NCBI GenBank assembly: GCA_035578155.1
Contig: JAPWDM010000047.1
Coordinates: 1,674,001 to 1,738,000 of the forward strand
From: Brachynemurus nebulosus
Taxonomy: Eukaryota; Arthropoda; Insecta; Neuroptera; Myrmeleontidae
Direction: 5' to 3'
DNA: 64,000 nt
Positions 1 to 64,000 of this stretch are shown in pieces. The first letter of the stretch is position 1, and every line of letters begins with the position of its first letter. The notes below the pieces were generated by a model that had not been told where the DNA came from, searched no databases, and saw only the letters and a program-made list of their open reading frames with translations. Position numbers and translations under genes: made by a program.

Positions 1-74
1 ATACCCTAACCCAAGGGGTGGCCGCTAAATTTTGTGGGGGCACTGTACCAAGCGCTAGCCGCAATCATGACTTC

Positions 75-115
75 AGACTCCAGATTCCAGACTCCAGATT
101 CCAGACTCCAGATTT
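75..115. repeat. 14-bp sub-terminal tandem repeat
   Basis: About three copies of a 14-bp unit (CAGACTCCAGATTC) near the outer end of the left arm, mirrored at 8978-9018 in the right arm. Short sub-terminal direct repeats of this kind are common binding sites for transposition or replication proteins, but no such role is shown here. Confidence 0.8.
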
Positions 116-1530
116 CTGACCGCTACTGTACTGCCGGAAATTTGGGTGTCAATTGTACTTGATGTTTTTTTTGTATATGAGTCAGCACTTTATAAGATGT
201 TTATTTAATAAAAACTCGTGACTTTATATGGTTTGAGTTTGTTTATTTAAGATTTTTTTAGCTGACTTAGGATGATGTAATTTCATGATATGTTTGCATC
301 ATAGCCAGAGGGGAATTTTATTTAAAAGCAAGTCACAACTTGTCAGTTCCAGGAATTTGTTTACATTAATGTCATCGTAAATCATTAATTTTATTATGTT
401 TATTTAAGATTTTGCTGACTCATACTTAGATATTTTTTTAGTTTGTTTATTTATATAAGTTTTAGTTTAAAAAATGTTTATTTAAGATTTTGACAACACA
501 GCAATTTCTTTGTTTGATTTCAAATACGAAATAGTTTTCTCGGAATTTTTAATTTATGGCCTAATAATAATCGGGGGTTTTTTCAATTTGTTTATATAAG
601 TTTTAATTTTTGTTTATTTAAAATTAGTCAGCAATTCTTTTATTAGGTTTCAAATGCGAAATAAATTTCTCGGAATTTGACATTTGACCTTCAGTTATTT
701 GCGTTGTAAAAATTCTGAGTCAGCATTATGGTGCACAACATTTTTGAATTTGACTGTAGCACAAAACTGTTTCTATATCAAACGAAAATTATCTGAAATA
801 ATTCAGTATGTACATATGTATAGACTCTGTATATTAAAAATATTTTATGTATACACTCTGTATATTGAGAATAAGAAAGAAAATTTGTATATAATTTTAA
901 TTTTTATGAATACTAGTAAATGAATTATATAGCCATTTATGAATAAGTATTAAATCTAATTATAAAATAATTTATAAATATTGCAAAAAATTTGTTTAAT
1001 CAGCAAAATCAATGTATATCATTTTAATACTGATACATATTTATATTAGGGTATAATGGTATTGTATTTAACATTTTTAAACAGAATAAAAGTTAAATTT
1101 TTGGTTTTAAATTACTATAAGTTAAACACGTCGCTTAATATAAAAATGATAACAGCATTGAGTTTTACTAAATTTTTAAGTCTGTAAAATCAAAATTTTT
1201 TATAGACTAGAACATTTTGAATTTGCTACTTTATCATTAACATACAAATAATATCATGTATATATAACGGGTGTATATTTAGTATTTTTAATAAATATTT
1301 TAGTATACAGGGTGTATCATGAAATATGCTTTTCAATTAGAATAATAAATTTCATAAGATTTTTGTTAATACTCTTATAGGTTAACGAAAGAAACTTTTT
1401 GCTGTAAAAAATAGGGGAATGCAGGGTAATAATTAAATAAAACGCACATATTTTTTTTTTTTTTTAAATTTTATTTATAGAATATGTATACAAAAAATTA
1501 AATTGCTTAAATCTATATATTACTTAAAAT

Positions 1531-2016
1531 CTATTTATTTTCCGTATAAAAATTTTTTAAAAGAATACAATTTTCTAATGAACAAATTTTATCTGAATGA
1601 AGCATACAGCGTCTTGAATAATATTCATCTCGCAGAATGGAAATCTTCGGTACATCAAATATTTCTTCCAAATTCAAAATCCACGGCTGGTTTTCGGTAC
1701 CATCAAACAAACTTGATATCCATTTCTTCTTTTCACCACCCTTGACGTATATAACATCATACTTCTTTAATATAGGTTTCAATATGGTATGAAGTTTTTT
1801 GTATGGAATAAATCCATACGACCAAGGTATCCCATGCCAATTTCGGTAAAGCCAACTGGCTACTCGTTGATATTTCTTCGGCAACTCGTTGAAATCAAAC
1901 GGTGCGTCGAATATAAGATGTAATATATCATCCGAATTTTCTGCAGCAATACCAACTTCTTTAAAATAAAATTCGTTGTTAGCTCCTTGATAGCCTTGTA
2001 TGTCAAGAAACGCCAT
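1531..2016 (-). CDS. 161-aa protein, possible RNase-H-fold exonuclease-like (left-arm copy)
   Basis: A complete 161-codon ORF starting at an ATG, identical in protein sequence to the right-arm copy at 7080-7565. Visible features are an N-terminal FLDIQGY strand, a following FKEVGIA segment, an FDAPFDFNEL acidic segment, a central HGIPWSYGF segment and an IYVKGGEKK segment. The acidic residues at the end of predicted strands recall DEDD-type nuclease folds, and I recall similar short proteins in insect virus-like elements, but no motif is diagnostic. The C-terminus (after about residue 130) is Cys/Leu-rich. There is no signal peptide or membrane segment. Preservation of an intact frame in both arms suggests either function or recent conversion. 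Function remains unproven. Confidence 0.6.
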   Translation of the reverse strand: MAFLDIQGYQGANNEFYFKEVGIAAENSDDILHLIFDAPFDFNELPKKYQRVASWLYRNWHGIPWSYGFIPYKKLHTILKPILKKYDVIYVKGGEKKKWISSLFDGTENQPWILNLEEIFDVPKISILRDEYYSRRCMLHSDKICSLENCILLKNFYTENK

Positions 2017-2179
2017 TTTTTACTGCCACCGTAGAACTGAATTTATTCACACAATCCACAACTTTATATAGAATAATTAAAAGTGGTGGGGGTAGTTAGT
2101 TAATTTGTGGAACGTATTCGAAAATGGCTATTAATAGCTATTGCTAGTTTACCATCAAATTACAAACTGTTAATAATAT

Positions 2180-2356
2180 TTAGCCCATTTGTGAGTACCA
2201 GGTTCTTTTCACTTTAAGACCTAGTGATTTAAGGAATGCTAAATTTTCAGGTGAAATATGTTGTTGCTCAAAAGTTTTACGTTTAATGATCTTAGGTTTC
2301 GAAAGTCCTTTGCTAGGTTCTCTAGCGGTGGACTGCGCTGAATTGTAAATTAACAT
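2180..2356 (-). CDS. 58-aa basic protein of unknown function (left-arm copy)
   Basis: An ATG-started 58-codon ORF, mirrored exactly at 6740-6916. The frame continues upstream only to a GTG-led extension of nine codons, so the internal ATG is preferred. The protein is Lys-rich, with a basic KPKIIKRK stretch in the middle and a C-terminal FLKSLGLKVKR segment; it has no Cys and no membrane segment. It might be a small nucleic-acid-binding or packaging protein, but this is only a guess from composition. Confidence 0.5.
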   Translation of the reverse strand: MLIYNSAQSTAREPSKGLSKPKIIKRKTFEQQHISPENLAFLKSLGLKVKRTWYSQMG

Positions 2357-2547
2357 GGTTCCAAAATGTAATTGTTTTACCACGAAAGTATAATTTTCAA
2401 CGAAAGAGATGTTAACTCTTTGACAACCACCGGCAAATAGATAATATTTTATGTAAGTTCAACTATTTTATACCCTTCAACCATGATAAGGTGTATAAGC
2501 TGGAGTATAACTCAGCAAATTATATAGCGGTGGTGACGTAACACACA

Positions 2548-2760
2548 AATGCGGTGGTTGTGTTGCGGTTGTGGCGGTGGCGGTGTTTGTGTGGCGGTTG
2601 TGTGGTGGTGGCGGTGGTGTTTGTGTGGCGGTGACGGTGGTGTTTATGTGGTGGCGGCGGTGGTGTTTGTGTGGCGGTGGTATTTGTATGGTGGTTCCGG
2701 TGGTTGTGTGGTGGTTGTGGGGGTGGCGGGGTAGCAGCGGTGTTTGCGGCTGGCGTGCAC
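2548..2760 (+). repeat. GTG/GGC-rich microsatellite tract (left arm)
   Basis: Strongly strand-asymmetric tract of interrupted GTGGCGGTG and TGGTGG units, the most GC-rich stretch of the arm. The mirrored tract at 6382-6547 is shorter, so this is where the two arms diverge most in length. Long open frames here are low-complexity artefacts (Thr/Pro/His or Gly/Val repeats). Confidence 0.9.
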
Positions 2761-3027
2761 AACTTTATCATTAATTCAATCGAAGCAGCAATTTACTGTA
2801 GACAATAAATCGGTGGTGACATCTCGGCGGTGTTTGTTGAACGCAATATCTAAATTAATCAATCTGGTGACGTTCCTATTCCCTGCTCTTATAATGGAAG
2901 ATTATTAAATATCGATTTTAGATAAAATATTGGAAAATTTCGGTTACAAAATACTATAAATACAACTGAATTATTAACCGGATGTCATTTGTTGGTTAAG
3001 TTCCAGAAGGTAAACAACAACAGCAAC

Positions 3028-3216
3028 ATGCCGATTTGTGGTATTTGTAAATTTCAACCGTCACAGTGTAAGTGTGCCTTCTACGAGTACTGTGATAGGT
3101 GCCGAAATGAAAAACGAATTTGCATGTGTTGTAAACGATGTATGATGCCATTTCCAAACTGTGTTTGCAATTATATAAACTGTACCACATGTACAAGCCG
3201 CTGTAATTGCAAATAA
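3028..3216 (+). CDS. 62-aa cysteine-rich protein (left-arm copy)
   Basis: From the ATG at 3028 the product is 62 residues, very Cys-rich, arranged as CxxC, CxC, CxxC, CxCC and CxxC clusters with an FPNCVC segment. The upstream frame has only a TTG start. A TATA-like ACTATAAATAC about 75 bases upstream is conserved between copies. Three copies exist in the element (also 5926-6114 and 5459-5647, both minus); the copies differ at residues between the cysteines while the cysteines stay, which argues for coding constraint. It looks like a small zinc-binding protein. The antisense frame is also open and forms the C-terminal part of the 346-aa ORF. Confidence 0.6.
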   Translation: MPICGICKFQPSQCKCAFYEYCDRCRNEKRICMCCKRCMMPFPNCVCNYINCTTCTSRCNCK

Positions 3217-4101
3217 TTTAGTAAAATCAATCATCTGATTGCCACATAATACATATTGACCAATAGCATCTTCTTTATCAGTTTCATCCAGATAATCACC
3301 TAGTGGCTCAATAACATCAGCCTTTTGAAGTTCACGAAGTATAGAGAATATTTCTTGACCTACAGTAGTTTCTCTTAAAGCATCTAACTCTTCGATTAAA
3401 GCTTCACTATCGTCAACGTTAAACAATATGTTTTTATTTTCCTCTTTACTCCGAATAATATTGAGTATTTTTTCACCAGTCTCTGAAGTCTCGTATAAAC
3501 GTCGTAATTCATCTATTAAAGTATTAGGATTATGCCAGTATTTTATTTTTTTCGATTGCCCATTAGCATTTTCCGAGTCGTTGTATTTGATACGCTTAGC
3601 AAGTAGCTCTTGGTCCGTTGAATTGACTGGACGTTTTATTGCTATTCGTTCATTAGAATCCTCACCTTTATTTTGAGTTTCTTTGATTAATAAAATATCC
3701 AAAAGGGTTTGCAAAGCTGTAGTTAACTTGGGAATGATAACAGTTCCACTATCAGAAGTGGTTAAAACCCTGTTATTAGACTCATCGCTGGGTGTGTAAA
3801 CATTATTTTGATTTCTTAAATTATTAAATTTAGTTTGAATTGCTTTTGACGCAGCTTTAATTCTTTGTTCAAGTGGATTGACCCTTTCTTCAACTTTATT
3901 GTTTGGAAATTCATCGTCAACATCATTCCTCCCGGTATCATAACTAGATAAGTCATCAGCCGTGTCTAATGTTTGTCTTTTTAGCGGATCAAAAGAGTAA
4001 CTATTTTCAAACCTTTTTGGTGAAGATTCCCGCATATATGTATTTCTTATATGACGTGAAAGAGAATCTTTCCGTGAGAAGCTTTTATAACACTCGAACA
4101 T
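3061..4101 (-). CDS. 346-aa ORF with degenerate C2H2-like N-terminus and repeated Leu-rich segments
   Basis: Starts at the ATG at 4101. Residues 2-20 read like the second half of a C2H2 zinc finger (KSFSRKDSLSRH), but the first Cys lies outside the ORF and the last His is Tyr, so the finger is incomplete. Residues of roughly 190-270 contain two tandem, related segments of the form LI(D/E)EL..L followed by an IL/II helix. The middle is acidic and Ser/Asn-rich. The last 67 or so residues are antisense to the 62-aa Cys-rich gene and may be fortuitous. The element arm boundary falls inside the ORF at about 3265, so its C-terminus has been drawn from the duplicated arm. Possibly a DNA-binding or structural protein; unassigned. 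Confidence 0.55.
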   Translation of the reverse strand: MFECYKSFSRKDSLSRHIRNTYMRESSPKRFENSYSFDPLKRQTLDTADDLSSYDTGRNDVDDEFPNNKVEERVNPLEQRIKAASKAIQTKFNNLRNQNNVYTPSDESNNRVLTTSDSGTVIIPKLTTALQTLLDILLIKETQNKGEDSNERIAIKRPVNSTDQELLAKRIKYNDSENANGQSKKIKYWHNPNTLIDELRRLYETSETGEKILNIIRSKEENKNILFNVDDSEALIEELDALRETTVGQEIFSILRELQKADVIEPLGDYLDETDKEDAIGQYVLCGNQMIDFTKLFAITAACTCGTVYIIANTVWKWHHTSFTTHANSFFISAPITVLVEGTLTL

Positions 4102-4160
4102 TATAATAGATGTGTAAAGCTCAACTAGTCTTACAAGATTAATTCAGAATTGTGTTAGCG

Positions 4161-4238
4161 ATTACTTATATACTCCACCACCATCACCACCACCACCACC
4201 GCCACCACCACCGCCATCACCACCACCACCACCGCCAC
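4161..4238. repeat. CCA/CCG microsatellite
   Basis: Interrupted (CCA)n with CCG and CAT variants in the spacer just upstream of the 346-aa ORF start, similar in composition to the tracts in the arms. A second pure (CCA)n lies at 5081-5104. Confidence 0.9.
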
Positions 4239-4647
4239 ATCTGAGTTGCTCATTTTACTCCATGGAGTAGCGGTTGACATTCAGCTTACACATTTTGCCT
4301 CCATTACGCTCTTTCGATTCGGAAATCAGTTTAAAAAAATGAATGAAAAGCTATATACAAGTGTCAGGTGACTCAACACCAACAGTAACATACTTGCTCC
4401 CGAATATAGGCAATTACATTGCATTGCCAAGTGGCCCCATACCTACTGAGAGTCTTATCATAATTCAAGATATAATTTGGGAGGTTCTAGTGTGTTGTAA
4501 AATAAGAACAATATAAGAATTTATACGTAAAATAATTTATTTTTTAATGAAATATACGTTTACAATATTAAAATTAAAAAGCAAATCAATTCATTTTCAT
4601 ATCTGACAGTTACCTTAATCTTACATCTAATATCATACATGTGATAG

Positions 4648-5010
4648 CTATTTACTAAATTCGACAATATGTAAAAAACCACTAGAATCAGTTCCTTTAT
4701 ATGTAATAAAATATTGTCCTGTACGTAAACATTGAATGGTCTGCTCATCCAAATCCGCGAATCGTTTTGGAAGGAACACTTGAGCATCTGCAAGTTCCAC
4801 CGCAACCGCTGGCCCATATCGAGTTTCCATGCGTCGTACATCAAGAATTTTCCACGTTTCATACGGTTTGAGTGTAGATAGCGATTTGAATGGTTTACCA
4901 GCACCAAGTTTATTCAACTTCTCCAAAACCGGATCCATTGTTGTATCAGTGGCAGTAAAAGTGGTCCACAGATCACTTATACTTAACTCAACACCGTGTT
5001 GTTCAGACAT
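4648..5010 (-). CDS. 120-aa single-copy protein, possible OB-fold ssDNA-binding protein
   Basis: Complete ORF with ATG at 5010 and stop at 4648, present once, in the unique centre. Residues 40-120 show alternating strand-like segments: a WKILDVRRME strand, a RYGPAVAVEL strand, then a conserved-looking VFLPKRFADL segment and a final YFITYKG strand. Spacing and the basic/aromatic pattern suit a small OB-fold protein, and I recall similar short proteins in insect virus-like elements; this is inference from pattern, not a database match. No signal peptide or membrane segment. Paired with the nuclease-like 161-aa protein it would form a plausible replication or recombination pair. Confidence 0.55.
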   Translation of the reverse strand: MSEQHGVELSISDLWTTFTATDTTMDPVLEKLNKLGAGKPFKSLSTLKPYETWKILDVRRMETRYGPAVAVELADAQVFLPKRFADLDEQTIQCLRTGQYFITYKGTDSSGFLHIVEFSK

Positions 5011-5248
5011 TTTGCCAATACACTGCCAATTTCTGTTACAGCACGTCGCTTAAATAAATTATGAGTTGCAACCACAAAAACCACCACCACCACCACCACC
5101 ACCCCAACACAACTACAAAATTTTAGTTGCTCATTTTACCCCACCGATATGTTTATTCCCACACAGCTACAAATTAAGTTACTCTAAAGCAACCACACCT
5201 TCATATGATCAGTGTTTATACACCACAACCAATGGAAAATATCAAATA

Positions 5249-5421
5249 AACATTAACATTTATTTAGTAATGAGGTATAATGTATATTTTGAGTATTCAA
5301 CAAAAACTTTAATACTGATTAATAGGTATTGGTCAATTCCACTGTTACTCAAAATATACGTTATACCTCATTACTAAATAAATGCTAATGTTTGTTTTAA
5401 CAACCGTGGAATTGGTCAATA
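5249..5421. repeat. Central hairpin of the palindromic element
   Basis: The stretch 5249-5297 is repeated as a near-perfect reverse complement at 5345-5396 (both include the motif CTCATTACTAAATAAAT or its complement). A second inverted pair, GTATTGGTCAATTCCAC near 5325 and GTGGAATTGGTCAATAC near 5405, is interleaved with it. A diverged version of the same module lies at 5777-5885. Such hairpins could be replication or recombination structures. Confidence 0.8.
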
Positions 5422-5458
5422 CTTATGAAGTGGCAATCAGGTGATTGATTTTACTAAA

Positions 5459-5647
5459 TTATTCGCAATTGCAGCGGCTTTTACATGTGGGACAGTTTAC
5501 ATAATTGCAAACACAGTTTGGAAATGGCATCATACATCGTTTACAACACATGCAAATTCGTTTTTCGTTTCGACACCTATCACAATACTCGGGGAAGGAA
5601 CACTTACACTGTGGTGGTTGAAATTTACAAATACCACAAATCGGCAT
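5459..5647 (-). CDS. 62-aa cysteine-rich protein (third, diverged copy)
   Basis: Third copy of the Cys-rich gene, lying just inside the right arm together with about 300 bases of its flanks (about 5420-5760). It has the same length and all cysteines, with substitutions such as SQ to PQ and YEYC to PEYC. The duplication predates arm homogenisation because this copy is visibly more diverged than the two arm copies are from each other. Confidence 0.6.
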   Translation of the reverse strand: MPICGICKFQPPQCKCSFPEYCDRCRNEKRICMCCKRCMMPFPNCVCNYVNCPTCKSRCNCE

Positions 5648-5925
5648 GTTGTTTTTGTTTACTTTCTGGAACTTAACCAACAAATGACATCCGGTTAATA
5701 ATTCAGTTGTATTTATAGTATTTTGACTGAAACCAAATAATCCAATATTTTATAAAAAATCGATATTTAATCGATATTGACCAATTCCACTGTTACACAA
5801 AATATCCATTATGCCTCATTACATCGTTGGTCATTGCGTTATAAATAAATGTTTACGTTGGTTTGAGCAACCGTGAAATTGGTCAATATGTATTATGTGG
5901 CAATCAGATGATTGATTTTACTAAA

Positions 5926-6114
5926 TTATTTGCAATTACAGCGGCTTGTACATGTGGTACAGTTTATATAATTGCAAACACAGTTTGGAAATGGCATCAT
6001 ACATCGTTTACAACACATGCAAATTCGTTTTTCATTTCGACACCTATCACAGTACTCGTAGAAGGCACACTTACACTGTGACGGTTGAAATTTACAAATA
6101 CCACAAATCGGCAT
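5926..6114 (-). CDS. 62-aa cysteine-rich protein (right-arm copy)
   Basis: Mirror of 3028-3216 with an identical protein. A TATA-like element (CTATAAATAC on the minus strand, about 6180-6190) and an adjacent AACTGAATT segment lie upstream and are conserved in all three copies. Confidence 0.6.
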   Translation of the reverse strand: MPICGICKFQPSQCKCAFYEYCDRCRNEKRICMCCKRCMMPFPNCVCNYINCTTCTSRCNCK

Positions 6115-6381
6115 GTTGCTGTTGTTGTTTACCTTCTGGAACTTAACCAACAAATGACATCCGGTTAATAATTCAGTTGTATTTATAGTATTTTGTAACC
6201 GAAATTTTCCAATATTTTATCTAAAATCGATATTTAATAATCTTCCATTATAAGAGCAGGGAATAGGAACGTCACCAGATTGATTAATTTAGATATTGCG
6301 TTCAACAAACACCGCCGAGATGTCACCACCGATTTATTGTCTACAGTAAATTGCTGCTTCGATTGAATTAATGATAAAGTT

Positions 6382-6547
6382 GTGCACGCCAGCCGCAAAC
6401 ACCGCTGCTACCCCGCCACCCCCACAACCACCACACAACCACCGGAACCACCATACAAATACCACCGCCACACAAACACCACCGCCACCACCACACAACC
6501 GCCACACAAACACCGCCACCGCCACAACCGCAACACAACCACCGCAT
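6382..6547. repeat. CAC/CCG-rich microsatellite tract (right arm)
   Basis: Reverse complement of the GTG-rich tract at 2548-2760 but several tens of bases shorter, accounting for most of the length difference between the arms. Confidence 0.9.
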
Positions 6548-6739
6548 TTGTGTGTTACGTCACCACCGCTATATAATTTGCTGAGTTATACTCCAGCTTA
6601 TACACCTTATCATGGTTGAAGGGTATAAAATAGTTGAACTTACATAAAATATTATCTATTTGCCGGTGGTTGTCAAAGAGTTAACATCTCTTTCGTTGAA
6701 AATTATACTTTCGTGGTAAAACAATTACATTTTGGAACC

Positions 6740-6916
6740 ATGTTAATTTACAATTCAGCGCAGTCCACCGCTAGAGAACCTAGCAAAGGACTTTCGAAAC
6801 CTAAGATCATTAAACGTAAAACTTTTGAGCAACAACATATTTCACCTGAAAATTTAGCATTCCTTAAATCACTAGGTCTTAAAGTGAAAAGAACCTGGTA
6901 CTCACAAATGGGCTAA
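6740..6916 (+). CDS. 58-aa basic protein of unknown function (right-arm copy)
   Basis: Mirror of 2180-2356 with an identical protein. A TATA-like GGGTATAAAATAG at about 6620-6632 lies 110 bases upstream, consistent with its own RNA polymerase II promoter. A 160-base spacer separates it from the 161-aa gene on the same strand. Confidence 0.5.
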   Translation: MLIYNSAQSTAREPSKGLSKPKIIKRKTFEQQHISPENLAFLKSLGLKVKRTWYSQMG

Positions 6917-7025
6917 ATATTATTAACAGTTTGTAATTTGATGGTAAACTAGCAATAGCTATTAATAGCCATTTTCGAATACGTTCCACAAATTAACTAA
7001 CTACCCCCACCACTTTTAATTATTC

Positions 7026-7061
7026 TATATAAAGTTGTGGATTGTGTGAATAAATTCAGTT
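7026..7061 (+). promoter_or_regulatory. TATA box plus initiator-like core promoter of the 161-aa gene
   Basis: TATATAAAG at 7027-7035 is followed about 30 bases downstream by TCAGTT, which fits the arthropod initiator consensus, and then 20 bases later by the ATG at 7080. The same arrangement is mirrored in the left arm. This spacing is the expected one for a TATA/Inr promoter. Confidence 0.6.
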
Positions 7062-7079
7062 CTACGGTGGCAGTAAAAA

Positions 7080-7565
7080 ATGGCGTTTCTTGACATACAA
7101 GGCTATCAAGGAGCTAACAACGAATTTTATTTTAAAGAAGTTGGTATTGCTGCAGAAAATTCGGATGATATATTACATCTTATATTCGACGCACCGTTTG
7201 ATTTCAACGAGTTGCCGAAGAAATATCAACGAGTAGCCAGTTGGCTTTACCGAAATTGGCATGGGATACCTTGGTCGTATGGATTTATTCCATACAAAAA
7301 ACTTCATACCATATTGAAACCTATATTAAAGAAGTATGATGTTATATACGTCAAGGGTGGTGAAAAGAAGAAATGGATATCAAGTTTGTTTGATGGTACC
7401 GAAAACCAGCCGTGGATTTTGAATTTGGAAGAAATATTTGATGTACCGAAGATTTCCATTCTGCGAGATGAATATTATTCAAGACGCTGTATGCTTCATT
7501 CAGATAAAATTTGTTCATTAGAAAATTGTATTCTTTTAAAAAATTTTTATACGGAAAATAAATAG
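7080..7565 (+). CDS. 161-aa protein, possible RNase-H-fold exonuclease-like (right-arm copy)
   Basis: Mirror of 1531-2016 with an identical protein. The ATG at 7080 follows a TATA/initiator pair at the expected distance and an AAAAATGG context. Just after the stop (about 60 bases) an AATAAA at about 7620 could serve as polyadenylation signal. Two identical copies in opposite arms would be divergently placed, each transcribed outward from the centre. Confidence 0.6.
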   Translation: MAFLDIQGYQGANNEFYFKEVGIAAENSDDILHLIFDAPFDFNELPKKYQRVASWLYRNWHGIPWSYGFIPYKKLHTILKPILKKYDVIYVKGGEKKKWISSLFDGTENQPWILNLEEIFDVPKISILRDEYYSRRCMLHSDKICSLENCILLKNFYTENK

Positions 7566-9081
7566 ATTTTAAGTAATATATAGATTTAAGCAATTTAATT
7601 TTTTGTATACATATTCTATAAATAAAATTTAAAAAAAAAAAATATGTGCGTTTTATTTAATTATTACCCTGCATTCCCCTATTTTTTACAGCAAAAAGTT
7701 TCTTTCGTTAACCTATAAGAGTATTAACAAAAATCTTATGAAATTTATTATTCTAATTGAAAAGCATATTTCATGATACACCCTGTATACTAAAATATTT
7801 ATTAAAAATACTAAATATACACCCGTTATATATACATGATATTATTTGTATGTTAATGATAAAGTAGCAAATTCAAAATGTTCTAGTCTATAAAAAATTT
7901 TGATTTTACAGACTTAAAAATTTAGTAAAACTCAATGCTGTTATCATTTTTATATTAAGCGACGTGTTTAACTTATAGTAATTTAAAACCAAAAATTGAA
8001 CTTTTATTCTGTTTAAAAATGTTAAATACAATACCATTATACCCTAATATAAATATGTATCAGTATTAAAATGATATACATTGATTTTGCTGATTAAACA
8101 AATTTTTTGCAATATTTATAAATTATTTTATAATTAGATTTAATACTTATTCATAAATGGCTATATAATTCATTTACTAGTATTCATAAAAATTAAAATT
8201 ATATACAAATTTTCTTTCTTATTCTCAATATACAGAGTGTATACATAAAATATTTTTAATATACAGAGTCTATACATATGTACATACTGAATTATTTCAG
8301 ATAATTTTCGTTTGATATAGAAACAGTTTTGTGCTACAGTCAAATTCAAAAATGTTGTGCACCATAATGCTGACTCAGAATTTTTACAACGCAAATAACC
8401 GAAGGTCAAATGTCAAATTCCGAGAAATTTATTTCGCATTTGAAACCTAATAAAAGAATTGCTGACTAATTTTAAATAAACAAAAATTAAAACTTATATA
8501 AACAAATTGAAAAAACCCCCGATTATTATTAGGCCATAAATTAAAAATTCCGAGAAAACTATTTCGTATTTGAAATCAAACAAAGAAATTGCTGTGTTGT
8601 CAAAATCTTAAATAAACATTTTTTAAACTAAAACTTATATAAATAAACAAACTAAAAAAATATCTGAGTATGAGTCAGCAAAATCTTAAATAAACATAAT
8701 AAAATTAATGATTTACGATGACATTAATGTAAACAAATTCCTGGAACTGACAAGTTGTGACTTGCTTTTAAATAAAATTCCCCTCTGGCTATGATGCAAA
8801 CATATCATGAAATTACATCATCCTAAGTCAGCTAAAAAAATCTTAAATAAACAAACTCAAACCATATAAAGTCACGAGTTTTTATTAAATAAACATCTTA
8901 TAAAGTGCTGACTCATATACAAAAAAAACATCAAGTACAATTGACACCCAAATTTCCGGCAGTACAGTAGCGGTCAGAAATCTGGAGTCTGGAATCTGGA
9001 GTCTGGAATCTGGAGTCTGAAGTCATGATTGCGGCTAGCGCTTGGTACAGTGCCCCCACAAAATTTAGCGGCCACCCCTTG

Positions 9082-9540
9082 GGTTAGGGTATTCCCTACA
9101 TTTTTGACTTGGTAGTTCGTTTAAAATGACGCAATTAAGGTAAGCGCGTATTGGGGTTAAGGTTTGCACGTACAGTACGCTTCAAAAAGTGATCGGATAC
9201 CTTTTTGGTCAGGGGGGCCCGCACTTTTGACACGGCAGTGAACTAAAAATTTAAGTATAGTACGGCGTCAAAAGTTTGGGGCCACTCCTGGGTTAGGGTA
9301 TTCCCCACATTTTTTGACGTGATAGTTCGTTTAAGATGACGTAATTAAGGCAAGCGCGTGTTGGGGTCAAGGTTTGCACGTACAGTACGCTTCAAAAAGT
9401 GATCGAATACCTTTTTGGCCAGGGGTGTCCACACTTTTGACACGGTAGTGTACCAAAAATTTAAGTACAGCACGGTGTCAAAAGTTTGGGGCCACCTCCG
9501 AGTTAGGGTAACCCCACATTTTTGACGCGGTAGTGTACCC
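9082..9540 (+). repeat. 209-bp tandem repeat next to the palindrome
   Basis: The motif GTTAGGGTA starts units near 9082, 9291 and 9501, giving a 209-210 bp period over about 2.2 units. Each unit holds a TTTTTGAC(N)GGTAGT-like motif and a GTTTGCACGTACAGTACGC motif. The first unit overlaps the outer end of the right arm, so the array probably belongs to the element's terminus. Confidence 0.85.
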
Positions 9541-9561
9541 CTTCTATCAAATTGTAACCTA

Positions 9562-9612
9562 AAATTCAGTCTGCGCATGCGTCGTGTACTTAAATTCAGT
9601 CTGCGCATGCGT
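9562..9612. repeat. Two direct 21-bp repeats containing TGCGCATGCG
   Basis: The 21-bp repeat occurs at 9562-9582 and 9592-9612, exactly 30 bases apart. The core TGCGCATGCG matches the palindromic site of NRF-1/Ewg-family factors. It is CpG-containing in an AT-rich setting. Regulatory use is speculative. Confidence 0.6.
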
Positions 9613-9869
9613 TAGGTTTGCATTCAAAAACTATGGCGGGTAATAACTAAATTGTGGTGACGCATAATGGGTTAACATAAATTAATTTCGTTGCTGGTGA
9701 TGACTCATGTGTTTGGAATTTCAAGGCCAACAGTAAGAGCGAGTGTTGTGGTCAAATGTCAACAACAAATTTTAAATACATGTACTCAGTACGTGCCGGG
9801 TCAAAGGTTAAGGTTTGCACATCGATACAGTTTGATGACTCATCAGTTAGGAATGTCTAGTACCGTAAA

Positions 9870-10185
9870 GTTACACGATTTCAAACATTGGCAAAAGGGT
9901 TCAAGTTGCTTAGTTTTGCGGTGCTCCAGCTCTGTCATAGCCTATCTACTGGCGTACGCTATAACGATTCATAAAAGTCAAGGTTTAAGTCTGGATAGTG
10001 CCCTTTTAGATATTGGCTCATCAATATTCGCATGTGCTCAGGCATAGGTTGCACTATCCAGAGTAAGACATCTCCAAGGTGTTCACTTAATAAATTTTGA
10101 CCCGAGTCAGATTAAAGCACAATAAAGTGCAATAGCAGAGTACAATAGGCTTAGATCTTTGTATCGAAGAGATTTAAACAAAATT
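9870..10185 (+). pseudogene. PIF1-type DNA helicase, C-terminal fragment, decayed
   Basis: The frame through 9691-10047 and beyond encodes the C-terminal helicase motifs: an AITIHKSQGLSLDSALLD segment at about 9958-10011, then DIGSSIFAC, an in-frame TAG at 10045-10047, VALSRVR, an INFDPSQIKA segment, a second stop, and EYNRLR. These are motifs V and VI of the PIF1/RecD-like family found in insect Helitrons and stand-alone PIF1 genes. The N-terminal ATPase part (Walker A and B) is not recognisable upstream, so this is a truncated and nonsense-mutated relic. Confidence 0.8.
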
Positions 10186-10425
10186 ATCCTTAAAAAGAAC
10201 AAAATTCAAAAAATTCCGGACAGAGAGTAGATTTTGCGACCAAATTTTATCGCTGTTCAAATACCAAATGAATCCTATAGTAAAAGATCCAGTCAAAAAC
10301 GAAAAAATAAAACTAAATCAGACTGCAAATCGAAAAAAAAAGAAATAAGTACTGCTTGCTTGCTATCCTACTATCTAAATTGAACCAGTTTGTATTAAAC
10401 TATATTTCCTACAAAAAGTCGTGAA

Positions 10426-10869
10426 ATCCCACCAAAAACATAAATGTGAAAAATGGGCAAGTTCTAATATGTATTGTGTTAGCCTGAAAAAGAATTGAAA
10501 TCAAAATAAACTGTCAAGTTCCAAACATATTTTTCGTGCAAAATCGGAATAAGATAAATTGTTTTAAAAAATATACATCAAGCTTTTTTAAGGTAAATAA
10601 TAGAAATTTTTCATTAGAACTTGGGGAGTTTTTAACACCAAGTAATACATGATAAATGAATAAAAACTCGCCATGTTCTAATGAAAAATTTCTATTATTT
10701 ACCTTAAAAAAGTTTGATGTATATTTTTTAAAACAATTTATCTTATTCCGATTTTGCACGAAAAATATGTTTGGAACTTGACAGTTTATTTTGATTTCAA
10801 TTCTTTTTCAGGCTAACACAATACATATTAGAACTTGCCCATTTTTCACATTTATGTTTTTGGTGGGAT
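10426..10869. mobile_element. 444-bp foldback (palindromic) element
   Basis: Positions 10426-10634 and 10661-10869 are reverse complements with few mismatches (coordinates sum to 21295), separated by a 26-bp loop. No ORF of interest. No clear target duplication flanks it, so its superfamily is undetermined. It lies about 240 bases downstream of the helicase relic. Confidence 0.85.
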
Positions 10870-11249
10870 AATGATTTATACATATAAAATCAGAGGTGAT
10901 ATTTTATAAGCTGATATTTTATGAAAGCGCCATTTTCTTTTTTTAAAATCGAAAGACGAAATCGTATGTGTATAAACCCGCAAATATCATTAAACGATTT
11001 TTATTTCGATTTTCATCCAATCAAAATCGTGTGTATAAACGCTCCCTTAAAATCGTAAACAGAAAATTCGGCATAATTAATTAATTATGAATTCCCAAAT
11101 GGCGTGATTAATTTTAATGTTCTTCCCAAACTATTTACTATCAAATAACGTAAAATAAAATATTTTTTGCTTTCATGATCTGCTAACTATACGCTAAAAA
11201 GACTAACTAATTACTCACTAATTATAATGTCCAAAATAAAAAAAGGCTT

Positions 11250-12223
11250 AGGTTTAATTGAGCAGCAAAATAAATAAGATTTGATCAGCAAGAAAGGCTA
11301 ATTGAGCAGCAAAACTTGAGCAGCAGAATAAATAAATACGGTCAGCTTTAAATGTATATATGGTCAGCTAGTAAACTATTTGAGCGTCAAATAATATGGT
11401 TCAGCTAAAAAAATTAAGGAGCAGCAAATATGGTTCAGGATTTAAAATTTTTTTGAGCTGCAATTTAGTTATTTAAAGTAGGTATCTAAAATATACATAA
11501 GTCTTTTTAAAGTTTTTAAAACCTGAAATATGAAAGGATATGAAATAAACTTTTGATTTTCGGCACTTGTTCCATGTGTAATGTCAGTTTCCATATTGAA
11601 AAACAGTTTTCCACACACGTATGTATGTAGTTTCAAATTTCACAAATTTATTTTAAAATTTGTTTATTTGGTTTAAATTAGAATAATATGCTGGTCACTT
11701 AGCAATTAATGTTATGGACTTTTTTTTGAAACTCTAAAGGCAAATTTTCCATAGGCATGCAAGCACTGTGTAATGGTTTATTATGGTTATACAGAAATAA
11801 AGTAAACCTACCAAATGTTATTTTCAATTCAATTGTTAGAAACTGATTTACTTATTGTTAGTATTTATTATTAAAAACGATGAATTTATTTATTATTGGC
11901 ATTTAGTAATAAAAACAAAGTATCTATTGTTAAAACTAAAAACGTTACAAAGGAATAAAATAAAAACACTCCCGCCAACAATTAATACAAAATTCGACAA
12001 GTGTGTGACGATGATTGCAAGCGTGTGTAAACGAAGCAAGGTCAGTTCAAGGTCAAAAGCTGATTTTTACTGTAATTTTTAATTTCCATTTGTGCTGTAA
12101 CTTTTTTAATTTCGCAGTAGGTACAGACAGGCTGTAGACCTGCGCAGTATTTGTAGCCAGGATGTAGACGTGCGCAGTAGGTTTAGGTAGGATGTAAACA
12201 TACACAGTAAGTAAAGTTGGTAG
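11250..12223. repeat. Left arm of a palindromic element, interrupted by a LINE
   Basis: Contains a degenerate array of GAGCAGCAAA/GTCAGC motifs (11255-11460), an AGGTCA-containing segment (12036-12056) and about three 29-30 bp units with GCGCAGTAGG and GGATGTAGAC (12110-12212). All recur inverted in 18093-18860. The stretch 11460-12030 is AT-rich without a credible gene. The LINE at 12224 splits the arm; its innermost part resumes at 17976-18058. Confidence 0.75.
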
Positions 12224-12448
12224 GAAAAAAAATGTCGGATAGTGTACAAAGTGACAGTTTGTTAATTAAAAATCTCAATTATAAAAACTAGCAGTTACTA
12301 TAAAATTACAAGAAATAGCGGAAAGAAATTACAAAACGTTCGATCATACAGCGAAAGTGACTAACAATAAAACCAATAGTAAAAAAAAAAATACGATAAT
12401 AAAAGTGATAAATTATTTTAATAACCTCAATTTACAAAGAAAAACAAA

Positions 12449-12467
12449 CCACCCGCAAAGCGGGTGG
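12449..12467 (+). promoter_or_regulatory. GC hairpin in the LINE 5' UTR
   Basis: CCACCCGC-AAA-GCGGGTGG is a perfect 8-bp GC stem with an AAA loop in an otherwise very AT-rich leader, 92 bases upstream of the ORF1 start. It could affect translation or RNA processing. Confidence 0.6.
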
Positions 12468-12559
12468 CTCAGTGCCATCTGCTTAAAAAACAGTACATTT
12501 AAAAAAAACTTCTAAATTACCGATAAAAAATATTATAATCAAAAATAACCAGAATTAAT

Positions 12560-13907
12560 ATGTCTCAACTAAACACCACCATGGCTACCACCAGTAACCA
12601 AAATTACACCAACATCAACGAAAATCGTGATCACACATACTCAACAGCATTAACCTCAAATAACAACAATCAACACACAACCAGCTATACATACCCAAAT
12701 AAAAACCAAGCAATATTGTTCGATGCGCTAGAAAATATCCCACTGGAAACTTACATAACCAAAATATCGGAACAAGTAAACCCACAACAAATCCAATTCG
12801 CCAGCCCACTATCAAACCGTCGAATCTGCATTTACTTTAAAAGCAAAAACATTGCTGACGACTACATTATAAACCATAAATCAATTACCATTAACAACGA
12901 AATACTGAAAGCAAGGAAATTGGTAGTACCAGCAACAAAACTTATCTTAAGTAGAGTATGCCCATCAATCCCAAACATCATCATAGAAAGAGAACTTCAT
13001 CGATTGGGGATAAATATGGTATCACGAATCGTACTATTGAAAATAAGCACACAAATCCCAGCACTACAACACATATACAGTTTCCGAAGGCAGGTATACG
13101 TCACCCTCAAAGAAAACCAAATACTACCAGAAACAATGACAATTAACTTTGAAGGAGATAACTACAAAATCCTACTCATTACAGAAGACCCACAGGGGAA
13201 AAAAAGGTAAACCTGAAACAAACATAACAGAGACAAACGACACTACCCCCACCCAAAATGAAATCATACAACCAACACCAAACAATATCACCATCACTAC
13301 CGTTATAAAACCAATAGACAACAACCTAATACCCACTCCTAAATTAATAAATCAAACCGAACAAGAAACCAACACACATAATAATTCAGAAGAAACATAC
13401 AAGACGCCAAATCCAAGCACATCACAAAAGAGACCACCTCCAGAAACATCCGACACTACCTCATCCCCTACCAAACAGAAAACACAAAATCCCACTGATA
13501 CTAGCGACACAGAAAGAAACTTTGAAAAACCGAAAAAACCGAAATCTAAAAAAACCAAAACTCTTCAAGAAAAAATTGACATAGAACACGCCCTAAGAAC
13601 CACCAAAGAAATAATAGAAAATAATCAAGAGAAATACATCTTCGATTACCAAACATTCACAACATATATACGTGAAGCACTGAACACCACTCATCAACTA
13701 GAATTAGCCCGAACCTATACGGAAGACATTCCAGAACTAATTAAAATGATACAAAACATCAAGCCATACATAAAGAATTCTCAACTCAAAGCTAGATGTA
13801 CCAGAATAATAAACATAAGCAAAGAAACAATACTCGAAGATCACGACACATCCCATACTAACATGTCACTATCACAAGAATCGGACTCTGACCATACAAA
13901 TACATAA
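12560..13907 (+). pseudogene. LINE ORF1 (Gag-like RNA-binding protein), one frameshift
   Basis: The ATG at 12560 opens a frame ending at 13210 (216 aa); the +1 frame carries on to 13907. The break coincides with a G4A7 run at about 13195-13206, so a single indel in the homopolymer is the simplest cause. Residues of about 50-210 show a pattern of strands and helices compatible with an RRM-like fold. The second half is Thr/Pro/Lys-rich with a basic stretch (KPKKPKSKK) and a helical C-terminus. No CCHC zinc knuckle is visible, which is unusual for I-like elements, most of which have them. Confidence 0.75.
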
Positions 13908-14171
13908 TCCAGTAAATAAATAATATCAATTAAAAAGACTCAATAATATAAACAATACCAACAAACAACCGATTATCTAACAACAACACATATACATAAC
14001 TAATAATATAATTAATAATAATAAATAAAACAAAACTAAAAACTACAATATTAAAAATAAATAAATAAAATAAAAAACAAACAAAATTTATAAAATATTT
14101 CACACCTGTTATCACAACATTAAAAAGTTGTTACAAAACTTTTAATTGTTAAAATATTATAAATTAATAAA

Positions 14172-17100
14172 ATGGATCATAATAATGAACTAAGCATTAT
14201 TCAATGGAATATAAACGGCTACTACCGAAGACTCGAAGACATTAAACTAATATTGCATCAAATAAATCCAATAGTCTTCTGTGTACAAGAAACCCATCTA
14301 ACTGAAAAAAATCACCCCAAAATCAAAAACTACAAAATGTATCGTAAAGATCGACAACAGACACAACAAGCCAGTGGCGGGACAGCAATTTTTATAAAAG
14401 ACAATATCTACTCGGAAAAATTAACAATACAAACCAATTTAGAAGCAGTAGCAGCCAAAATACACACCCCAGAACAAATCACAATATGCAATATTTATCT
14501 ACCGCCAAACATCAACATCGAAATAGAAGAGCTATATGACTTAATGCAACAATTACCAACACCGATAATACTAGTAGGTGATTTCAATGGCCACAACACA
14601 ATATGGGGATCCCATCACACGAATTTTCGAGGCCGAAAAATTAAAAAATTTATAATGGACACCAACCTAGTTCTACTAAATGACTGCAACAAACCTACAC
14701 ACATTACAGCTAGCACAGGCGGATTTTCAAATATAGACCTGTCACTGTGCACACCACAACTAACCACAACGATAACATGGGACACACTGAACTATACATA
14801 CAGCTCTGATCACATACCAATCATCATAAAAATAAAAAATACTACCTACCAACAAACACCAACAGCAGTTAGATGGAAACTAAAAACAGCCAACTGGGAA
14901 AAATTTAAAACAATGACAGACATGACTTCCCCACTAAATCCAAACTCGGATCAAACAATTGATGAAACGGTAACAAAACTAACTAATCATCTGATAAACG
15001 CAGCCGTACAATCAATAGAAAGAACAAAACCCACAATCCATAGACCTCCCGTGTATTGGTGGAACGAACAATGCCAAAAAACGATCAAAGAAAGTAAAAG
15101 AGCATACAATAAATACAAGAAACATAGAACGCTAGAAAATCTCATAAACTTTAAAAAATTGAGGGCATTAGCAAAAAAGACAATCAAAACCAGCAAAAAA
15201 GAATCTTGGCAAGAATACATCGGAAAAATGACCAACAATACCACAACAAACGAAATTTGGACAAAACTAAAGAACATAAAGGGAGAAAAAAGAACATTTA
15301 GCATTCCGGCCTTAATCAAATATACAGAAATAATTACTGAGAAAACTAAAATAACAAACATCCTAGCAGAAACAATCATACACAACTCCTCTGACGAAAA
15401 CTATGATAAAACCTTCCTACAAAAACGACAGCAAACCAACCAACCAGACCCAAACCAACAGACACAAATACAACCACCAAACAACACATTAAACGTACCA
15501 ATAGGGGAAACGGAATACTTACAAGCACTCTCTAGCACAAGAAACACCAGTCCTGGTCCTGATTCCATACCGTACATATTCCTACAGAACATGTCCAATA
15601 ATGCAAAAATCTCCCTTTTAAACATATACAACCATATATTCAAAACAGGAAAGTACCCAGAACAATGGCTAGAAACAATAATATTACCAATCCTCAAACC
15701 AGAAAAAGATCCGACAGACCCAAACAGCTACCGACCTATAACATTAATCTGCACTATGGCCAAACTATTAGAAAAAATAATTAACAAACGACTCCAGTGG
15801 TTTTTGGAAGTAAACCAACTCATATCACCTACACAAACTGGATTCAGACAAGACAGATCAACAATAGACGCATTAACCAACTTAACAACAAATATACAGG
15901 ACGCTATGAATCATAAACAACACTTGATTGCAATCTTCTTTGATATTGAAAAAGCCTTTGACATGACATACAGACCTTTAATCACAGAAAAACTGACAAA
16001 ATGGAATATAACTGGTCCTATGTACCTTTTTATTGAAAATTTTCTATCAAAACGATCGTTTAAAGTTTACGCCAACAACACATACTCTGCCACCAAAAAA
16101 ACAACCAACGGCATTCCACAAGGCTCACCTTTAAGTGTAACATTGTTCTTAATAGCCATCAACGACGTGACTAACTCAATCAAAAAACCAGTCAAAACAT
16201 GCATGTTCGCAGACGACCTGGTAGTATTCTGTAGAGGAAACGAACTTAAAAATACCCAAAAAATACTACAAAGAAACGTTAATTCTTTGCAAAACTGGAG
16301 CAACAGCACAGGTTTCAAACTCTCACTACAAAAAACGAAAGCCATTCTATTTACAAGATCAAAAACACAGACAAATCCACCCGAAATAATACTTAACAAC
16401 CACCTAATTACGTTCGTAGAAAAAATAAAATATTTAGGATTAATAATCGACAAAAAATTAAACTGGAAAGATCACATCGACAACGTCAAGACCAGAACAA
16501 CAAAATATTTAAACTTAATCAAAACAATAAATCATTACGAATGGGGCGCAGACCAACAAACACTTCTCAAAATATACCGAACCCTAATAAGAACAAAAAT
16601 AGACTATGGTTCAATCATCTACGCATCGGCAAAATCAACAACATTAAAGAAACTAGACGTAATACAGAACACAGGAATAAGATTACCATTAAACGCATTT
16701 CGTACCACACAAATAGATAGTCTACTGTGTGAAGCCGGTGAAATACCACTGAGTATGCGCTAACATTAAAAATATGGTGTCAAAGTCCTATCTAATCCTA
16801 ATAATCTCAACTACCAATATATAATAAAACCACAACCAGAAAACCATTCAACCCTCAGTAAAAGATTTCACCAAATACCAAACAAAATTGGACTGAATAC
16901 TAACAACATACTTCCGCTAACCACTCACAAAATTCCACCCTGGCAACTAATTATTCCTTGCATCAATACTGAATTAACATCACTGGATAAAACAACCACA
17001 AACCCCAAAACGTACCAAACAATATTTAATAGTATAATAAGCGAATACGAAAATCACATCCAAATTTATACCGATGCATCCAAAACAGAAGAAGGACTTA

Positions 17101-17861
17101 CAGGAGCAGCCTACATCATACAGAACGACAAAAAACAATTCCAACTCACCAAAACTGCATCAGTGTACACAGGCGAACTATTGGCTATACTAAAAGCAAT
17201 AAAACACATTAAGAAAAGACCCGAAAACAACTTCTTATTAATTACAGATTCACACAGTAGTATACAGGCCATACAAAACACATACAATAAAAATACAATC
17301 GTACAAAAGATACAGCAAGAACTAACAATACTACAACAACACAATAAAAAAATTGAAATTGTATGGACTCCATTCCACCAAGGAATACAGGGTAACGAAT
17401 CAGCTGACAAAGCTGCCAAAGAAGCCTCTACAAACCCACAAGCATGTATGTATCACAAAAATACACATACTGATGTAATACAACAGGGGAAAAAGTTGCT
17501 ACTAAAGGAATGGCAAACAAACTGGGACAATACTGACCATATATTCAACACTATTAAACCCTCCATAAAACCATGGCCACCAAACACACATCCCAAGAAA
17601 CACCAGACAATCATGACTCGACTTCGACTAGGACATACAAACTACACGCACAGACATAGACTCATGCACGAAGAACCTCCACAATGTACACAGTGTCAAA
17701 CAACCATAACAGTATCACATATAATACTCGACTGCCCAAAATATGACGAAAAAAGAAAAACTCACAATATACCAAACAATCTACCAGAAGCCTTACACCC
17801 GGATAATACAAGCAACATAATCAAATACATAAAAGACATTCATCTATTCAAACATATTTAA
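14172..17861 (+). pseudogene. LINE ORF2: APE endonuclease, reverse transcriptase, RNase H; interrupted by two stops
   Basis: One frame runs from the ATG at 14172 to 17861 (about 1,230 codons) but contains in-frame TAA codons at 16761 and 16767. The local sequence between suggests two small compensating indels, since the family-like reading continues in the original frame from 16779. Domains in order: endonuclease (IIQWNINGY start, QETHL, VGDFNGH, SDHIPI, residues 6-220); RT (PGPDSIP, FFDIEKAFD, GIPQGSPLS, FADD at about residues 460-750); RNase H (YTDAS, GELL, TDSHSS, GNESADKAAKEA, from about 17060 to 17440); and a C-terminal CxxCx7Hx4C zinc-like motif near 17690-17740. Confidence 0.9.
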
Positions 17862-17986
17862 CCAATACAAAAAAAAAAAAATTAATGTTAAACACAATAT
17901 TATGTAATATTACAATGGTGTTAATGGCCCTGGCAGCCGATGCACCTAAAAAGAAAATAAAAAAAAAAAAAAAAAAAAGTTGGTAG

Positions 17987-18860
17987 AAATAAAGTTGAAG
18001 GAAAAATAAAAAAATGAAATATTTTAAAATTACCTCATAAAATTATAACCTTGAAACATATCAGACGAGTGAGTTAATAATCTATCAAGTTCAATATTTT
18101 AAGGTTACAATTTTGTGAGGTAAATTTGAAATATTTCATTTTTTGTATTCTTCCTTCAACTTCATTTTACCTACTTCACTTACTATGCGTGTCTACATCC
18201 TAGCTACACCTACTGCGTACATCTACATCTTGTCTGCAACTATTGCACACGTCAAAACTAAAAAATTACAGCACAAATCTAAATTAAAAATTACAGTAAA
18301 AATCAACTCTTGACCTAGAACTGACCTTGACCACTGACCTTTAAATCACGATCAAGGTCATATCCGAATACATAATTTGCCGCTCTTTCCATTTCCACGG
18401 TCAAAAGAAAGAATTGCCCTTTAAAAAACTGACTTGGTCTTGATCCCTGACCTTGATCTCAAAGTCAGGATCGTCTTCGGTAGCGGCGTTAAAAATACTG
18501 ACTCACATGTACCCCACCATTTAGCCCAAAAATGATTTCCGGCTGAGATTTTTGACCATTTATTTAAAAAAAAAAATTTAAACAAATCGGTCAATTTGTC
18601 ACTCTAATTTTTTTTTGCTGCTTAATAATTTTTTTGCTGCTCAATTATTCTTTTTGCTGCTCAACTATCCTTTTTGCTGCTCAATTATCTTTTTTGCTGT
18701 TCAATATTTGTTCTTTAGCATGCCAAATCGTATTATTATGCTGATCATATTTTGCTGCCAAAATAATTTTCTCGCTGATAAAATATTTTTTTAGCTGATA
18801 AATTTTGCTGCTCAATAAATTAAATTGCTGCTCAAATAATTTATTCCCATAAAAAAATTA
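17987..18860. repeat. Centre and right arm of the LINE-split palindrome
   Basis: 17987-18058 and 18093-18165 form the palindrome tip (both with ATGAAATATTT and ACCTCA segments or their complements), centred near 18076. Outward, 18165-18250 mirrors the GCGCAGTAGG units, 18255-18310 mirrors 12036-12105, and 18600-18850 holds the inverted GCTGCTCAA array. The two arms are much more diverged than those of the 9-kb palindrome. Confidence 0.75.
18309..18456. promoter_or_regulatory. Cluster of nuclear-receptor-type half-sites
   Basis: TGACCT/AGGTCA hexamers recur; three are extended TCAAGGTCA nonamers (18322-18330, 18352-18360, 18448-18456, either strand), and one lies in the opposite arm at 12047-12055. 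TCAAGGTCA is the classic monomer site of FTZ-F1/ERR-type receptors. Whether they act as such is untested. Confidence 0.5.
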
Positions 18861-18919
18861 TATTCCTAAATTTTCCCAAATCATTCCCAATCGAATAAAT
18901 ATATTTCCAATTAAAAAGA

Positions 18920-19319
18920 AATTTTTAGACTGCTAACTATATAGCAGTCCATATTACTCATATTTTACTATACATAGTTTTGAATATGATTTTCGCTAAC
19001 GGATACTTTTTAATTAACTTATTAATTACTCAATAACTAGCTAGTCACAAAACTTGTGAATGGTGTCAGAAACATTCATAAACGTTTTACAAACGATTAG
19101 AATGGCTCAAAGTTTTTTAAATAATTGTTAAAAATTGTAATTAATAAATAAAGAAGTAAAGTGAATTCAAAATTGAAAATAGTTCTATATAGTGCCAACA
19201 GATGTCGCAGCGTTGGATGTAATTTCGTAATTTTTATTATTTTTCTTGGAAAATACGTTGTCACAAACGTTTTAATTGATATATTAAGAATTTACAAACG
19301 ATTTCCGATCGACTGAGTA
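18920..19319 (+). repeat. Satellite unit of about 370 bp (first copy, before the TIR insertion)
   Basis: First of about 4.5 units of a satellite whose other units lie at 21885-23190. Each unit contains GGCTAACGGA, an AACTTGTGAATGGTGTC motif, CAAAGTTTTTTAAATAA and ACGTTGTCACAAACG. This copy is split from the rest by the 19320-21884 insertion. Confidence 0.9.
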
Positions 19320-20029
19320 CAGTCGAATACCCGTTATAAGACTAGTCTAGGGGACGTAGGGGAAATTTTTCTCAGAATTTTAATGTCCTCACTACCGCGC
19401 ACTTAATTTTGTCGCTCGACTACTCCTTATAAGACTATTTCATTTAACATTAGTCATTAGTCATTACATTCCTATACTCAGTTTCTAAATTTATCAATAG
19501 TGGCCGGACACTATAGTGTACTATAAATCATCCTGTCAAAAAATTGAATGTTCCCCAGTAGCGCAAAAACAAGTATGAGGGGTTAAAAAATGATACTTTC
19601 AGTGAAGTGTATCACACCTTATTAACATATTAATTTTCAACAAAACAGTAGTCCAATACTGGCTAGATGCCTAGATGTTAGTTGCAACTAATAATTAATA
19701 ACCAATGACAAAAATATTTTTTTTTTGCAACTAATGACTGAAAAATTCAACTATTGTATGAAGTTTATTGAAATTATCGTAGAAGCAAAGTAGTAGGAAA
19801 ATATTTTATCTTCTGATTATTTATTGAACATAAAAACGTAATAAACCAACATGAGTAGCAATATAAAAAATCACAACTATAAGTTTAAAATAATTGGATA
19901 CTATTTGCAATCTGTTTTTGATCGAAAGATTTTGATAACGAAAAGTAAGTAGAATAGCAAATGTTATATATTTGAAAGAATACTTCCTTTCCTTATATCA
20001 TCCATTTTGGAAATATCGTTATTTTCGAT

Positions 20030-20560
20030 ATCGATAATTTTCGATAACGAAAAGTAGGTTCTGACAGTCGCAATACGTTCGGAATACCCACAACTTGCTT
20101 CGCTTAAGACTTCAAAAATTTCGTTATTTTAGAGCTACGACGCACCGGTTAGGAGATATTTACGATTCAAGTTTTCGATAGCGAAAGTTAACGAAAAATA
20201 GTTTTTTAAAAAATTGTTCTGCTACTGACCAGATCAATGGGACTAACAGAGCCTAAATTAACTAGTTATAACCAACTTATGACGAGTTACGCGGTATCGA
20301 TAATTTTCGATAACGAAAAGTAGGTTTTGACAGTCGCAATCCGTTCGGAATACCCACAACTTCCTTCGCTTAACCCTTCAAAAATTTCGTTATTTTTGAG
20401 CTACGACGCACCGTTTAGGAGATATTTACGATTAAAGTTTACGATTGCGAAAAGTAACGATTTGTCATTTTTTTAAAAATACACTATCGTTGATCAAATC
20501 AATGGGACTAATGGAGCCTAAATTCATCAATTATAAGCAGTTTATGATAAATAATAATTC
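20030..20560 (+). repeat. 267-bp tandem repeat with TTCGATAACGAAAAGTAGG motif
   Basis: Two units 267 bases apart (motif at 20041 and 20308). Each has CGATAATTTTCGATAACG, a GTTCGGAATACCCACAACTT segment and a GCTACGACGCACCG segment. The same family is present inverted at 56440-57095 inside another TIR element. Confidence 0.85.
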
Positions 20561-20569
20561 GTTATCTTT

Positions 20570-21340
20570 GTTGGTTCTCGAACAGAACATTCTAAAACTT
20601 TTGTTAAATATCTTTATTTAGTTTTTATAATAGTTCTTCTAATACTGATATTGGTTTTTCAACATCTTTATTAATTTTCGAATAGAAACTTTTGTCAAAT
20701 CTTCTCACCTGTATTTAATTTGTTTTTCGATGACTAAACAAATGGTGAAGTAAAATTTTCGTAATCTTTGTTGATTTCCAGATAGAACATTCTCGAACTT
20801 TCGTTAAATTTCGCTACATGGATCCTTTTTAATTAACTAATTCGATGGTGAAAACAAGTTTTGGTTATCTTATCTGATTTTCACATAGAATATTCTAGAA
20901 CTTTTACCGAATTTCAATTTTTGGTCACTTTTTTGATGAACAATCTGATGGTGATGCCAAATTTTCAATGACGAATTCTGCTATTTGGACACTTTTTTGA
21001 TGCTCAAACCAATGGTGAAGTTGGTTTTTGGCTATATTTTCTATTTTCAAAATAGAATATTCTCGAAGTTTTGCCGAATTCCGTTAATTGATCGCTTTTC
21101 GATGAAAAATTTGGTGGTGAAATCAGATATTCGATATTTTTTCTAATTTCCAAAAAGAATATTCTAGAACTTATTCTAAATATCGGTACTTGGTTACTTT
21201 TTCGTTGATCAATCTATTGGTTAAGGATTTTTATATCTTTTCTGATTATTGAAAGAATATTCTAGAACTTTTGCCAGATTTCGCTATTCAAGCATCTTTT
21301 CGATGACCAACCCAGTGGTGAAATCGAATTATGTAATAGT
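20570..21340 (+). repeat. Degenerate tandem array, unit about 115-130 bp
   Basis: At least six imperfect units, each containing AGAATATTCTAGAACTTTT-like sequence and a GATGxxxAAxxxxxTGGTGA segment. Diverged and without coding potential. Confidence 0.7.
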
Positions 21341-21884
21341 TTTAATTTATCTGCATCTTTGTACAAGAAATATCTCCTCATAAAAATTTACAAGACTACG
21401 CTCCTCTCATATATGTTTTTCAAACAATTCGATTTTTTGACAGGATGATTTATAGCTTCAGTGTATGAAAAAATTTTTTTCTTCAAATGGTTGTTTACAT
21501 AATTCACATGCAGTTGATCAAATTAAACTGTGTCCGTTCGTCGCGCGAGTGATGTTACAAACTTAAATTGAGCGACTATGTTATTCATATGAAATTTTAT
21601 TGTTTTCAAAACAAAATATATTTGTAGCGTACCTCTAGTTCCTGCCACAAAAACTATAGAGCGCATTTAGAAAAACTTGGTAAATGTATTTATGAAAAAT
21701 AGATAGATTATGTGCCGCTTCTAACGAATACGTTTTTTTGGCAATTTTTGACAGGATAATTTATGACCTGCAAAGGAATGGTCTGGCACAAAACTCGAAA
21801 AAGTGATTAAGTGGGAGAAGTTGAAAAATGTTAATTGAGGGGAAGAGTCTTATAAGAGGCAGTCTTATAACGGGTATTCGACTG

Positions 21885-23190
21885 TATAAAAAAGTCTATA
21901 TTACTCATGTATTACTATAGTTTTAAATATGACATTGGCTAACGGATACCTGAAATTAACTAATTAATTACTCAATAACTAGTTATAGTCACAAAACTTG
22001 TGAATGGTGTCACAAACATTCATAAACGATTTACAAACCATCGGAATGGGTCAAAGTTTTTTAAATAAATGTTAAAATTTGTAATTAATAAGTAAAGAAG
22101 TAAGGCGAGTTCAAAATTGAATATAGTTCTAAATAGTGCCAGCAGATATCGTACCTATGGATGTCATCTCGCAATTTTTATTATTTTTCTTAGAAAATAC
22201 GTTGTCACAAACGTTTTAATTGATAAATTAAGAATTCACAAACGATTTCTGATCGATTGAGTGTAAAAAAGTCCATATTACTCATATATTACTATAGTTT
22301 TAAATATGATGTTGGCTAACGGAAAGCTTTTAATTAATTTATGAATTACTCAATAACTAGGTAGTCACAAAACTTGTGAATGGTGTCGTCACAAACATTC
22401 ACAAACAATTTACATACGATTGGAATGGGTCAAAGTTTTTTAAATAAATGTTTATAATTGTAATTAATAAATATAGAACTTTTGGTGAATTCAAAATTGA
22501 AAATAGTTTTAAATAGTGCCAGCAGATATCGTACCTATGGATGTTATCTCCCAATTTTTATTATTTTTCTTAGGAAATACGTTGTCACAAACGTTTAATG
22601 GATAAATTAAGAATTCACAAACGATTTCTGATCGATTGAGTATAAAAAAGTCCATATTACTCATATATTACTATAGTTTTAAATATGATGTTGGCTAACG
22701 GAAAGCTTTTCATTACTCAATAACTAGGTAGTCACAAAACTTGTGAATGGTGTCAGAAACGTTCATAAACGATTTATAAACGATTGGAATGGGTCAAAGT
22801 TTTTTAAATAAATGTTAAAAATTTTAATTAATAAATAAAGAAGCAAGGCGAATTCAAAATTGCAAATAGTTCTAAATAGCGTCAGCAGATGTCGCAGCGT
22901 TGGATGTCATCTCGCAATTTTTATTGTTTTTTTTTTTGGAAAATACGTTGTCACAAACGTTTTAATTGATAAATTAAGAATTCACAAACGATTTCTGATC
23001 GATTGAGTATAAAAAAAGTCTATATTACTATAGTTTTGAATATTACGTTGGCTAACGGATACCATTTAATTAACTTATTAATTACTCAAAAACTAATTAG
23101 TCACAAAACTTGTGAATGGTGTCACAAACATTCACAAACGATCGGAATTGGTTTAGAGTAAGAAAATTAAAATTTTAAAATTAATGTTGG
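21885..23190 (+). repeat. Satellite array of about 370-bp units (remaining copies)
   Basis: The motif TGTGAATGGTG recurs near 22000, 22375, 22742 and 23110, spacing about 366-375 bases. The last unit is truncated, and TGTTGGCTAACGGATACAGGC at about 23185-23205 ends the array. Units differ by about 5-10 percent. The interval 23205-23457 that follows has no visible gene or repeat. Confidence 0.9.
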
Positions 23191-23769
23191 CTAACGGATA
23201 CAGGCTAGACGATCCGCAGAATTTTGATTTTAGTTTCCTTCTAGTGTTCTGTGGTGTAAACCATAGATATACAAGATACCAATTTCCTATTTCATAACTA
23301 CCGTGACCGCTGTCGCCAGCAAATGACGTCACAACGCAATCCCTACCAAACGATTATGATACATAAAACACATTATTACTTGAACACATCATTTGTATGT
23401 ACACAAATAGGTGAATGCGTTTGTAGAATATGGTGTATGTAAGACTGCGCATATATACAGTATACCCAGTGAACATTTTTCTGTAAATTTTATGTCACAG
23501 TGACAGAACTGAAAGTCACATGTTACATAACATGTGAGTCACATATGACTCACATGTAACTTACAGTTTCCCACTTATAAACGTAACAATGTGACGTAAC
23601 ATTGTTATGTTCTTGTTACGTTTTAGGAAAATATAACTTTGATGTTAACTTATAGATAAAAATTACGCCTTCTTTTTCAAAAAGCAAATTCAAAATTCCC
23701 TTTTTTGTTTCTTATTAACATTACATACACATATTACCAACTTATTGACATATACATACACCTAAATTA

Positions 23770-23880
23770 TTATTATTATTATTATTATTTTTGTTTACTG
23801 TTGCAGGATTCGAACCATTATCCAAGCTGGAGCATCTTTTAAATTATCGACAGTCTTAACCACTAGACCAAACTCACTTA
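23770..23880 (-). mobile_element. tRNA-derived SINE or tRNA pseudogene
   Basis: On the minus strand, TGGTCTAGTGG (A box, 23860-23870) and GGTTCGAATCC (B box, 23807-23817) are spaced as in a tRNA, with TTAAGAC following the A box. The intervening arms do not fold into a canonical cloverleaf, and an (AAT)n tail follows at 23769-23790. This combination fits a short tRNA-head SINE better than a functional tRNA. Confidence 0.65.
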
Positions 23881-24164
23881 TTTATTCTGATCGCTATATA
23901 TTTATATATATCACAAAATAGTAAATAAAGCCTTACAAGAATTTTCATAAAAGTTTCATTTTTAAATTAATATGTAACAAAATTAACGTTGTTTTAACGA
24001 CGTATTAATGTTGTTTTAATGAAATATCGCAATCAGGACTCTTTTGTTATGTTTTTGTGACGTATCAATATTAATAAAACATTCGTTCATCAATTTCATC
24101 CATCCATTTTTGTATAAGTCGATTTATGTTATTTGTTATATGGGTTATGGGGTTTTATATATAT

Positions 24165-24626
24165 AGTTATGTAACCATCACATCCGCCCTAACACTTAAT
24201 TAATTATATTATATTTTTATACATTTAATCAATATTTCTGTAATATTAAGAATTGTACAATGTATGTAGACAATAAGTAATAATTCATCCCATAAGGAAC
24301 TCATATAGATAATTATTTAATTTTTCATGTATCTAAAAATAACAAAAGCTTAATCATCAAAAACTACTAAATAATTAAATACAATGTATTGAGACAAAGG
24401 AATTGCAATGATATTATTTTACAGTTACATCTTTCTCATTTTTGCTTAATCAGCAATCTCTTTGTCTGAATTACTTATAAATAAGGTAACTCAGTGAGTT
24501 ATCTGATTTTTGTTCGATCTAGCTGGCAATAGTAACACCAGTCATATCATTGTAAAAACAATTTTGTATTTTTAAACTTAAAATAAATTTTTTAAAAACT
24601 AACTTTAATTGTTACGAAACGTAACT
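24165..24626 (+). repeat. 5' LTR of the errantivirus
   Basis: 462 bp, beginning AGTTATGTAACC and ending CGTAACT. It contains short TATAAATAAGG at about 24476-24486 and, about 27 bases later, a TTTTTGTTCGATCT segment that could mark the transcription start. No difference from the 3' LTR was seen on base-by-base reading. Confidence 0.95.
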
Positions 24627-24636
24627 GGCGCAGTCG
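24626..24636 (+). promoter_or_regulatory. Primer-binding site (tRNA-Ser type)
   Basis: TGGCGCAGTCG directly abuts (sharing the T of) the LTR end. It is complementary to the 3' end of insect tRNA-Ser, the primer used by the 17.6/297 branch of errantiviruses. Confidence 0.85.
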
Positions 24637-24895
24637 TTCGGATTGTTGTAAGCATTGTTACCGGTATTGGTGATATCGTGAGTTGTGGAATTGACGGTTT
24701 CTCAAGGAAACAATTCAATCTTAACGGCATATTAAGAATTGTGGTACACTTTGGTCAGCAGTGCGTGGATTTCAATCCTTCAATCAACAACGGATCTACG
24801 AGGAATGGAAATTTACTGGAGCATTCTGTAAGTAGAGTAAATTGCATATTTTTCGCTGCTTATATATTTTTTGTTCCTGCTTTTTCCTTTTTCGT

Positions 24896-26323
24896 ATGTC
24901 TTTCATCGTAAAATCAGAATTGTTTAAATTATCACACAGACCATATCCTAGATCGAAAATCCCTCAACTAAACGGCGCAGAAAACGCAATAGTTGAGTCA
25001 AACGTGAGCATATCGGAGGATACGATAAGCAACGTTAATTTAGATTTAATTAGTAATAGTAATATTGAAACAGTTCAATCAAATAATTTAAATACAAATA
25101 CAAATAATTCAATTAGTTTAGAAAGTTTAGATTTTAACAAATATTATAATAATACAAAAATGCAAGTAAACGAAAATGCAGTTAGTGGCTTCTCACAAGT
25201 GCTCGAAGCATTTAGAATACCGGATCCAATTAAATTCCTACCTGAATTTAATGGAAATCCGAGAACACTGCATGATTTTATTGAAAATGTAGATGAAATC
25301 ATAGCATGTGTAAGTGTCGATTGGACACAGGGATACGGTAAATTGTGGATACGGGCTATCCGTAATAAAATCGTAGGAGAGGCTAACGAAATTTTAAACA
25401 TGTACGGTACTCCGACAGATTGGCAATCAATCAAAGCAAATCTAATTTCACATTATGCAGACAAACGAAACGAGACAAACTTAATTAGGGAACTTTATAG
25501 TCTAAAACAAAATCAAAATCAGAAAATGGAAGAATTTTATGCGAAAGTTATCGAAATACTTTCTTCATTAGTTAACTTCACTAAATTAAACGAAAATGAT
25601 TCCATTGCAATAAATTCTAAATTACAATTATTTAAAAATTTGGCAAAAGATGTATTTTTAGCTGGACTTAGAGAACCTATTGGATCAGTCGTACGTGCAC
25701 GAAACCCAGACACAATTCAAAACGCATTTGAATACGCTATCAAAGAGCAAAATATTCACTACCATCAAAAATCATATCAACAAATTACAGTTAAACCTCC
25801 AATATCCGCACCTGTACCGATTAGAACACACAATTTTCATAATCCTCTACAATACCAAAAACAGTTTACCACACATACACCGTTTAACACACAAAATAAT
25901 ATTCAACAAACGCGACCATTTTATACACAAAATAATAATCAACAATTTCGACAATTCAACACACAAAATAATACAAAACAGTTACCGCGACCAACACCTA
26001 TGGACTTAGGCAGTAATAGGTTAAGCATTAGACAACCTAACACACAACAGCAACAATCACGCCCTAATTTTCAACAACAACAACAACAACAACCATTTAG
26101 ACGTAATATTTTCCAACCCCAAAGTAGACCGACTTTTGCTTCAAACGAACTTTTTAACACAGAAGCATCAGGATTTAGTTCATTAGACGAATACGTAGTT
26201 GACGAAAATTATGACGAAAACAGTTATTTGGTAGACGAATACGAACAGACAGACCAAAATAATCAAAACGAGATCGATGATCAAAATTTTCGGTTAATCT
26301 CGGACAACAATTTGGATACATAG
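24896..26323 (+). CDS. gag: Errantivirus Gag polyprotein
   Basis: From the first ATG at 24896 the product is 475 aa. Residues of about 90-290 form a helical capsid-like region with the retrotransposon-gag pattern (FLPEFNGNPRTLHDFI, IRAIRNKIVGEANE, LKQNQNQKMEEFYAKV). The C-terminal third is low-complexity Gln/Asn/Pro/Arg with TMAT-like PTPMDL and no CCHC knuckle, as is usual in this group. The last 43 nucleotides overlap pol in the -1 frame. The 270 bases between the primer site and the ATG are the untranslated leader. Confidence 0.92.
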   Translation: MSFIVKSELFKLSHRPYPRSKIPQLNGAENAIVESNVSISEDTISNVNLDLISNSNIETVQSNNLNTNTNNSISLESLDFNKYYNNTKMQVNENAVSGFSQVLEAFRIPDPIKFLPEFNGNPRTLHDFIENVDEIIACVSVDWTQGYGKLWIRAIRNKIVGEANEILNMYGTPTDWQSIKANLISHYADKRNETNLIRELYSLKQNQNQKMEEFYAKVIEILSSLVNFTKLNENDSIAINSKLQLFKNLAKDVFLAGLREPIGSVVRARNPDTIQNAFEYAIKEQNIHYHQKSYQQITVKPPISAPVPIRTHNFHNPLQYQKQFTTHTPFNTQNNIQQTRPFYTQNNNQQFRQFNTQNNTKQLPRPTPMDLGSNRLSIRQPNTQQQQSRPNFQQQQQQQPFRRNIFQPQSRPTFASNELFNTEASGFSSLDEYVVDENYDENSYLVDEYEQTDQNNQNEIDDQNFRLISDNNLDT

Positions 26324-29300
26324 ATTTAAATCTTCATGAATCTACTTTACCCTATATACATATTACTGACCAAAAAGACTGTACACCCTTAAAATTTTTA
26401 ATTGACACTGGTTCTTCAAATTCTTTCCTTAATCCTGAATTAGTTCATCCAGACCTTACAACTGAAATTAAACCTACCACTATTAAATCACTTTTAGGAT
26501 CATATAATGTTACAAAAAAGGCAAAATTACCCATTTTTAGTGAGTTCAATCAAACTGGTACAATAGATTTTCTTCTTTTACGATTTCACGGTTATTTTGA
26601 CGGACTTATTGGACTTGACATACTTAATCAACTTCAAGCTCAAATTGATATTCCCGGTAAACGATTAATAACACCATTTTCTACAAATAGATTGTTGTTC
26701 AAACCCAACATCACAAGTGGCATACACATAATTGAACCAAATTGTAAACAATTAGTCAAAATTCCAACAGACGTACAATCAGGCGACGTATTAGTACATG
26801 ACATAAAAATTCAAAATAAATTTTCGATTCCTTCTGGCGTATACAATGTTAAAGATTGGCATATTCTCGCACCTGTTTTAAATCACACAAACAGTGCACA
26901 AAAATTTTTAATCGAACAGCCACTGAAAGTAGAAATTTTAAATCACGAAATTATTGACTGTAACTTTAACCAATTTCAAACTGATAACGACACGGAATTA
27001 CCCCCGATCGAATCTCTTATTAGGACCGAACATTTAAATAGCGAAGAAAGACAAGCTTTGTTTAAACTTTGTCGTAAATATGAGGATGTTTTTTATAAAG
27101 AGGGTCAAGATCTTTCATTTACGAATAAAATTAAACATGAAATAAAAACCACTGACGATCTACCCGTTTATACCAAATCCTATCGGTATCCTTATATTCA
27201 TAAGGAAGAGGTTAAGAAGCAAATTGATAAGATGCTCCATCAAGGCATCATAAGACCAAGCTATTCTCCTTGGAGTAGTCCAATTTGGATAGTTCCTAAA
27301 AAACTAGACCAAAGCGGAGTACGAAAATGGCGATTAGTGGTGGACTATAGGAAACTTAACGAAAAAACTATAGGGGATAAATATCCAATCCCAAACATCA
27401 CAGATATACTAGACAAACTTGGTAAATGCATGTATTTCACTACTCTAGACTTAGCATCTGGTTTCCATCAGATAGAAGTTCATCCTAGGGACATTGAGAA
27501 AACTGCTTTTACTGTAGACCATGGACATTTCGAACATGTTCGCATGCCATTTGGACTAAAAAACGCTCCATCAACTTTCCAAAGAGTTATGGATAACGTT
27601 CTAAAAGATCTACAAGGTACAATTTGTCTTGTATACATGGATGATATAATTATCTTTTCCACTTCGCTTCAAGAACATATTATTAATCTCGATAAAGTTT
27701 TTAGCAGACTAAAAGACGCAAATTTAAAAATTCAATTAGATAAAAGCGAATTTCTAAAACGGGAAGTAGCTTTTCTGGGACACATAGTATCAGAAGCAGG
27801 TGTAAAACCTAATCCTGATAAAGTAGCTGCTATTAGGAAATTCCCTGTACCAAAAACACAAAAAGATATTAAATCTTTTCTGGGACTTCTTGGATACTAC
27901 AGGAAATTTATTAAAGACTTCGCTAGGTTAACAAAACCAATGACTAAATGTTTGAAGAAAGGTGAAACAGTTAAACATACACCTGAGTTCCTTAAATGTT
28001 TCGAAACATGTAAGGACCTCTTGACAAACGACCCAATCCTTGCCTATCCAGACTTTAACAAAGAATTTATTTTGACAACGGACGCAAGCAATGTAGCAAT
28101 CGGAGCAGTCCTTTCCCAAGGACCTATTGGTAAAGATAACCCAATATGTTACGCTTCTAGGACCTTAACCGACTCAGAATCGCATTACTCTACCATAGAA
28201 AAAGAACTTTTATCGATCGTATGGGCAACCAAATATTTCAGGCCTTACTTATACGGACGAAAATTTACCATAATTACTGACCATCAACCACTCAGATGGC
28301 TCATGTCACTTAAAGAACCAAACAGTAAATTAGTAAGATGGCGACTTAAACTTGAAGAATTTGACTACAAAATTATACACAAACCAGGTCGACAAAATAC
28401 TAACGCAGACGCCCTCTCACGAATTATAATTGACAGTAACCCCCATACTAATGACGATTCTACGCAAGACACTTCTACACAAGACACTTCTACACAAACA
28501 GTACATAGTGCATCAGAGGATGATACCTCCTTAATTAGAATCTCGGAAAACCCCCTTAATGATTTTAAAAATCAATTAATCATATTAAAAGATGAAAACA
28601 TTCAAACTGCAACTAAACGCAAATTCCAAATTCTTTTTAATACACGTCGACGTATTACAATTACACTTTCTGCTGACGACGACGATATTTTAATCTCAGT
28701 TATAAAAGAAAACATTCCACCGAAGGTAACTTTAGCTATATACTGTCCTGATGACGAATTATTTATTAAAATTCAAAGAATATATTCTGATTATTTCTCT
28801 CAAGGTAAACAGTACAAAATTATTCGAGCAACTAAACTATTAGAAGACGTTTTAGAAGATGACCAACAAGACGAATTAATAAAAAAGTATCATGACTTTA
28901 GACATACAGGAATTAACGAAACTTTTAACCATATTAGAAGAGAACATTACTTTCCAAATTTAAAATCAAAAATTTCTTATTATGTTAATAATTGTAAACT
29001 GTGTAACGAAAATAAATATGACAGACGACCACCAAAACAAAATTTTGAATTAACAGAAACACCGTCACAGCCACTCGAAATTGTACACATTGATATATTT
29101 TATTTGGACAAATTAATATATTTAACAATTGTAGATAAATTTTCACGTTTTGGCCAAGCATACCCAATCGAAACAAGAAATACATCCCATATCCTTGAGG
29201 CTCTAGCACAATACATATCCCAATACGGTAGTCCTAAAAATATTGTAGTCGATTCAGAAAAAGGATTTGACTCAATACGTTTTCGACAATTTTGTGACAC

Positions 29301-29931
29301 GTATAGTATTAATATACACATAACAGCTGTTAGAAGTTCAACATCAAATTCTCCTGTAGAGAGATTCCATTCTTCTATCCTTGAAAAATATCGTATCACA
29401 CATGCAACTGATAAAAGCAGCTCAGCTGATTTAAAAATGCTACATACAGTTTTTGTTTACAATAATTCAATTCATACCGCGATTAAATGTACACCATATG
29501 AATTATTTTTCGGACGTAAATATGACATTAAATTAACTGCCGATCCAGCAATAGTACAACAAGAACGCGAAAAATTTCAACGTGAATCTTATCAGAACCA
29601 AATTCAACAAAAAGAAAACAAAATTAATACTCTAAATAGTAATCGCGAATCCCCAATTGATTATAAAGAAAAACAAACTACATATTTTCAGGAAAATAAA
29701 CATAATTCCAAATTACACCCAAAATTTAAACAAATTACAGTAAAAACTAATAATAAGGTAACGGTAACAGACGACAAAAATCGTAAAATCCCAAAACAAA
29801 AATTAAGACGACCTTTGTTACAGGGCAATATTAACAATAATGACAACGGTGACGACACAGAAAATCGAGATACGCGACCTAACGAACAACCCGGGACTAG
29901 TGGCTATAGAACTAGGACAAGCCAAACTTAA
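26281..29931 (+). CDS. pol: Errantivirus Pol: protease, reverse transcriptase, RNase H, integrase
   Basis: The frame opens after TGA at 26278 and overlaps gag; it lies in the -1 frame, so it is expected to be made by ribosomal frameshifting. Protease with DTGSSNSF at about 26401; RT with YMDD at 27633-27644 and the VPKK and DLASGFHQ segments; RNase H with TTDAS at about 28076 and TDHQPLRW; integrase with an HHCC zinc region (28889-29005) and a DDE core whose aspartates lie in HIDIF and VVDSEKGF and glutamate in SPVERFHS. No chromodomain. The C-terminal tail is basic and overlaps the env start by 92 nucleotides. All catalytic motifs are present. Confidence 0.95.
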   Translation, partial: SKFSVNLGQQFGYIDLNLHESTLPYIHITDQKDCTPLKFLIDTGSSNSFLNPELVHPDLTTEIKPTTIKSLLGSYNVTKKAKLPIFSEFNQTGTIDFLLLRFHGYFDGLIGLDILNQLQAQIDIPGKRLITPFSTNRLLFKPNITSGIHIIEPNCKQLVKIPTDVQSGDVLVHDIKIQNKFSIPSGVYNVKDWHILAPVLNHTNSAQKFLIEQPLKVEILNHEIIDCNFNQFQTDNDTELPPIESLIRTEHLNSEERQALFKLCRKYEDVFYKEGQDLSFTNKIKHEIKTTDDLPVYTKSYRYPYIHKEEVKKQIDKMLHQGIIRPSYSPWSSPIWIVPKKLDQSGVRKWRLVVDYRKLNEKTIGDKYPIPNITDILDKLGKCMYFTTLDLASGFHQIEVHPRDIEKTAFTVDHGHFEHVRMPFGLKNAPSTFQRVMDNVLKDLQGTICLVYMDDIIIFSTSLQEHIINLDKVFSRLKDANLKIQLDKSEFLKREVAFLGHIVSEAGVKPNPDKVAAIRKFPVPKTQKDIKSFLGLLGYYRKFIKDFARLTKPMTKCLKKGETVKHTPEFLKCFETCKDLLTNDPILAYPDFNKEFILTTDASNVAIGAVLSQGPIGKDNPICYASRTLTDSESHYSTIEKELLSIVWATKYFRPYLYGRKFTIITDHQPLRWLMSLKEPNSKLVRWRLKLEEFDYKIIHKPGRQNTNADALSRIIIDSNPHTNDDSTQDTSTQDTSTQTVHSASEDDTSLIRISENPLNDFKNQLIILKDENIQTATKRKFQILFNTRRRITITLSADDDDILISVIKENIPPKVTLAIYCPDDELFIKIQRIYSDYFSQGKQYKIIRATKLLEDVLEDDQQDELIKKYHDFRHTGINETFNHIRREHYFPNLKSKISYYVNNCKLCNENKYDRRPPKQNFELTETPSQPLEIVHIDIFYLDKLIYLTIVDKFSRFGQAYPIETRNTSHILEALAQYISQYGSPKNIVVDSEKGFDSIRFRQFCDTYSINIHITAVRSSTSNSPVERFHSSILEKYRITHATDKSSSADLKMLHTVFVYNNSIHTAIKCTPYELFFGRKYDIKLTADPAIVQQEREKFQRESYQNQIQQKENKINTLNSNRESPIDYKEKQTTYFQENKHNSKLHPKFKQITVKTNNKVTVTDDKNRKIPKQKLRRPLLQGNINNNDNGDDTENRDTRPNEQPGTSGYRTRTSQT
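26284..26290 (+). promoter_or_regulatory. -1 ribosomal frameshift slippery site
   Basis: A AAT TTT in the gag frame is a canonical X XXY YYZ heptamer, located inside the 43-base gag-pol overlap, four bases after the pol frame opens. It is the only such heptamer I find in the overlap. Confidence 0.8.
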
Positions 29932-31453
29932 TCAAGAATTTAGCAAATTTATACACATAATTAACCTTACAAATTATAGAGAAAATATAGATAAAATTGG
30001 CAATTCATTAAAATATTTAAACGAAGACGATCAACTGTTGACTAACACGACTATCAAAAACATAATTCAGTTAAAATTTAAAGAACTTAAAACTATTTTT
30101 AAACAAATTTACCCAAAGCGTACAAAACGGGCCCTTGTCAGTGCCTTAGGGTCAATCATCAAAACTATAACTGGTAACATGGACGAAGAAGACGCGTTAG
30201 CGATAAATAAAGAAATAAATAATTTAAAAATCAATCAACACAATTTAATTTCGGGGAATAACAAACAGATCAAAATCAATGAAATTATGATTGAACGTTT
30301 TAATAACATATCAAACCATATAAACATTCAGCAAGATGCAATAAATAAAATTCTCTCTACAATGAAAACACAAGTATCTGGTAGTTTAACAAATCGTGAA
30401 CAAAATTTTCTAAATTCAATACAACACGCTTATCATATAATTTATAATATCGACCTCTTGTATTCACATTTGGTTCAACTAGCTCAAGCTCTAAATTTGG
30501 CAAAACTCAATGTACTTCCTACCTTAATATTAACTCCTGACGAATTGGACCATGCATATAAAATCTTAAAATCCCAACGGTTACCTATTAATTCCTTACA
30601 TCAAGTATACGAATTATTAACCTTCCAAGCCTATTATAATGATACCAACATTATATTCAACATTCGCATCCCTATTTTCGAAAACGATACTTACAAATTG
30701 AACCTTTTGGAACCATTACCCACTAAAAACAAATCTATATTAATTCCCTATCCCTATATCCTAAGCGGAAAATATGTAAGTTACTTTTCACAGAAAGAAT
30801 GCTCACGGCTAAATAAAATCTACATCTGTGACAAAGAAGATCTAATTAAGTTACCTACATCAGATCACTGCTTTAACTATGCAATTCGTGGACAAATTGG
30901 AAGTTGCATCTACGAGGAATTCGACGAACAAACAATGGTCAAACGTTTAACACCACAACACGTTATATTGAAAAACGTAAAAAATCAATCAATTTCAACT
31001 ACTTGCGGTATTAACCAACGGTTCGTAAAAGGAACAATACTCATCTATTTTCACCAATGTGAAATTGTCATAAACAACGTCGTGTACAAAAACCAAGAAC
31101 TTAATAAAACACAACAACTTCATATATTACCTCTACACGAACTCCAAATTAAAGAACAAAAATTGTTACCTAAAATCAACCTGCAAAAACTCAATTCCTA
31201 CCACATCGAAAATAGACAAGAAATAGAAGAATTCAAATCCAAAACAACCCTACATATATCCGGGGTATATATAGCATTCGGCATCGTAATAGCAACATTT
31301 ATTATATTCATTGTGATAAAATATATCAGAAATAAATGGAAATCGAAAAATTCATCACCTACAACACAAATAAATTATTTGCCGTCTGGCCATCCCAATG
31401 AACCAAAGCTCATATGGTCTAGGCCAGAAAGTCAGAGGGGAGGAGTTATGTAA
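29840..31453 (+). CDS. env: Errantivirus envelope glycoprotein
   Basis: A 537-aa ORF overlapping the pol end. A dibasic furin-type site (KRTKR, about residue 98) is followed directly by a small-residue, fusion-peptide-like stretch, and a single hydrophobic anchor of about 25 residues lies near residues 475-500, followed by a basic cytoplasmic tail. Conserved-looking cysteines lie in residues 310-420. This is the layout of insect errantivirus and baculovirus F-type fusion proteins. From the first ATG no N-terminal signal peptide is apparent, so the leader is probably added by splicing, as in other errantiviruses, or is missing. The ORF has no internal stops. Confidence 0.9.
   Translation: MTTVTTQKIEIRDLTNNPGLVAIELGQAKLNQEFSKFIHIINLTNYRENIDKIGNSLKYLNEDDQLLTNTTIKNIIQLKFKELKTIFKQIYPKRTKRALVSALGSIIKTITGNMDEEDALAINKEINNLKINQHNLISGNNKQIKINEIMIERFNNISNHINIQQDAINKILSTMKTQVSGSLTNREQNFLNSIQHAYHIIYNIDLLYSHLVQLAQALNLAKLNVLPTLILTPDELDHAYKILKSQRLPINSLHQVYELLTFQAYYNDTNIIFNIRIPIFENDTYKLNLLEPLPTKNKSILIPYPYILSGKYVSYFSQKECSRLNKIYICDKEDLIKLPTSDHCFNYAIRGQIGSCIYEEFDEQTMVKRLTPQHVILKNVKNQSISTTCGINQRFVKGTILIYFHQCEIVINNVVYKNQELNKTQQLHILPLHELQIKEQKLLPKINLQKLNSYHIENRQEIEEFKSKTTLHISGVYIAFGIVIATFIIFIVIKYIRNKWKSKNSSPTTQINYLPSGHPNEPKLIWSRPESQRGGVM
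31434..31443 (+). promoter_or_regulatory. Polypurine tract
   Basis: AGAGGGGAGG ends exactly at the base before the 3' LTR and lies inside the last codons of env, as expected for plus-strand priming. Confidence 0.9.
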
Positions 31454-31900
31454 CCATCACATCCGCCCTAACACTTAATTAATTATATTATATTTTTATA
31501 CATTTAATCAATATTTCTGTAATATTAAGAATTGTACAATGTATGTAGACAATAAGTAATAATTCATCCCATAAGGAACTCATATAGATAATTATTTAAT
31601 TTTTCATGTATCTAAAAATAACAAAAGCTTAATCATCAAAAACTACTAAATAATTAAATACAATGTATTGAGACAAAGGAATTGCAATGATATTATTTTA
31701 CAGTTACATCTTTCTCATTTTTGCTTAATCAGCAATCTCTTTGTCTGAATTACTTATAAATAAGGTAACTCAGTGAGTTATCTGATTTTTGTTCGATCTA
31801 GCTGGCAATAGTAACACCAGTCATATCATTGTAAAAACAATTTTGTATTTTTAAACTTAAAATAAATTTTTTAAAAACTAACTTTAATTGTTACGAAACG

Positions 31901-31905
<5 letters not shown>
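31444..31905 (+). repeat. 3' LTR of the errantivirus
   Basis: 462 bp, same sequence as 24165-24626 as far as I can read. Followed by ATAT and a (TA)n run. Confidence 0.95.

Positions 31906-31963
<58 letters not shown>
31904..31963. repeat. (TA)n microsatellite at the errantivirus insertion site
   Basis: About 30 TA repeats after the 3' LTR; the 5' flank also ends TATATATAT, so insertion hit the TA-rich centre of the older palindrome, the known target preference of this retroelement group. Confidence 0.9.
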
Positions 31964-31966
<3 letters not shown>

Positions 31967-32139
31967 GGGGTTATATTATATAACCCCATAACCCATATAA
32001 CAAATAACATAAATCAACTTATACAAAAATGGATGGATGAAATTTAATTACATCAGACGCCAACAGGAGATAGATTGAAAAACTGCAGGAATCTTTAAAT
32101 GGATAATTCCTCACGAGTTAATACATTTAAAATTAATAT

Positions 32140-32480
32140 GGTAACAAAACATTTCACAAAAGTGACAAGTGAAATGTTTTATTAATATTGATACGTCACA
32201 AAAACATAACAAAAGAGTACTGTTGTGACGTTTTGTTCAAAGTAACATTGTTAGGTCATCAGGACATAACAAAAGAGTCATGGTTGTGACATTTCATTAA
32301 AGCAACGTTGATACGTCACAAAAACATAACATAAGAGTCAGTTCTGTGAGGTTTTATCAAAGTAACATTGTTAGGTTGCGAAGACATAACATAAGTCACA
32401 CTGTGATGTTTTATCAAAGCAACCTTGATACATCATCTAAACGTAATATAGCAGTCACAAATGTGACATTTTATTACAGT
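32140..32480. repeat. Tandem repeat of about 61 bp with TGACGT-type motifs
   Basis: About five imperfect units built from GTTGTGACxTTTxxTxAAAG, CAACxTTGxTACGTCA and ACATAACAxAAGAGTCA segments. Part of the right arm of the 23458-32645 element; the left arm at 23990-24080 has fewer copies. Confidence 0.75.
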
Positions 32481-32645
32481 CACAATGGCATGTAACTGTT
32501 ACGTAACATACAGGTAACAATTAGGTATATAACATAAAATTCTAATTTTATATAATTGTTATGTCACCCATAAGTCAAAAAAGTTACGTAACTTTTTATT
32601 TCCTTGTTACATCACATTTACATTCTATGTTCACTGGGTATACTG

Positions 32646-33475
32646 TCATGGCCGACCTATGTGACTAACAACCAACAATTAAAAACAAATTTATTTATTT
32701 TAAGAACGATATCCCCAAGCCCTAAGCTTATATATAAAAAACTGTGGACAGTAGTGTGTCAAACTGAGTTAGATACCGCTTAAGGTAACTCCCCCCCCTC
32801 CAACGTTGATAAAACTGAATTTTGAATTCGAGAATATCATTTTTGCATTGTTATAATTGTTTTAAGCTATTTTCCATGAAGAAGTTCCTAAATTACTCAA
32901 ATAGTATGATTATATCAACACAGTCACCCTCTAGTTACTCACCCCTAAACTTAGTATTATGAAATTGAGCAAAAACAGGTCAATTAGATTTTTTCAGATA
33001 GATTTGAAATCTGTAAACAAAATTTAAATATATTGTATTTTTAACCCTCTTTTCATAAAGTTAATCCCTAAATTTTAACCCCCAACCACCTCTGATGATG
33101 TAATTTAAACAAGTTGCATATCAATAGATAGCTCTTTAAAAAAGAGCAATATCGCTAATTTAAACTTTTGATCTATCTCTTACCGTTTTCGAGATATTTA
33201 ACAAATTAAATTTTTACCCCAATTTTTGAAGGGTGATTTCACCCCTTCAAACCGTTTTACAGCCGCTAAAAAAAAAATACGTGTCTCTTATTTTTCGAAG
33301 TTCTACAACATATCAAAGAATAAACAAAATCGGAGGGGTACACCCCCGTCATGCTCCTTGTTAGTATATCTGTAGTATAAACTTATGTAAATGCTTTAAA
33401 CCGTTTTAGCCAATTAAAGAAATGGAACTTTTACAGTATTAATTTTAGATAAATTTTATTTATTACTAAAAATAA
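32646..33475. other. Intergenic sequence upstream of dCMP deaminase
   Basis: AT-rich, with several ACCCC/AGGGGG blocks (for example TAACTCCCCCCCC near 32795 and TTTCACCCCTTC near 33237). No coding frame supported. Any promoter for the deaminase would lie here; no TATA box at proper distance is obvious, compatible with a TATA-less housekeeping promoter. Confidence 0.6.
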
Positions 33476-34245
33476 ATGGATTCGACAGAAAATAATTTAT
33501 CTGAAAATTTGCAAAACCAATGCAATATTTTAGCTAATGAAACAAATAAGGCTTGGTAGTAAAACTAGAATAAATTAATATAAATTTTTTAATTAAAATT
33601 TTAGCGAACCAACTAGAGATGTTAATAATAAAAGACTTGATTACTTGGACTGGACCGAATACTTCATGGCCACTGCCTTTTTAGCTGCTATGAGAAGTAA
33701 AGACCCCGTTACACAAGTTGGAGCTTGTATTGTGAATGAGGAAAATAAAATTATAGGTATCGGATACAATAGTATGCCGAAAGTTTGTAGTGATGATATT
33801 TTTCCATGGAGTAAGGAGTCGATACGTAAACTAGAAAGAAAGAAGTTATACGGTAAGGAATTGTCAGAACTATTTACAAAATGTACACCTAGCTCTCTTT
33901 TTACACGGTAATTTTAGTTTGCCATGCTGAAGTAAATGCAATTTTAAATAAAAATTCAGCAGATGTAAAAAATTGCACTTTGTATGTAGCCTTATTTCCC
34001 TGTAACGAATGCGCAAAAATAATTATTCAATCTGGGATACGAGAAGTAGTGTATTTGTCGAACAAACTCGCGGGGAAAGTTTCAACTATTGCCTCTGAAC
34101 GAATGCTTATAGCTGCCGGAGTTAAATATAGGTGAGTTTTATTTTTGTAAGTTCAAACTTGAAATCAAAACTTGTTTCTTTCAGGCAATATATACCAAAG
34201 AAAAAACAGATAATGATTGATTTTAATAAAATTGACCGGAATTAG
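33476..34245 (+). CDS. DCTD: Deoxycytidylate (dCMP) deaminase, four exons
   Basis: Converts dCMP to dUMP, the main source of dUMP for thymidylate synthesis, in the cytosol. Proposed exons: 33476-33555, 33605-33852, 33918-34131 and 34185-34245. Their introns (49, 65 and 53 bases) all have GT-AG ends and phases agree, giving exactly 201 codons (200 aa; vertebrate enzymes are about 178). Exon 2 has the family opening ([32 protein letters not shown]). Exon 3 begins inside CHAEVNA, with the zinc-ligand His and catalytic Glu, and includes PCNEC with the two zinc Cys. Exon 4 gives a short tail. AATAAA lies at 34310-34315. The N-terminal 27 residues (exon 1) are not conserved-looking, so the start is less sure than the rest. 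It seems intact and is the only host gene in the window. Confidence 0.93.
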
Positions 34246-34377
34246 ATGCCCCCGTCACCAAAAGAGATGTGAATGATTTAAGACTCATGATTTTTTGACT
34301 TATTTTACTAATAAATTGCTAAATATTCAAATATTGTTTTTTTGTTTTTCTTTTTGTTTTGTTTAAATTCCACTTTC

Positions 34378-34950
34378 ATATATGAGTGATTCTACTTTTG
34401 AGGTCCTTCAAAAAATTAAGGTTGTTTCCACAATAAGGAAAGTTAAAACTGTATATGTACAGAGTGAAGATAGATATTGTCATTCCTATGTAGATGACCT
34501 ACATACATTTACTTTAAATTTTTATTTAATTTTTTTATAAAAATGGTGTCAAACTTTTATTGCAGCGCTAATACGCATGTCCCTATTACGTATTGCTTGG
34601 AACTATTACCTTTTTTTTTTTAAATAACTTTACTGAAACCGCACAATTTTATAAATAAAAAAAGAATTAAATTGTTAAGCATGGTAACTAGGAAGTTAAA
34701 TTTTACTTATCTAGAATTATTATTATTATTATTTTTTTTTTGTGTGTGACGAAAAATTGTCACGAAAATTTGAGTATCCATCGTCACAGCTGCCAAATAT
34801 TACTATAAATTTAAAAGAAATACGTGAAAGGGTCATGATTTTTGGTGAAACGAAATGCCAAAAACCATAGAACATAAAGCGAAAGTCAAATCAAGTGATT
34901 GACATTGACAGCTTTTCATTTTTTTTTTTTCAAGCAAAAAGATCGGTGGC
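34378..34950. mobile_element. Truncated copy of the TATGGGTGATTCTACTTTT TIR element
   Basis: Starts with TGAGTGATTCTACTTTTGAGGTCC and matches, in opposite orientation, the right half of the element at 60307-61558 (shared segments include TGGTGTCAAACTTTTATTGCAG and GGGTCATGATTTTT-like). The second terminus is absent near 34950. It lies 65 bases past the deaminase polyadenylation signal. The following 75 bases (to 35026) are unassigned. Confidence 0.7.
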
Positions 34951-35026
34951 GTGGCTTATTTTGAAAATATACCCGAAGTCAGAGCTGGTAACGTCACTGA
35001 CCGATCTAGAATCGAGTATATTTTAA

Positions 35027-36743
<1,717 letters not shown>

Positions 36744-37159
36744 ACAGACTAAAAAAAGGACACTTTAAAATATAACTCACCTCAGAGCCAAAATCAGGTA
36801 TATTTTCAAGTATGGGATCGTTACTACGGGGATTATATATCTTCCCGACAATGGGGTATTTGACAGTATCAAAGAAAAACAATAAAGACAAATTTTAATG
36901 AAAATTGATAATAAAAGACAGCAATTTATTATGTTAATTCATCCTAACTATCATTATTTAATTTTAAAAAAATTAATATTTTTCAGCCATAAATTACGTC
37001 AGCAGAAATGGGCTGTGACATTGCTTTCTCTTATATTTCAGCACTGTCGCCACTAGGGTCGCTACGTAAATTCCGGTTAGCAAACATAACTATGGAAATT
37101 AACTTGAATTTAATTAATTTTTTTAAAAATCAATTTTTTTTTCCTAGTTATAAGAAAAA

Positions 37160-40134
37160 AAAAACGCCGTGAGCAGCGGGGCCCCATCACGGTAGTCGAA
37201 TTTTCCCCTTCATCTTCGGTATTGAATTTCTATAAGCGAAATGTGATTGAAAGTCTACAACCGAATTGTCATTTTGTTGGTTTCAAAACTGGTGATGAGT
37301 GTTCGGCTGATCGAGGCTTTAAAAAAAGGTTTTAAGTATTTAAGGGCTGTATCTCTGTAAATTTCAATTTTGTGCCGAAAACAGATAGCAGAAAAAAAGC
37401 CAACACAATTCGTACGAGGACATTCTTGCCCATGTTTATCCGCTAATTGCCTTTATGTTTTAGTTTTAAAAATTAAAAAAAGGACCTTAAATAGTAAACT
37501 GGAAGGCCTTTATAAAGATATTTTTTCTTTCCAAAAAAATCCAAAATTTCTATTTTATAAATACTAAAAATCCAAAATTCCTAATTTATAAATAAACAGT
37601 GACTTTAATAACATTTTTAAATTACTTAATATGTATGTATTTCATTTGTCATAAAAGTAAGTTCACTTTTTTTTAAATTTTTTAAAATTACTATTCGCCT
37701 ACTTGTATTTAGAATAAACATAATGGGCCATGTGCATAAACTGCTACTAAATATTGCCATTAGTCGCTACTAGCAAGTAGAACATAGTTGTACTATTAAA
37801 TAATTGATGTGCATAAAAATTTTTTGTTCCTACTACTAGTTGTTACTAGGGTAATAGCAATTTAAATTTGGCAACACGTTATTTAAAGATAAAAAAAATA
37901 AAAAGAGTTTTATTTTCACCGTTTATTATTATTTTTATAGTTTTCTTTTAATAATCAGATGGGTATGAGTGTAAAATTTGGTTAAATTTTGAAAAATGTT
38001 AAACAATATTAATGATAAATGTCAATTTTATATTTTGACGTTCATGACAAATGTCAATTTTATATTTTGACTTTTATGACAAATGTCAATTTTATATTTT
38101 GAATTTCTTTTTGTTTTGTTTTTAATGCATCTATTTCGTATTTGGTATTTATTTCGAAGAATAAAATGGATAATCTTGAACAAGTTTAATAAATTTAATA
38201 AATATTATGAATACTACTTTTTAAACGATTTAAAAAGTTATAAATATTTTAGAATGGATCAAAAATAAATAAATAAAAATGAAATAAAAAAAGTTTGTCT
38301 TCGTTTAATTTATTTAATGGGTTAATTCTAAGTATGTAACGATTGCAATTTCGATACCGTTATAATCGGCAAACGGATTAGAATACAACCGATATCACAC
38401 AGTTCGAAAAGTTGAAATGTTTTCAACCGCAAGCCTCATACAAAATGATTTACGTAACAGATTATTTGCAAATAATTTGAAAAAATTTTGCTTTCTTAAC
38501 AAAAATCTGCCAAAAGAAGTATCAATTTATTACTCTATGTAATGAAATTTACTTTACTAACTTTCTTAATTACCACTTTGGTTGATAATAATAATTGTAA
38601 TAAATATTTTCTTTGAGTTTTGATCTGACATTTTTTTACATTTCCCACAAGGTCGAGTCCCTGTTAAATATAGGTAAGTTTTATGCATATAAAGACATAC
38701 AAACGCCCAAGGTACATATAATTTGATTTATTATTTACTAAGGCATTGATATCGGTATTGGTATCGTCGATTATTAACTACAATAATCGGCAGCGATATC
38801 GTATCGGCAAATTTAGGTAGCGTTACATCCCTAGTCAATTCTTTTGTTGTAAATTTTCCTGTTATGTAACTTGCGAATATCATTCATTTCTCGAATATCT
38901 CTCAATACTCTATCCATCTAATAATAAATTATTACAATTATTACAATTTTCGAATTTAAGTACATAGCTGAAAAAAGATTACTGATATTTTAGTAAAAAA
39001 TATTTATTAAATAAATTTTTATTGGACGGTTATTTTACTTGAGAAGTTCAAAACACACTACTTTCTATATTTAATAGCAACCGTGCCCGCTACTAAAATT
39101 TCACTACTAAATTTCAGTGGAAGTGTAGTAGTGCCTACTAGCACTGCTAAAATTTCACTACTAACTTTAGTAGTAGTTTATGCACATGGCCAAATGCTTT
39201 TAAAACACATTTAACAATAGCATTCAATTCCGATGTAAAAATGGGAGAAGTGGGGGGAAAAGTGATGCGGACTCCCTACAAGATACTAGCTGGATACTAA
39301 CTGAATACACGTACAAAATTTCAGCCCTCTAGGTTTCCTTATGGAGTCTCTAGACATGTTAGAAAACAAGCAAAAAAATTAAGGAAATATTGGCGTGAAA
39401 ATCGTGGGGGTAAGGGTTAAAAGTTGAAACCTCCAAAAAACAGTGTCTGGCTATTAGCTTAACCTGTACACCAAATTTCAGCCCTCTAGGTTTATTTGGG
39501 GAGATTTTGACCCGAACGAAACTGTTAAAAAACAAGAAAAATCATGTTCTTTTGGGTATAAAAATGGTGGGGGTAGGGGTTAAAAGTCGAGACCCCCAAA
39601 AGGCACCCCCTTGATATTAACTCAATCCGAATACAAAATTTCAGCCCTCTAGGTTTATTCGGGTGACCTGTGCGAGTGGTACAAACTTCGAAAACGTCGA
39701 AAATGCATGAAATTGTAGCTTAAAAATGAGGGGGGTGGGGGTAAAATATTAAAACCTCCAAAAAGCACAACCTAGGTACGAACTTTATCAAGACACCAAA
39801 TTTCAACCCTCTACGTTAATTCTGGGGGGCTGGGGGCCTGTTAGATCCAGCGAAAATCGTTTTTCCCCCCTCTACTCCCACCATATCATCCTAGGAAGCT
39901 GAATTTTGGATATGTTGTAGATAATTGACCGAAACATTATTTAAAACCGGTTTGGAAAAGTTTTATTGCTTTTCCGCCCCCCACCACCCCCTTAAATGTC
40001 GGGTCCGAAATAAAATTTGCCCAAAATTTGACCCCACTTTGATAGTATTGTTGTGCATCGGAATAAGCCCCACTTACCAAATTTCATCTCTTAACTTCCA
40101 TAGGGGGGCCCTACACATATTAAAAGGTTGCGGG

Positions 40135-40205
<71 letters not shown>

Positions 40206-40333
40206 CATCTTTTTTTTTTACATAATCGTGTTCTACGGGTCCGAAAACGGATAGCGCCCCTGGTCTCGCCTCTCGCAGCTCTTATCGTATAGACTGTATA
40301 AGTCTAATTTTTCGGAGAAAATTCGACTAAAAA
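37160..40333 (-). mobile_element. DINE-1/HINE-like element, copy B, interrupted by a 1.47-kb TIR insertion
   Basis: Same anatomy as copy A. The body is continuous with copies A and C except for 37726-39191. Its 5' end (minus strand) lies only about 20 bases from the 3' terminus of copy C, so B and C are almost head-to-tail. Confidence 0.78.
37726..39191. mobile_element. 1.47-kb TIR element nested in HINE copy B
   Basis: Ends are GGCCATGTGCATAAACTGCT and its inverse. Copy C shows the empty site (CATAATGCTTTTAAAAC), and AATG is repeated at the two sides. Inside, a 36-bp unit with GACAAATGTCAATTTTATATTTTG occurs three times at about 38018-38102. No transposase frame seen. Confidence 0.85.
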
Positions 40334-40349
40334 TGTACTGTAAAGTTAA

Positions 40350-41852
40350 TAAAACGCCGTGAGCAGCGGGGCCCCATCACGGTAGTCGAATTTTCCCCTT
40401 CATCTTCGGTATTGAATGTCTACAAGCGAAATGTGATTGAAAGTCTACAACCGAATTGTCATTTTGTTGGTTTCAAAACTGGTGATGAGTGTTCGGCTGA
40501 TCGAGGCTTTAAAAAAAAATTTTAAGTATTTAAGGGCTGTATCTCAGTAAATTTCAATTTTGTGCCGAAAACAGGTAGCAGAAAAAAAGCCAACACAATT
40601 CGTACGAGGACATTCCTGCCCATGTTTATCCGCTAATTGCCTTTATGTTTTAGTTTTAAATATTAAAAAAGGACCTTCAATAGTAAACTGGAAGGCCTTT
40701 ATAAAGATATTTTTTCTTTCCAAAAAAATCCAAAATTTCTATTTTATAAATACTAAAAATCCAAAATTCCTAATTTATAAATAAACAGTGACTTTAATAA
40801 CATTTTTAAATTACTTAATATGTATGTATTTCATTTGTCATAAAAGTAAGTTCACTTTTTTTTAAATTTTTTAAAATTACTATTCGCCTACTTGTATTTA
40901 GAATAAACATAATGCTTTTAAAACACATTTAACAATAGCATTCAATTCCGATGTAAAAATGGGAGAAGTGGGGGGAAAAGTGATGCGGACTCCCTACAAG
41001 GTACTAGCTGGATACTAACTGAATACACGTACAAAATTTCAGCCCTCTAGGTTTCCTTATGGAGTCTCTAGACGTGTTAGAAAACAAGCAAAAAAATTAA
41101 AGAAATATTGGCGTCAAAATCGTGGGGGTAAGGGTTAAAAGTTGAAACCCCCAAAAAACAGTGTCTGGCTATTAGCTTAACCTGTACACCAAATTTCAGC
41201 CCTCTAGGTTTATTTGGGGAGATTTTGACCCGAACGAAACTGTTAAAAAACAAGAAAAATCATGTTCTTTTGGGTATAAAAATGGTGGGGGTAGGGGTTA
41301 AAAGTCGAGACCCCCAAAAGGCACCCCCTTGATACTAACTCAATCCGAATACAAAATTTCAGCCCTCTAGGTTTATTCGGGTGACCTGTGCGAGTGGTAC
41401 AAACTTCGAAAACGTCGAAAATGCATGAAAAGGTAGCTTAAAAATGAGGGGGGTGGGGGTAAAATATTAAAACCTCCAAAAAGCACAACCTAGGTACGAA
41501 CTTTATCAACACACCAAATTTCAACCCTCTACGTTAATTCTGGGGGGCTGGGGGCCTGTTAGATCCAGCGAAAATCGTTTTTCCCCCCTCTACTCCCACC
41601 ATATCATCCTAGGAAGCTGAATTTTGGATATGTTGTAGATAATTGATCGAAACATTATTTAAAACCTGTTTGGAAAGTTTCTATTGTTTTGTTGCCCCCC
41701 ACCACCCCCTTAAAGGTCGGGTCCGAAAAAAAATTTGCCCAAAATTTGACCCCACTTTGATAGTATTGTTGTGCATCGGAATAAGCCCCACTTACCAAAT
41801 TTCATCTCTTAACTTCCATAGGGGGGCCCTACACATATTAAAAGGTTGCGGG

Positions 41853-41941
<89 letters not shown>

Positions 41942-42067
41942 CATCTTTTTTTTTTACATAATCGTGTTCTACGGGTCCGAAAACGGATAGCGCCCCTGGT
42001 CTCGCCTCTCGCAGCTCTTATCGTATAGACTGTATAAGTCTAATTTTTCGGAGAAAATTCGACTAAT
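40350..42067 (-). mobile_element. DINE-1/HINE-like element, copy C
   Basis: Complete copy; very similar to copy B throughout, more so than to copy A, suggesting a recent tandem duplication or two related insertions. Contains the same 155-165 bp internal units and a (TA)n tract at about 41857-41937. Confidence 0.78.
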
Positions 42068-43425
42068 AAACAGTTTTTTTTCTTAGTTACATGACACCTA
42101 TTGCTACCTAGAGAATGTGACGCAACTGGAGCTAATGAACGTTTTCGCGCAAATTTTGAGAACAAGTATTAAATTAATTTTTTCTAACGATTTTCGGCAT
42201 TATTTTTAAAAATTGAAATTATATACATGCATAATACATAAATATACGTATTTTAAAATAGTTAAATTAGTCAAATTCCCCATTAGTGGAATCATATACA
42301 ATTATAATATAGCAAATCTGAGTTGACAATAAGGGCAATAAAATTTTACAAGTCAGTTTTACACTGGAACAAAATATTTATGAATATAGTTAAATATCGT
42401 TTTTAAAGTTCCTACGTGAGTACATGTAAGATAAAAAAGTATGTACAAAATCATAATTTTGTACTTTCCCATATTTTTTTTTCATGAAACTGAATGCGTA
42501 AACTCGAACACGATACTTATATCAAATTTCAGTATAGATGAAATAATAATTGTAATATGCAGATAATTTATATGAGTAATAAACCTAATAATAAAATTGA
42601 GTTGCTTGTATGAATGGATTTTGGATGTTTTTTTCTTTATATTGTGGTTTTCGATATGATAATGTGATCGATTAGCAAAAATAAAATTATGTGTTGTCAG
42701 TGTATATCACTGGTTGTCAGGTATTACATTGTTCTTAACTGCTCTAAAATTACGGTCACTACGGTAACTGTTTGCTACGTTTTTGTATTTTAATTTTTCA
42801 GTTTATATTAAAATATATTTCCATTTAAATGTGCTATTTATTCTGTCATAATTCTAGTTACCTTTAAGCTACATTTTTTAATTCAAATGTAAATATTTAA
42901 CCAAATACGGAAAAAATGTAGGTATATTTAATTCAAATAAATCAATTTTTGTTCCTGTTTTGTGTTTATTTTCAAATTTATGGTTAAATTTTAATTTATG
43001 CCACATAAGTGTCAAATGTATTGTACAAATTGTATGTAGGTATGTGTACAAATTTATTTTATTAATTATTTCTTATTATTCTCCAAAAATTTGTTTTAAA
43101 AACCTTAAACATCAGTTTTTAAATGTATTTCATTTCTGCACGATTTTTTTTTTTTTTTTTTTTTTTTTTGTATGTAAATCTGACTTTGGAAATTAGGTCA
43201 GCTAGACAAAAATGAATTTATCTGATTTGCCATACTCGTTGTCCTTTATTACTAACAGCCAATCATAATTTTTAAAATTTTATTACTAGTCAACTTTCTT
43301 CTCGAAATTGGCGGATAACACTAACAAGGTATATTTTCAAAGTTATTTATTTCTATGGTGATTAGACAAGGTGGCCGAACTCAATGTATTCAAAAAAGTG
43401 TCTAAAAATAATGCTGCGTTCGGTT
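42068..43425. other. AT-rich interval without a recognised gene
   Basis: No coding frame, TIR or tandem repeat that I can support. The only notable item is a run of about 24 T at 43145-43169. Confidence 0.6.
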
Positions 43426-44429
43426 TTGTCAATTGATCGTCAATGAATGTATTCGCTGCCCTCATCATTTACTTCTAAATGATGTATGCATATGCGCACA
43501 CTAATTCCTACATCATTTAGAAGTAAATAGTTATGGGAATAATCACTCTTTTTAGTGAGTTGAATCTTTTGAATCCGCTCACTGTGGTGAATCGATTCAA
43601 TGAATTGAATCACTCACTCACTTGATACTATTGGCTCACTTGCTTTTATGAATTGAATCACTCACTCACTCACTTTACACAACTGATTCGCACAACTTCA
43701 AATATAAATCAACAAAACCAATACACTCATGTGGTGCACTCACTCATGTGAATGAGTGTTTGGGTAAAATTATTATAATGGAATAAAATTAAAATTTTTG
43801 AAAATTTTAGAAAAAAATTGCCTGTAGTTGGAACAAAATTTGTACATTAATATATGTATTTAAAATAATAATAATTAAATAACTTAACTAATAATAATAA
43901 TTTTATTGTTAGAATTAATGCACGTAACTAACCATCACAAAAAATTTTAAAAAAAATACAACATTAAAAATCCACAGTTAAAAATAGATTATAATGAAAA
44001 ATATGGATTGTTAAAAACTACAGTAATATTATGTAGGGAGATATCCACTTAATGTTGTTTTGAAGAAAAACTAATTTTTGGAGACCTGATAATCTGATAA
44101 TAAACGGGTAAATTTTATTTTAAAATATTGTAAGATAAAATACATATTATACGTTTTCTTAGAATCACATATTTTAATATCTGTACTTATAGTGTATATA
44201 AAATGAGGTATGTTTTTTATTTAGATTAAATTACTTTATTACTTTATTAGGCATTTGGCCTAAATTTCATTTAAAATTTATTCCATGTCTTTTAAAAAAT
44301 AGGGATAATAAAATTTTTAGATCTAAAAAATATCAAGTTTAGTATTCGCATAAACCTACCATAACCATATCATAGTATCATTAGTATTATATACGATATA
44401 TAAATAAGTAGTGTCTATGAAGCTAGCCC

Positions 44430-46360
44430 CGCCAAGTCATAACCCCGAGATCCCACTTAGGCTATATTTTTTTGCTATTTTTTGCTAATTTTTTACCAAT
44501 GAATTGATTTTTTTGCCACAGCCGTTACCGAGATACAATGGCGGGGCTGACTTAAGTCTGAAGTCAGCCCCGCCACCCCTATATCTCCGGACCTGCTGCA
44601 CCTATTCAAATAAAATTTACGGGATATTTTTTTGCTATTTTTTTGCTAATTTTTTACCAACGCATTGATTTTTTTGCCACAGCCGTTACCGAGATACAAT
44701 GGTGGGGCTGACTTAAGTCTGAAGTCAGCCCCGCCACCCCTATATCTCCGGACCTGCTGTACTTAATCAAATTAAATTTACGGAATATTTTTTTGCTATT
44801 TTTTTACCAAAAAATTAATTTTTTTACCGCAGCCGTTACCGAGATATAATGGTGGGGCTGACTTATATCTGAAGTCAGCCCCGCCACCCCTATATCTCCG
44901 GACCTGCTGTACTTATTCAAATAAAATTTACGGGATATTTTTTTGCTATTTTTTTGCTATTTTTTTACCTACGAATTAATTTTTTTGCCACAGTCGTTGC
45001 CGAGATACAATGGCGGAGCTTACTTATGTCTGAGATCAGTCCCGCCACCCCTATATCTCCGGACCTGCTGCACTTATTCAAATGAAATTTACGGGATATT
45101 TTTTTGCTATTTTTTTACCAACGAATTAATTTTTTTGCCGCAGCCGTTACCGGGATTCAATGACGAGGCTGACGTAAATCTGAAGTCAGCCCCGCCACTC
45201 CTATATTTCCGGACCTGCTGCACCTATTCAAATGAAATTTACGGGATATTTTTTTGCTATTTTTTTGCTATTTTTTTACCAGCGAATTGATTTTTTTGCC
45301 ACAGCCGTTACCGAGGTACAATGGTGGGGCTGACATATCTGAAGTCAGCCCCGCCACCCCTATATCTCCGGACCTGCTGCACTTATTCAAATGAAATTTA
45401 CGGAATAATTTTTTGCTATTTTTTTGCTAATTTTTTACCAACGCATTGATTTTTTTGCCACAGCCGTTACCGAGATACAATGGTGGGGCTGACTTAAGTC
45501 TGAAGTCAGCCCCGCCACCCCTATATCTCCGGACCTGCTGTACTTAATCAAATTAAATTTACGGAATATTTTTTTGCTATTTTTTTGCTATTTTTTTACC
45601 AAAAAATTAATTTTTTTACCGCAGCCGTTACCGAGATATAATGGTGGGGCTGACTTATATCTGAAGTCAGCCCCGCCACCCCTATATCTCCGGACCTGCT
45701 GTACTTATTCAAATAAAATTTACGGGATATTTTTTTGCTATTTTTTTGCTATTTTTTTACCTACGAATTAATTTTTTTGCCACAGTCGTTGCCGAGATAC
45801 AATGGCGGAGCTTACTTATGTCTGAGATCAGTCCCGCCACCCCTATATCTCCGGACCTGCTGCACTTATTCAAATGAAATTTACGGGATATTTTTTTGCT
45901 ATTTTTTTACCAACCAATTTTTTTTTTTGCCGCAGCCGTTACCGGGATTCAATGACGAGGCTGACGTAAATCTGAAGTCAGCCCCGCCACTCCTATATTT
46001 CCGGACCTGCTGAACTTATTCAAATGAAATTTACGGGATATTTTTTTGCTATTTGTTTACCAACGAACTGATTTTTTTGCCGCAGCCGTTACCGAGATAC
46101 AATGGCGGGGCTGATTTAACTCTGATGTCAGCCCCGCCACCAGTATACCTCCGAACCTGCTGCACTTCTTCAAATGAGATTTACCGGATATTTTTTTACT
46201 AATTTTTTTGCTATTTTTTTGCCAACGAATTTATTTTTTTGCCACAGTCGTTGCTGAGAAACAATGGTGCTGTTGACTTAAATCTGAAACCGGTGTAGCC
46301 ACCACAATATCTCCTGATCTGTTGTACTATCTAAATGAAATTTGCGGGATATTTTTTTAC
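44430..46360 (+). repeat. Hairpin satellite, units of 150 and 161 bp (left arm)
   Basis: The motif GACCTGCTG starts near 44590, 44751, 44901, 45062, 45212, 45371, 45532, 45693, 45854, 46004 and a variant near 46153; spacings alternate between about 161 and 150. A higher-order repeat of 792 bp (five units) is visible: 44943-45210 recurs at 45735-46002. Many units contain GGCGGGGCTGACTT and AAGTCAGCCCCGCC, a 14-bp perfect stem. Frames through it are artefacts. Confidence 0.92.
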
Positions 46361-46380
46361 TAATTAGTTAGTATTCTAAA

Positions 46381-46592
46381 ATAGTAAGTGTAATCATAAT
46401 CTTAGGAAGATCTTAAGAATATTTACAGCGTAGTAAGCGGATGAATATTTAAAAATTTTTTTTAAACAGAAATAGGCAGGTTTATTACGTACGTAATAAA
46501 CGTATTTCGACGCGTTAAATCAAAATTTAAAGTCTCTTTAGCTTCATCAGGCCAAAAAATTTGGTTCGTAACACAAACATGGATATCAATTA
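46381..46592 (+). repeat. 212-bp direct repeat (upstream copy) flanking the USP fragment
   Basis: Matches 47200-47411 over the same 212 bases with about 10 percent differences. Includes ATAGTAAGTGTAATCATAAT and a TTTAAAGTCTCTTTAGCTTC segment. Too short and lacking TG...CA ends for a standard LTR. Confidence 0.85.
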
Positions 46593-46610
46593 TACTAAAG
46601 CATATTATAA

Positions 46611-47033
46611 ATGCATATATTACACAAACGCATATTATTAATGCTAATGACGTTAGTGATTAAGTTTTACCTAGTTTTAGTTGGTTTTATAGGTGATATG
46701 ATCCTTTTCGAAATTTTTAACCAAAGTGAAGCAAATTTTGAATTTAAGCTATCAGAATTGCCAAAAACTTTGAGCAACCCGCTAAATGAGCAAGAAGAGT
46801 TGTTGCTCATTGGGGCAGTTGCATATCATGGTATGGGCGGTAGAAAACTGCAATGTGAAAATGAGAAATCATATGGAGCTTCTGGTCATTACACCGCTTT
46901 TGCATATCGAAGAGGCAACACTGGGTGGAAGGAATTTGACAATAATGCCATCCATTCACTATATAGGTCTGAAAAATCCAAGATCGTGCCTAGATTATTA
47001 TTATATGTTAAAAATAGAAGAATAACTGTGTAA
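46611..47033 (+). pseudogene. Ubiquitin-specific protease (C19) C-terminal fragment, captured
   Basis: The 140-aa ORF starts with about 50 unrelated hydrophobic residues, then reads as the end of a USP catalytic domain: LLIGAVAYHG, a GHYTAFAYRRG segment with the active-site His, WKEFDNN with the Asp/Asn position, and a YRSEKSKIVPRLLLYVK ending. The Cys box that starts a USP domain is absent, so it cannot be an active protease by itself. An AATAAA follows at 47093. The fragment lies between 212-bp direct repeats at the exact centre of a palindromic element, which points to transposon capture. No intron is visible. Confidence 0.75.
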
Positions 47034-47199
47034 CTTATAAGCTCTACCATTAAAATTTTTCTAAATTTATATGTATTTTTTTAAATAATTGAAATAAACC
47101 TCTTCCAATTCTCAATGAATTTAAAATTCATATATTTTACATCGCATTATAAAATACGCAAGAAATAAATACTAATGCATTGTTTAAAAAATTGTTATA

Positions 47200-47411
47200 A
47201 TAGTAAGTGTAATCATAATCTTAGGAAGATCATAAGAACATTTACAGCATAATAAGCGGATGAATATTTGAAAACTTCTTTTTAACAGAAATAAGCAGGT
47301 TTATTATGTACGTGATAAACGGATTTCGATGCGTTCAATCAAAATTTAAAGTCTCTTTAGCTTCATCTGGCTAAAAAATTTGGTTTGTAACACAAACATG
47401 GATATTAATTA
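47200..47411 (+). repeat. 212-bp direct repeat (downstream copy)
   Basis: Partner of 46381-46592. The 420 bases between it and the right arm (47412-47832) show no coding frame. Confidence 0.85.
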
Positions 47412-47832
47412 CTTTAGAATGAATTCTACAGACTCAAGTTACGTTTCAAAGATATAGTTAATCCGCCATCTTGTGTTGCCTACCAAATTGAATTTAAAAT
47501 GACGGCAAATAAATAATTGTATTCTACTTGTAACACCCTTTTATTTGATATCAATATTAAGAGAGTTGCAAAAGAGGTAATTCGTCATTTGCCGTAATGG
47601 CCACCATGTTTGAATCCACCATAATACCGAAAGCACTACTTTGTACTGCCATTAAAATCAAAGGTTCGTGCAAAATTTCAGCATAACCAGATATGGGTAA
47701 GTATTCGAGAATCAATTTTCAGATTTAGGCCGGATAGTTTTACTAAAAGCTTATAATAATACTTTACGGGAGTGGATTATAGCATACAAGGGAATGGAAT
47801 TCGCAATGCCAAATCAACTGTTAGAAGAGCAA

Positions 47833-49331
47833 TTAATTAGTAAAAAAATATCCCGCAAATTTCATTTAGATAAGTGCAACAGACCCGGAAATATTGTGGT
47901 GACTACACCGGCTTCAGATTTAAGTCAGCAGCACCATTGTTTCTCAGCAACGACTGTGGCAAAAAAATAAATTCGTTGGCAAAAAAATAGCAAAAAAATT
48001 AGTGAAAAAATATCCCGTAAATCTCATTTGAAGAAGTGCAGCAGGTTGACAAGTGCAGCTGACATCAGAGTTAAGTCAGCCCCGCCATTGTATCTCGGTA
48101 ACGGCTGCGGCCAAAAAATCAGTTCGTTGGTAAACAAATAGCAAAAAAATATCCCGTAAATTTCATTTGAATAAGTTCAGCAGGTCCGGAGATATAGGGG
48201 TGGCGGGGCTGACTTCAGACTTAAGTAAGCTCCGCTATTGTATCTCGGTAACGACTGTGGCAAAAAATTAATTCTTAGGTAAAAAAATAGCAAGAAAACA
48301 TCAAAAAAAGTATCCCGTAAATTTCATTTGAATAAGTACAGCAGGTCCGCAGATATAGGCGTGGCGGGGCTGGTTTCAGATTTAAGTTAGCTCCGCCATT
48401 GTATCTCGGTAACGGCTGTGGCAAAAAAATTAATTTTTTGGTAAAAAAACAGCAAAAAAATAGCAAAAAAATATCCCGTAAATTTCATTTGAATAAGTGC
48501 AGCAGGTCCGGAGATATAGGGGTGGCGGGACTGATCTCAGACATAAGTAAGCTCCGCCATTGTATCTCGGCAACGACTGTGGCAAAAAAATTAATTCGTA
48601 GGTAAAAAAATAGCAAAAAAATAGCAAAAAAATATCCCGTAAATTTTATTTGAATAAGTACAGCAGGTCCGGAGATATAGGGGTGGCGGGGCTGACTTCA
48701 GATATAAGTCAGCCCCACCATTATATCTCGGTAACGACTGCGGTAAAAAAATTAATTTTTTGGTAAAAAAATAGCAAAAAAATAGCAAAAAAATATTCCG
48801 TAAATTTAATTTGATTAAGTACAGCAGGTCCGGAGATATAGGGATGGCGGGGCTGACTTCAGACTTAAGTCAGCTCCACCATTGTATCTCGGTAACGGGT
48901 GTGGCAAAAAAGTCAATTCAGTGGTAAAAAATTAGCAAAAAATTAGCAAAAAAATATCCCGTAAATTTCATTTGAATAAGTGCAGCAGGTCCGGAGATAT
49001 AGGGGTGGCGGGGCTGACTTCAGATATAAGTCAGCCCCACCATTGTATCTCGGTAACGGCTGTGGCAAAAAAATCAATTAGGTGGTAAAAAATAGCAAAA
49101 AAATAGCAAAAAAATATCCCGTAAATTTCATTTGAATAGGTGCAGCAGGTCCGGAGATATAGGGGTGGCGGGGCTGACTTCAGATTTAAGTCAGCCCCGC
49201 CATTGTATCTCGGTAACGGCTGTAGCAAAAAAATCAATTCATTGGTAAAAAATTAGCAAAAAAATAGCAAAAAAATATAGCCTAATTGGGATCTCGGGGT
49301 TATGACTTGGCGGGGCTAGCTTCATAGACAC
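47833..49331 (-). repeat. Hairpin satellite, inverted array (right arm)
   Basis: Reverse-complement units of the left array, ending at the inverted terminus TAGCTTCATAGACAC. The right arm has fewer units (about 8-9), so copy number differs between arms. Confidence 0.9.
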
Positions 49332-49699
49332 AAATAAGTACACGTTACATACAGTTAAACAGATGTTTGTGGGATTTTTTAACAAATCTCTGTCTATTGT
49401 AATAAGGGTAATAAGTAAACTGAAGTACAGATGGAAAACTGAATAGAATCTTATATGTATGCAATACACTTTTAAGTGAGTGAGTGAGTGAGTGTGTCGA
49501 GTGTGTGATACACATAATTATATTCTTTCAACTCACAAGTTGAAAGAGTCGATTCAGTTCTTTTTGACTGATTCAATTCAGTTAGTCACTTGAGTGATTC
49601 AACTCAGTGAATTGAATCACTCACTCACTAGCCATCACTAGAAGTAAATGAGAGGGCAGCGAATACACTCATTGACGATCAATTGACAAGATTAGATAC

Positions 49700-50002
49700 T
49701 AAAGTCCCTATAATAAATAGAATCGTGACATGTAATCCATTTTCTGTCCAAAACAGAGTGGGAAGCTACAAAATTAATTATCACATGTTTGAGTAAACAT
49801 TTTTGAGTATATAATTATTGTTATAAGTTATAAATTAATAAATAATTAAAATTTTTAATTTAATTATTATTTCTAGGTTTAAATGATTTTTGTTAATATT
49901 TAATTTATTTCAAATGTATTTTACAGAAACTTTGGACAGAAAATGCCGGAACCAATCAGCGTTCAGCACACATGTCACGACTCTATTTATTATAGGGACT
50001 CT
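49700..50002. mobile_element. 303-bp MITE with 9-bp target duplication
   Basis: AGTCCCTATAATAAATAGA at the left end and its inverse at the right, followed by further inverted sequence (GTCGTGACATG). ATTAGATAC flanks both ends (49691-49699, 50003-50011). Nine-base duplication suggests a MULE- or P-like family; no coding content. Confidence 0.82.
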
Positions 50003-50021
50003 ATTAGATACCAAAGCGGTA

Positions 50022-50405
50022 CAATACTTATTCTCAAATGGAAATGCGAGCTTCTATATCTGTTAGCTTTTGAATAGAATCTTCTGGAATCTTTTTCAAT
50101 GTTCAACTCAGTTATAAAGTGGGTTTTTCGATCGTTTTTAAAATAAACTTAACAATTTTTATTTTGCGTCGCATCACTTACATTGTATATTATATAATTC
50201 GCTGACGTCACTATATAAAATCGGAGTCAGTACCATTGGATATTCGCTGTATAAAGTAATTTAAACTATAAGAGTTTATTTCATACATACGTAATTTCTA
50301 TGTATTTCCTTATTATTAAATATCACCTACCGACATTGGTGATTCTTAAATGGAAACACTCAATTCCCCAGTCCCGACGTGTTTCCATTTGAGAATAAGT
50401 ACTGT
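50022..50405. repeat. Inverted-repeat pair, probable small element
   Basis: TACTTATTCTCAAATGGAAA at about 50027 recurs inverted at about 50386-50405, as part of slightly longer inverted ends. The interior (50050-50380) is unassigned. From 50406 to 50660 no gene or repeat is supported. Confidence 0.6.
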
Positions 50406-50786
50406 ATTTACATTCTATTTTATCCGGTTTGTCTTACTATATTCGCTATATTCACATCAGTATTTTAAGAATATTAACGCCACGAGTAGTAAAAAAAAAG
50501 AAAACCTAATTACTGCCATTTTCCTCACCAATTTTATCAGTTCTTCCCATATAAGTACGATGTCCATCTTATAATAGTCCATTGTTATTTTAACTCACAG
50601 ACCAATGAACACTATTATATTATACTACTCGACAAAGCGTAAAGCCAGTTTCTAGGCATTTTTAGTCGAATTTTCTCCGAAAAATTAGACTTATACAGCC
50701 TATACGATAAGAGCGGCGAGAGGCGAGAGTAGGGGCGCTATCCGTTTTCGGACCCGTAGAACACGATTATGGAGAAAAAAAAGATG

Positions 50787-50858
<72 letters not shown>

Positions 50859-52245
50859 CCGCCACCTTTTAATTTGTGTAGGGCCCCCCTATGGAAGCTA
50901 AGAGATGAAATTTGGCAAATGGGGCTCATTTTCGAGGCACCTCATACTATCAAAGTGTGGTCAAATTTTGGGCAAATTTTTTTTCCGACCCGACCTTTAA
51001 GGGGGTGGTGGGGGGCAACAAAACAATAAAACTTTTCCGAATCGGTTGGAAATAATGTTTCGGTCAATTTTCTATAACATATCCAAAATTCAACTTCCTA
51101 GGATGATTTTGAGGGAGTAGAGGGGGGAAAAACGATTTTCGCTGGATCTAACACGCCCCCAGCCCTCCAGAATTAACGTAGAGAGTTGAAATTTGGTATG
51201 TTGATAGAATTCGTACCTAGGTTGTGCTTTTTGGAGGTTTTAATATTTTACCCCCACCCCCCTCATTTTAAAGCTACAATTTCATGCTTTTTCGACGTTT
51301 TCGAAGTTTGTACCACTCGCACAGGTCACCCAAATAAACCTAGAGGGCTGAAATTTTGTATTCGGATTGAGTTAGTATCAGGGGGGTGCCTTTTGGGGGT
51401 CTCGACTTTTAACCCTTACCCCCACCATTTTTATACCAAAAAGAACATGATTTTTCTTGTTTTTTGACAGTTTCGTTCGGGTCAAAATCTCCCCAAATAA
51501 ACCTAGAGGGCTGAAATTTTGTGTACAGGTTAAGTTAGTAGCCAGCCACTGCTTTTTGGAGGTTTCAACTTTTAACCCTTACCCCCACGATTTTTACGCC
51601 AGTATTTCCTTGATTTTTTTGCTTTTTTTCTAACACGTCTAGAGACTCTCTAAGGAAACCTAGAGGGCTGAAATTTTGTACGTGTATTGAGTTAGTATCC
51701 AGCTAGTGCCTTTTAGGGATTCCACATTACTTTTCCCCCCACTTCTCCCATTTTTACATCGGAATTCAATTGTATTGTTAAATGTATTTTAAATGTTTAT
51801 TTTTATTCTATAATACAAGCAGGCGTAAAAATTAAGAAAAAAGAACTTACTTTTTTTTTTAACAAATCCAATACATAAATATTAATGCCCGGTTTTTCAG
51901 TGGCCGTTTAAACTTGAGTTTATGTAAACCACGTTTAGCTAAACTCAAGTTTAAACTAATCAGTTAAACCACCGATGTTTTACAGTGTCAATACTACCGT
52001 AGTTTATTTAAACGGAGTTTAAACTAAGTAACCATAGCAAATTACTACTTTTGGCTTTTTTTAATAGATGTCAAAACAGATTGTTTGAATTGTGATGATA
52101 ATCTTCTACTATGTGAAAATAATTTAAATGTATATATTTGAATATATTTTGAAAAATTACATTAGGGTGCTATAAATTTTTAAAGCGTGTCATAAAAAAA
52201 GGCATTGGGCTGTGCAATTTGTTTGCATTTATCAGTGTTTCTAAT

Positions 52246-52500
52246 TCAGTGCGTCACATTTCTAATTTCTAAAGCAGCAATCACTTTAGGAAACCGCGCA
52301 ATGTTATAAAAATTTCTTATAATTTGAGTCTTTTCCATGTCTGACACTGGAAATTTAAAAAATTTAATAAATTTAAGAGGAATATTGTGAGATGCTAGTT
52401 TCACTACTTTACTAGTAGTAGTTTTCGATACTCCTGCGAAATCTCCACATATTATAAGCATACCCCCACTTGCATAATATCTTAATGTCAACAAGAACAT
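52246..52500 (-). pseudogene. Harbinger (HARBI1-like) transposase fragment
   Basis: The 84-residue frame LRYYASGG, GDFAGVSKTTTSKVV, FKFP, and NIARFPKVIAALEI matches the N-terminal helix-turn-helix region and start of the DDE_Tnp_4 core of Harbinger transposases. The rest of the catalytic core (the later Asp and Glu) is missing, so the element is non-autonomous. Confidence 0.8.
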
Positions 52501-52570
52501 TATTTCAGGAGATAATGGGTTATTCTTAGAAATTATTACTGTTATAATAGTTTTCAGTTTAATGATTATT

Positions 52571-52574
<4 letters not shown>

Positions 52575-52612
<38 letters not shown>
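52575..52612 (+). repeat. Poly(A) run of about 38
   Basis: Homopolymer inside the Harbinger element, within the interval deleted for transposase. Confidence 0.9.
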
Positions 52613-52613
<1 letters not shown>

Positions 52614-53426
52614 ATTTTCTCCAGGACGAAAAAAGCAGTTTCTTTTTGTATTGGAAATCTTGAATAAAAATTAAAATTATCTAAATTAAATCTAAATAAT
52701 ACTCTTGGTCGCTCTCATCTTCAAAATCGGATTCAAAATACATTATTTTTATATTTTATTTAACCAAAAATTAAACACAATATTTGACGTTTCCTAGGTT
52801 TAAACTAAATGTGTAGTTTAAACCACGAATATTGGTCGTTTAAGTTAAACGTAGTTTAAACTGGCGGCCATATTTAAACTCACACTGTAAAACTGAAAAA
52901 TGAGATAAACTCGAGTTTAACTATAATCTTTGGTTTAAACCATCACTGAAAAACCGGGCATAAGTAATATAAAAATGTTATTAATATCACTGTTTATTTA
53001 TAAAGTGGGAATTTTGGATTTTTATTTATAAAATAGAAATTTTGGATTTTTTTGGAAAGAAAAAATATCTTCATAAAGGTCTTCCAGTTTACTATTTAAG
53101 GTCCTTTTTTATTAATATTTAAAACTAAAATATAAAGGCAATTGGCGGATAAACATGGGCAGGAATGCCCTCGTACGAATTGTGTTGGCTTTTTTCCTGC
53201 TACCTGCTGTTGGCACAAAATTGAAATTTGCTGACATACAGGCCTTAAATACTTTACACCTTTTTTTAAAGCCTCGATCAGCCGAACATTCATCATCAGT
53301 TTTGAAACCAACAAAATGGCAAATCGCTTGTAGACTTTCAGTCACATTTCGCTTGTAGACATTAAATACCGAAGATGAAGGGGAAAATTCGACTACCGTG
53401 ATGGGCCCCGCTGCTCACGGCGTTTT

Positions 53427-53782
53427 TTCCTAAAGCGGGTAACAGGGCGAGACGCGTGAAATTTAATGAAGTAATATAATGTCAGTTTTTCAGCAAAAAG
53501 GACTATAATTATTGGAGAACATAATTTGTATACGTACGTATTTTGAAAATAAAACCATTACCACTTTTTTTCTTTCAAAATTTTGCAGTTTCTTCTCAAA
53601 AAAGTAAAATTTTATTATCAAAAACATTAAGTTTTTTTTAAGTGATTGTAAAGTGTATTTGAGTAAAGAAATTTATGTTAACGAAAATTTAAATTATGTA
53701 ACAAAAATGACACCTTAATAAATTATTAATTACAAGTTAATTAAGTGATTATTAATTAATTCATAATATTTTTAATGGAATA
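53427..53782. other. AT-rich interval, no gene
   Basis: Only a short GC patch (AAAGCGGGTAACAGGGCGAG) next to the HINE terminus is notable. Confidence 0.5.
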
Positions 53783-54141
53783 CAGTGTTGGCATTTTTTT
53801 TTTTTTGACAAATTGTGTGATCAGGCTTGCAAAATTATAGTACTTCGTAATATTTCTTGAAAAATTATAGTACAGCCCAAAAATACAGTCGGTTGAACAA
53901 AAAATACCAAAAATTATTTCAAAATTTTTCACTGACGAGGCAACAACGGGCAACTGACTATTTTATAAAAAAATACAGTTCCAAGCGACCGAAAATATAC
54001 TTATTTTGGTACTTTTTGTGAAATTCTAATCACTAAAAATTATAGTACTTTTGCGTAACATAATCAAAACTCTATCTTACATAGTAAAATTCATAAAATT
54101 ATGTCAAATGTACTATAATTATGTGACGAATGCCAACCCTG
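53783..54141. mobile_element. 359-bp hAT-type MITE with 8-bp target duplication
   Basis: Ends CAGTGTTGGCAT and ATGCCAACCCTG; ATGGAATA flanks both sides (53775-53782, 54142-54149). CAG(T/G)G termini and an 8-bp duplication are diagnostic of the hAT superfamily. Sub-terminal AAAATTATAGTAC motifs recur in both halves. No coding capacity. Confidence 0.92.
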
Positions 54142-54149
54142 ATGGAATA

Positions 54150-54690
54150 TACAAATATTTACCCCTTTGTATAAATTCACCCCCCCCCTTCCTATCGTCG
54201 TTTGCGATGGATGTTTATTCAACCGTGCAATGGATCCAGAGCTACCAACTTAATAATAATACAGTGTTGTCATATTTTAATTTTTTTTATGGACGCATAA
54301 TTATTAACAATTAAACATTTTTTATTGACTATAACAATAATTATTTGTAAATAATAAACAAATATTTTACTTCACAAAAATACCACTTTTATTTTGAAAC
54401 TGTGACAATATTGTTTCGAACCGTTATGTCAGTTCATTTTCAAACAGAATAAAAATTACATTCGATACATGCCTTATATACTAATTTTATCTACCTATAC
54501 TTATGAAGGGGGCGTGGTATGTGATGTGGAAGTGGAAGAGGTGGGAGTAGTAGGAGAATACGAAAATCAAGAAAAACGGGATTACATTACATGTGACAAG
54601 AGGCAAACAAACACGTGACAAAAGATTGAACTTGAAATTGACAAAAAGACAATAATAGTGAATACAGTTTTAAACAGAAATTAAAATTTA
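54150..54690. other. Interval without a recognised gene
   Basis: Contains CCCCCCCC near 54180 and a GTG/GGAG-rich patch at 54510-54560. A CAGTGTTGTCATATTTT segment at 54261 resembles the terminus of the preceding hAT MITE and may be a solo end of a related copy. Confidence 0.45.
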
Positions 54691-54696
54691 AATAAG

Positions 54697-55020
54697 TTAT
54701 AATATTGAAAATAAAGTTGAACTGTAAATATCGGTGTAATCATTTAAAAGGTTATCGGATCTATGCTTATTTATTTCTATTGCTTCTAAGATTGTTAACT
54801 TCTGTCCGTTGCTTGCCTCGTGTAACACTGTAACTTCCCGTTCTGGTGTGTATCCGGTGTCTATTAAATGCCTCGCAAAAGCAGAGTCGGATTTCTTATT
54901 TCTATACGACCTGAAATGCTCTGCTCTCCGGCTTTCAAAGTTTCTGCCAGTTTGACTGATGTAAAAACCACTACGATGTTGGCAGTTTAATTTGTAGATT
55001 TGATTTGTAGAAAAATTCAT
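54697..55020 (-). pseudogene. Penelope-like element GIY-YIG endonuclease domain fragment
   Basis: The 107-residue frame contains IYKLNCQHRSGFYISQTGR (GIY-YIG motif with YIS for YIG), then FESRRAEH, FARHLIDTG, LTILEAIEI and a terminal LLND. This is the C-terminal endonuclease domain of Penelope-like retroelements. The RT domain that should precede it on the minus strand (above 55020) is missing. Confidence 0.82.
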
Positions 55021-55138
55021 AAAAAATATTTAACACAGTTAAAAAAATTAAACAAGTTATGTTTTAAACAAAATACCTTAAACGTCAACCGGGAACCAAA
55101 AAAATTAACAACTAATACAATAACTTCTAATCAAGCGT

Positions 55139-55430
55139 AATAAACTTAACTAATACGGAATTTAATGCAGCCAAAATAAACCTCTTAAATAAAGGACCTA
55201 AATATATACCTAATTTAAACCATAAAAATCTTAAAGAAACTTTAATAGTAGACTCGGAACTCGCGTTAAAAAATTCTGATGATAATTTATTCTGATGATT
55301 AGCTAAAGAATCAGTTAAAAATATATTAAAAGAAGACATAAAAATTAAAATAAATAACAAAAATACTATCAAATCTTTAAAAAATAAAATTAATGACAAC
55401 CATTTAATAACATTGATACAATAATGGTCT
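55139..55430 (+). pseudogene. Penelope-like element ORF N-terminal fragment, opposite strand
   Basis: The plus-strand frame with NLTNTEFNAAKINLLNKGPKY followed by an acidic/Lys-rich helical region resembles the region N-terminal to the RT of Penelope-like proteins. It has two adjacent in-frame stops (about 55294-55299). It diverges from the minus-strand GIY-YIG fragment 120 bases away, so the pieces cannot be one collinear gene. Confidence 0.55.
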
Positions 55431-55439
55431 GAAAGTTAA

Positions 55440-55964
55440 CTATCAAAAAATGGGGGTGAACTTACCCCACTTTACCTTAACTGTATAAATAATAACAATA
55501 ATGTGGGTTAACGTTCGTTTTTAAGACTACCTCTCTATAACAGACGCCACCCACATCATTGTTTGTATACTTTATTTATAATTTACACATTTTACACACG
55601 TTACGTTATACATATGCACATTTTAGGGAAATTTATGCAATTTTTCATTCCGCTGTCTCTCTTTACTTGGCAATCTAAATATTATCAGCACCCCCATATC
55701 GCACCTGAAAACATAAATACATAATATAAATTTATTATTAGTAAATAGAGAAACCGACATTTTGTAATTTCTGGCAAGCCGTTCATGATTTTATTTGCAA
55801 TTTCTTTAAATACTTTCTCTATAAATTACTTCTTGTCACTATCATTTGTAACAAAAATTTATTATTAGAGTCGAGATTCTTATGGGGAACAACAGGACTG
55901 TATTTGTTTTTGTAAGATATGAACTATACATGATATAACCATAACTCATTGTTAGTCATCATAG
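55440..55964. other. Interval without a recognised gene
   Basis: AT-rich; GGGTGAACTTACCCC at 55452-55466 is a short inverted repeat. No frame supported. Confidence 0.5.
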
Positions 55965-58135
55965 CGTCAAGAATAGTTGGGCAAAGTCAGAGACGAATTA
56001 ATAAAAAATCAATAAAATGTTTGCAAAATTTTTACAAAAATATATATATTAAACAAAATTATAGGTTTTTAATAAAAAAATTTATTCACCTGATAAATAG
56101 TTGTAAAATAATTGAGAATATACTCGAAATTAATATAAATTGACCAAATAAAAATACAGCAACCCCCCGAAGAACACGATTAACTGGTTCCGTGTTCTTT
56201 GAAACCGTGTTGTTCGAGACTCCAAAAGATAGGCATTTTCTATTACAAGTGTGAAAATAAAAAAATAAAAAAAAATTTAAAGAAATAACGCAACGGAATT
56301 TGAATTACATACTTACATACACATTTGTATGTAATGCGTATTTATTTCGATTAAAATAGAATGGAATTGAGCATTCATTAGCTCTGAAGTCGGTCTATCA
56401 TAAAAATTTACTGAAAAAATAGATCCTAAGTACTTCGTAAACGGTGCATCGTAGCTCAAAAATAACGAAATATTTGAAGGTTTAAGCCAAGCAAGTTGTG
56501 GATATTCCAAACATGTTGCGACTGTTAAAACCTACTTTTCGTTATCGAAAATTATCGATAACGAACTACTTATCATAAATTCGTTATAATTGTTTAATTT
56601 AAGCTCTATTAGAACCTCTGATTTAGTCACCAATAGAATATTTTCGAAAAAATTAATTTTCGATACTTTTCGTAAACGTAAACTTTGATCGTAAATATCT
56701 CGTAAACGGTGCGTCGTAGCGAAAAAATAACGAAATTTTTGAAGGCTTAAGCGAAGCAAATTATGGGTATTCCGAACATATTGGGACTGTCGAAACCTAC
56801 TTTTCGTTATCGAAAATTATCGATACCGCGTAACTTATCATAGATTGGTTATAATTGGTTAATTTAGGCTTTGTTAGTCCCATTAATTTAGTCACTAATA
56901 GAATATTTTCGAAAAAATTAGTTTTCGATACTTTTCGCAAACGTAAACTTTTGATCGTAAATATCTCCTAAACGGTGCGTCGTAGTGAAAAAATAACGAA
57001 ATTTTTGAAGGCTTAAGCGAAGCAAGTTATGGGTATTCCGAACATATTGGGACGGTCGAAACCTACTTTTCGTTATCGAAAATTATCGATGTCAATTTAA
57101 ATATTTTCAAAATTTAAATATGTAAATTTTTACATATTCGTTATACTATAAAATTCTCAAAAATTTTAGTAGTTTTTATTTCCAGCATTTTTCTTTTATA
57201 ATGGCAGATTCAATTTACACGATTTTTATTCGTGTAAATCGAATCAACATTTGATATACATATTCGCGTACATTGAGGACTGATGTAACTTTATACCAAA
57301 TATATAATATAATGTATTTGCGAAAACACTGAATAAAAGATAATATTCACTAATTGTTTAAATTATTTTTTTTTAAATAATATTTTTTTTACGTATAGAT
57401 TATTAAACCGATAACTACGAGAAATATTTATTTATAATCAGCCTAGACGTATTCTATGGTCTAGACATACAGACGTCTCTAATTAAAACAAAAATCACAT
57501 ACAAATTAAAAAATATGTAATACCGAAAAGGTGTTAACCCATATGACGATTTTGCTTGGAAAAAAATAATATGTACGGTATTTACTTATTCAAAACTTCT
57601 GTTTTAATTCATTCATACCTACGATGTCGTCAAAAATTATTTTTTGTATGTGTTTGAATGAAATGGACGACTGTATCATGTAAAGTCGTGTAAGTCACTT
57701 TATGTAAGTGTATTTGTGTATCTGTGTACGACAATTAAAAATTTAAAAAGTTGTAAACAAGGTAGGTACATTAAATTTTAAAAAGTTAAAGAGAGATAAA
57801 GCGTTTGTTTTTCTTCAGACTTAAAGGAATGCCGATGATGGGTGACAGGTAATATTTTATTTTGTATATATACGCTTAGCTAGTTAAACAAACAAATACT
57901 GCAAAACTTTAATACAATAAAATTTGGGGCCCTTTTTTCTTTTTGATATAAATCTGACATAATTAAATTTTTTAAAAAATTTTTTTCTTCTTTATGTTGA
58001 ATTTTAAAAAAATTGTAGGATTCTGTAGTTTTTGGTTTTGATTTACAAAACTTTTGCAAAAATTTTTCAAACGTTCGATGTCAATTTATTGATTTTTTAT
58101 TAATTCGTCTCTGACTTTGCCCAACTTTTCTCGAC
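55965..58135. mobile_element. 2.2-kb TIR element containing an inverted copy of the 267-bp repeat
   Basis: AGTTGGGCAAAGTCAGAGAC at 55975 is inverted at about 58107-58126, and the match extends inward through AATTAATAAAAAATCAATAA. Outer edges (GTCAAGAAT, ATTCTCGAC-like) fit less well. No transposase. A (TTTATTCGTGTAAATCGAAT)-type palindrome lies near 57225. The region 57100-57960 is AT-rich without a gene. Confidence 0.8.
56440..57095 (-). repeat. Inverted array of the TTCGATAACGAAAAGTAGG repeat
   Basis: About 2.5 units of the family seen at 20030-20560, in opposite orientation: CTACTTTTCGTTATCG appears near 56530, 56800 and 57064, spacing 264-270. Presence in two unrelated TIR elements shows the repeat travels as internal filler. 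Confidence 0.85.
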
Positions 58136-59709
58136 TCTATTTATTATATGATTTTTAAAAAAAAATTGCTTTATGAAATTCCTACTTTTTTGAAAATTAA
58201 AAGACCATCAGTCAAATGTAGTAGTAATTTCAAGCCATCTAGTAACCAATAGAGATATTATAAGAAATAAAGGAACTGAGTAAACAGTTAATTTTTTTGA
58301 TCGCTTGATAACATCATTCTTACGTTAATGCAAATAAATTTTGCTATTGCATTATTAAAAATTTAAGGGGTGAGTTCACGCCAGAAACGACTAATAAACT
58401 AATTTTTTTCGAATCTCGTTTTTTGTTTTTATGTCGTTTGATATATAAAACATGGCCAAAAAAATTTTTTTTTTCAAGTAGAAAAATATTTATTTGTGAG
58501 CCACTGCAAGCCAAGTTGCTGCTCCTTTGCAGATAATGCTCGCCCCCCTTCACGATTTGATCAGTAATATTTAGTTTTGGTGTGTACACAAGTTATAGTA
58601 TGCACTGAGATAATGTTCTTTTATTTGTATGCCTTTGTAGACGTTTTAATAAACAGTGAGTAAACCGCTTCTTTTGTTATTATTTTTGTTTTTTACCGTT
58701 TCCCGAAAGTTGTGTTTTTGCCGACAAGGAAAATCATATCTCAAGTTCTAGAAAAGATAGAGACATGTTTTGAACACATGTCAAATTTTAAAGAGCGGTC
58801 TAAATTTTTACTTTAGGGCTCAATTAAGGAGCTTAAATATGGATTTAGATTCAATTTAATACACATTTTTCTTCAGAATTTTATTCTAAAAAAAATGGTA
58901 CAACTTGCACCTCTATAGCTTAATAAATAACAGATTTATTACCAAAAAACGTAAAACGATGAAGCATTCCAAAGTGACCAGTGCCACGCTGTTAACGAGT
59001 TTTATTCCAAAACTTTGTCTTTCTATAACACAGAAATTAATCCAGATATTGAAAAAAAAATTTTAACTGGGGTCATTCCAGTTTCCAATCATACAACCAG
59101 AGGACGCATTGACACTCAAGGTTGTCAGAATTCGATGAAATTTGGTGAATTGGTTCAAACCACAAATGTAGAGAACCACACCAAATTTTTTTTCCAATAT
59201 CTTAATTAATTTCTGAGTTATAGAATGACAACTTTTTAGAATTGGATAAACTTGGTCAATAACTAGAGTTTAAGTCCTGAACCCAAATTTGGAGTTATAT
59301 CACAAAAAATTAGATTTTTGCTACAGAATGGTGAAATAAAATTAGTGGGCTTTCGAGGTTAAACCCCCTAGATGATTTGATATGGAATGACTCAGCAATA
59401 TTTTTGGATTTAAAATCAACGTTTTGAACTTACTGAATTTAAATAAACAAATGGTCCTGTTAGGACGTCCCTAAGTTCAAATTATTTATTACTAATATGA
59501 TGATAAACCCAAATGATGTTGATCTCACCAAATTCAAGTCATTATATTGATATGATGGTATGTCCGAATGATTTTGAAGAACTCACTGAATTCAAATATG
59601 TACCCAAACGATTTTGATATCCGTAATGTTCGTAATTATACCTAAAAAAAGAATAATTTTTAATGTATTACTTTATTTTAAAGGCATAAAATTATATTTT
59701 TAATTAGAG
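58136..59709. other. Interval without a recognised gene
   Basis: AT-rich, with only short open frames of non-protein-like composition. No TIR or tandem repeat identified. Confidence 0.5.
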
Positions 59710-62268
59710 TACCGTAAAACACCCTATCTTTACCTATTAAACCTAACTTTACCATACCACACTTTACGTTAAAAAAATTAAAATTTCATAGTTTATATAT
59801 TCTGTAGCACTTTTTTTAATGATGGAGATATTTCTAACAAACTACTGGTGTTATATAAGTTTTTCTGGCATTGCCAGCCGCAATTTCTTCAAATCATTGG
59901 ATTTTTTTAGTTCTTATGGTACATTTTGGTTTTAAGCAAGTGTGCAAACTTTAGTTAGTATTTCAAAAAATATACAAGTGACGTAGATAATTTCATCATT
60001 TATCAATGTAATTTCATCAAGTGGCGTAGATAATTTCATCATTTGTCAATGTAATTTCATCAAAATAGAGTCCTTTAACAAATCCCAACTTTACCAGTCA
60101 GCGCTGCCAACAATCAGGGTTGTCAAAAATATACGAATTGCATTATATTTTTACACGAATTGAGATATTAAAGTAAAAAACATGTCTGGTAAACTGTCTG
60201 GTAAACATCATAAGAAGAAAATTGGTGCAAGCACATACAAAAATTATTTTGCAGAATGTTAAATCTAGCAATTGATATGGTAAAAAGTAAACAAATTACA
60301 ACATTATATGGGTGATTCTACTTTTTAGGTCTCAACTAGAAAAAAAAATTGACAGAGCCATTTCGTAGATTTCATGCGACTAGAATGTAGGAAAATTATC
60401 ATAGATTCGGTATCTGCAGACCAGCAGCTCGATTTCATATTAAAACCAATATTTTTTTGCGGATTACTGAATCTAGACAGAAAAAAATGTTTAAATTAAA
60501 TTTAAAATTATTATTTAAATAATATTTATATTATGTTCTCCTAATACCAATTAAAAAAAATTTAAAAAAAAAGTTGGTCTTTTTTGTCTGATTTGCGAAA
60601 AAATTGAAGAGTGTGTGTTGTTGTGTTTTATGATATAAAAAAATTGGTTAGGAAAGTTAACCAAATTAATCAAAATTAACTAAAAAATTTAGTTGATATA
60701 CAAACAAACACTGATATACTTATTTTATTATCGTATCCTTCGCCACTTTCATGTTTCCAATCGTCACATTCTACCGTGACGAAAGATACATCCGTGACGA
60801 AAGAGACAATTTTCCAATAAAATCGTTATTAATCGTGAACAGCGATCATTTAGTTCGAAAACTTGAGTTTATCGTAAAGCTTACATTATTACAAATAATA
60901 TTTACGTAAAAACGTCTTGAAATTCGTTAAATACATACCAGAAAAAGCCGTAACGAAGGATACACTCAATAAACACACGCAGCCGGTTTTTTTTTGCTTG
61001 ATCTAAAAAAATAACAAGCTCTCTATACCAATCAGTTGATTTGACTTTGTTGTATTTCTATGGTCTCTGGCGTTCCATTTTACGAAAAAACATGACCCTT
61101 TGATCAATTTTTTTTAAACTTATAGCAATATTTGGCAGTCATGACGAAGGATACTCAAATTTTCGCAACAATATTTCGTCCCGCCAAAAAAAAAAATAAT
61201 TCTGCAGATAAATAAAATTTAACTTTCTAATTACCATACGTAACAATTTAGCTCTCTTTTTATTTATAAAATTGCGTGGTTTCAGTAAACTTATTTTTAA
61301 AAAACGTTATAGTTCCAAGCAATATGTAATAGGGCCCACATGCGTTTTAGAACTGCAATAAAAGTTTGACACCATTTTCATAAAAAAAATTAAATCAAAA
61401 ATTAAAATAAATGTAGGTAGGTCATTTAAATAGGAGTTATTAATTTTATTTAAATAAAATAAATGACAGTATCTTCATTCTGTATATAGTTTTAACCTTC
61501 CTTATTGTGGAGACAACTTTAATTTTTTTGAAGGACCTAAAAAGTAGAATCACCCATACATTGAAAAACAATTTGGAATTCAAAGAGGGACAATAGAGAA
61601 TAAAATTGAGTATTTTATTTTGATTAAAAAGATTGTGGTTTTGTAAGTTAGACAATTTGATTGAAATTGAACATTGATTGATTTAATAGCCAATTGTTTT
61701 TGTTTTTATTTCTGATTTTGTTACTTAGTTAGTTTATAATATAAAATATGTAATATTGTATTTTATTTTTTTAAATAAAATTTATTTATTTATTTATTTT
61801 TTGTTTCTGGCATTTGTTTTATTAATTTTTACTGATTTTGTACATCCCTGGTGAAAACAGCTGTATTTGGCGTTTTCATAACATAATTCTATCACAACTA
61901 GATTTATCGTTGAAAATTTCGAAATGACTGCGTATTATTGTTAGATATTATTTGAATTCACAAAAAAAGTATGAACAACAATGGTATATTTCAAAATTTT
62001 ATAATATCTTTTATATTTCACTAAAAAAATATGAATTAGTGATAATATGGTAAAGTTGGAACTCCTCGACATTTGAGCTTGTTACTATTTTTTTTTTTTT
62101 TTTATTTTTGACTAGTAATTTAAGTTTTTGGAAAATTTATTTATGAGTTAGATCAAAGTTTTTATCAGTTTATTCTATTGAAAAAGTTAAATATAACTAA
62201 ATTAGTTCCACCTTTATTTTATTCAAATTTGAATGAAAATTGTGGTAAAGATAGGGTGTTTTACGGTA
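59710..62268. mobile_element. 2.56-kb TIR element (ACCGTAAAACACCC ends)
   Basis: TACCGTAAAACACCCTATCT at 59710 is inverted ending at 62268, both bounded by TA, compatible with a TA duplication. Minus the nested element at 60307-61558 it is about 1.3 kb. Contains a duplicated segment, CAAGTGACGTAGATAATTTC and its near copy, at 59974-60063. No transposase. Confidence 0.85.
60307..61558. mobile_element. 1.25-kb TIR element nested in 59710-62268
   Basis: TATGGGTGATTCTACTTTTT at the left is inverted at the right end. A truncated relative is at 34378-34950. CATTA/CATTG flank the ends, a possible but imperfect duplication. GTGACGAAAGA motifs are repeated near 60770-60800. No coding region. Confidence 0.85.
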
Positions 62269-63530
62269 TATCTATATTTTCTATCAGATAAAACCAAGAC
62301 ACATTAAAAAGAAATTTATATACATTTGTATAATATTCACTATTGATATGGGACAATTTGAATTATTGTAAAAGCCTTATATAAAATTTGTTAAGGACTG
62401 AGGAGGATTTGTTAAGGCCTATATAAAATTTGTTAAGGACTGAAAAATCATTTTTATAAAAATCTACAAATTATCTGGTCTCAGAGTTTTTCATCCTATT
62501 AGCAAAAGAGTTAATATGCACAAGTTAGAGTAAAAATTGTATGACATTCTATTTGCTCTGCTATATCAGTACCTTGTTACTTAAATATACCAAAATACAA
62601 AGGTAAATTATTTTTACTTGAAAAATGTATTATTAATATTATTCTAAAAGCAGAATTTATTTTATTCATAAAATAAAAGAGTAACAACTAGTAATAATTA
62701 TACAATAGGCAAACAAATAAAAATAAAAAAATAAATTATTCCCCAAAAACAGTAAAAAATTGTGATAATAAAATGCTTAAATTTAACAATGGCATCTAAT
62801 GAAACTCGCGAATCGCGTTTAAAAATAACAAACAAATAGGTACCCGAAGTAGAAAGGGTTATCGTCTTGAAAAATGTTTTCGTAAAAAGAAATAAACCGC
62901 GATATTATAATTAATTTTTGCACAAATTTAAAGAAATTGCTAGTTTAGTTATATATTTAAATTAAACTGTTTATTTGAAATCATTTAAACACAAACGTTT
63001 GTTGTATTTGTATACAAAAAGGACGTATGTTTGCTAGTGAATTTTAATTGATTTACCGGTAGGTAGCGGGTCAATTCGTTCGTAACTCTCGTAACGGTAT
63101 AAAAATTAAAAAAGATCTTCTGATAGTGTCTTCCAGGAACATTTATAAACATTTTAAAAGACTATTCTAAATACATGTGACATTAATAATAACAATAGTA
63201 ATATAAAACAAAAATTTTATTAATTTTTCGAAACCCACTGTACGAGTTTTTAGACTGTCAGAGGGGGTAATATTTTGCTCCTGCTGGAGTAAGGGGACTG
63301 CTAGGTACGTTTGTTTTTATGTAAGTTCCATCCACCTGCAATATAGTTTAATATATTTTATTAAAAATAGGTTTTTAATAAATTTGAAGTTCAACATTGT
63401 ATAATGTTGAACTATAATAATAAACTAACTAAAATTCTACATTGTTCAACTATAATGTATTGTATTCGTATCAAATTTATATTATTTATTGTGAGTTTCA
63501 TGTTAGTTGTAAAGTATAGTACGTAAGTTG
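62269..63530. other. Interval without a recognised gene
   Basis: AT-rich. A TATATAAAATTTGTTAAGG unit is duplicated around 62378-62440. No frame supported. Confidence 0.5.
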
Positions 63531-63537
63531 GTTGTAA

Positions 63538-63625
63538 GGGTAATTACACACTTGAGCAATTACGTACTCGCCGCGCGCCGCGGCCCCTTCCGTAACTTTT
63601 TCGCTCGTGTGTAATATGCAACTTG
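63538..63625. repeat. Short inverted repeat around a CpG-rich core
   Basis: ATTACACACTTGAGC (63543) and GCTCGTGTGTAAT (63603) form an imperfect inverted pair around CGCCGCGCGCCGCGGCCCC, the densest CpG patch in the window. Could be a tiny MITE or promoter island; undecided. From 63626 to 64000 nothing is recognisable. Confidence 0.55.
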
Positions 63626-64000
63626 TTATCTCAATCATGTAATTTATTATGTACTGTGTACAATGTAGGTACTTTCCTGTGGAAAGCGAGTATCTAAATC
63701 TGCATAAAAAATCTATGAATTGTGTTTAATTAGGTTTTGAGTACGCTAACTGTAAAATTTGACTAAAATGCATGTCCGTCTGTCTGTTTGTCAATTTTTA
63801 ATTAAAATTATTTTGGATAACTTCGGTTGATAACTTTAAGAAATACAGTTAACTAATTATGACGTAATTGATCCTCATAGTAACATATGTGCAAGTAACA
63901 TTTTCCAATATATTGTAGATTTTACTTATTAATTTAAAAAAATAGTATATTTAAGTACACTTTTTACGGTTTACCACAAATGGAAAAATATATTTAAGAA

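Follow-up and report, generated by a model that had tools for sequence, protein, structure and literature searches.

A gene-bearing element with long inverted arms in Brachynemurus nebulosus, probably a satellite of Polinton/Maverick elements

At its left end, the window (the whole 64,000-nucleotide stretch of the Brachynemurus nebulosus genome that we analyzed) contains most of an element that is probably a gene-bearing satellite of Polinton/Maverick elements; it would be non-autonomous and mobilised by them in trans. The element is a member of a large family of near-identical copies. It is not itself a Polinton: PolB, integrase, and capsid are absent from the ORFs searched. Because neither polymerase nor capsid was found, and because its short end sequence also occurs on larger, capsid-carrying Polinton-type elements of the same genome, it is probably their genetic parasite.

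Extent, arms, and genes of the element

The whole element is 10,808 bp long (C93:1673143-1683950): positions 1..9950 of the window belong to it, and the other 858 bp lie to the left of the window. The first-pass annotation described a 9-kb palindrome at 1..9092. The long inverted arms are real, but these limits are wrong, as 9092 is merely the position where the window edge cuts off the mirror image. In this copy, the arms are about 3.5 kb long and 99.8% identical. The left arm (1..3264, + strand) is near-identical to the right arm (5878..9950, - strand) up to position 2633. In a self-comparison of the window, the blocks 1-1462/7631-9092 and 1454-2633/6463-7642 are 100% identical, and a block of about 640 bp (2608-3264/5878-6534) is about 97-98.6% identical. 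In 9 of 10 other aligned copies (the exception is L018), positions ~2861 to 3264 are missing from the left arm; thus, in the window copy this arm is about 400 bp longer and holds one more Cys-rich gene. An assembly artifact does not account for the second arm at this locus, since both arms run over the test stretch in 15 of 21 copy stretches; of the remaining 6, the second arm exceeds the examined range in five and is shortened in L038.

Subterminal tandem repeats of 210 bp lie at 9059..9534 of the arm, and the right end carries the terminal motif (pattern AGTAGATAGGCTANGANAG; 9932..9950, - strand). The motif is followed by a 6-bp target duplication, GGCGTA (9951..9956, + strand), whose partner copy is at C93:1673137-1673142. 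The target site (9951..10100, + strand) is a helicase remnant containing AYAITIHKSQG, which we take to be from a PIF1-type helicase. Rfam had no match within the window. The presence of both ends and of a target duplication led us to drop the proposal that the element might be the terminal fragment of a virus.

The element encodes proteins of 161, 58, 62 (Cys-rich), 120, and normally 288 (C2H2) amino acids. The ORF list of the window agrees with the initial description of small genes in both arms and of central 120- and 346-aa ORFs. The 161-aa gene lies at 1531..2016 (- strand) and 7080..7565 (+ strand), and the gene for the 58-aa basic protein lies at 2180..2356 (- strand, from an internal ATG) and 6740..6916 (+ strand). 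The 62-aa Cys-rich gene is found in the extended left arm (3028..3216, + strand) and as two tandem copies (5459..5647 and 5926..6114, both - strand; the repeat is 91% identical). The 120-aa gene, whose product has a possible OB fold, is at 4648..5010 (- strand), and the C2H2 ORF is at 3061..4101 (- strand). The length of 346 aa, which had been taken as a feature of the element, turned out to be peculiar to the window copy: among 23 copies read, this ORF has 288 aa in 20, 292 in one, and 143 (truncated) in another. The last ~67 aa of the 346-aa ORF are antisense to a Cys-rich gene. The C2H2 finger is complete in the sequences of five other copies, and the window copy is missing three of its residues.

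The 161-aa ORF is open in all 42 full-length matches. The 120-aa ORF is open in 19 of 20 full-length matches and in 148 of 150 genome-wide (best-scored matches only). For the 58-aa gene, at least 5 of 42 copies end early. Partial matches were excluded from these counts (one for the 161-aa gene, three for the 120-aa gene, and two for the Cys-rich gene). As judged by pN/pS, three of the five genes look selected (0.35-0.42, including 0.35 for the 161-aa gene and 0.42 for the Cys-rich gene with its two tandem copies pooled). The expectation of purifying selection appears to hold for these three, but not for the 288- and 58-aa genes, which have ratios of 0.78-0.80 (0.80 for the 58-aa gene), as compared to 0.67 for one non-coding control.

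Copies of the element and larger elements with the same terminal motif

The terminal motif has 1,144 copies (563 + 581) in the 960-Mb genome. The reversed pattern, used as a control, has none (0 + 0), so chance sharing of the motif is excluded. Of 10 copies with both flanks, four have two recognizable ends, three have one, and three have none. All four copies with two recognizable ends have target duplications, and these are all of 6 bp (GGCGTA, ATTATT, CACTAA, and TGAATT). The gene set is conserved in part: three of four copies mapped end to end have all of it, but the copy on C41 lacks the 120-aa gene. The arms diverge by a mean of 0.64% within copies (n = 15), versus 1.30% between copies (615 comparisons).

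Among the first 100 termini listed (C1:0-100 Mb), we identified 40 converging pairs, which cover 0.43% of this region. Six of the pairs are 16.2-16.7 kb long, and two of these six hold both an intact 399-aa double-jelly-roll capsid ORF and an ORF of about 1,170 aa. The latter is probably PolB, judging by its size, its place, and a resemblance of its 77-aa tail to PolB; the tail had no match to the Pfam models of PolB. PF03175 was found at one locus among the matches listed for C1:0-100 Mb (at 33.66 Mb, in no pair; 75 of 1,288 candidates were scored).

In the same region, 2 of the 20 capsid genes listed are inside the 40 pairs, and 3 more are near an unpaired terminus, no more than 17 kb to its inner side. 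For the tails of the ~1,170-aa ORF, 5 of 28 are inside the pairs and 4 more are within the same distance of an unpaired terminus. Ten of the 26 listed 120-aa genes are inside pairs, none of them 16-kb pairs, and 2 more are near an unpaired terminus (this count leaves out a gene at C1:100058457, which is 5 kb inside the final terminus of the list). Thus, 18 of 20 capsid genes, 23 of 28 tails, and 16 of 26 120-aa genes are outside the listed pairs, including those near unpaired termini.

The TIR likeness between the window element and the 16.5-kb capsid elements rests on the 19 bases of the terminal motif, with up to one mismatch. A piece of one 16.5-kb element links the ORF tail with an arm at 91% identity and with genes related to the 161-aa and C2H2 genes. 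By arithmetic, the large ORF starts about 2.1 kb from the end of the same-motif elements, versus about 2.4 kb for the 161-aa gene in the window element; with the start of the 161-aa gene thus lying deeper, the two kinds of element do not have the same arms throughout.

Searches with the encoded proteins

The 161- and 120-aa proteins had no relatives among 5.8 billion proteins or in IMG/VR. The 77- and 182-aa ORFs of L041 also had no relatives in IMG/VR, and the 182-aa ORF had none among the proteins either. Pfam had no match for the 161-, 67-, and 74-aa ORFs, one weak match for the 120-aa ORF (E = 0.21), and three sub-threshold C2H2 models for the 346-aa ORF (best E = 0.0033). The sole match in PHROGs was between the 346-aa ORF and a family of unknown function (E = 0.092), and the best matches by sequence in the PDB had E = 0.76 and 0.24. 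AlphaFold, run without an alignment, gave poor models (pLDDT of 41.6 for the 161-aa protein and 52.9 for the 120-aa protein). With no family in Pfam or PHROGs, no homolog in these searches, and such a poor model, the suggestion that the 161-aa protein is nuclease-like found no support. The OB fold suggested for the 120-aa protein is weakly supported: the top 10 Foldseek matches to its model include cholera-toxin-like B-subunits and an archaeal SSB, which are OB folds, but none had E ≤ 0.001. This protein possibly has an OB fold and may bind single-stranded DNA.

As first reported, no transposase, polymerase, or capsid was found among the ORFs listed or the five scanned with Pfam, and the same holds for ATPase and protease. 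In those five ORFs, Pfam identified no integrase or PolB family, and the longest ORF of the element has 346 aa. No place on C93 is among the genome matches to the double-jelly-roll capsid (126 of 1,648 candidates scored), and Pfam did not identify one.

Origin of the element and what it may mean

If the element is a satellite of Polintons, it would be inserted by the retroviral-type integrase of the larger elements, which would explain the 6-bp duplications, and it would be copied from its ends by their protein-primed DNA polymerase. Every new copy would get matching ends, and the arms would remain alike for this reason. The element's own proteins (the C2H2, Cys-rich, and 161-aa proteins and the possible ssDNA-binding protein of 120 aa) may aid competition for replication or control of the helper. 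Target duplications of 6 bp are typical of rve integrases (PMC12220804).

The initial suggestion, a satellite or virophage-like replicon or else part of a larger virus-like element, came near the mark, given the motif common to the 16.5-kb capsid elements, except that the element is not a fragment. It resembles Polintons (polintoviruses) in its long TIRs, its 6-bp target duplications, and the 19-base motif. However, it is about 10 kb long, its arms of 3.5-4.2 kb carry genes, and polymerase, integrase, and capsid were not found. A passive deletion derivative of a Polinton, mobilised in trans like a MITE and with ORFs that are functionless, hitchhiking leftovers, is possible but not favored. The pN/pS of the 288- and 58-aa genes beside the non-coding control, the early ends of 58-aa copies (at least 5 of 42), the complete copy without the 120-aa gene, and the same-motif pairs of just 3.9-4.2 kb (3 of 40) would all fit such a derivative, but the openness of the 161- and 120-aa ORFs and the low pN/pS of three genes would not. 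Searches of an open-licence library of papers listed no non-autonomous or miniature Polinton/Maverick derivative of this kind.

We are similarly doubtful that the element is a true viral satellite, which, like a virophage, would be packaged in the capsids of a helper and move between cells. It has its own gene set and a large family, and intact capsid ORFs are present in two of the six large same-motif pairs. Like virophages and polinton-like viruses, it has a small gene set and may depend on a larger DNA element. However, no capsid gene was found in it, its host genome is that of an animal and not a protist, a search of IMG/VR found no relatives of its 161- and 120-aa proteins, and nothing seen here points to particles, packaging, or horizontal transfer. 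It is quite improbable that the element is a cut-and-paste transposon, Foldback-like or otherwise, whose own source of transposase went undetected and whose ends, resembling those of capsid elements, were captured. Foldback and Galileo have kilobase TIRs with tandem repeats, as does the element, but their target duplications are longer than 6 bp; also, the element has conserved small genes and the motif of capsid elements, which is not shared by chance, and no transposase was found among its ORFs.

To our knowledge, it is an open question whether animal Polintons form particles. As a young, abundant element that lacks the Polinton machinery but keeps its own genes and ends, this element would be a natural reporter of helper activity, and it hints at where to look for the function of protein families that had no detectable relatives in the databases we searched. 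Encapsidated copies, if found, would settle the question of particles and would make the element a satellite parasite of an animal Polinton. The fullest form of this idea, for which the chances seem modest, is that a capsid-bearing Polinton in an animal genome has a true satellite, with a conserved set of five genes and hundreds of copies, which the helper replicates, integrates, and packages in trans. If true, a packaged satellite would be the animal counterpart of the hyperparasitism of virophages on giant viruses.

Ends and anatomy of the element

Self-comparison of the window bore out the inverted arms proposed by the first-pass annotation, which had put the palindromic element at 1..9092. 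The palindrome is present, but its left arm is cut by the window edge and the mirror goes further: the 858 bp to the left of the window align to window 9093-9950 at 99.8% identity. The complete element occupies C93:1673143-1683950 (10,808 bp; C93 is contig JAPWDM010000047.1). Both ends start with AGTAGATAGGCTA, and GGCGTA lies on either side. With one copy of GGCGTA removed, the joined flanks read, by eye, ...REQFPLCLAYAITIHKSQGLSLDSALLDIGSSIFACAQA..., which we take to be a remnant of a PIF1-type helicase; the only Pfam match for this flank was UvrD_C_2 (E = 0.0033). Among 10 copies with both flanks, both ends were recognized in four, one end in three, and neither in three. All four copies with both ends have 6-bp duplications (GGCGTA, ATTATT, CACTAA, and TGAATT); the other three complete copies are 9,810, 10,034, and 11,253 bp long. 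A subterminal pair of ACGCATGCGCAGACTGAATTT repeats, such as positions 9481-9531 of L009 (a retrieved genomic stretch), is strongly conserved in 16 aligned ends. The core of these repeats resembles NRF-1 sites, and the pair may be a site for a host factor or a replication protein.

We mapped four copies end to end. Each arm (3.5-4.2 kb, 99.5-99.9% identical) carries outward-pointing genes for proteins of 161 and 58 amino acids, and the center carries a C2H2 gene, a 120-aa gene, and two tandem Cys-rich genes, always on the same strand. The 120-aa gene is missing from the copy on contig C41, and in two of the four copies (the window and contig C58), a third Cys-rich gene lies within an extended arm. 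The window copy also has 210-bp tandem repeats near the arm ends, and about 400 bp of its right side is duplicated onto the left arm. Because of this copying and three missing finger residues, its C2H2 ORF is 346 aa; across 23 copies, this ORF is 288 aa in 20, 292 aa in one, truncated in one, and 346 aa in the window. Inverted pairs of the 120-aa gene, about 1 kb apart, occur at C106:25914278/25915791, C17:6190314/6191647, and C58:23744804/23746076; these are perhaps copies whose palindrome expanded to take in the center.

The window holds other repeats as well. Another long-TIR element lies at 44457-49278: its center of ~1.5 kb has an array of a 161-bp tandem repeat on either side, the two being inverted relative to each other (about 10 and 7 copies). 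A 140-aa ORF in this center has a weak likeness to ubiquitin carboxyl-terminal hydrolases (Pfam UCH, E = 0.042). There is a Gypsy-type retroelement at 24842-31453, with gag, pol, and an envelope gene matching the Gypsy and Baculo_F families, which points to an insect host; a non-LTR retroelement at 14172-16763, with endonuclease and reverse transcriptase domains; and a near-perfect inverted repeat (209 bp, spacer 26 bp) at 10426-10869.

Open frames and selection

The 161-aa ORF is open in all 42 full-length matches and the 120-aa ORF in 19 of 20; genome-wide, 148 of the 150 best-scored 120-aa matches (from 1,671 candidates) are free of stops. Judging by the commonest variants, the 58-aa gene stops a few residues short in at least 5 of 42 copies, and the Cys-rich gene is broken in at least 2 of 40. 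TATA stretches that look promoter-like, by eye only, lie upstream of the genes.

From distinct variants among copies, we computed pN/pS ratios of 0.35 for the 161-aa gene, 0.39 for the 120-aa gene, 0.42 for the Cys-rich gene (two tandem copies pooled), 0.80 for the 58-aa gene, and 0.78 for the 288-aa gene, all from small synonymous counts (3 to 14). For two non-coding controls, the ratios were 1.15 and 0.67; the latter (13 copies, 13 variants) falls under the values for the 58-aa and 288-aa genes. Purifying selection is therefore backed for the 161-aa, 120-aa, and Cys-rich genes, but not for the 58-aa and 288-aa genes.

Larger elements with the same terminal motif

The terminal motif AGTAGATAGGCTANGANAG, with at most one mismatch, occurs 563+581 times genome-wide (reversed-pattern control, 0+0). 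Within the first 100 places listed (C1:0.9-100 Mb), termini could be matched into 40 converging pairs, leaving 20 unpaired. Three of the pairs span 3.9-4.2 kb, 31 span 7.1-12.0 kb, and six span 16.2-16.7 kb. Together, the 40 pairs make up 0.43% of C1:0-100 Mb.

Pfam DJR-like_dom (PF21738), a capsid domain, matched 126 places (E about 1e-121; 126 scored of 1,648 candidates), mostly 399-aa open frames without stops. Of 20 capsid genes listed on C1:0-100 Mb, two lie within pairs, both of 16.5 kb, and another three sit inward of an unpaired terminus. A search for tails of a ~1,170-aa ORF (commonest open frames 1,167-1,177 aa, the rest shorter) scored 150 of 920 candidates; among the 28 listed on the same stretch, five lie within pairs and four more inward of an unpaired terminus. 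Among the listed genes, two of the six large pairs have both capsid gene and ORF tail, three have neither, and the pair at C1:76328379 has the tail without the capsid gene. The two genes are spaced 7.5-8.5 kb apart in 11 of 20 cases. By arithmetic on the listed positions, in four pairs the start of the large ORF is ~2.1 kb in from one terminus; in the two large pairs that have both genes, the capsid gene sits 2.5-2.7 kb in from the other terminus. Two 11-kb pairs with an ORF tail are, by arithmetic, too short for a capsid gene at the usual spacing.

We take the arrangement in the large pairs to be a Polinton layout. The 77-aa tail of the large ORF appears to resemble the C terminus of Polinton PolB; Pfam gave no PolB match for this tail. 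Other protein-primed PolB genes are plentiful (193 PF03175 matches in the genome), and the single PF03175 locus listed on C1:0-100 Mb is outside every pair. Protein-primed PolB genes of another abundant family, many with open frames of ~1,400 aa (for example, C41:1613154-1614722), apparently belong to a separate Polinton lineage.

L041, a central 4.5-kb piece of the 16.5-kb element at C1:76328379-76344861, joins the two gene sets. It contains the tail of the large ORF (in a frame of 173 aa only), a 182-aa ORF, a C2H2 gene that has diverged (30% amino acid identity; the 3' part is 90% identical in DNA), and, within an arm 91% identical to the window arm, a broken copy of the 161-aa gene. L041 shows that the large ORF and the small element's genes can share one pair of ends, and we read it as part of an older element, a helper-satellite hybrid.

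Mobility

The arms of ten copies are about 98-99% alike, which shows that the element spread recently; arm divergence is 0.64% within a copy versus 1.30% between copies. We sought PolB, integrase, and capsid genes in the element and found no such mobility machinery; by these genes, it does not qualify as a Polinton. Mavericks that carry PolB, INT, ATP, PRO, and capsid genes are known from insects (PMC5803895), and 6-bp duplications are typical of rve integrases (PMC12220804). The integrase and polymerase of the putative 16.2-16.7-kb helpers would act on the ends that these helpers share with the element. The element's own proteins (C2H2, and a possible OB fold by prediction) probably bind DNA and probably help to use or restrain the helper; that the element is packaged is a conjecture. 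The element is most likely mobilized like a Polinton, and it is possibly a satellite.
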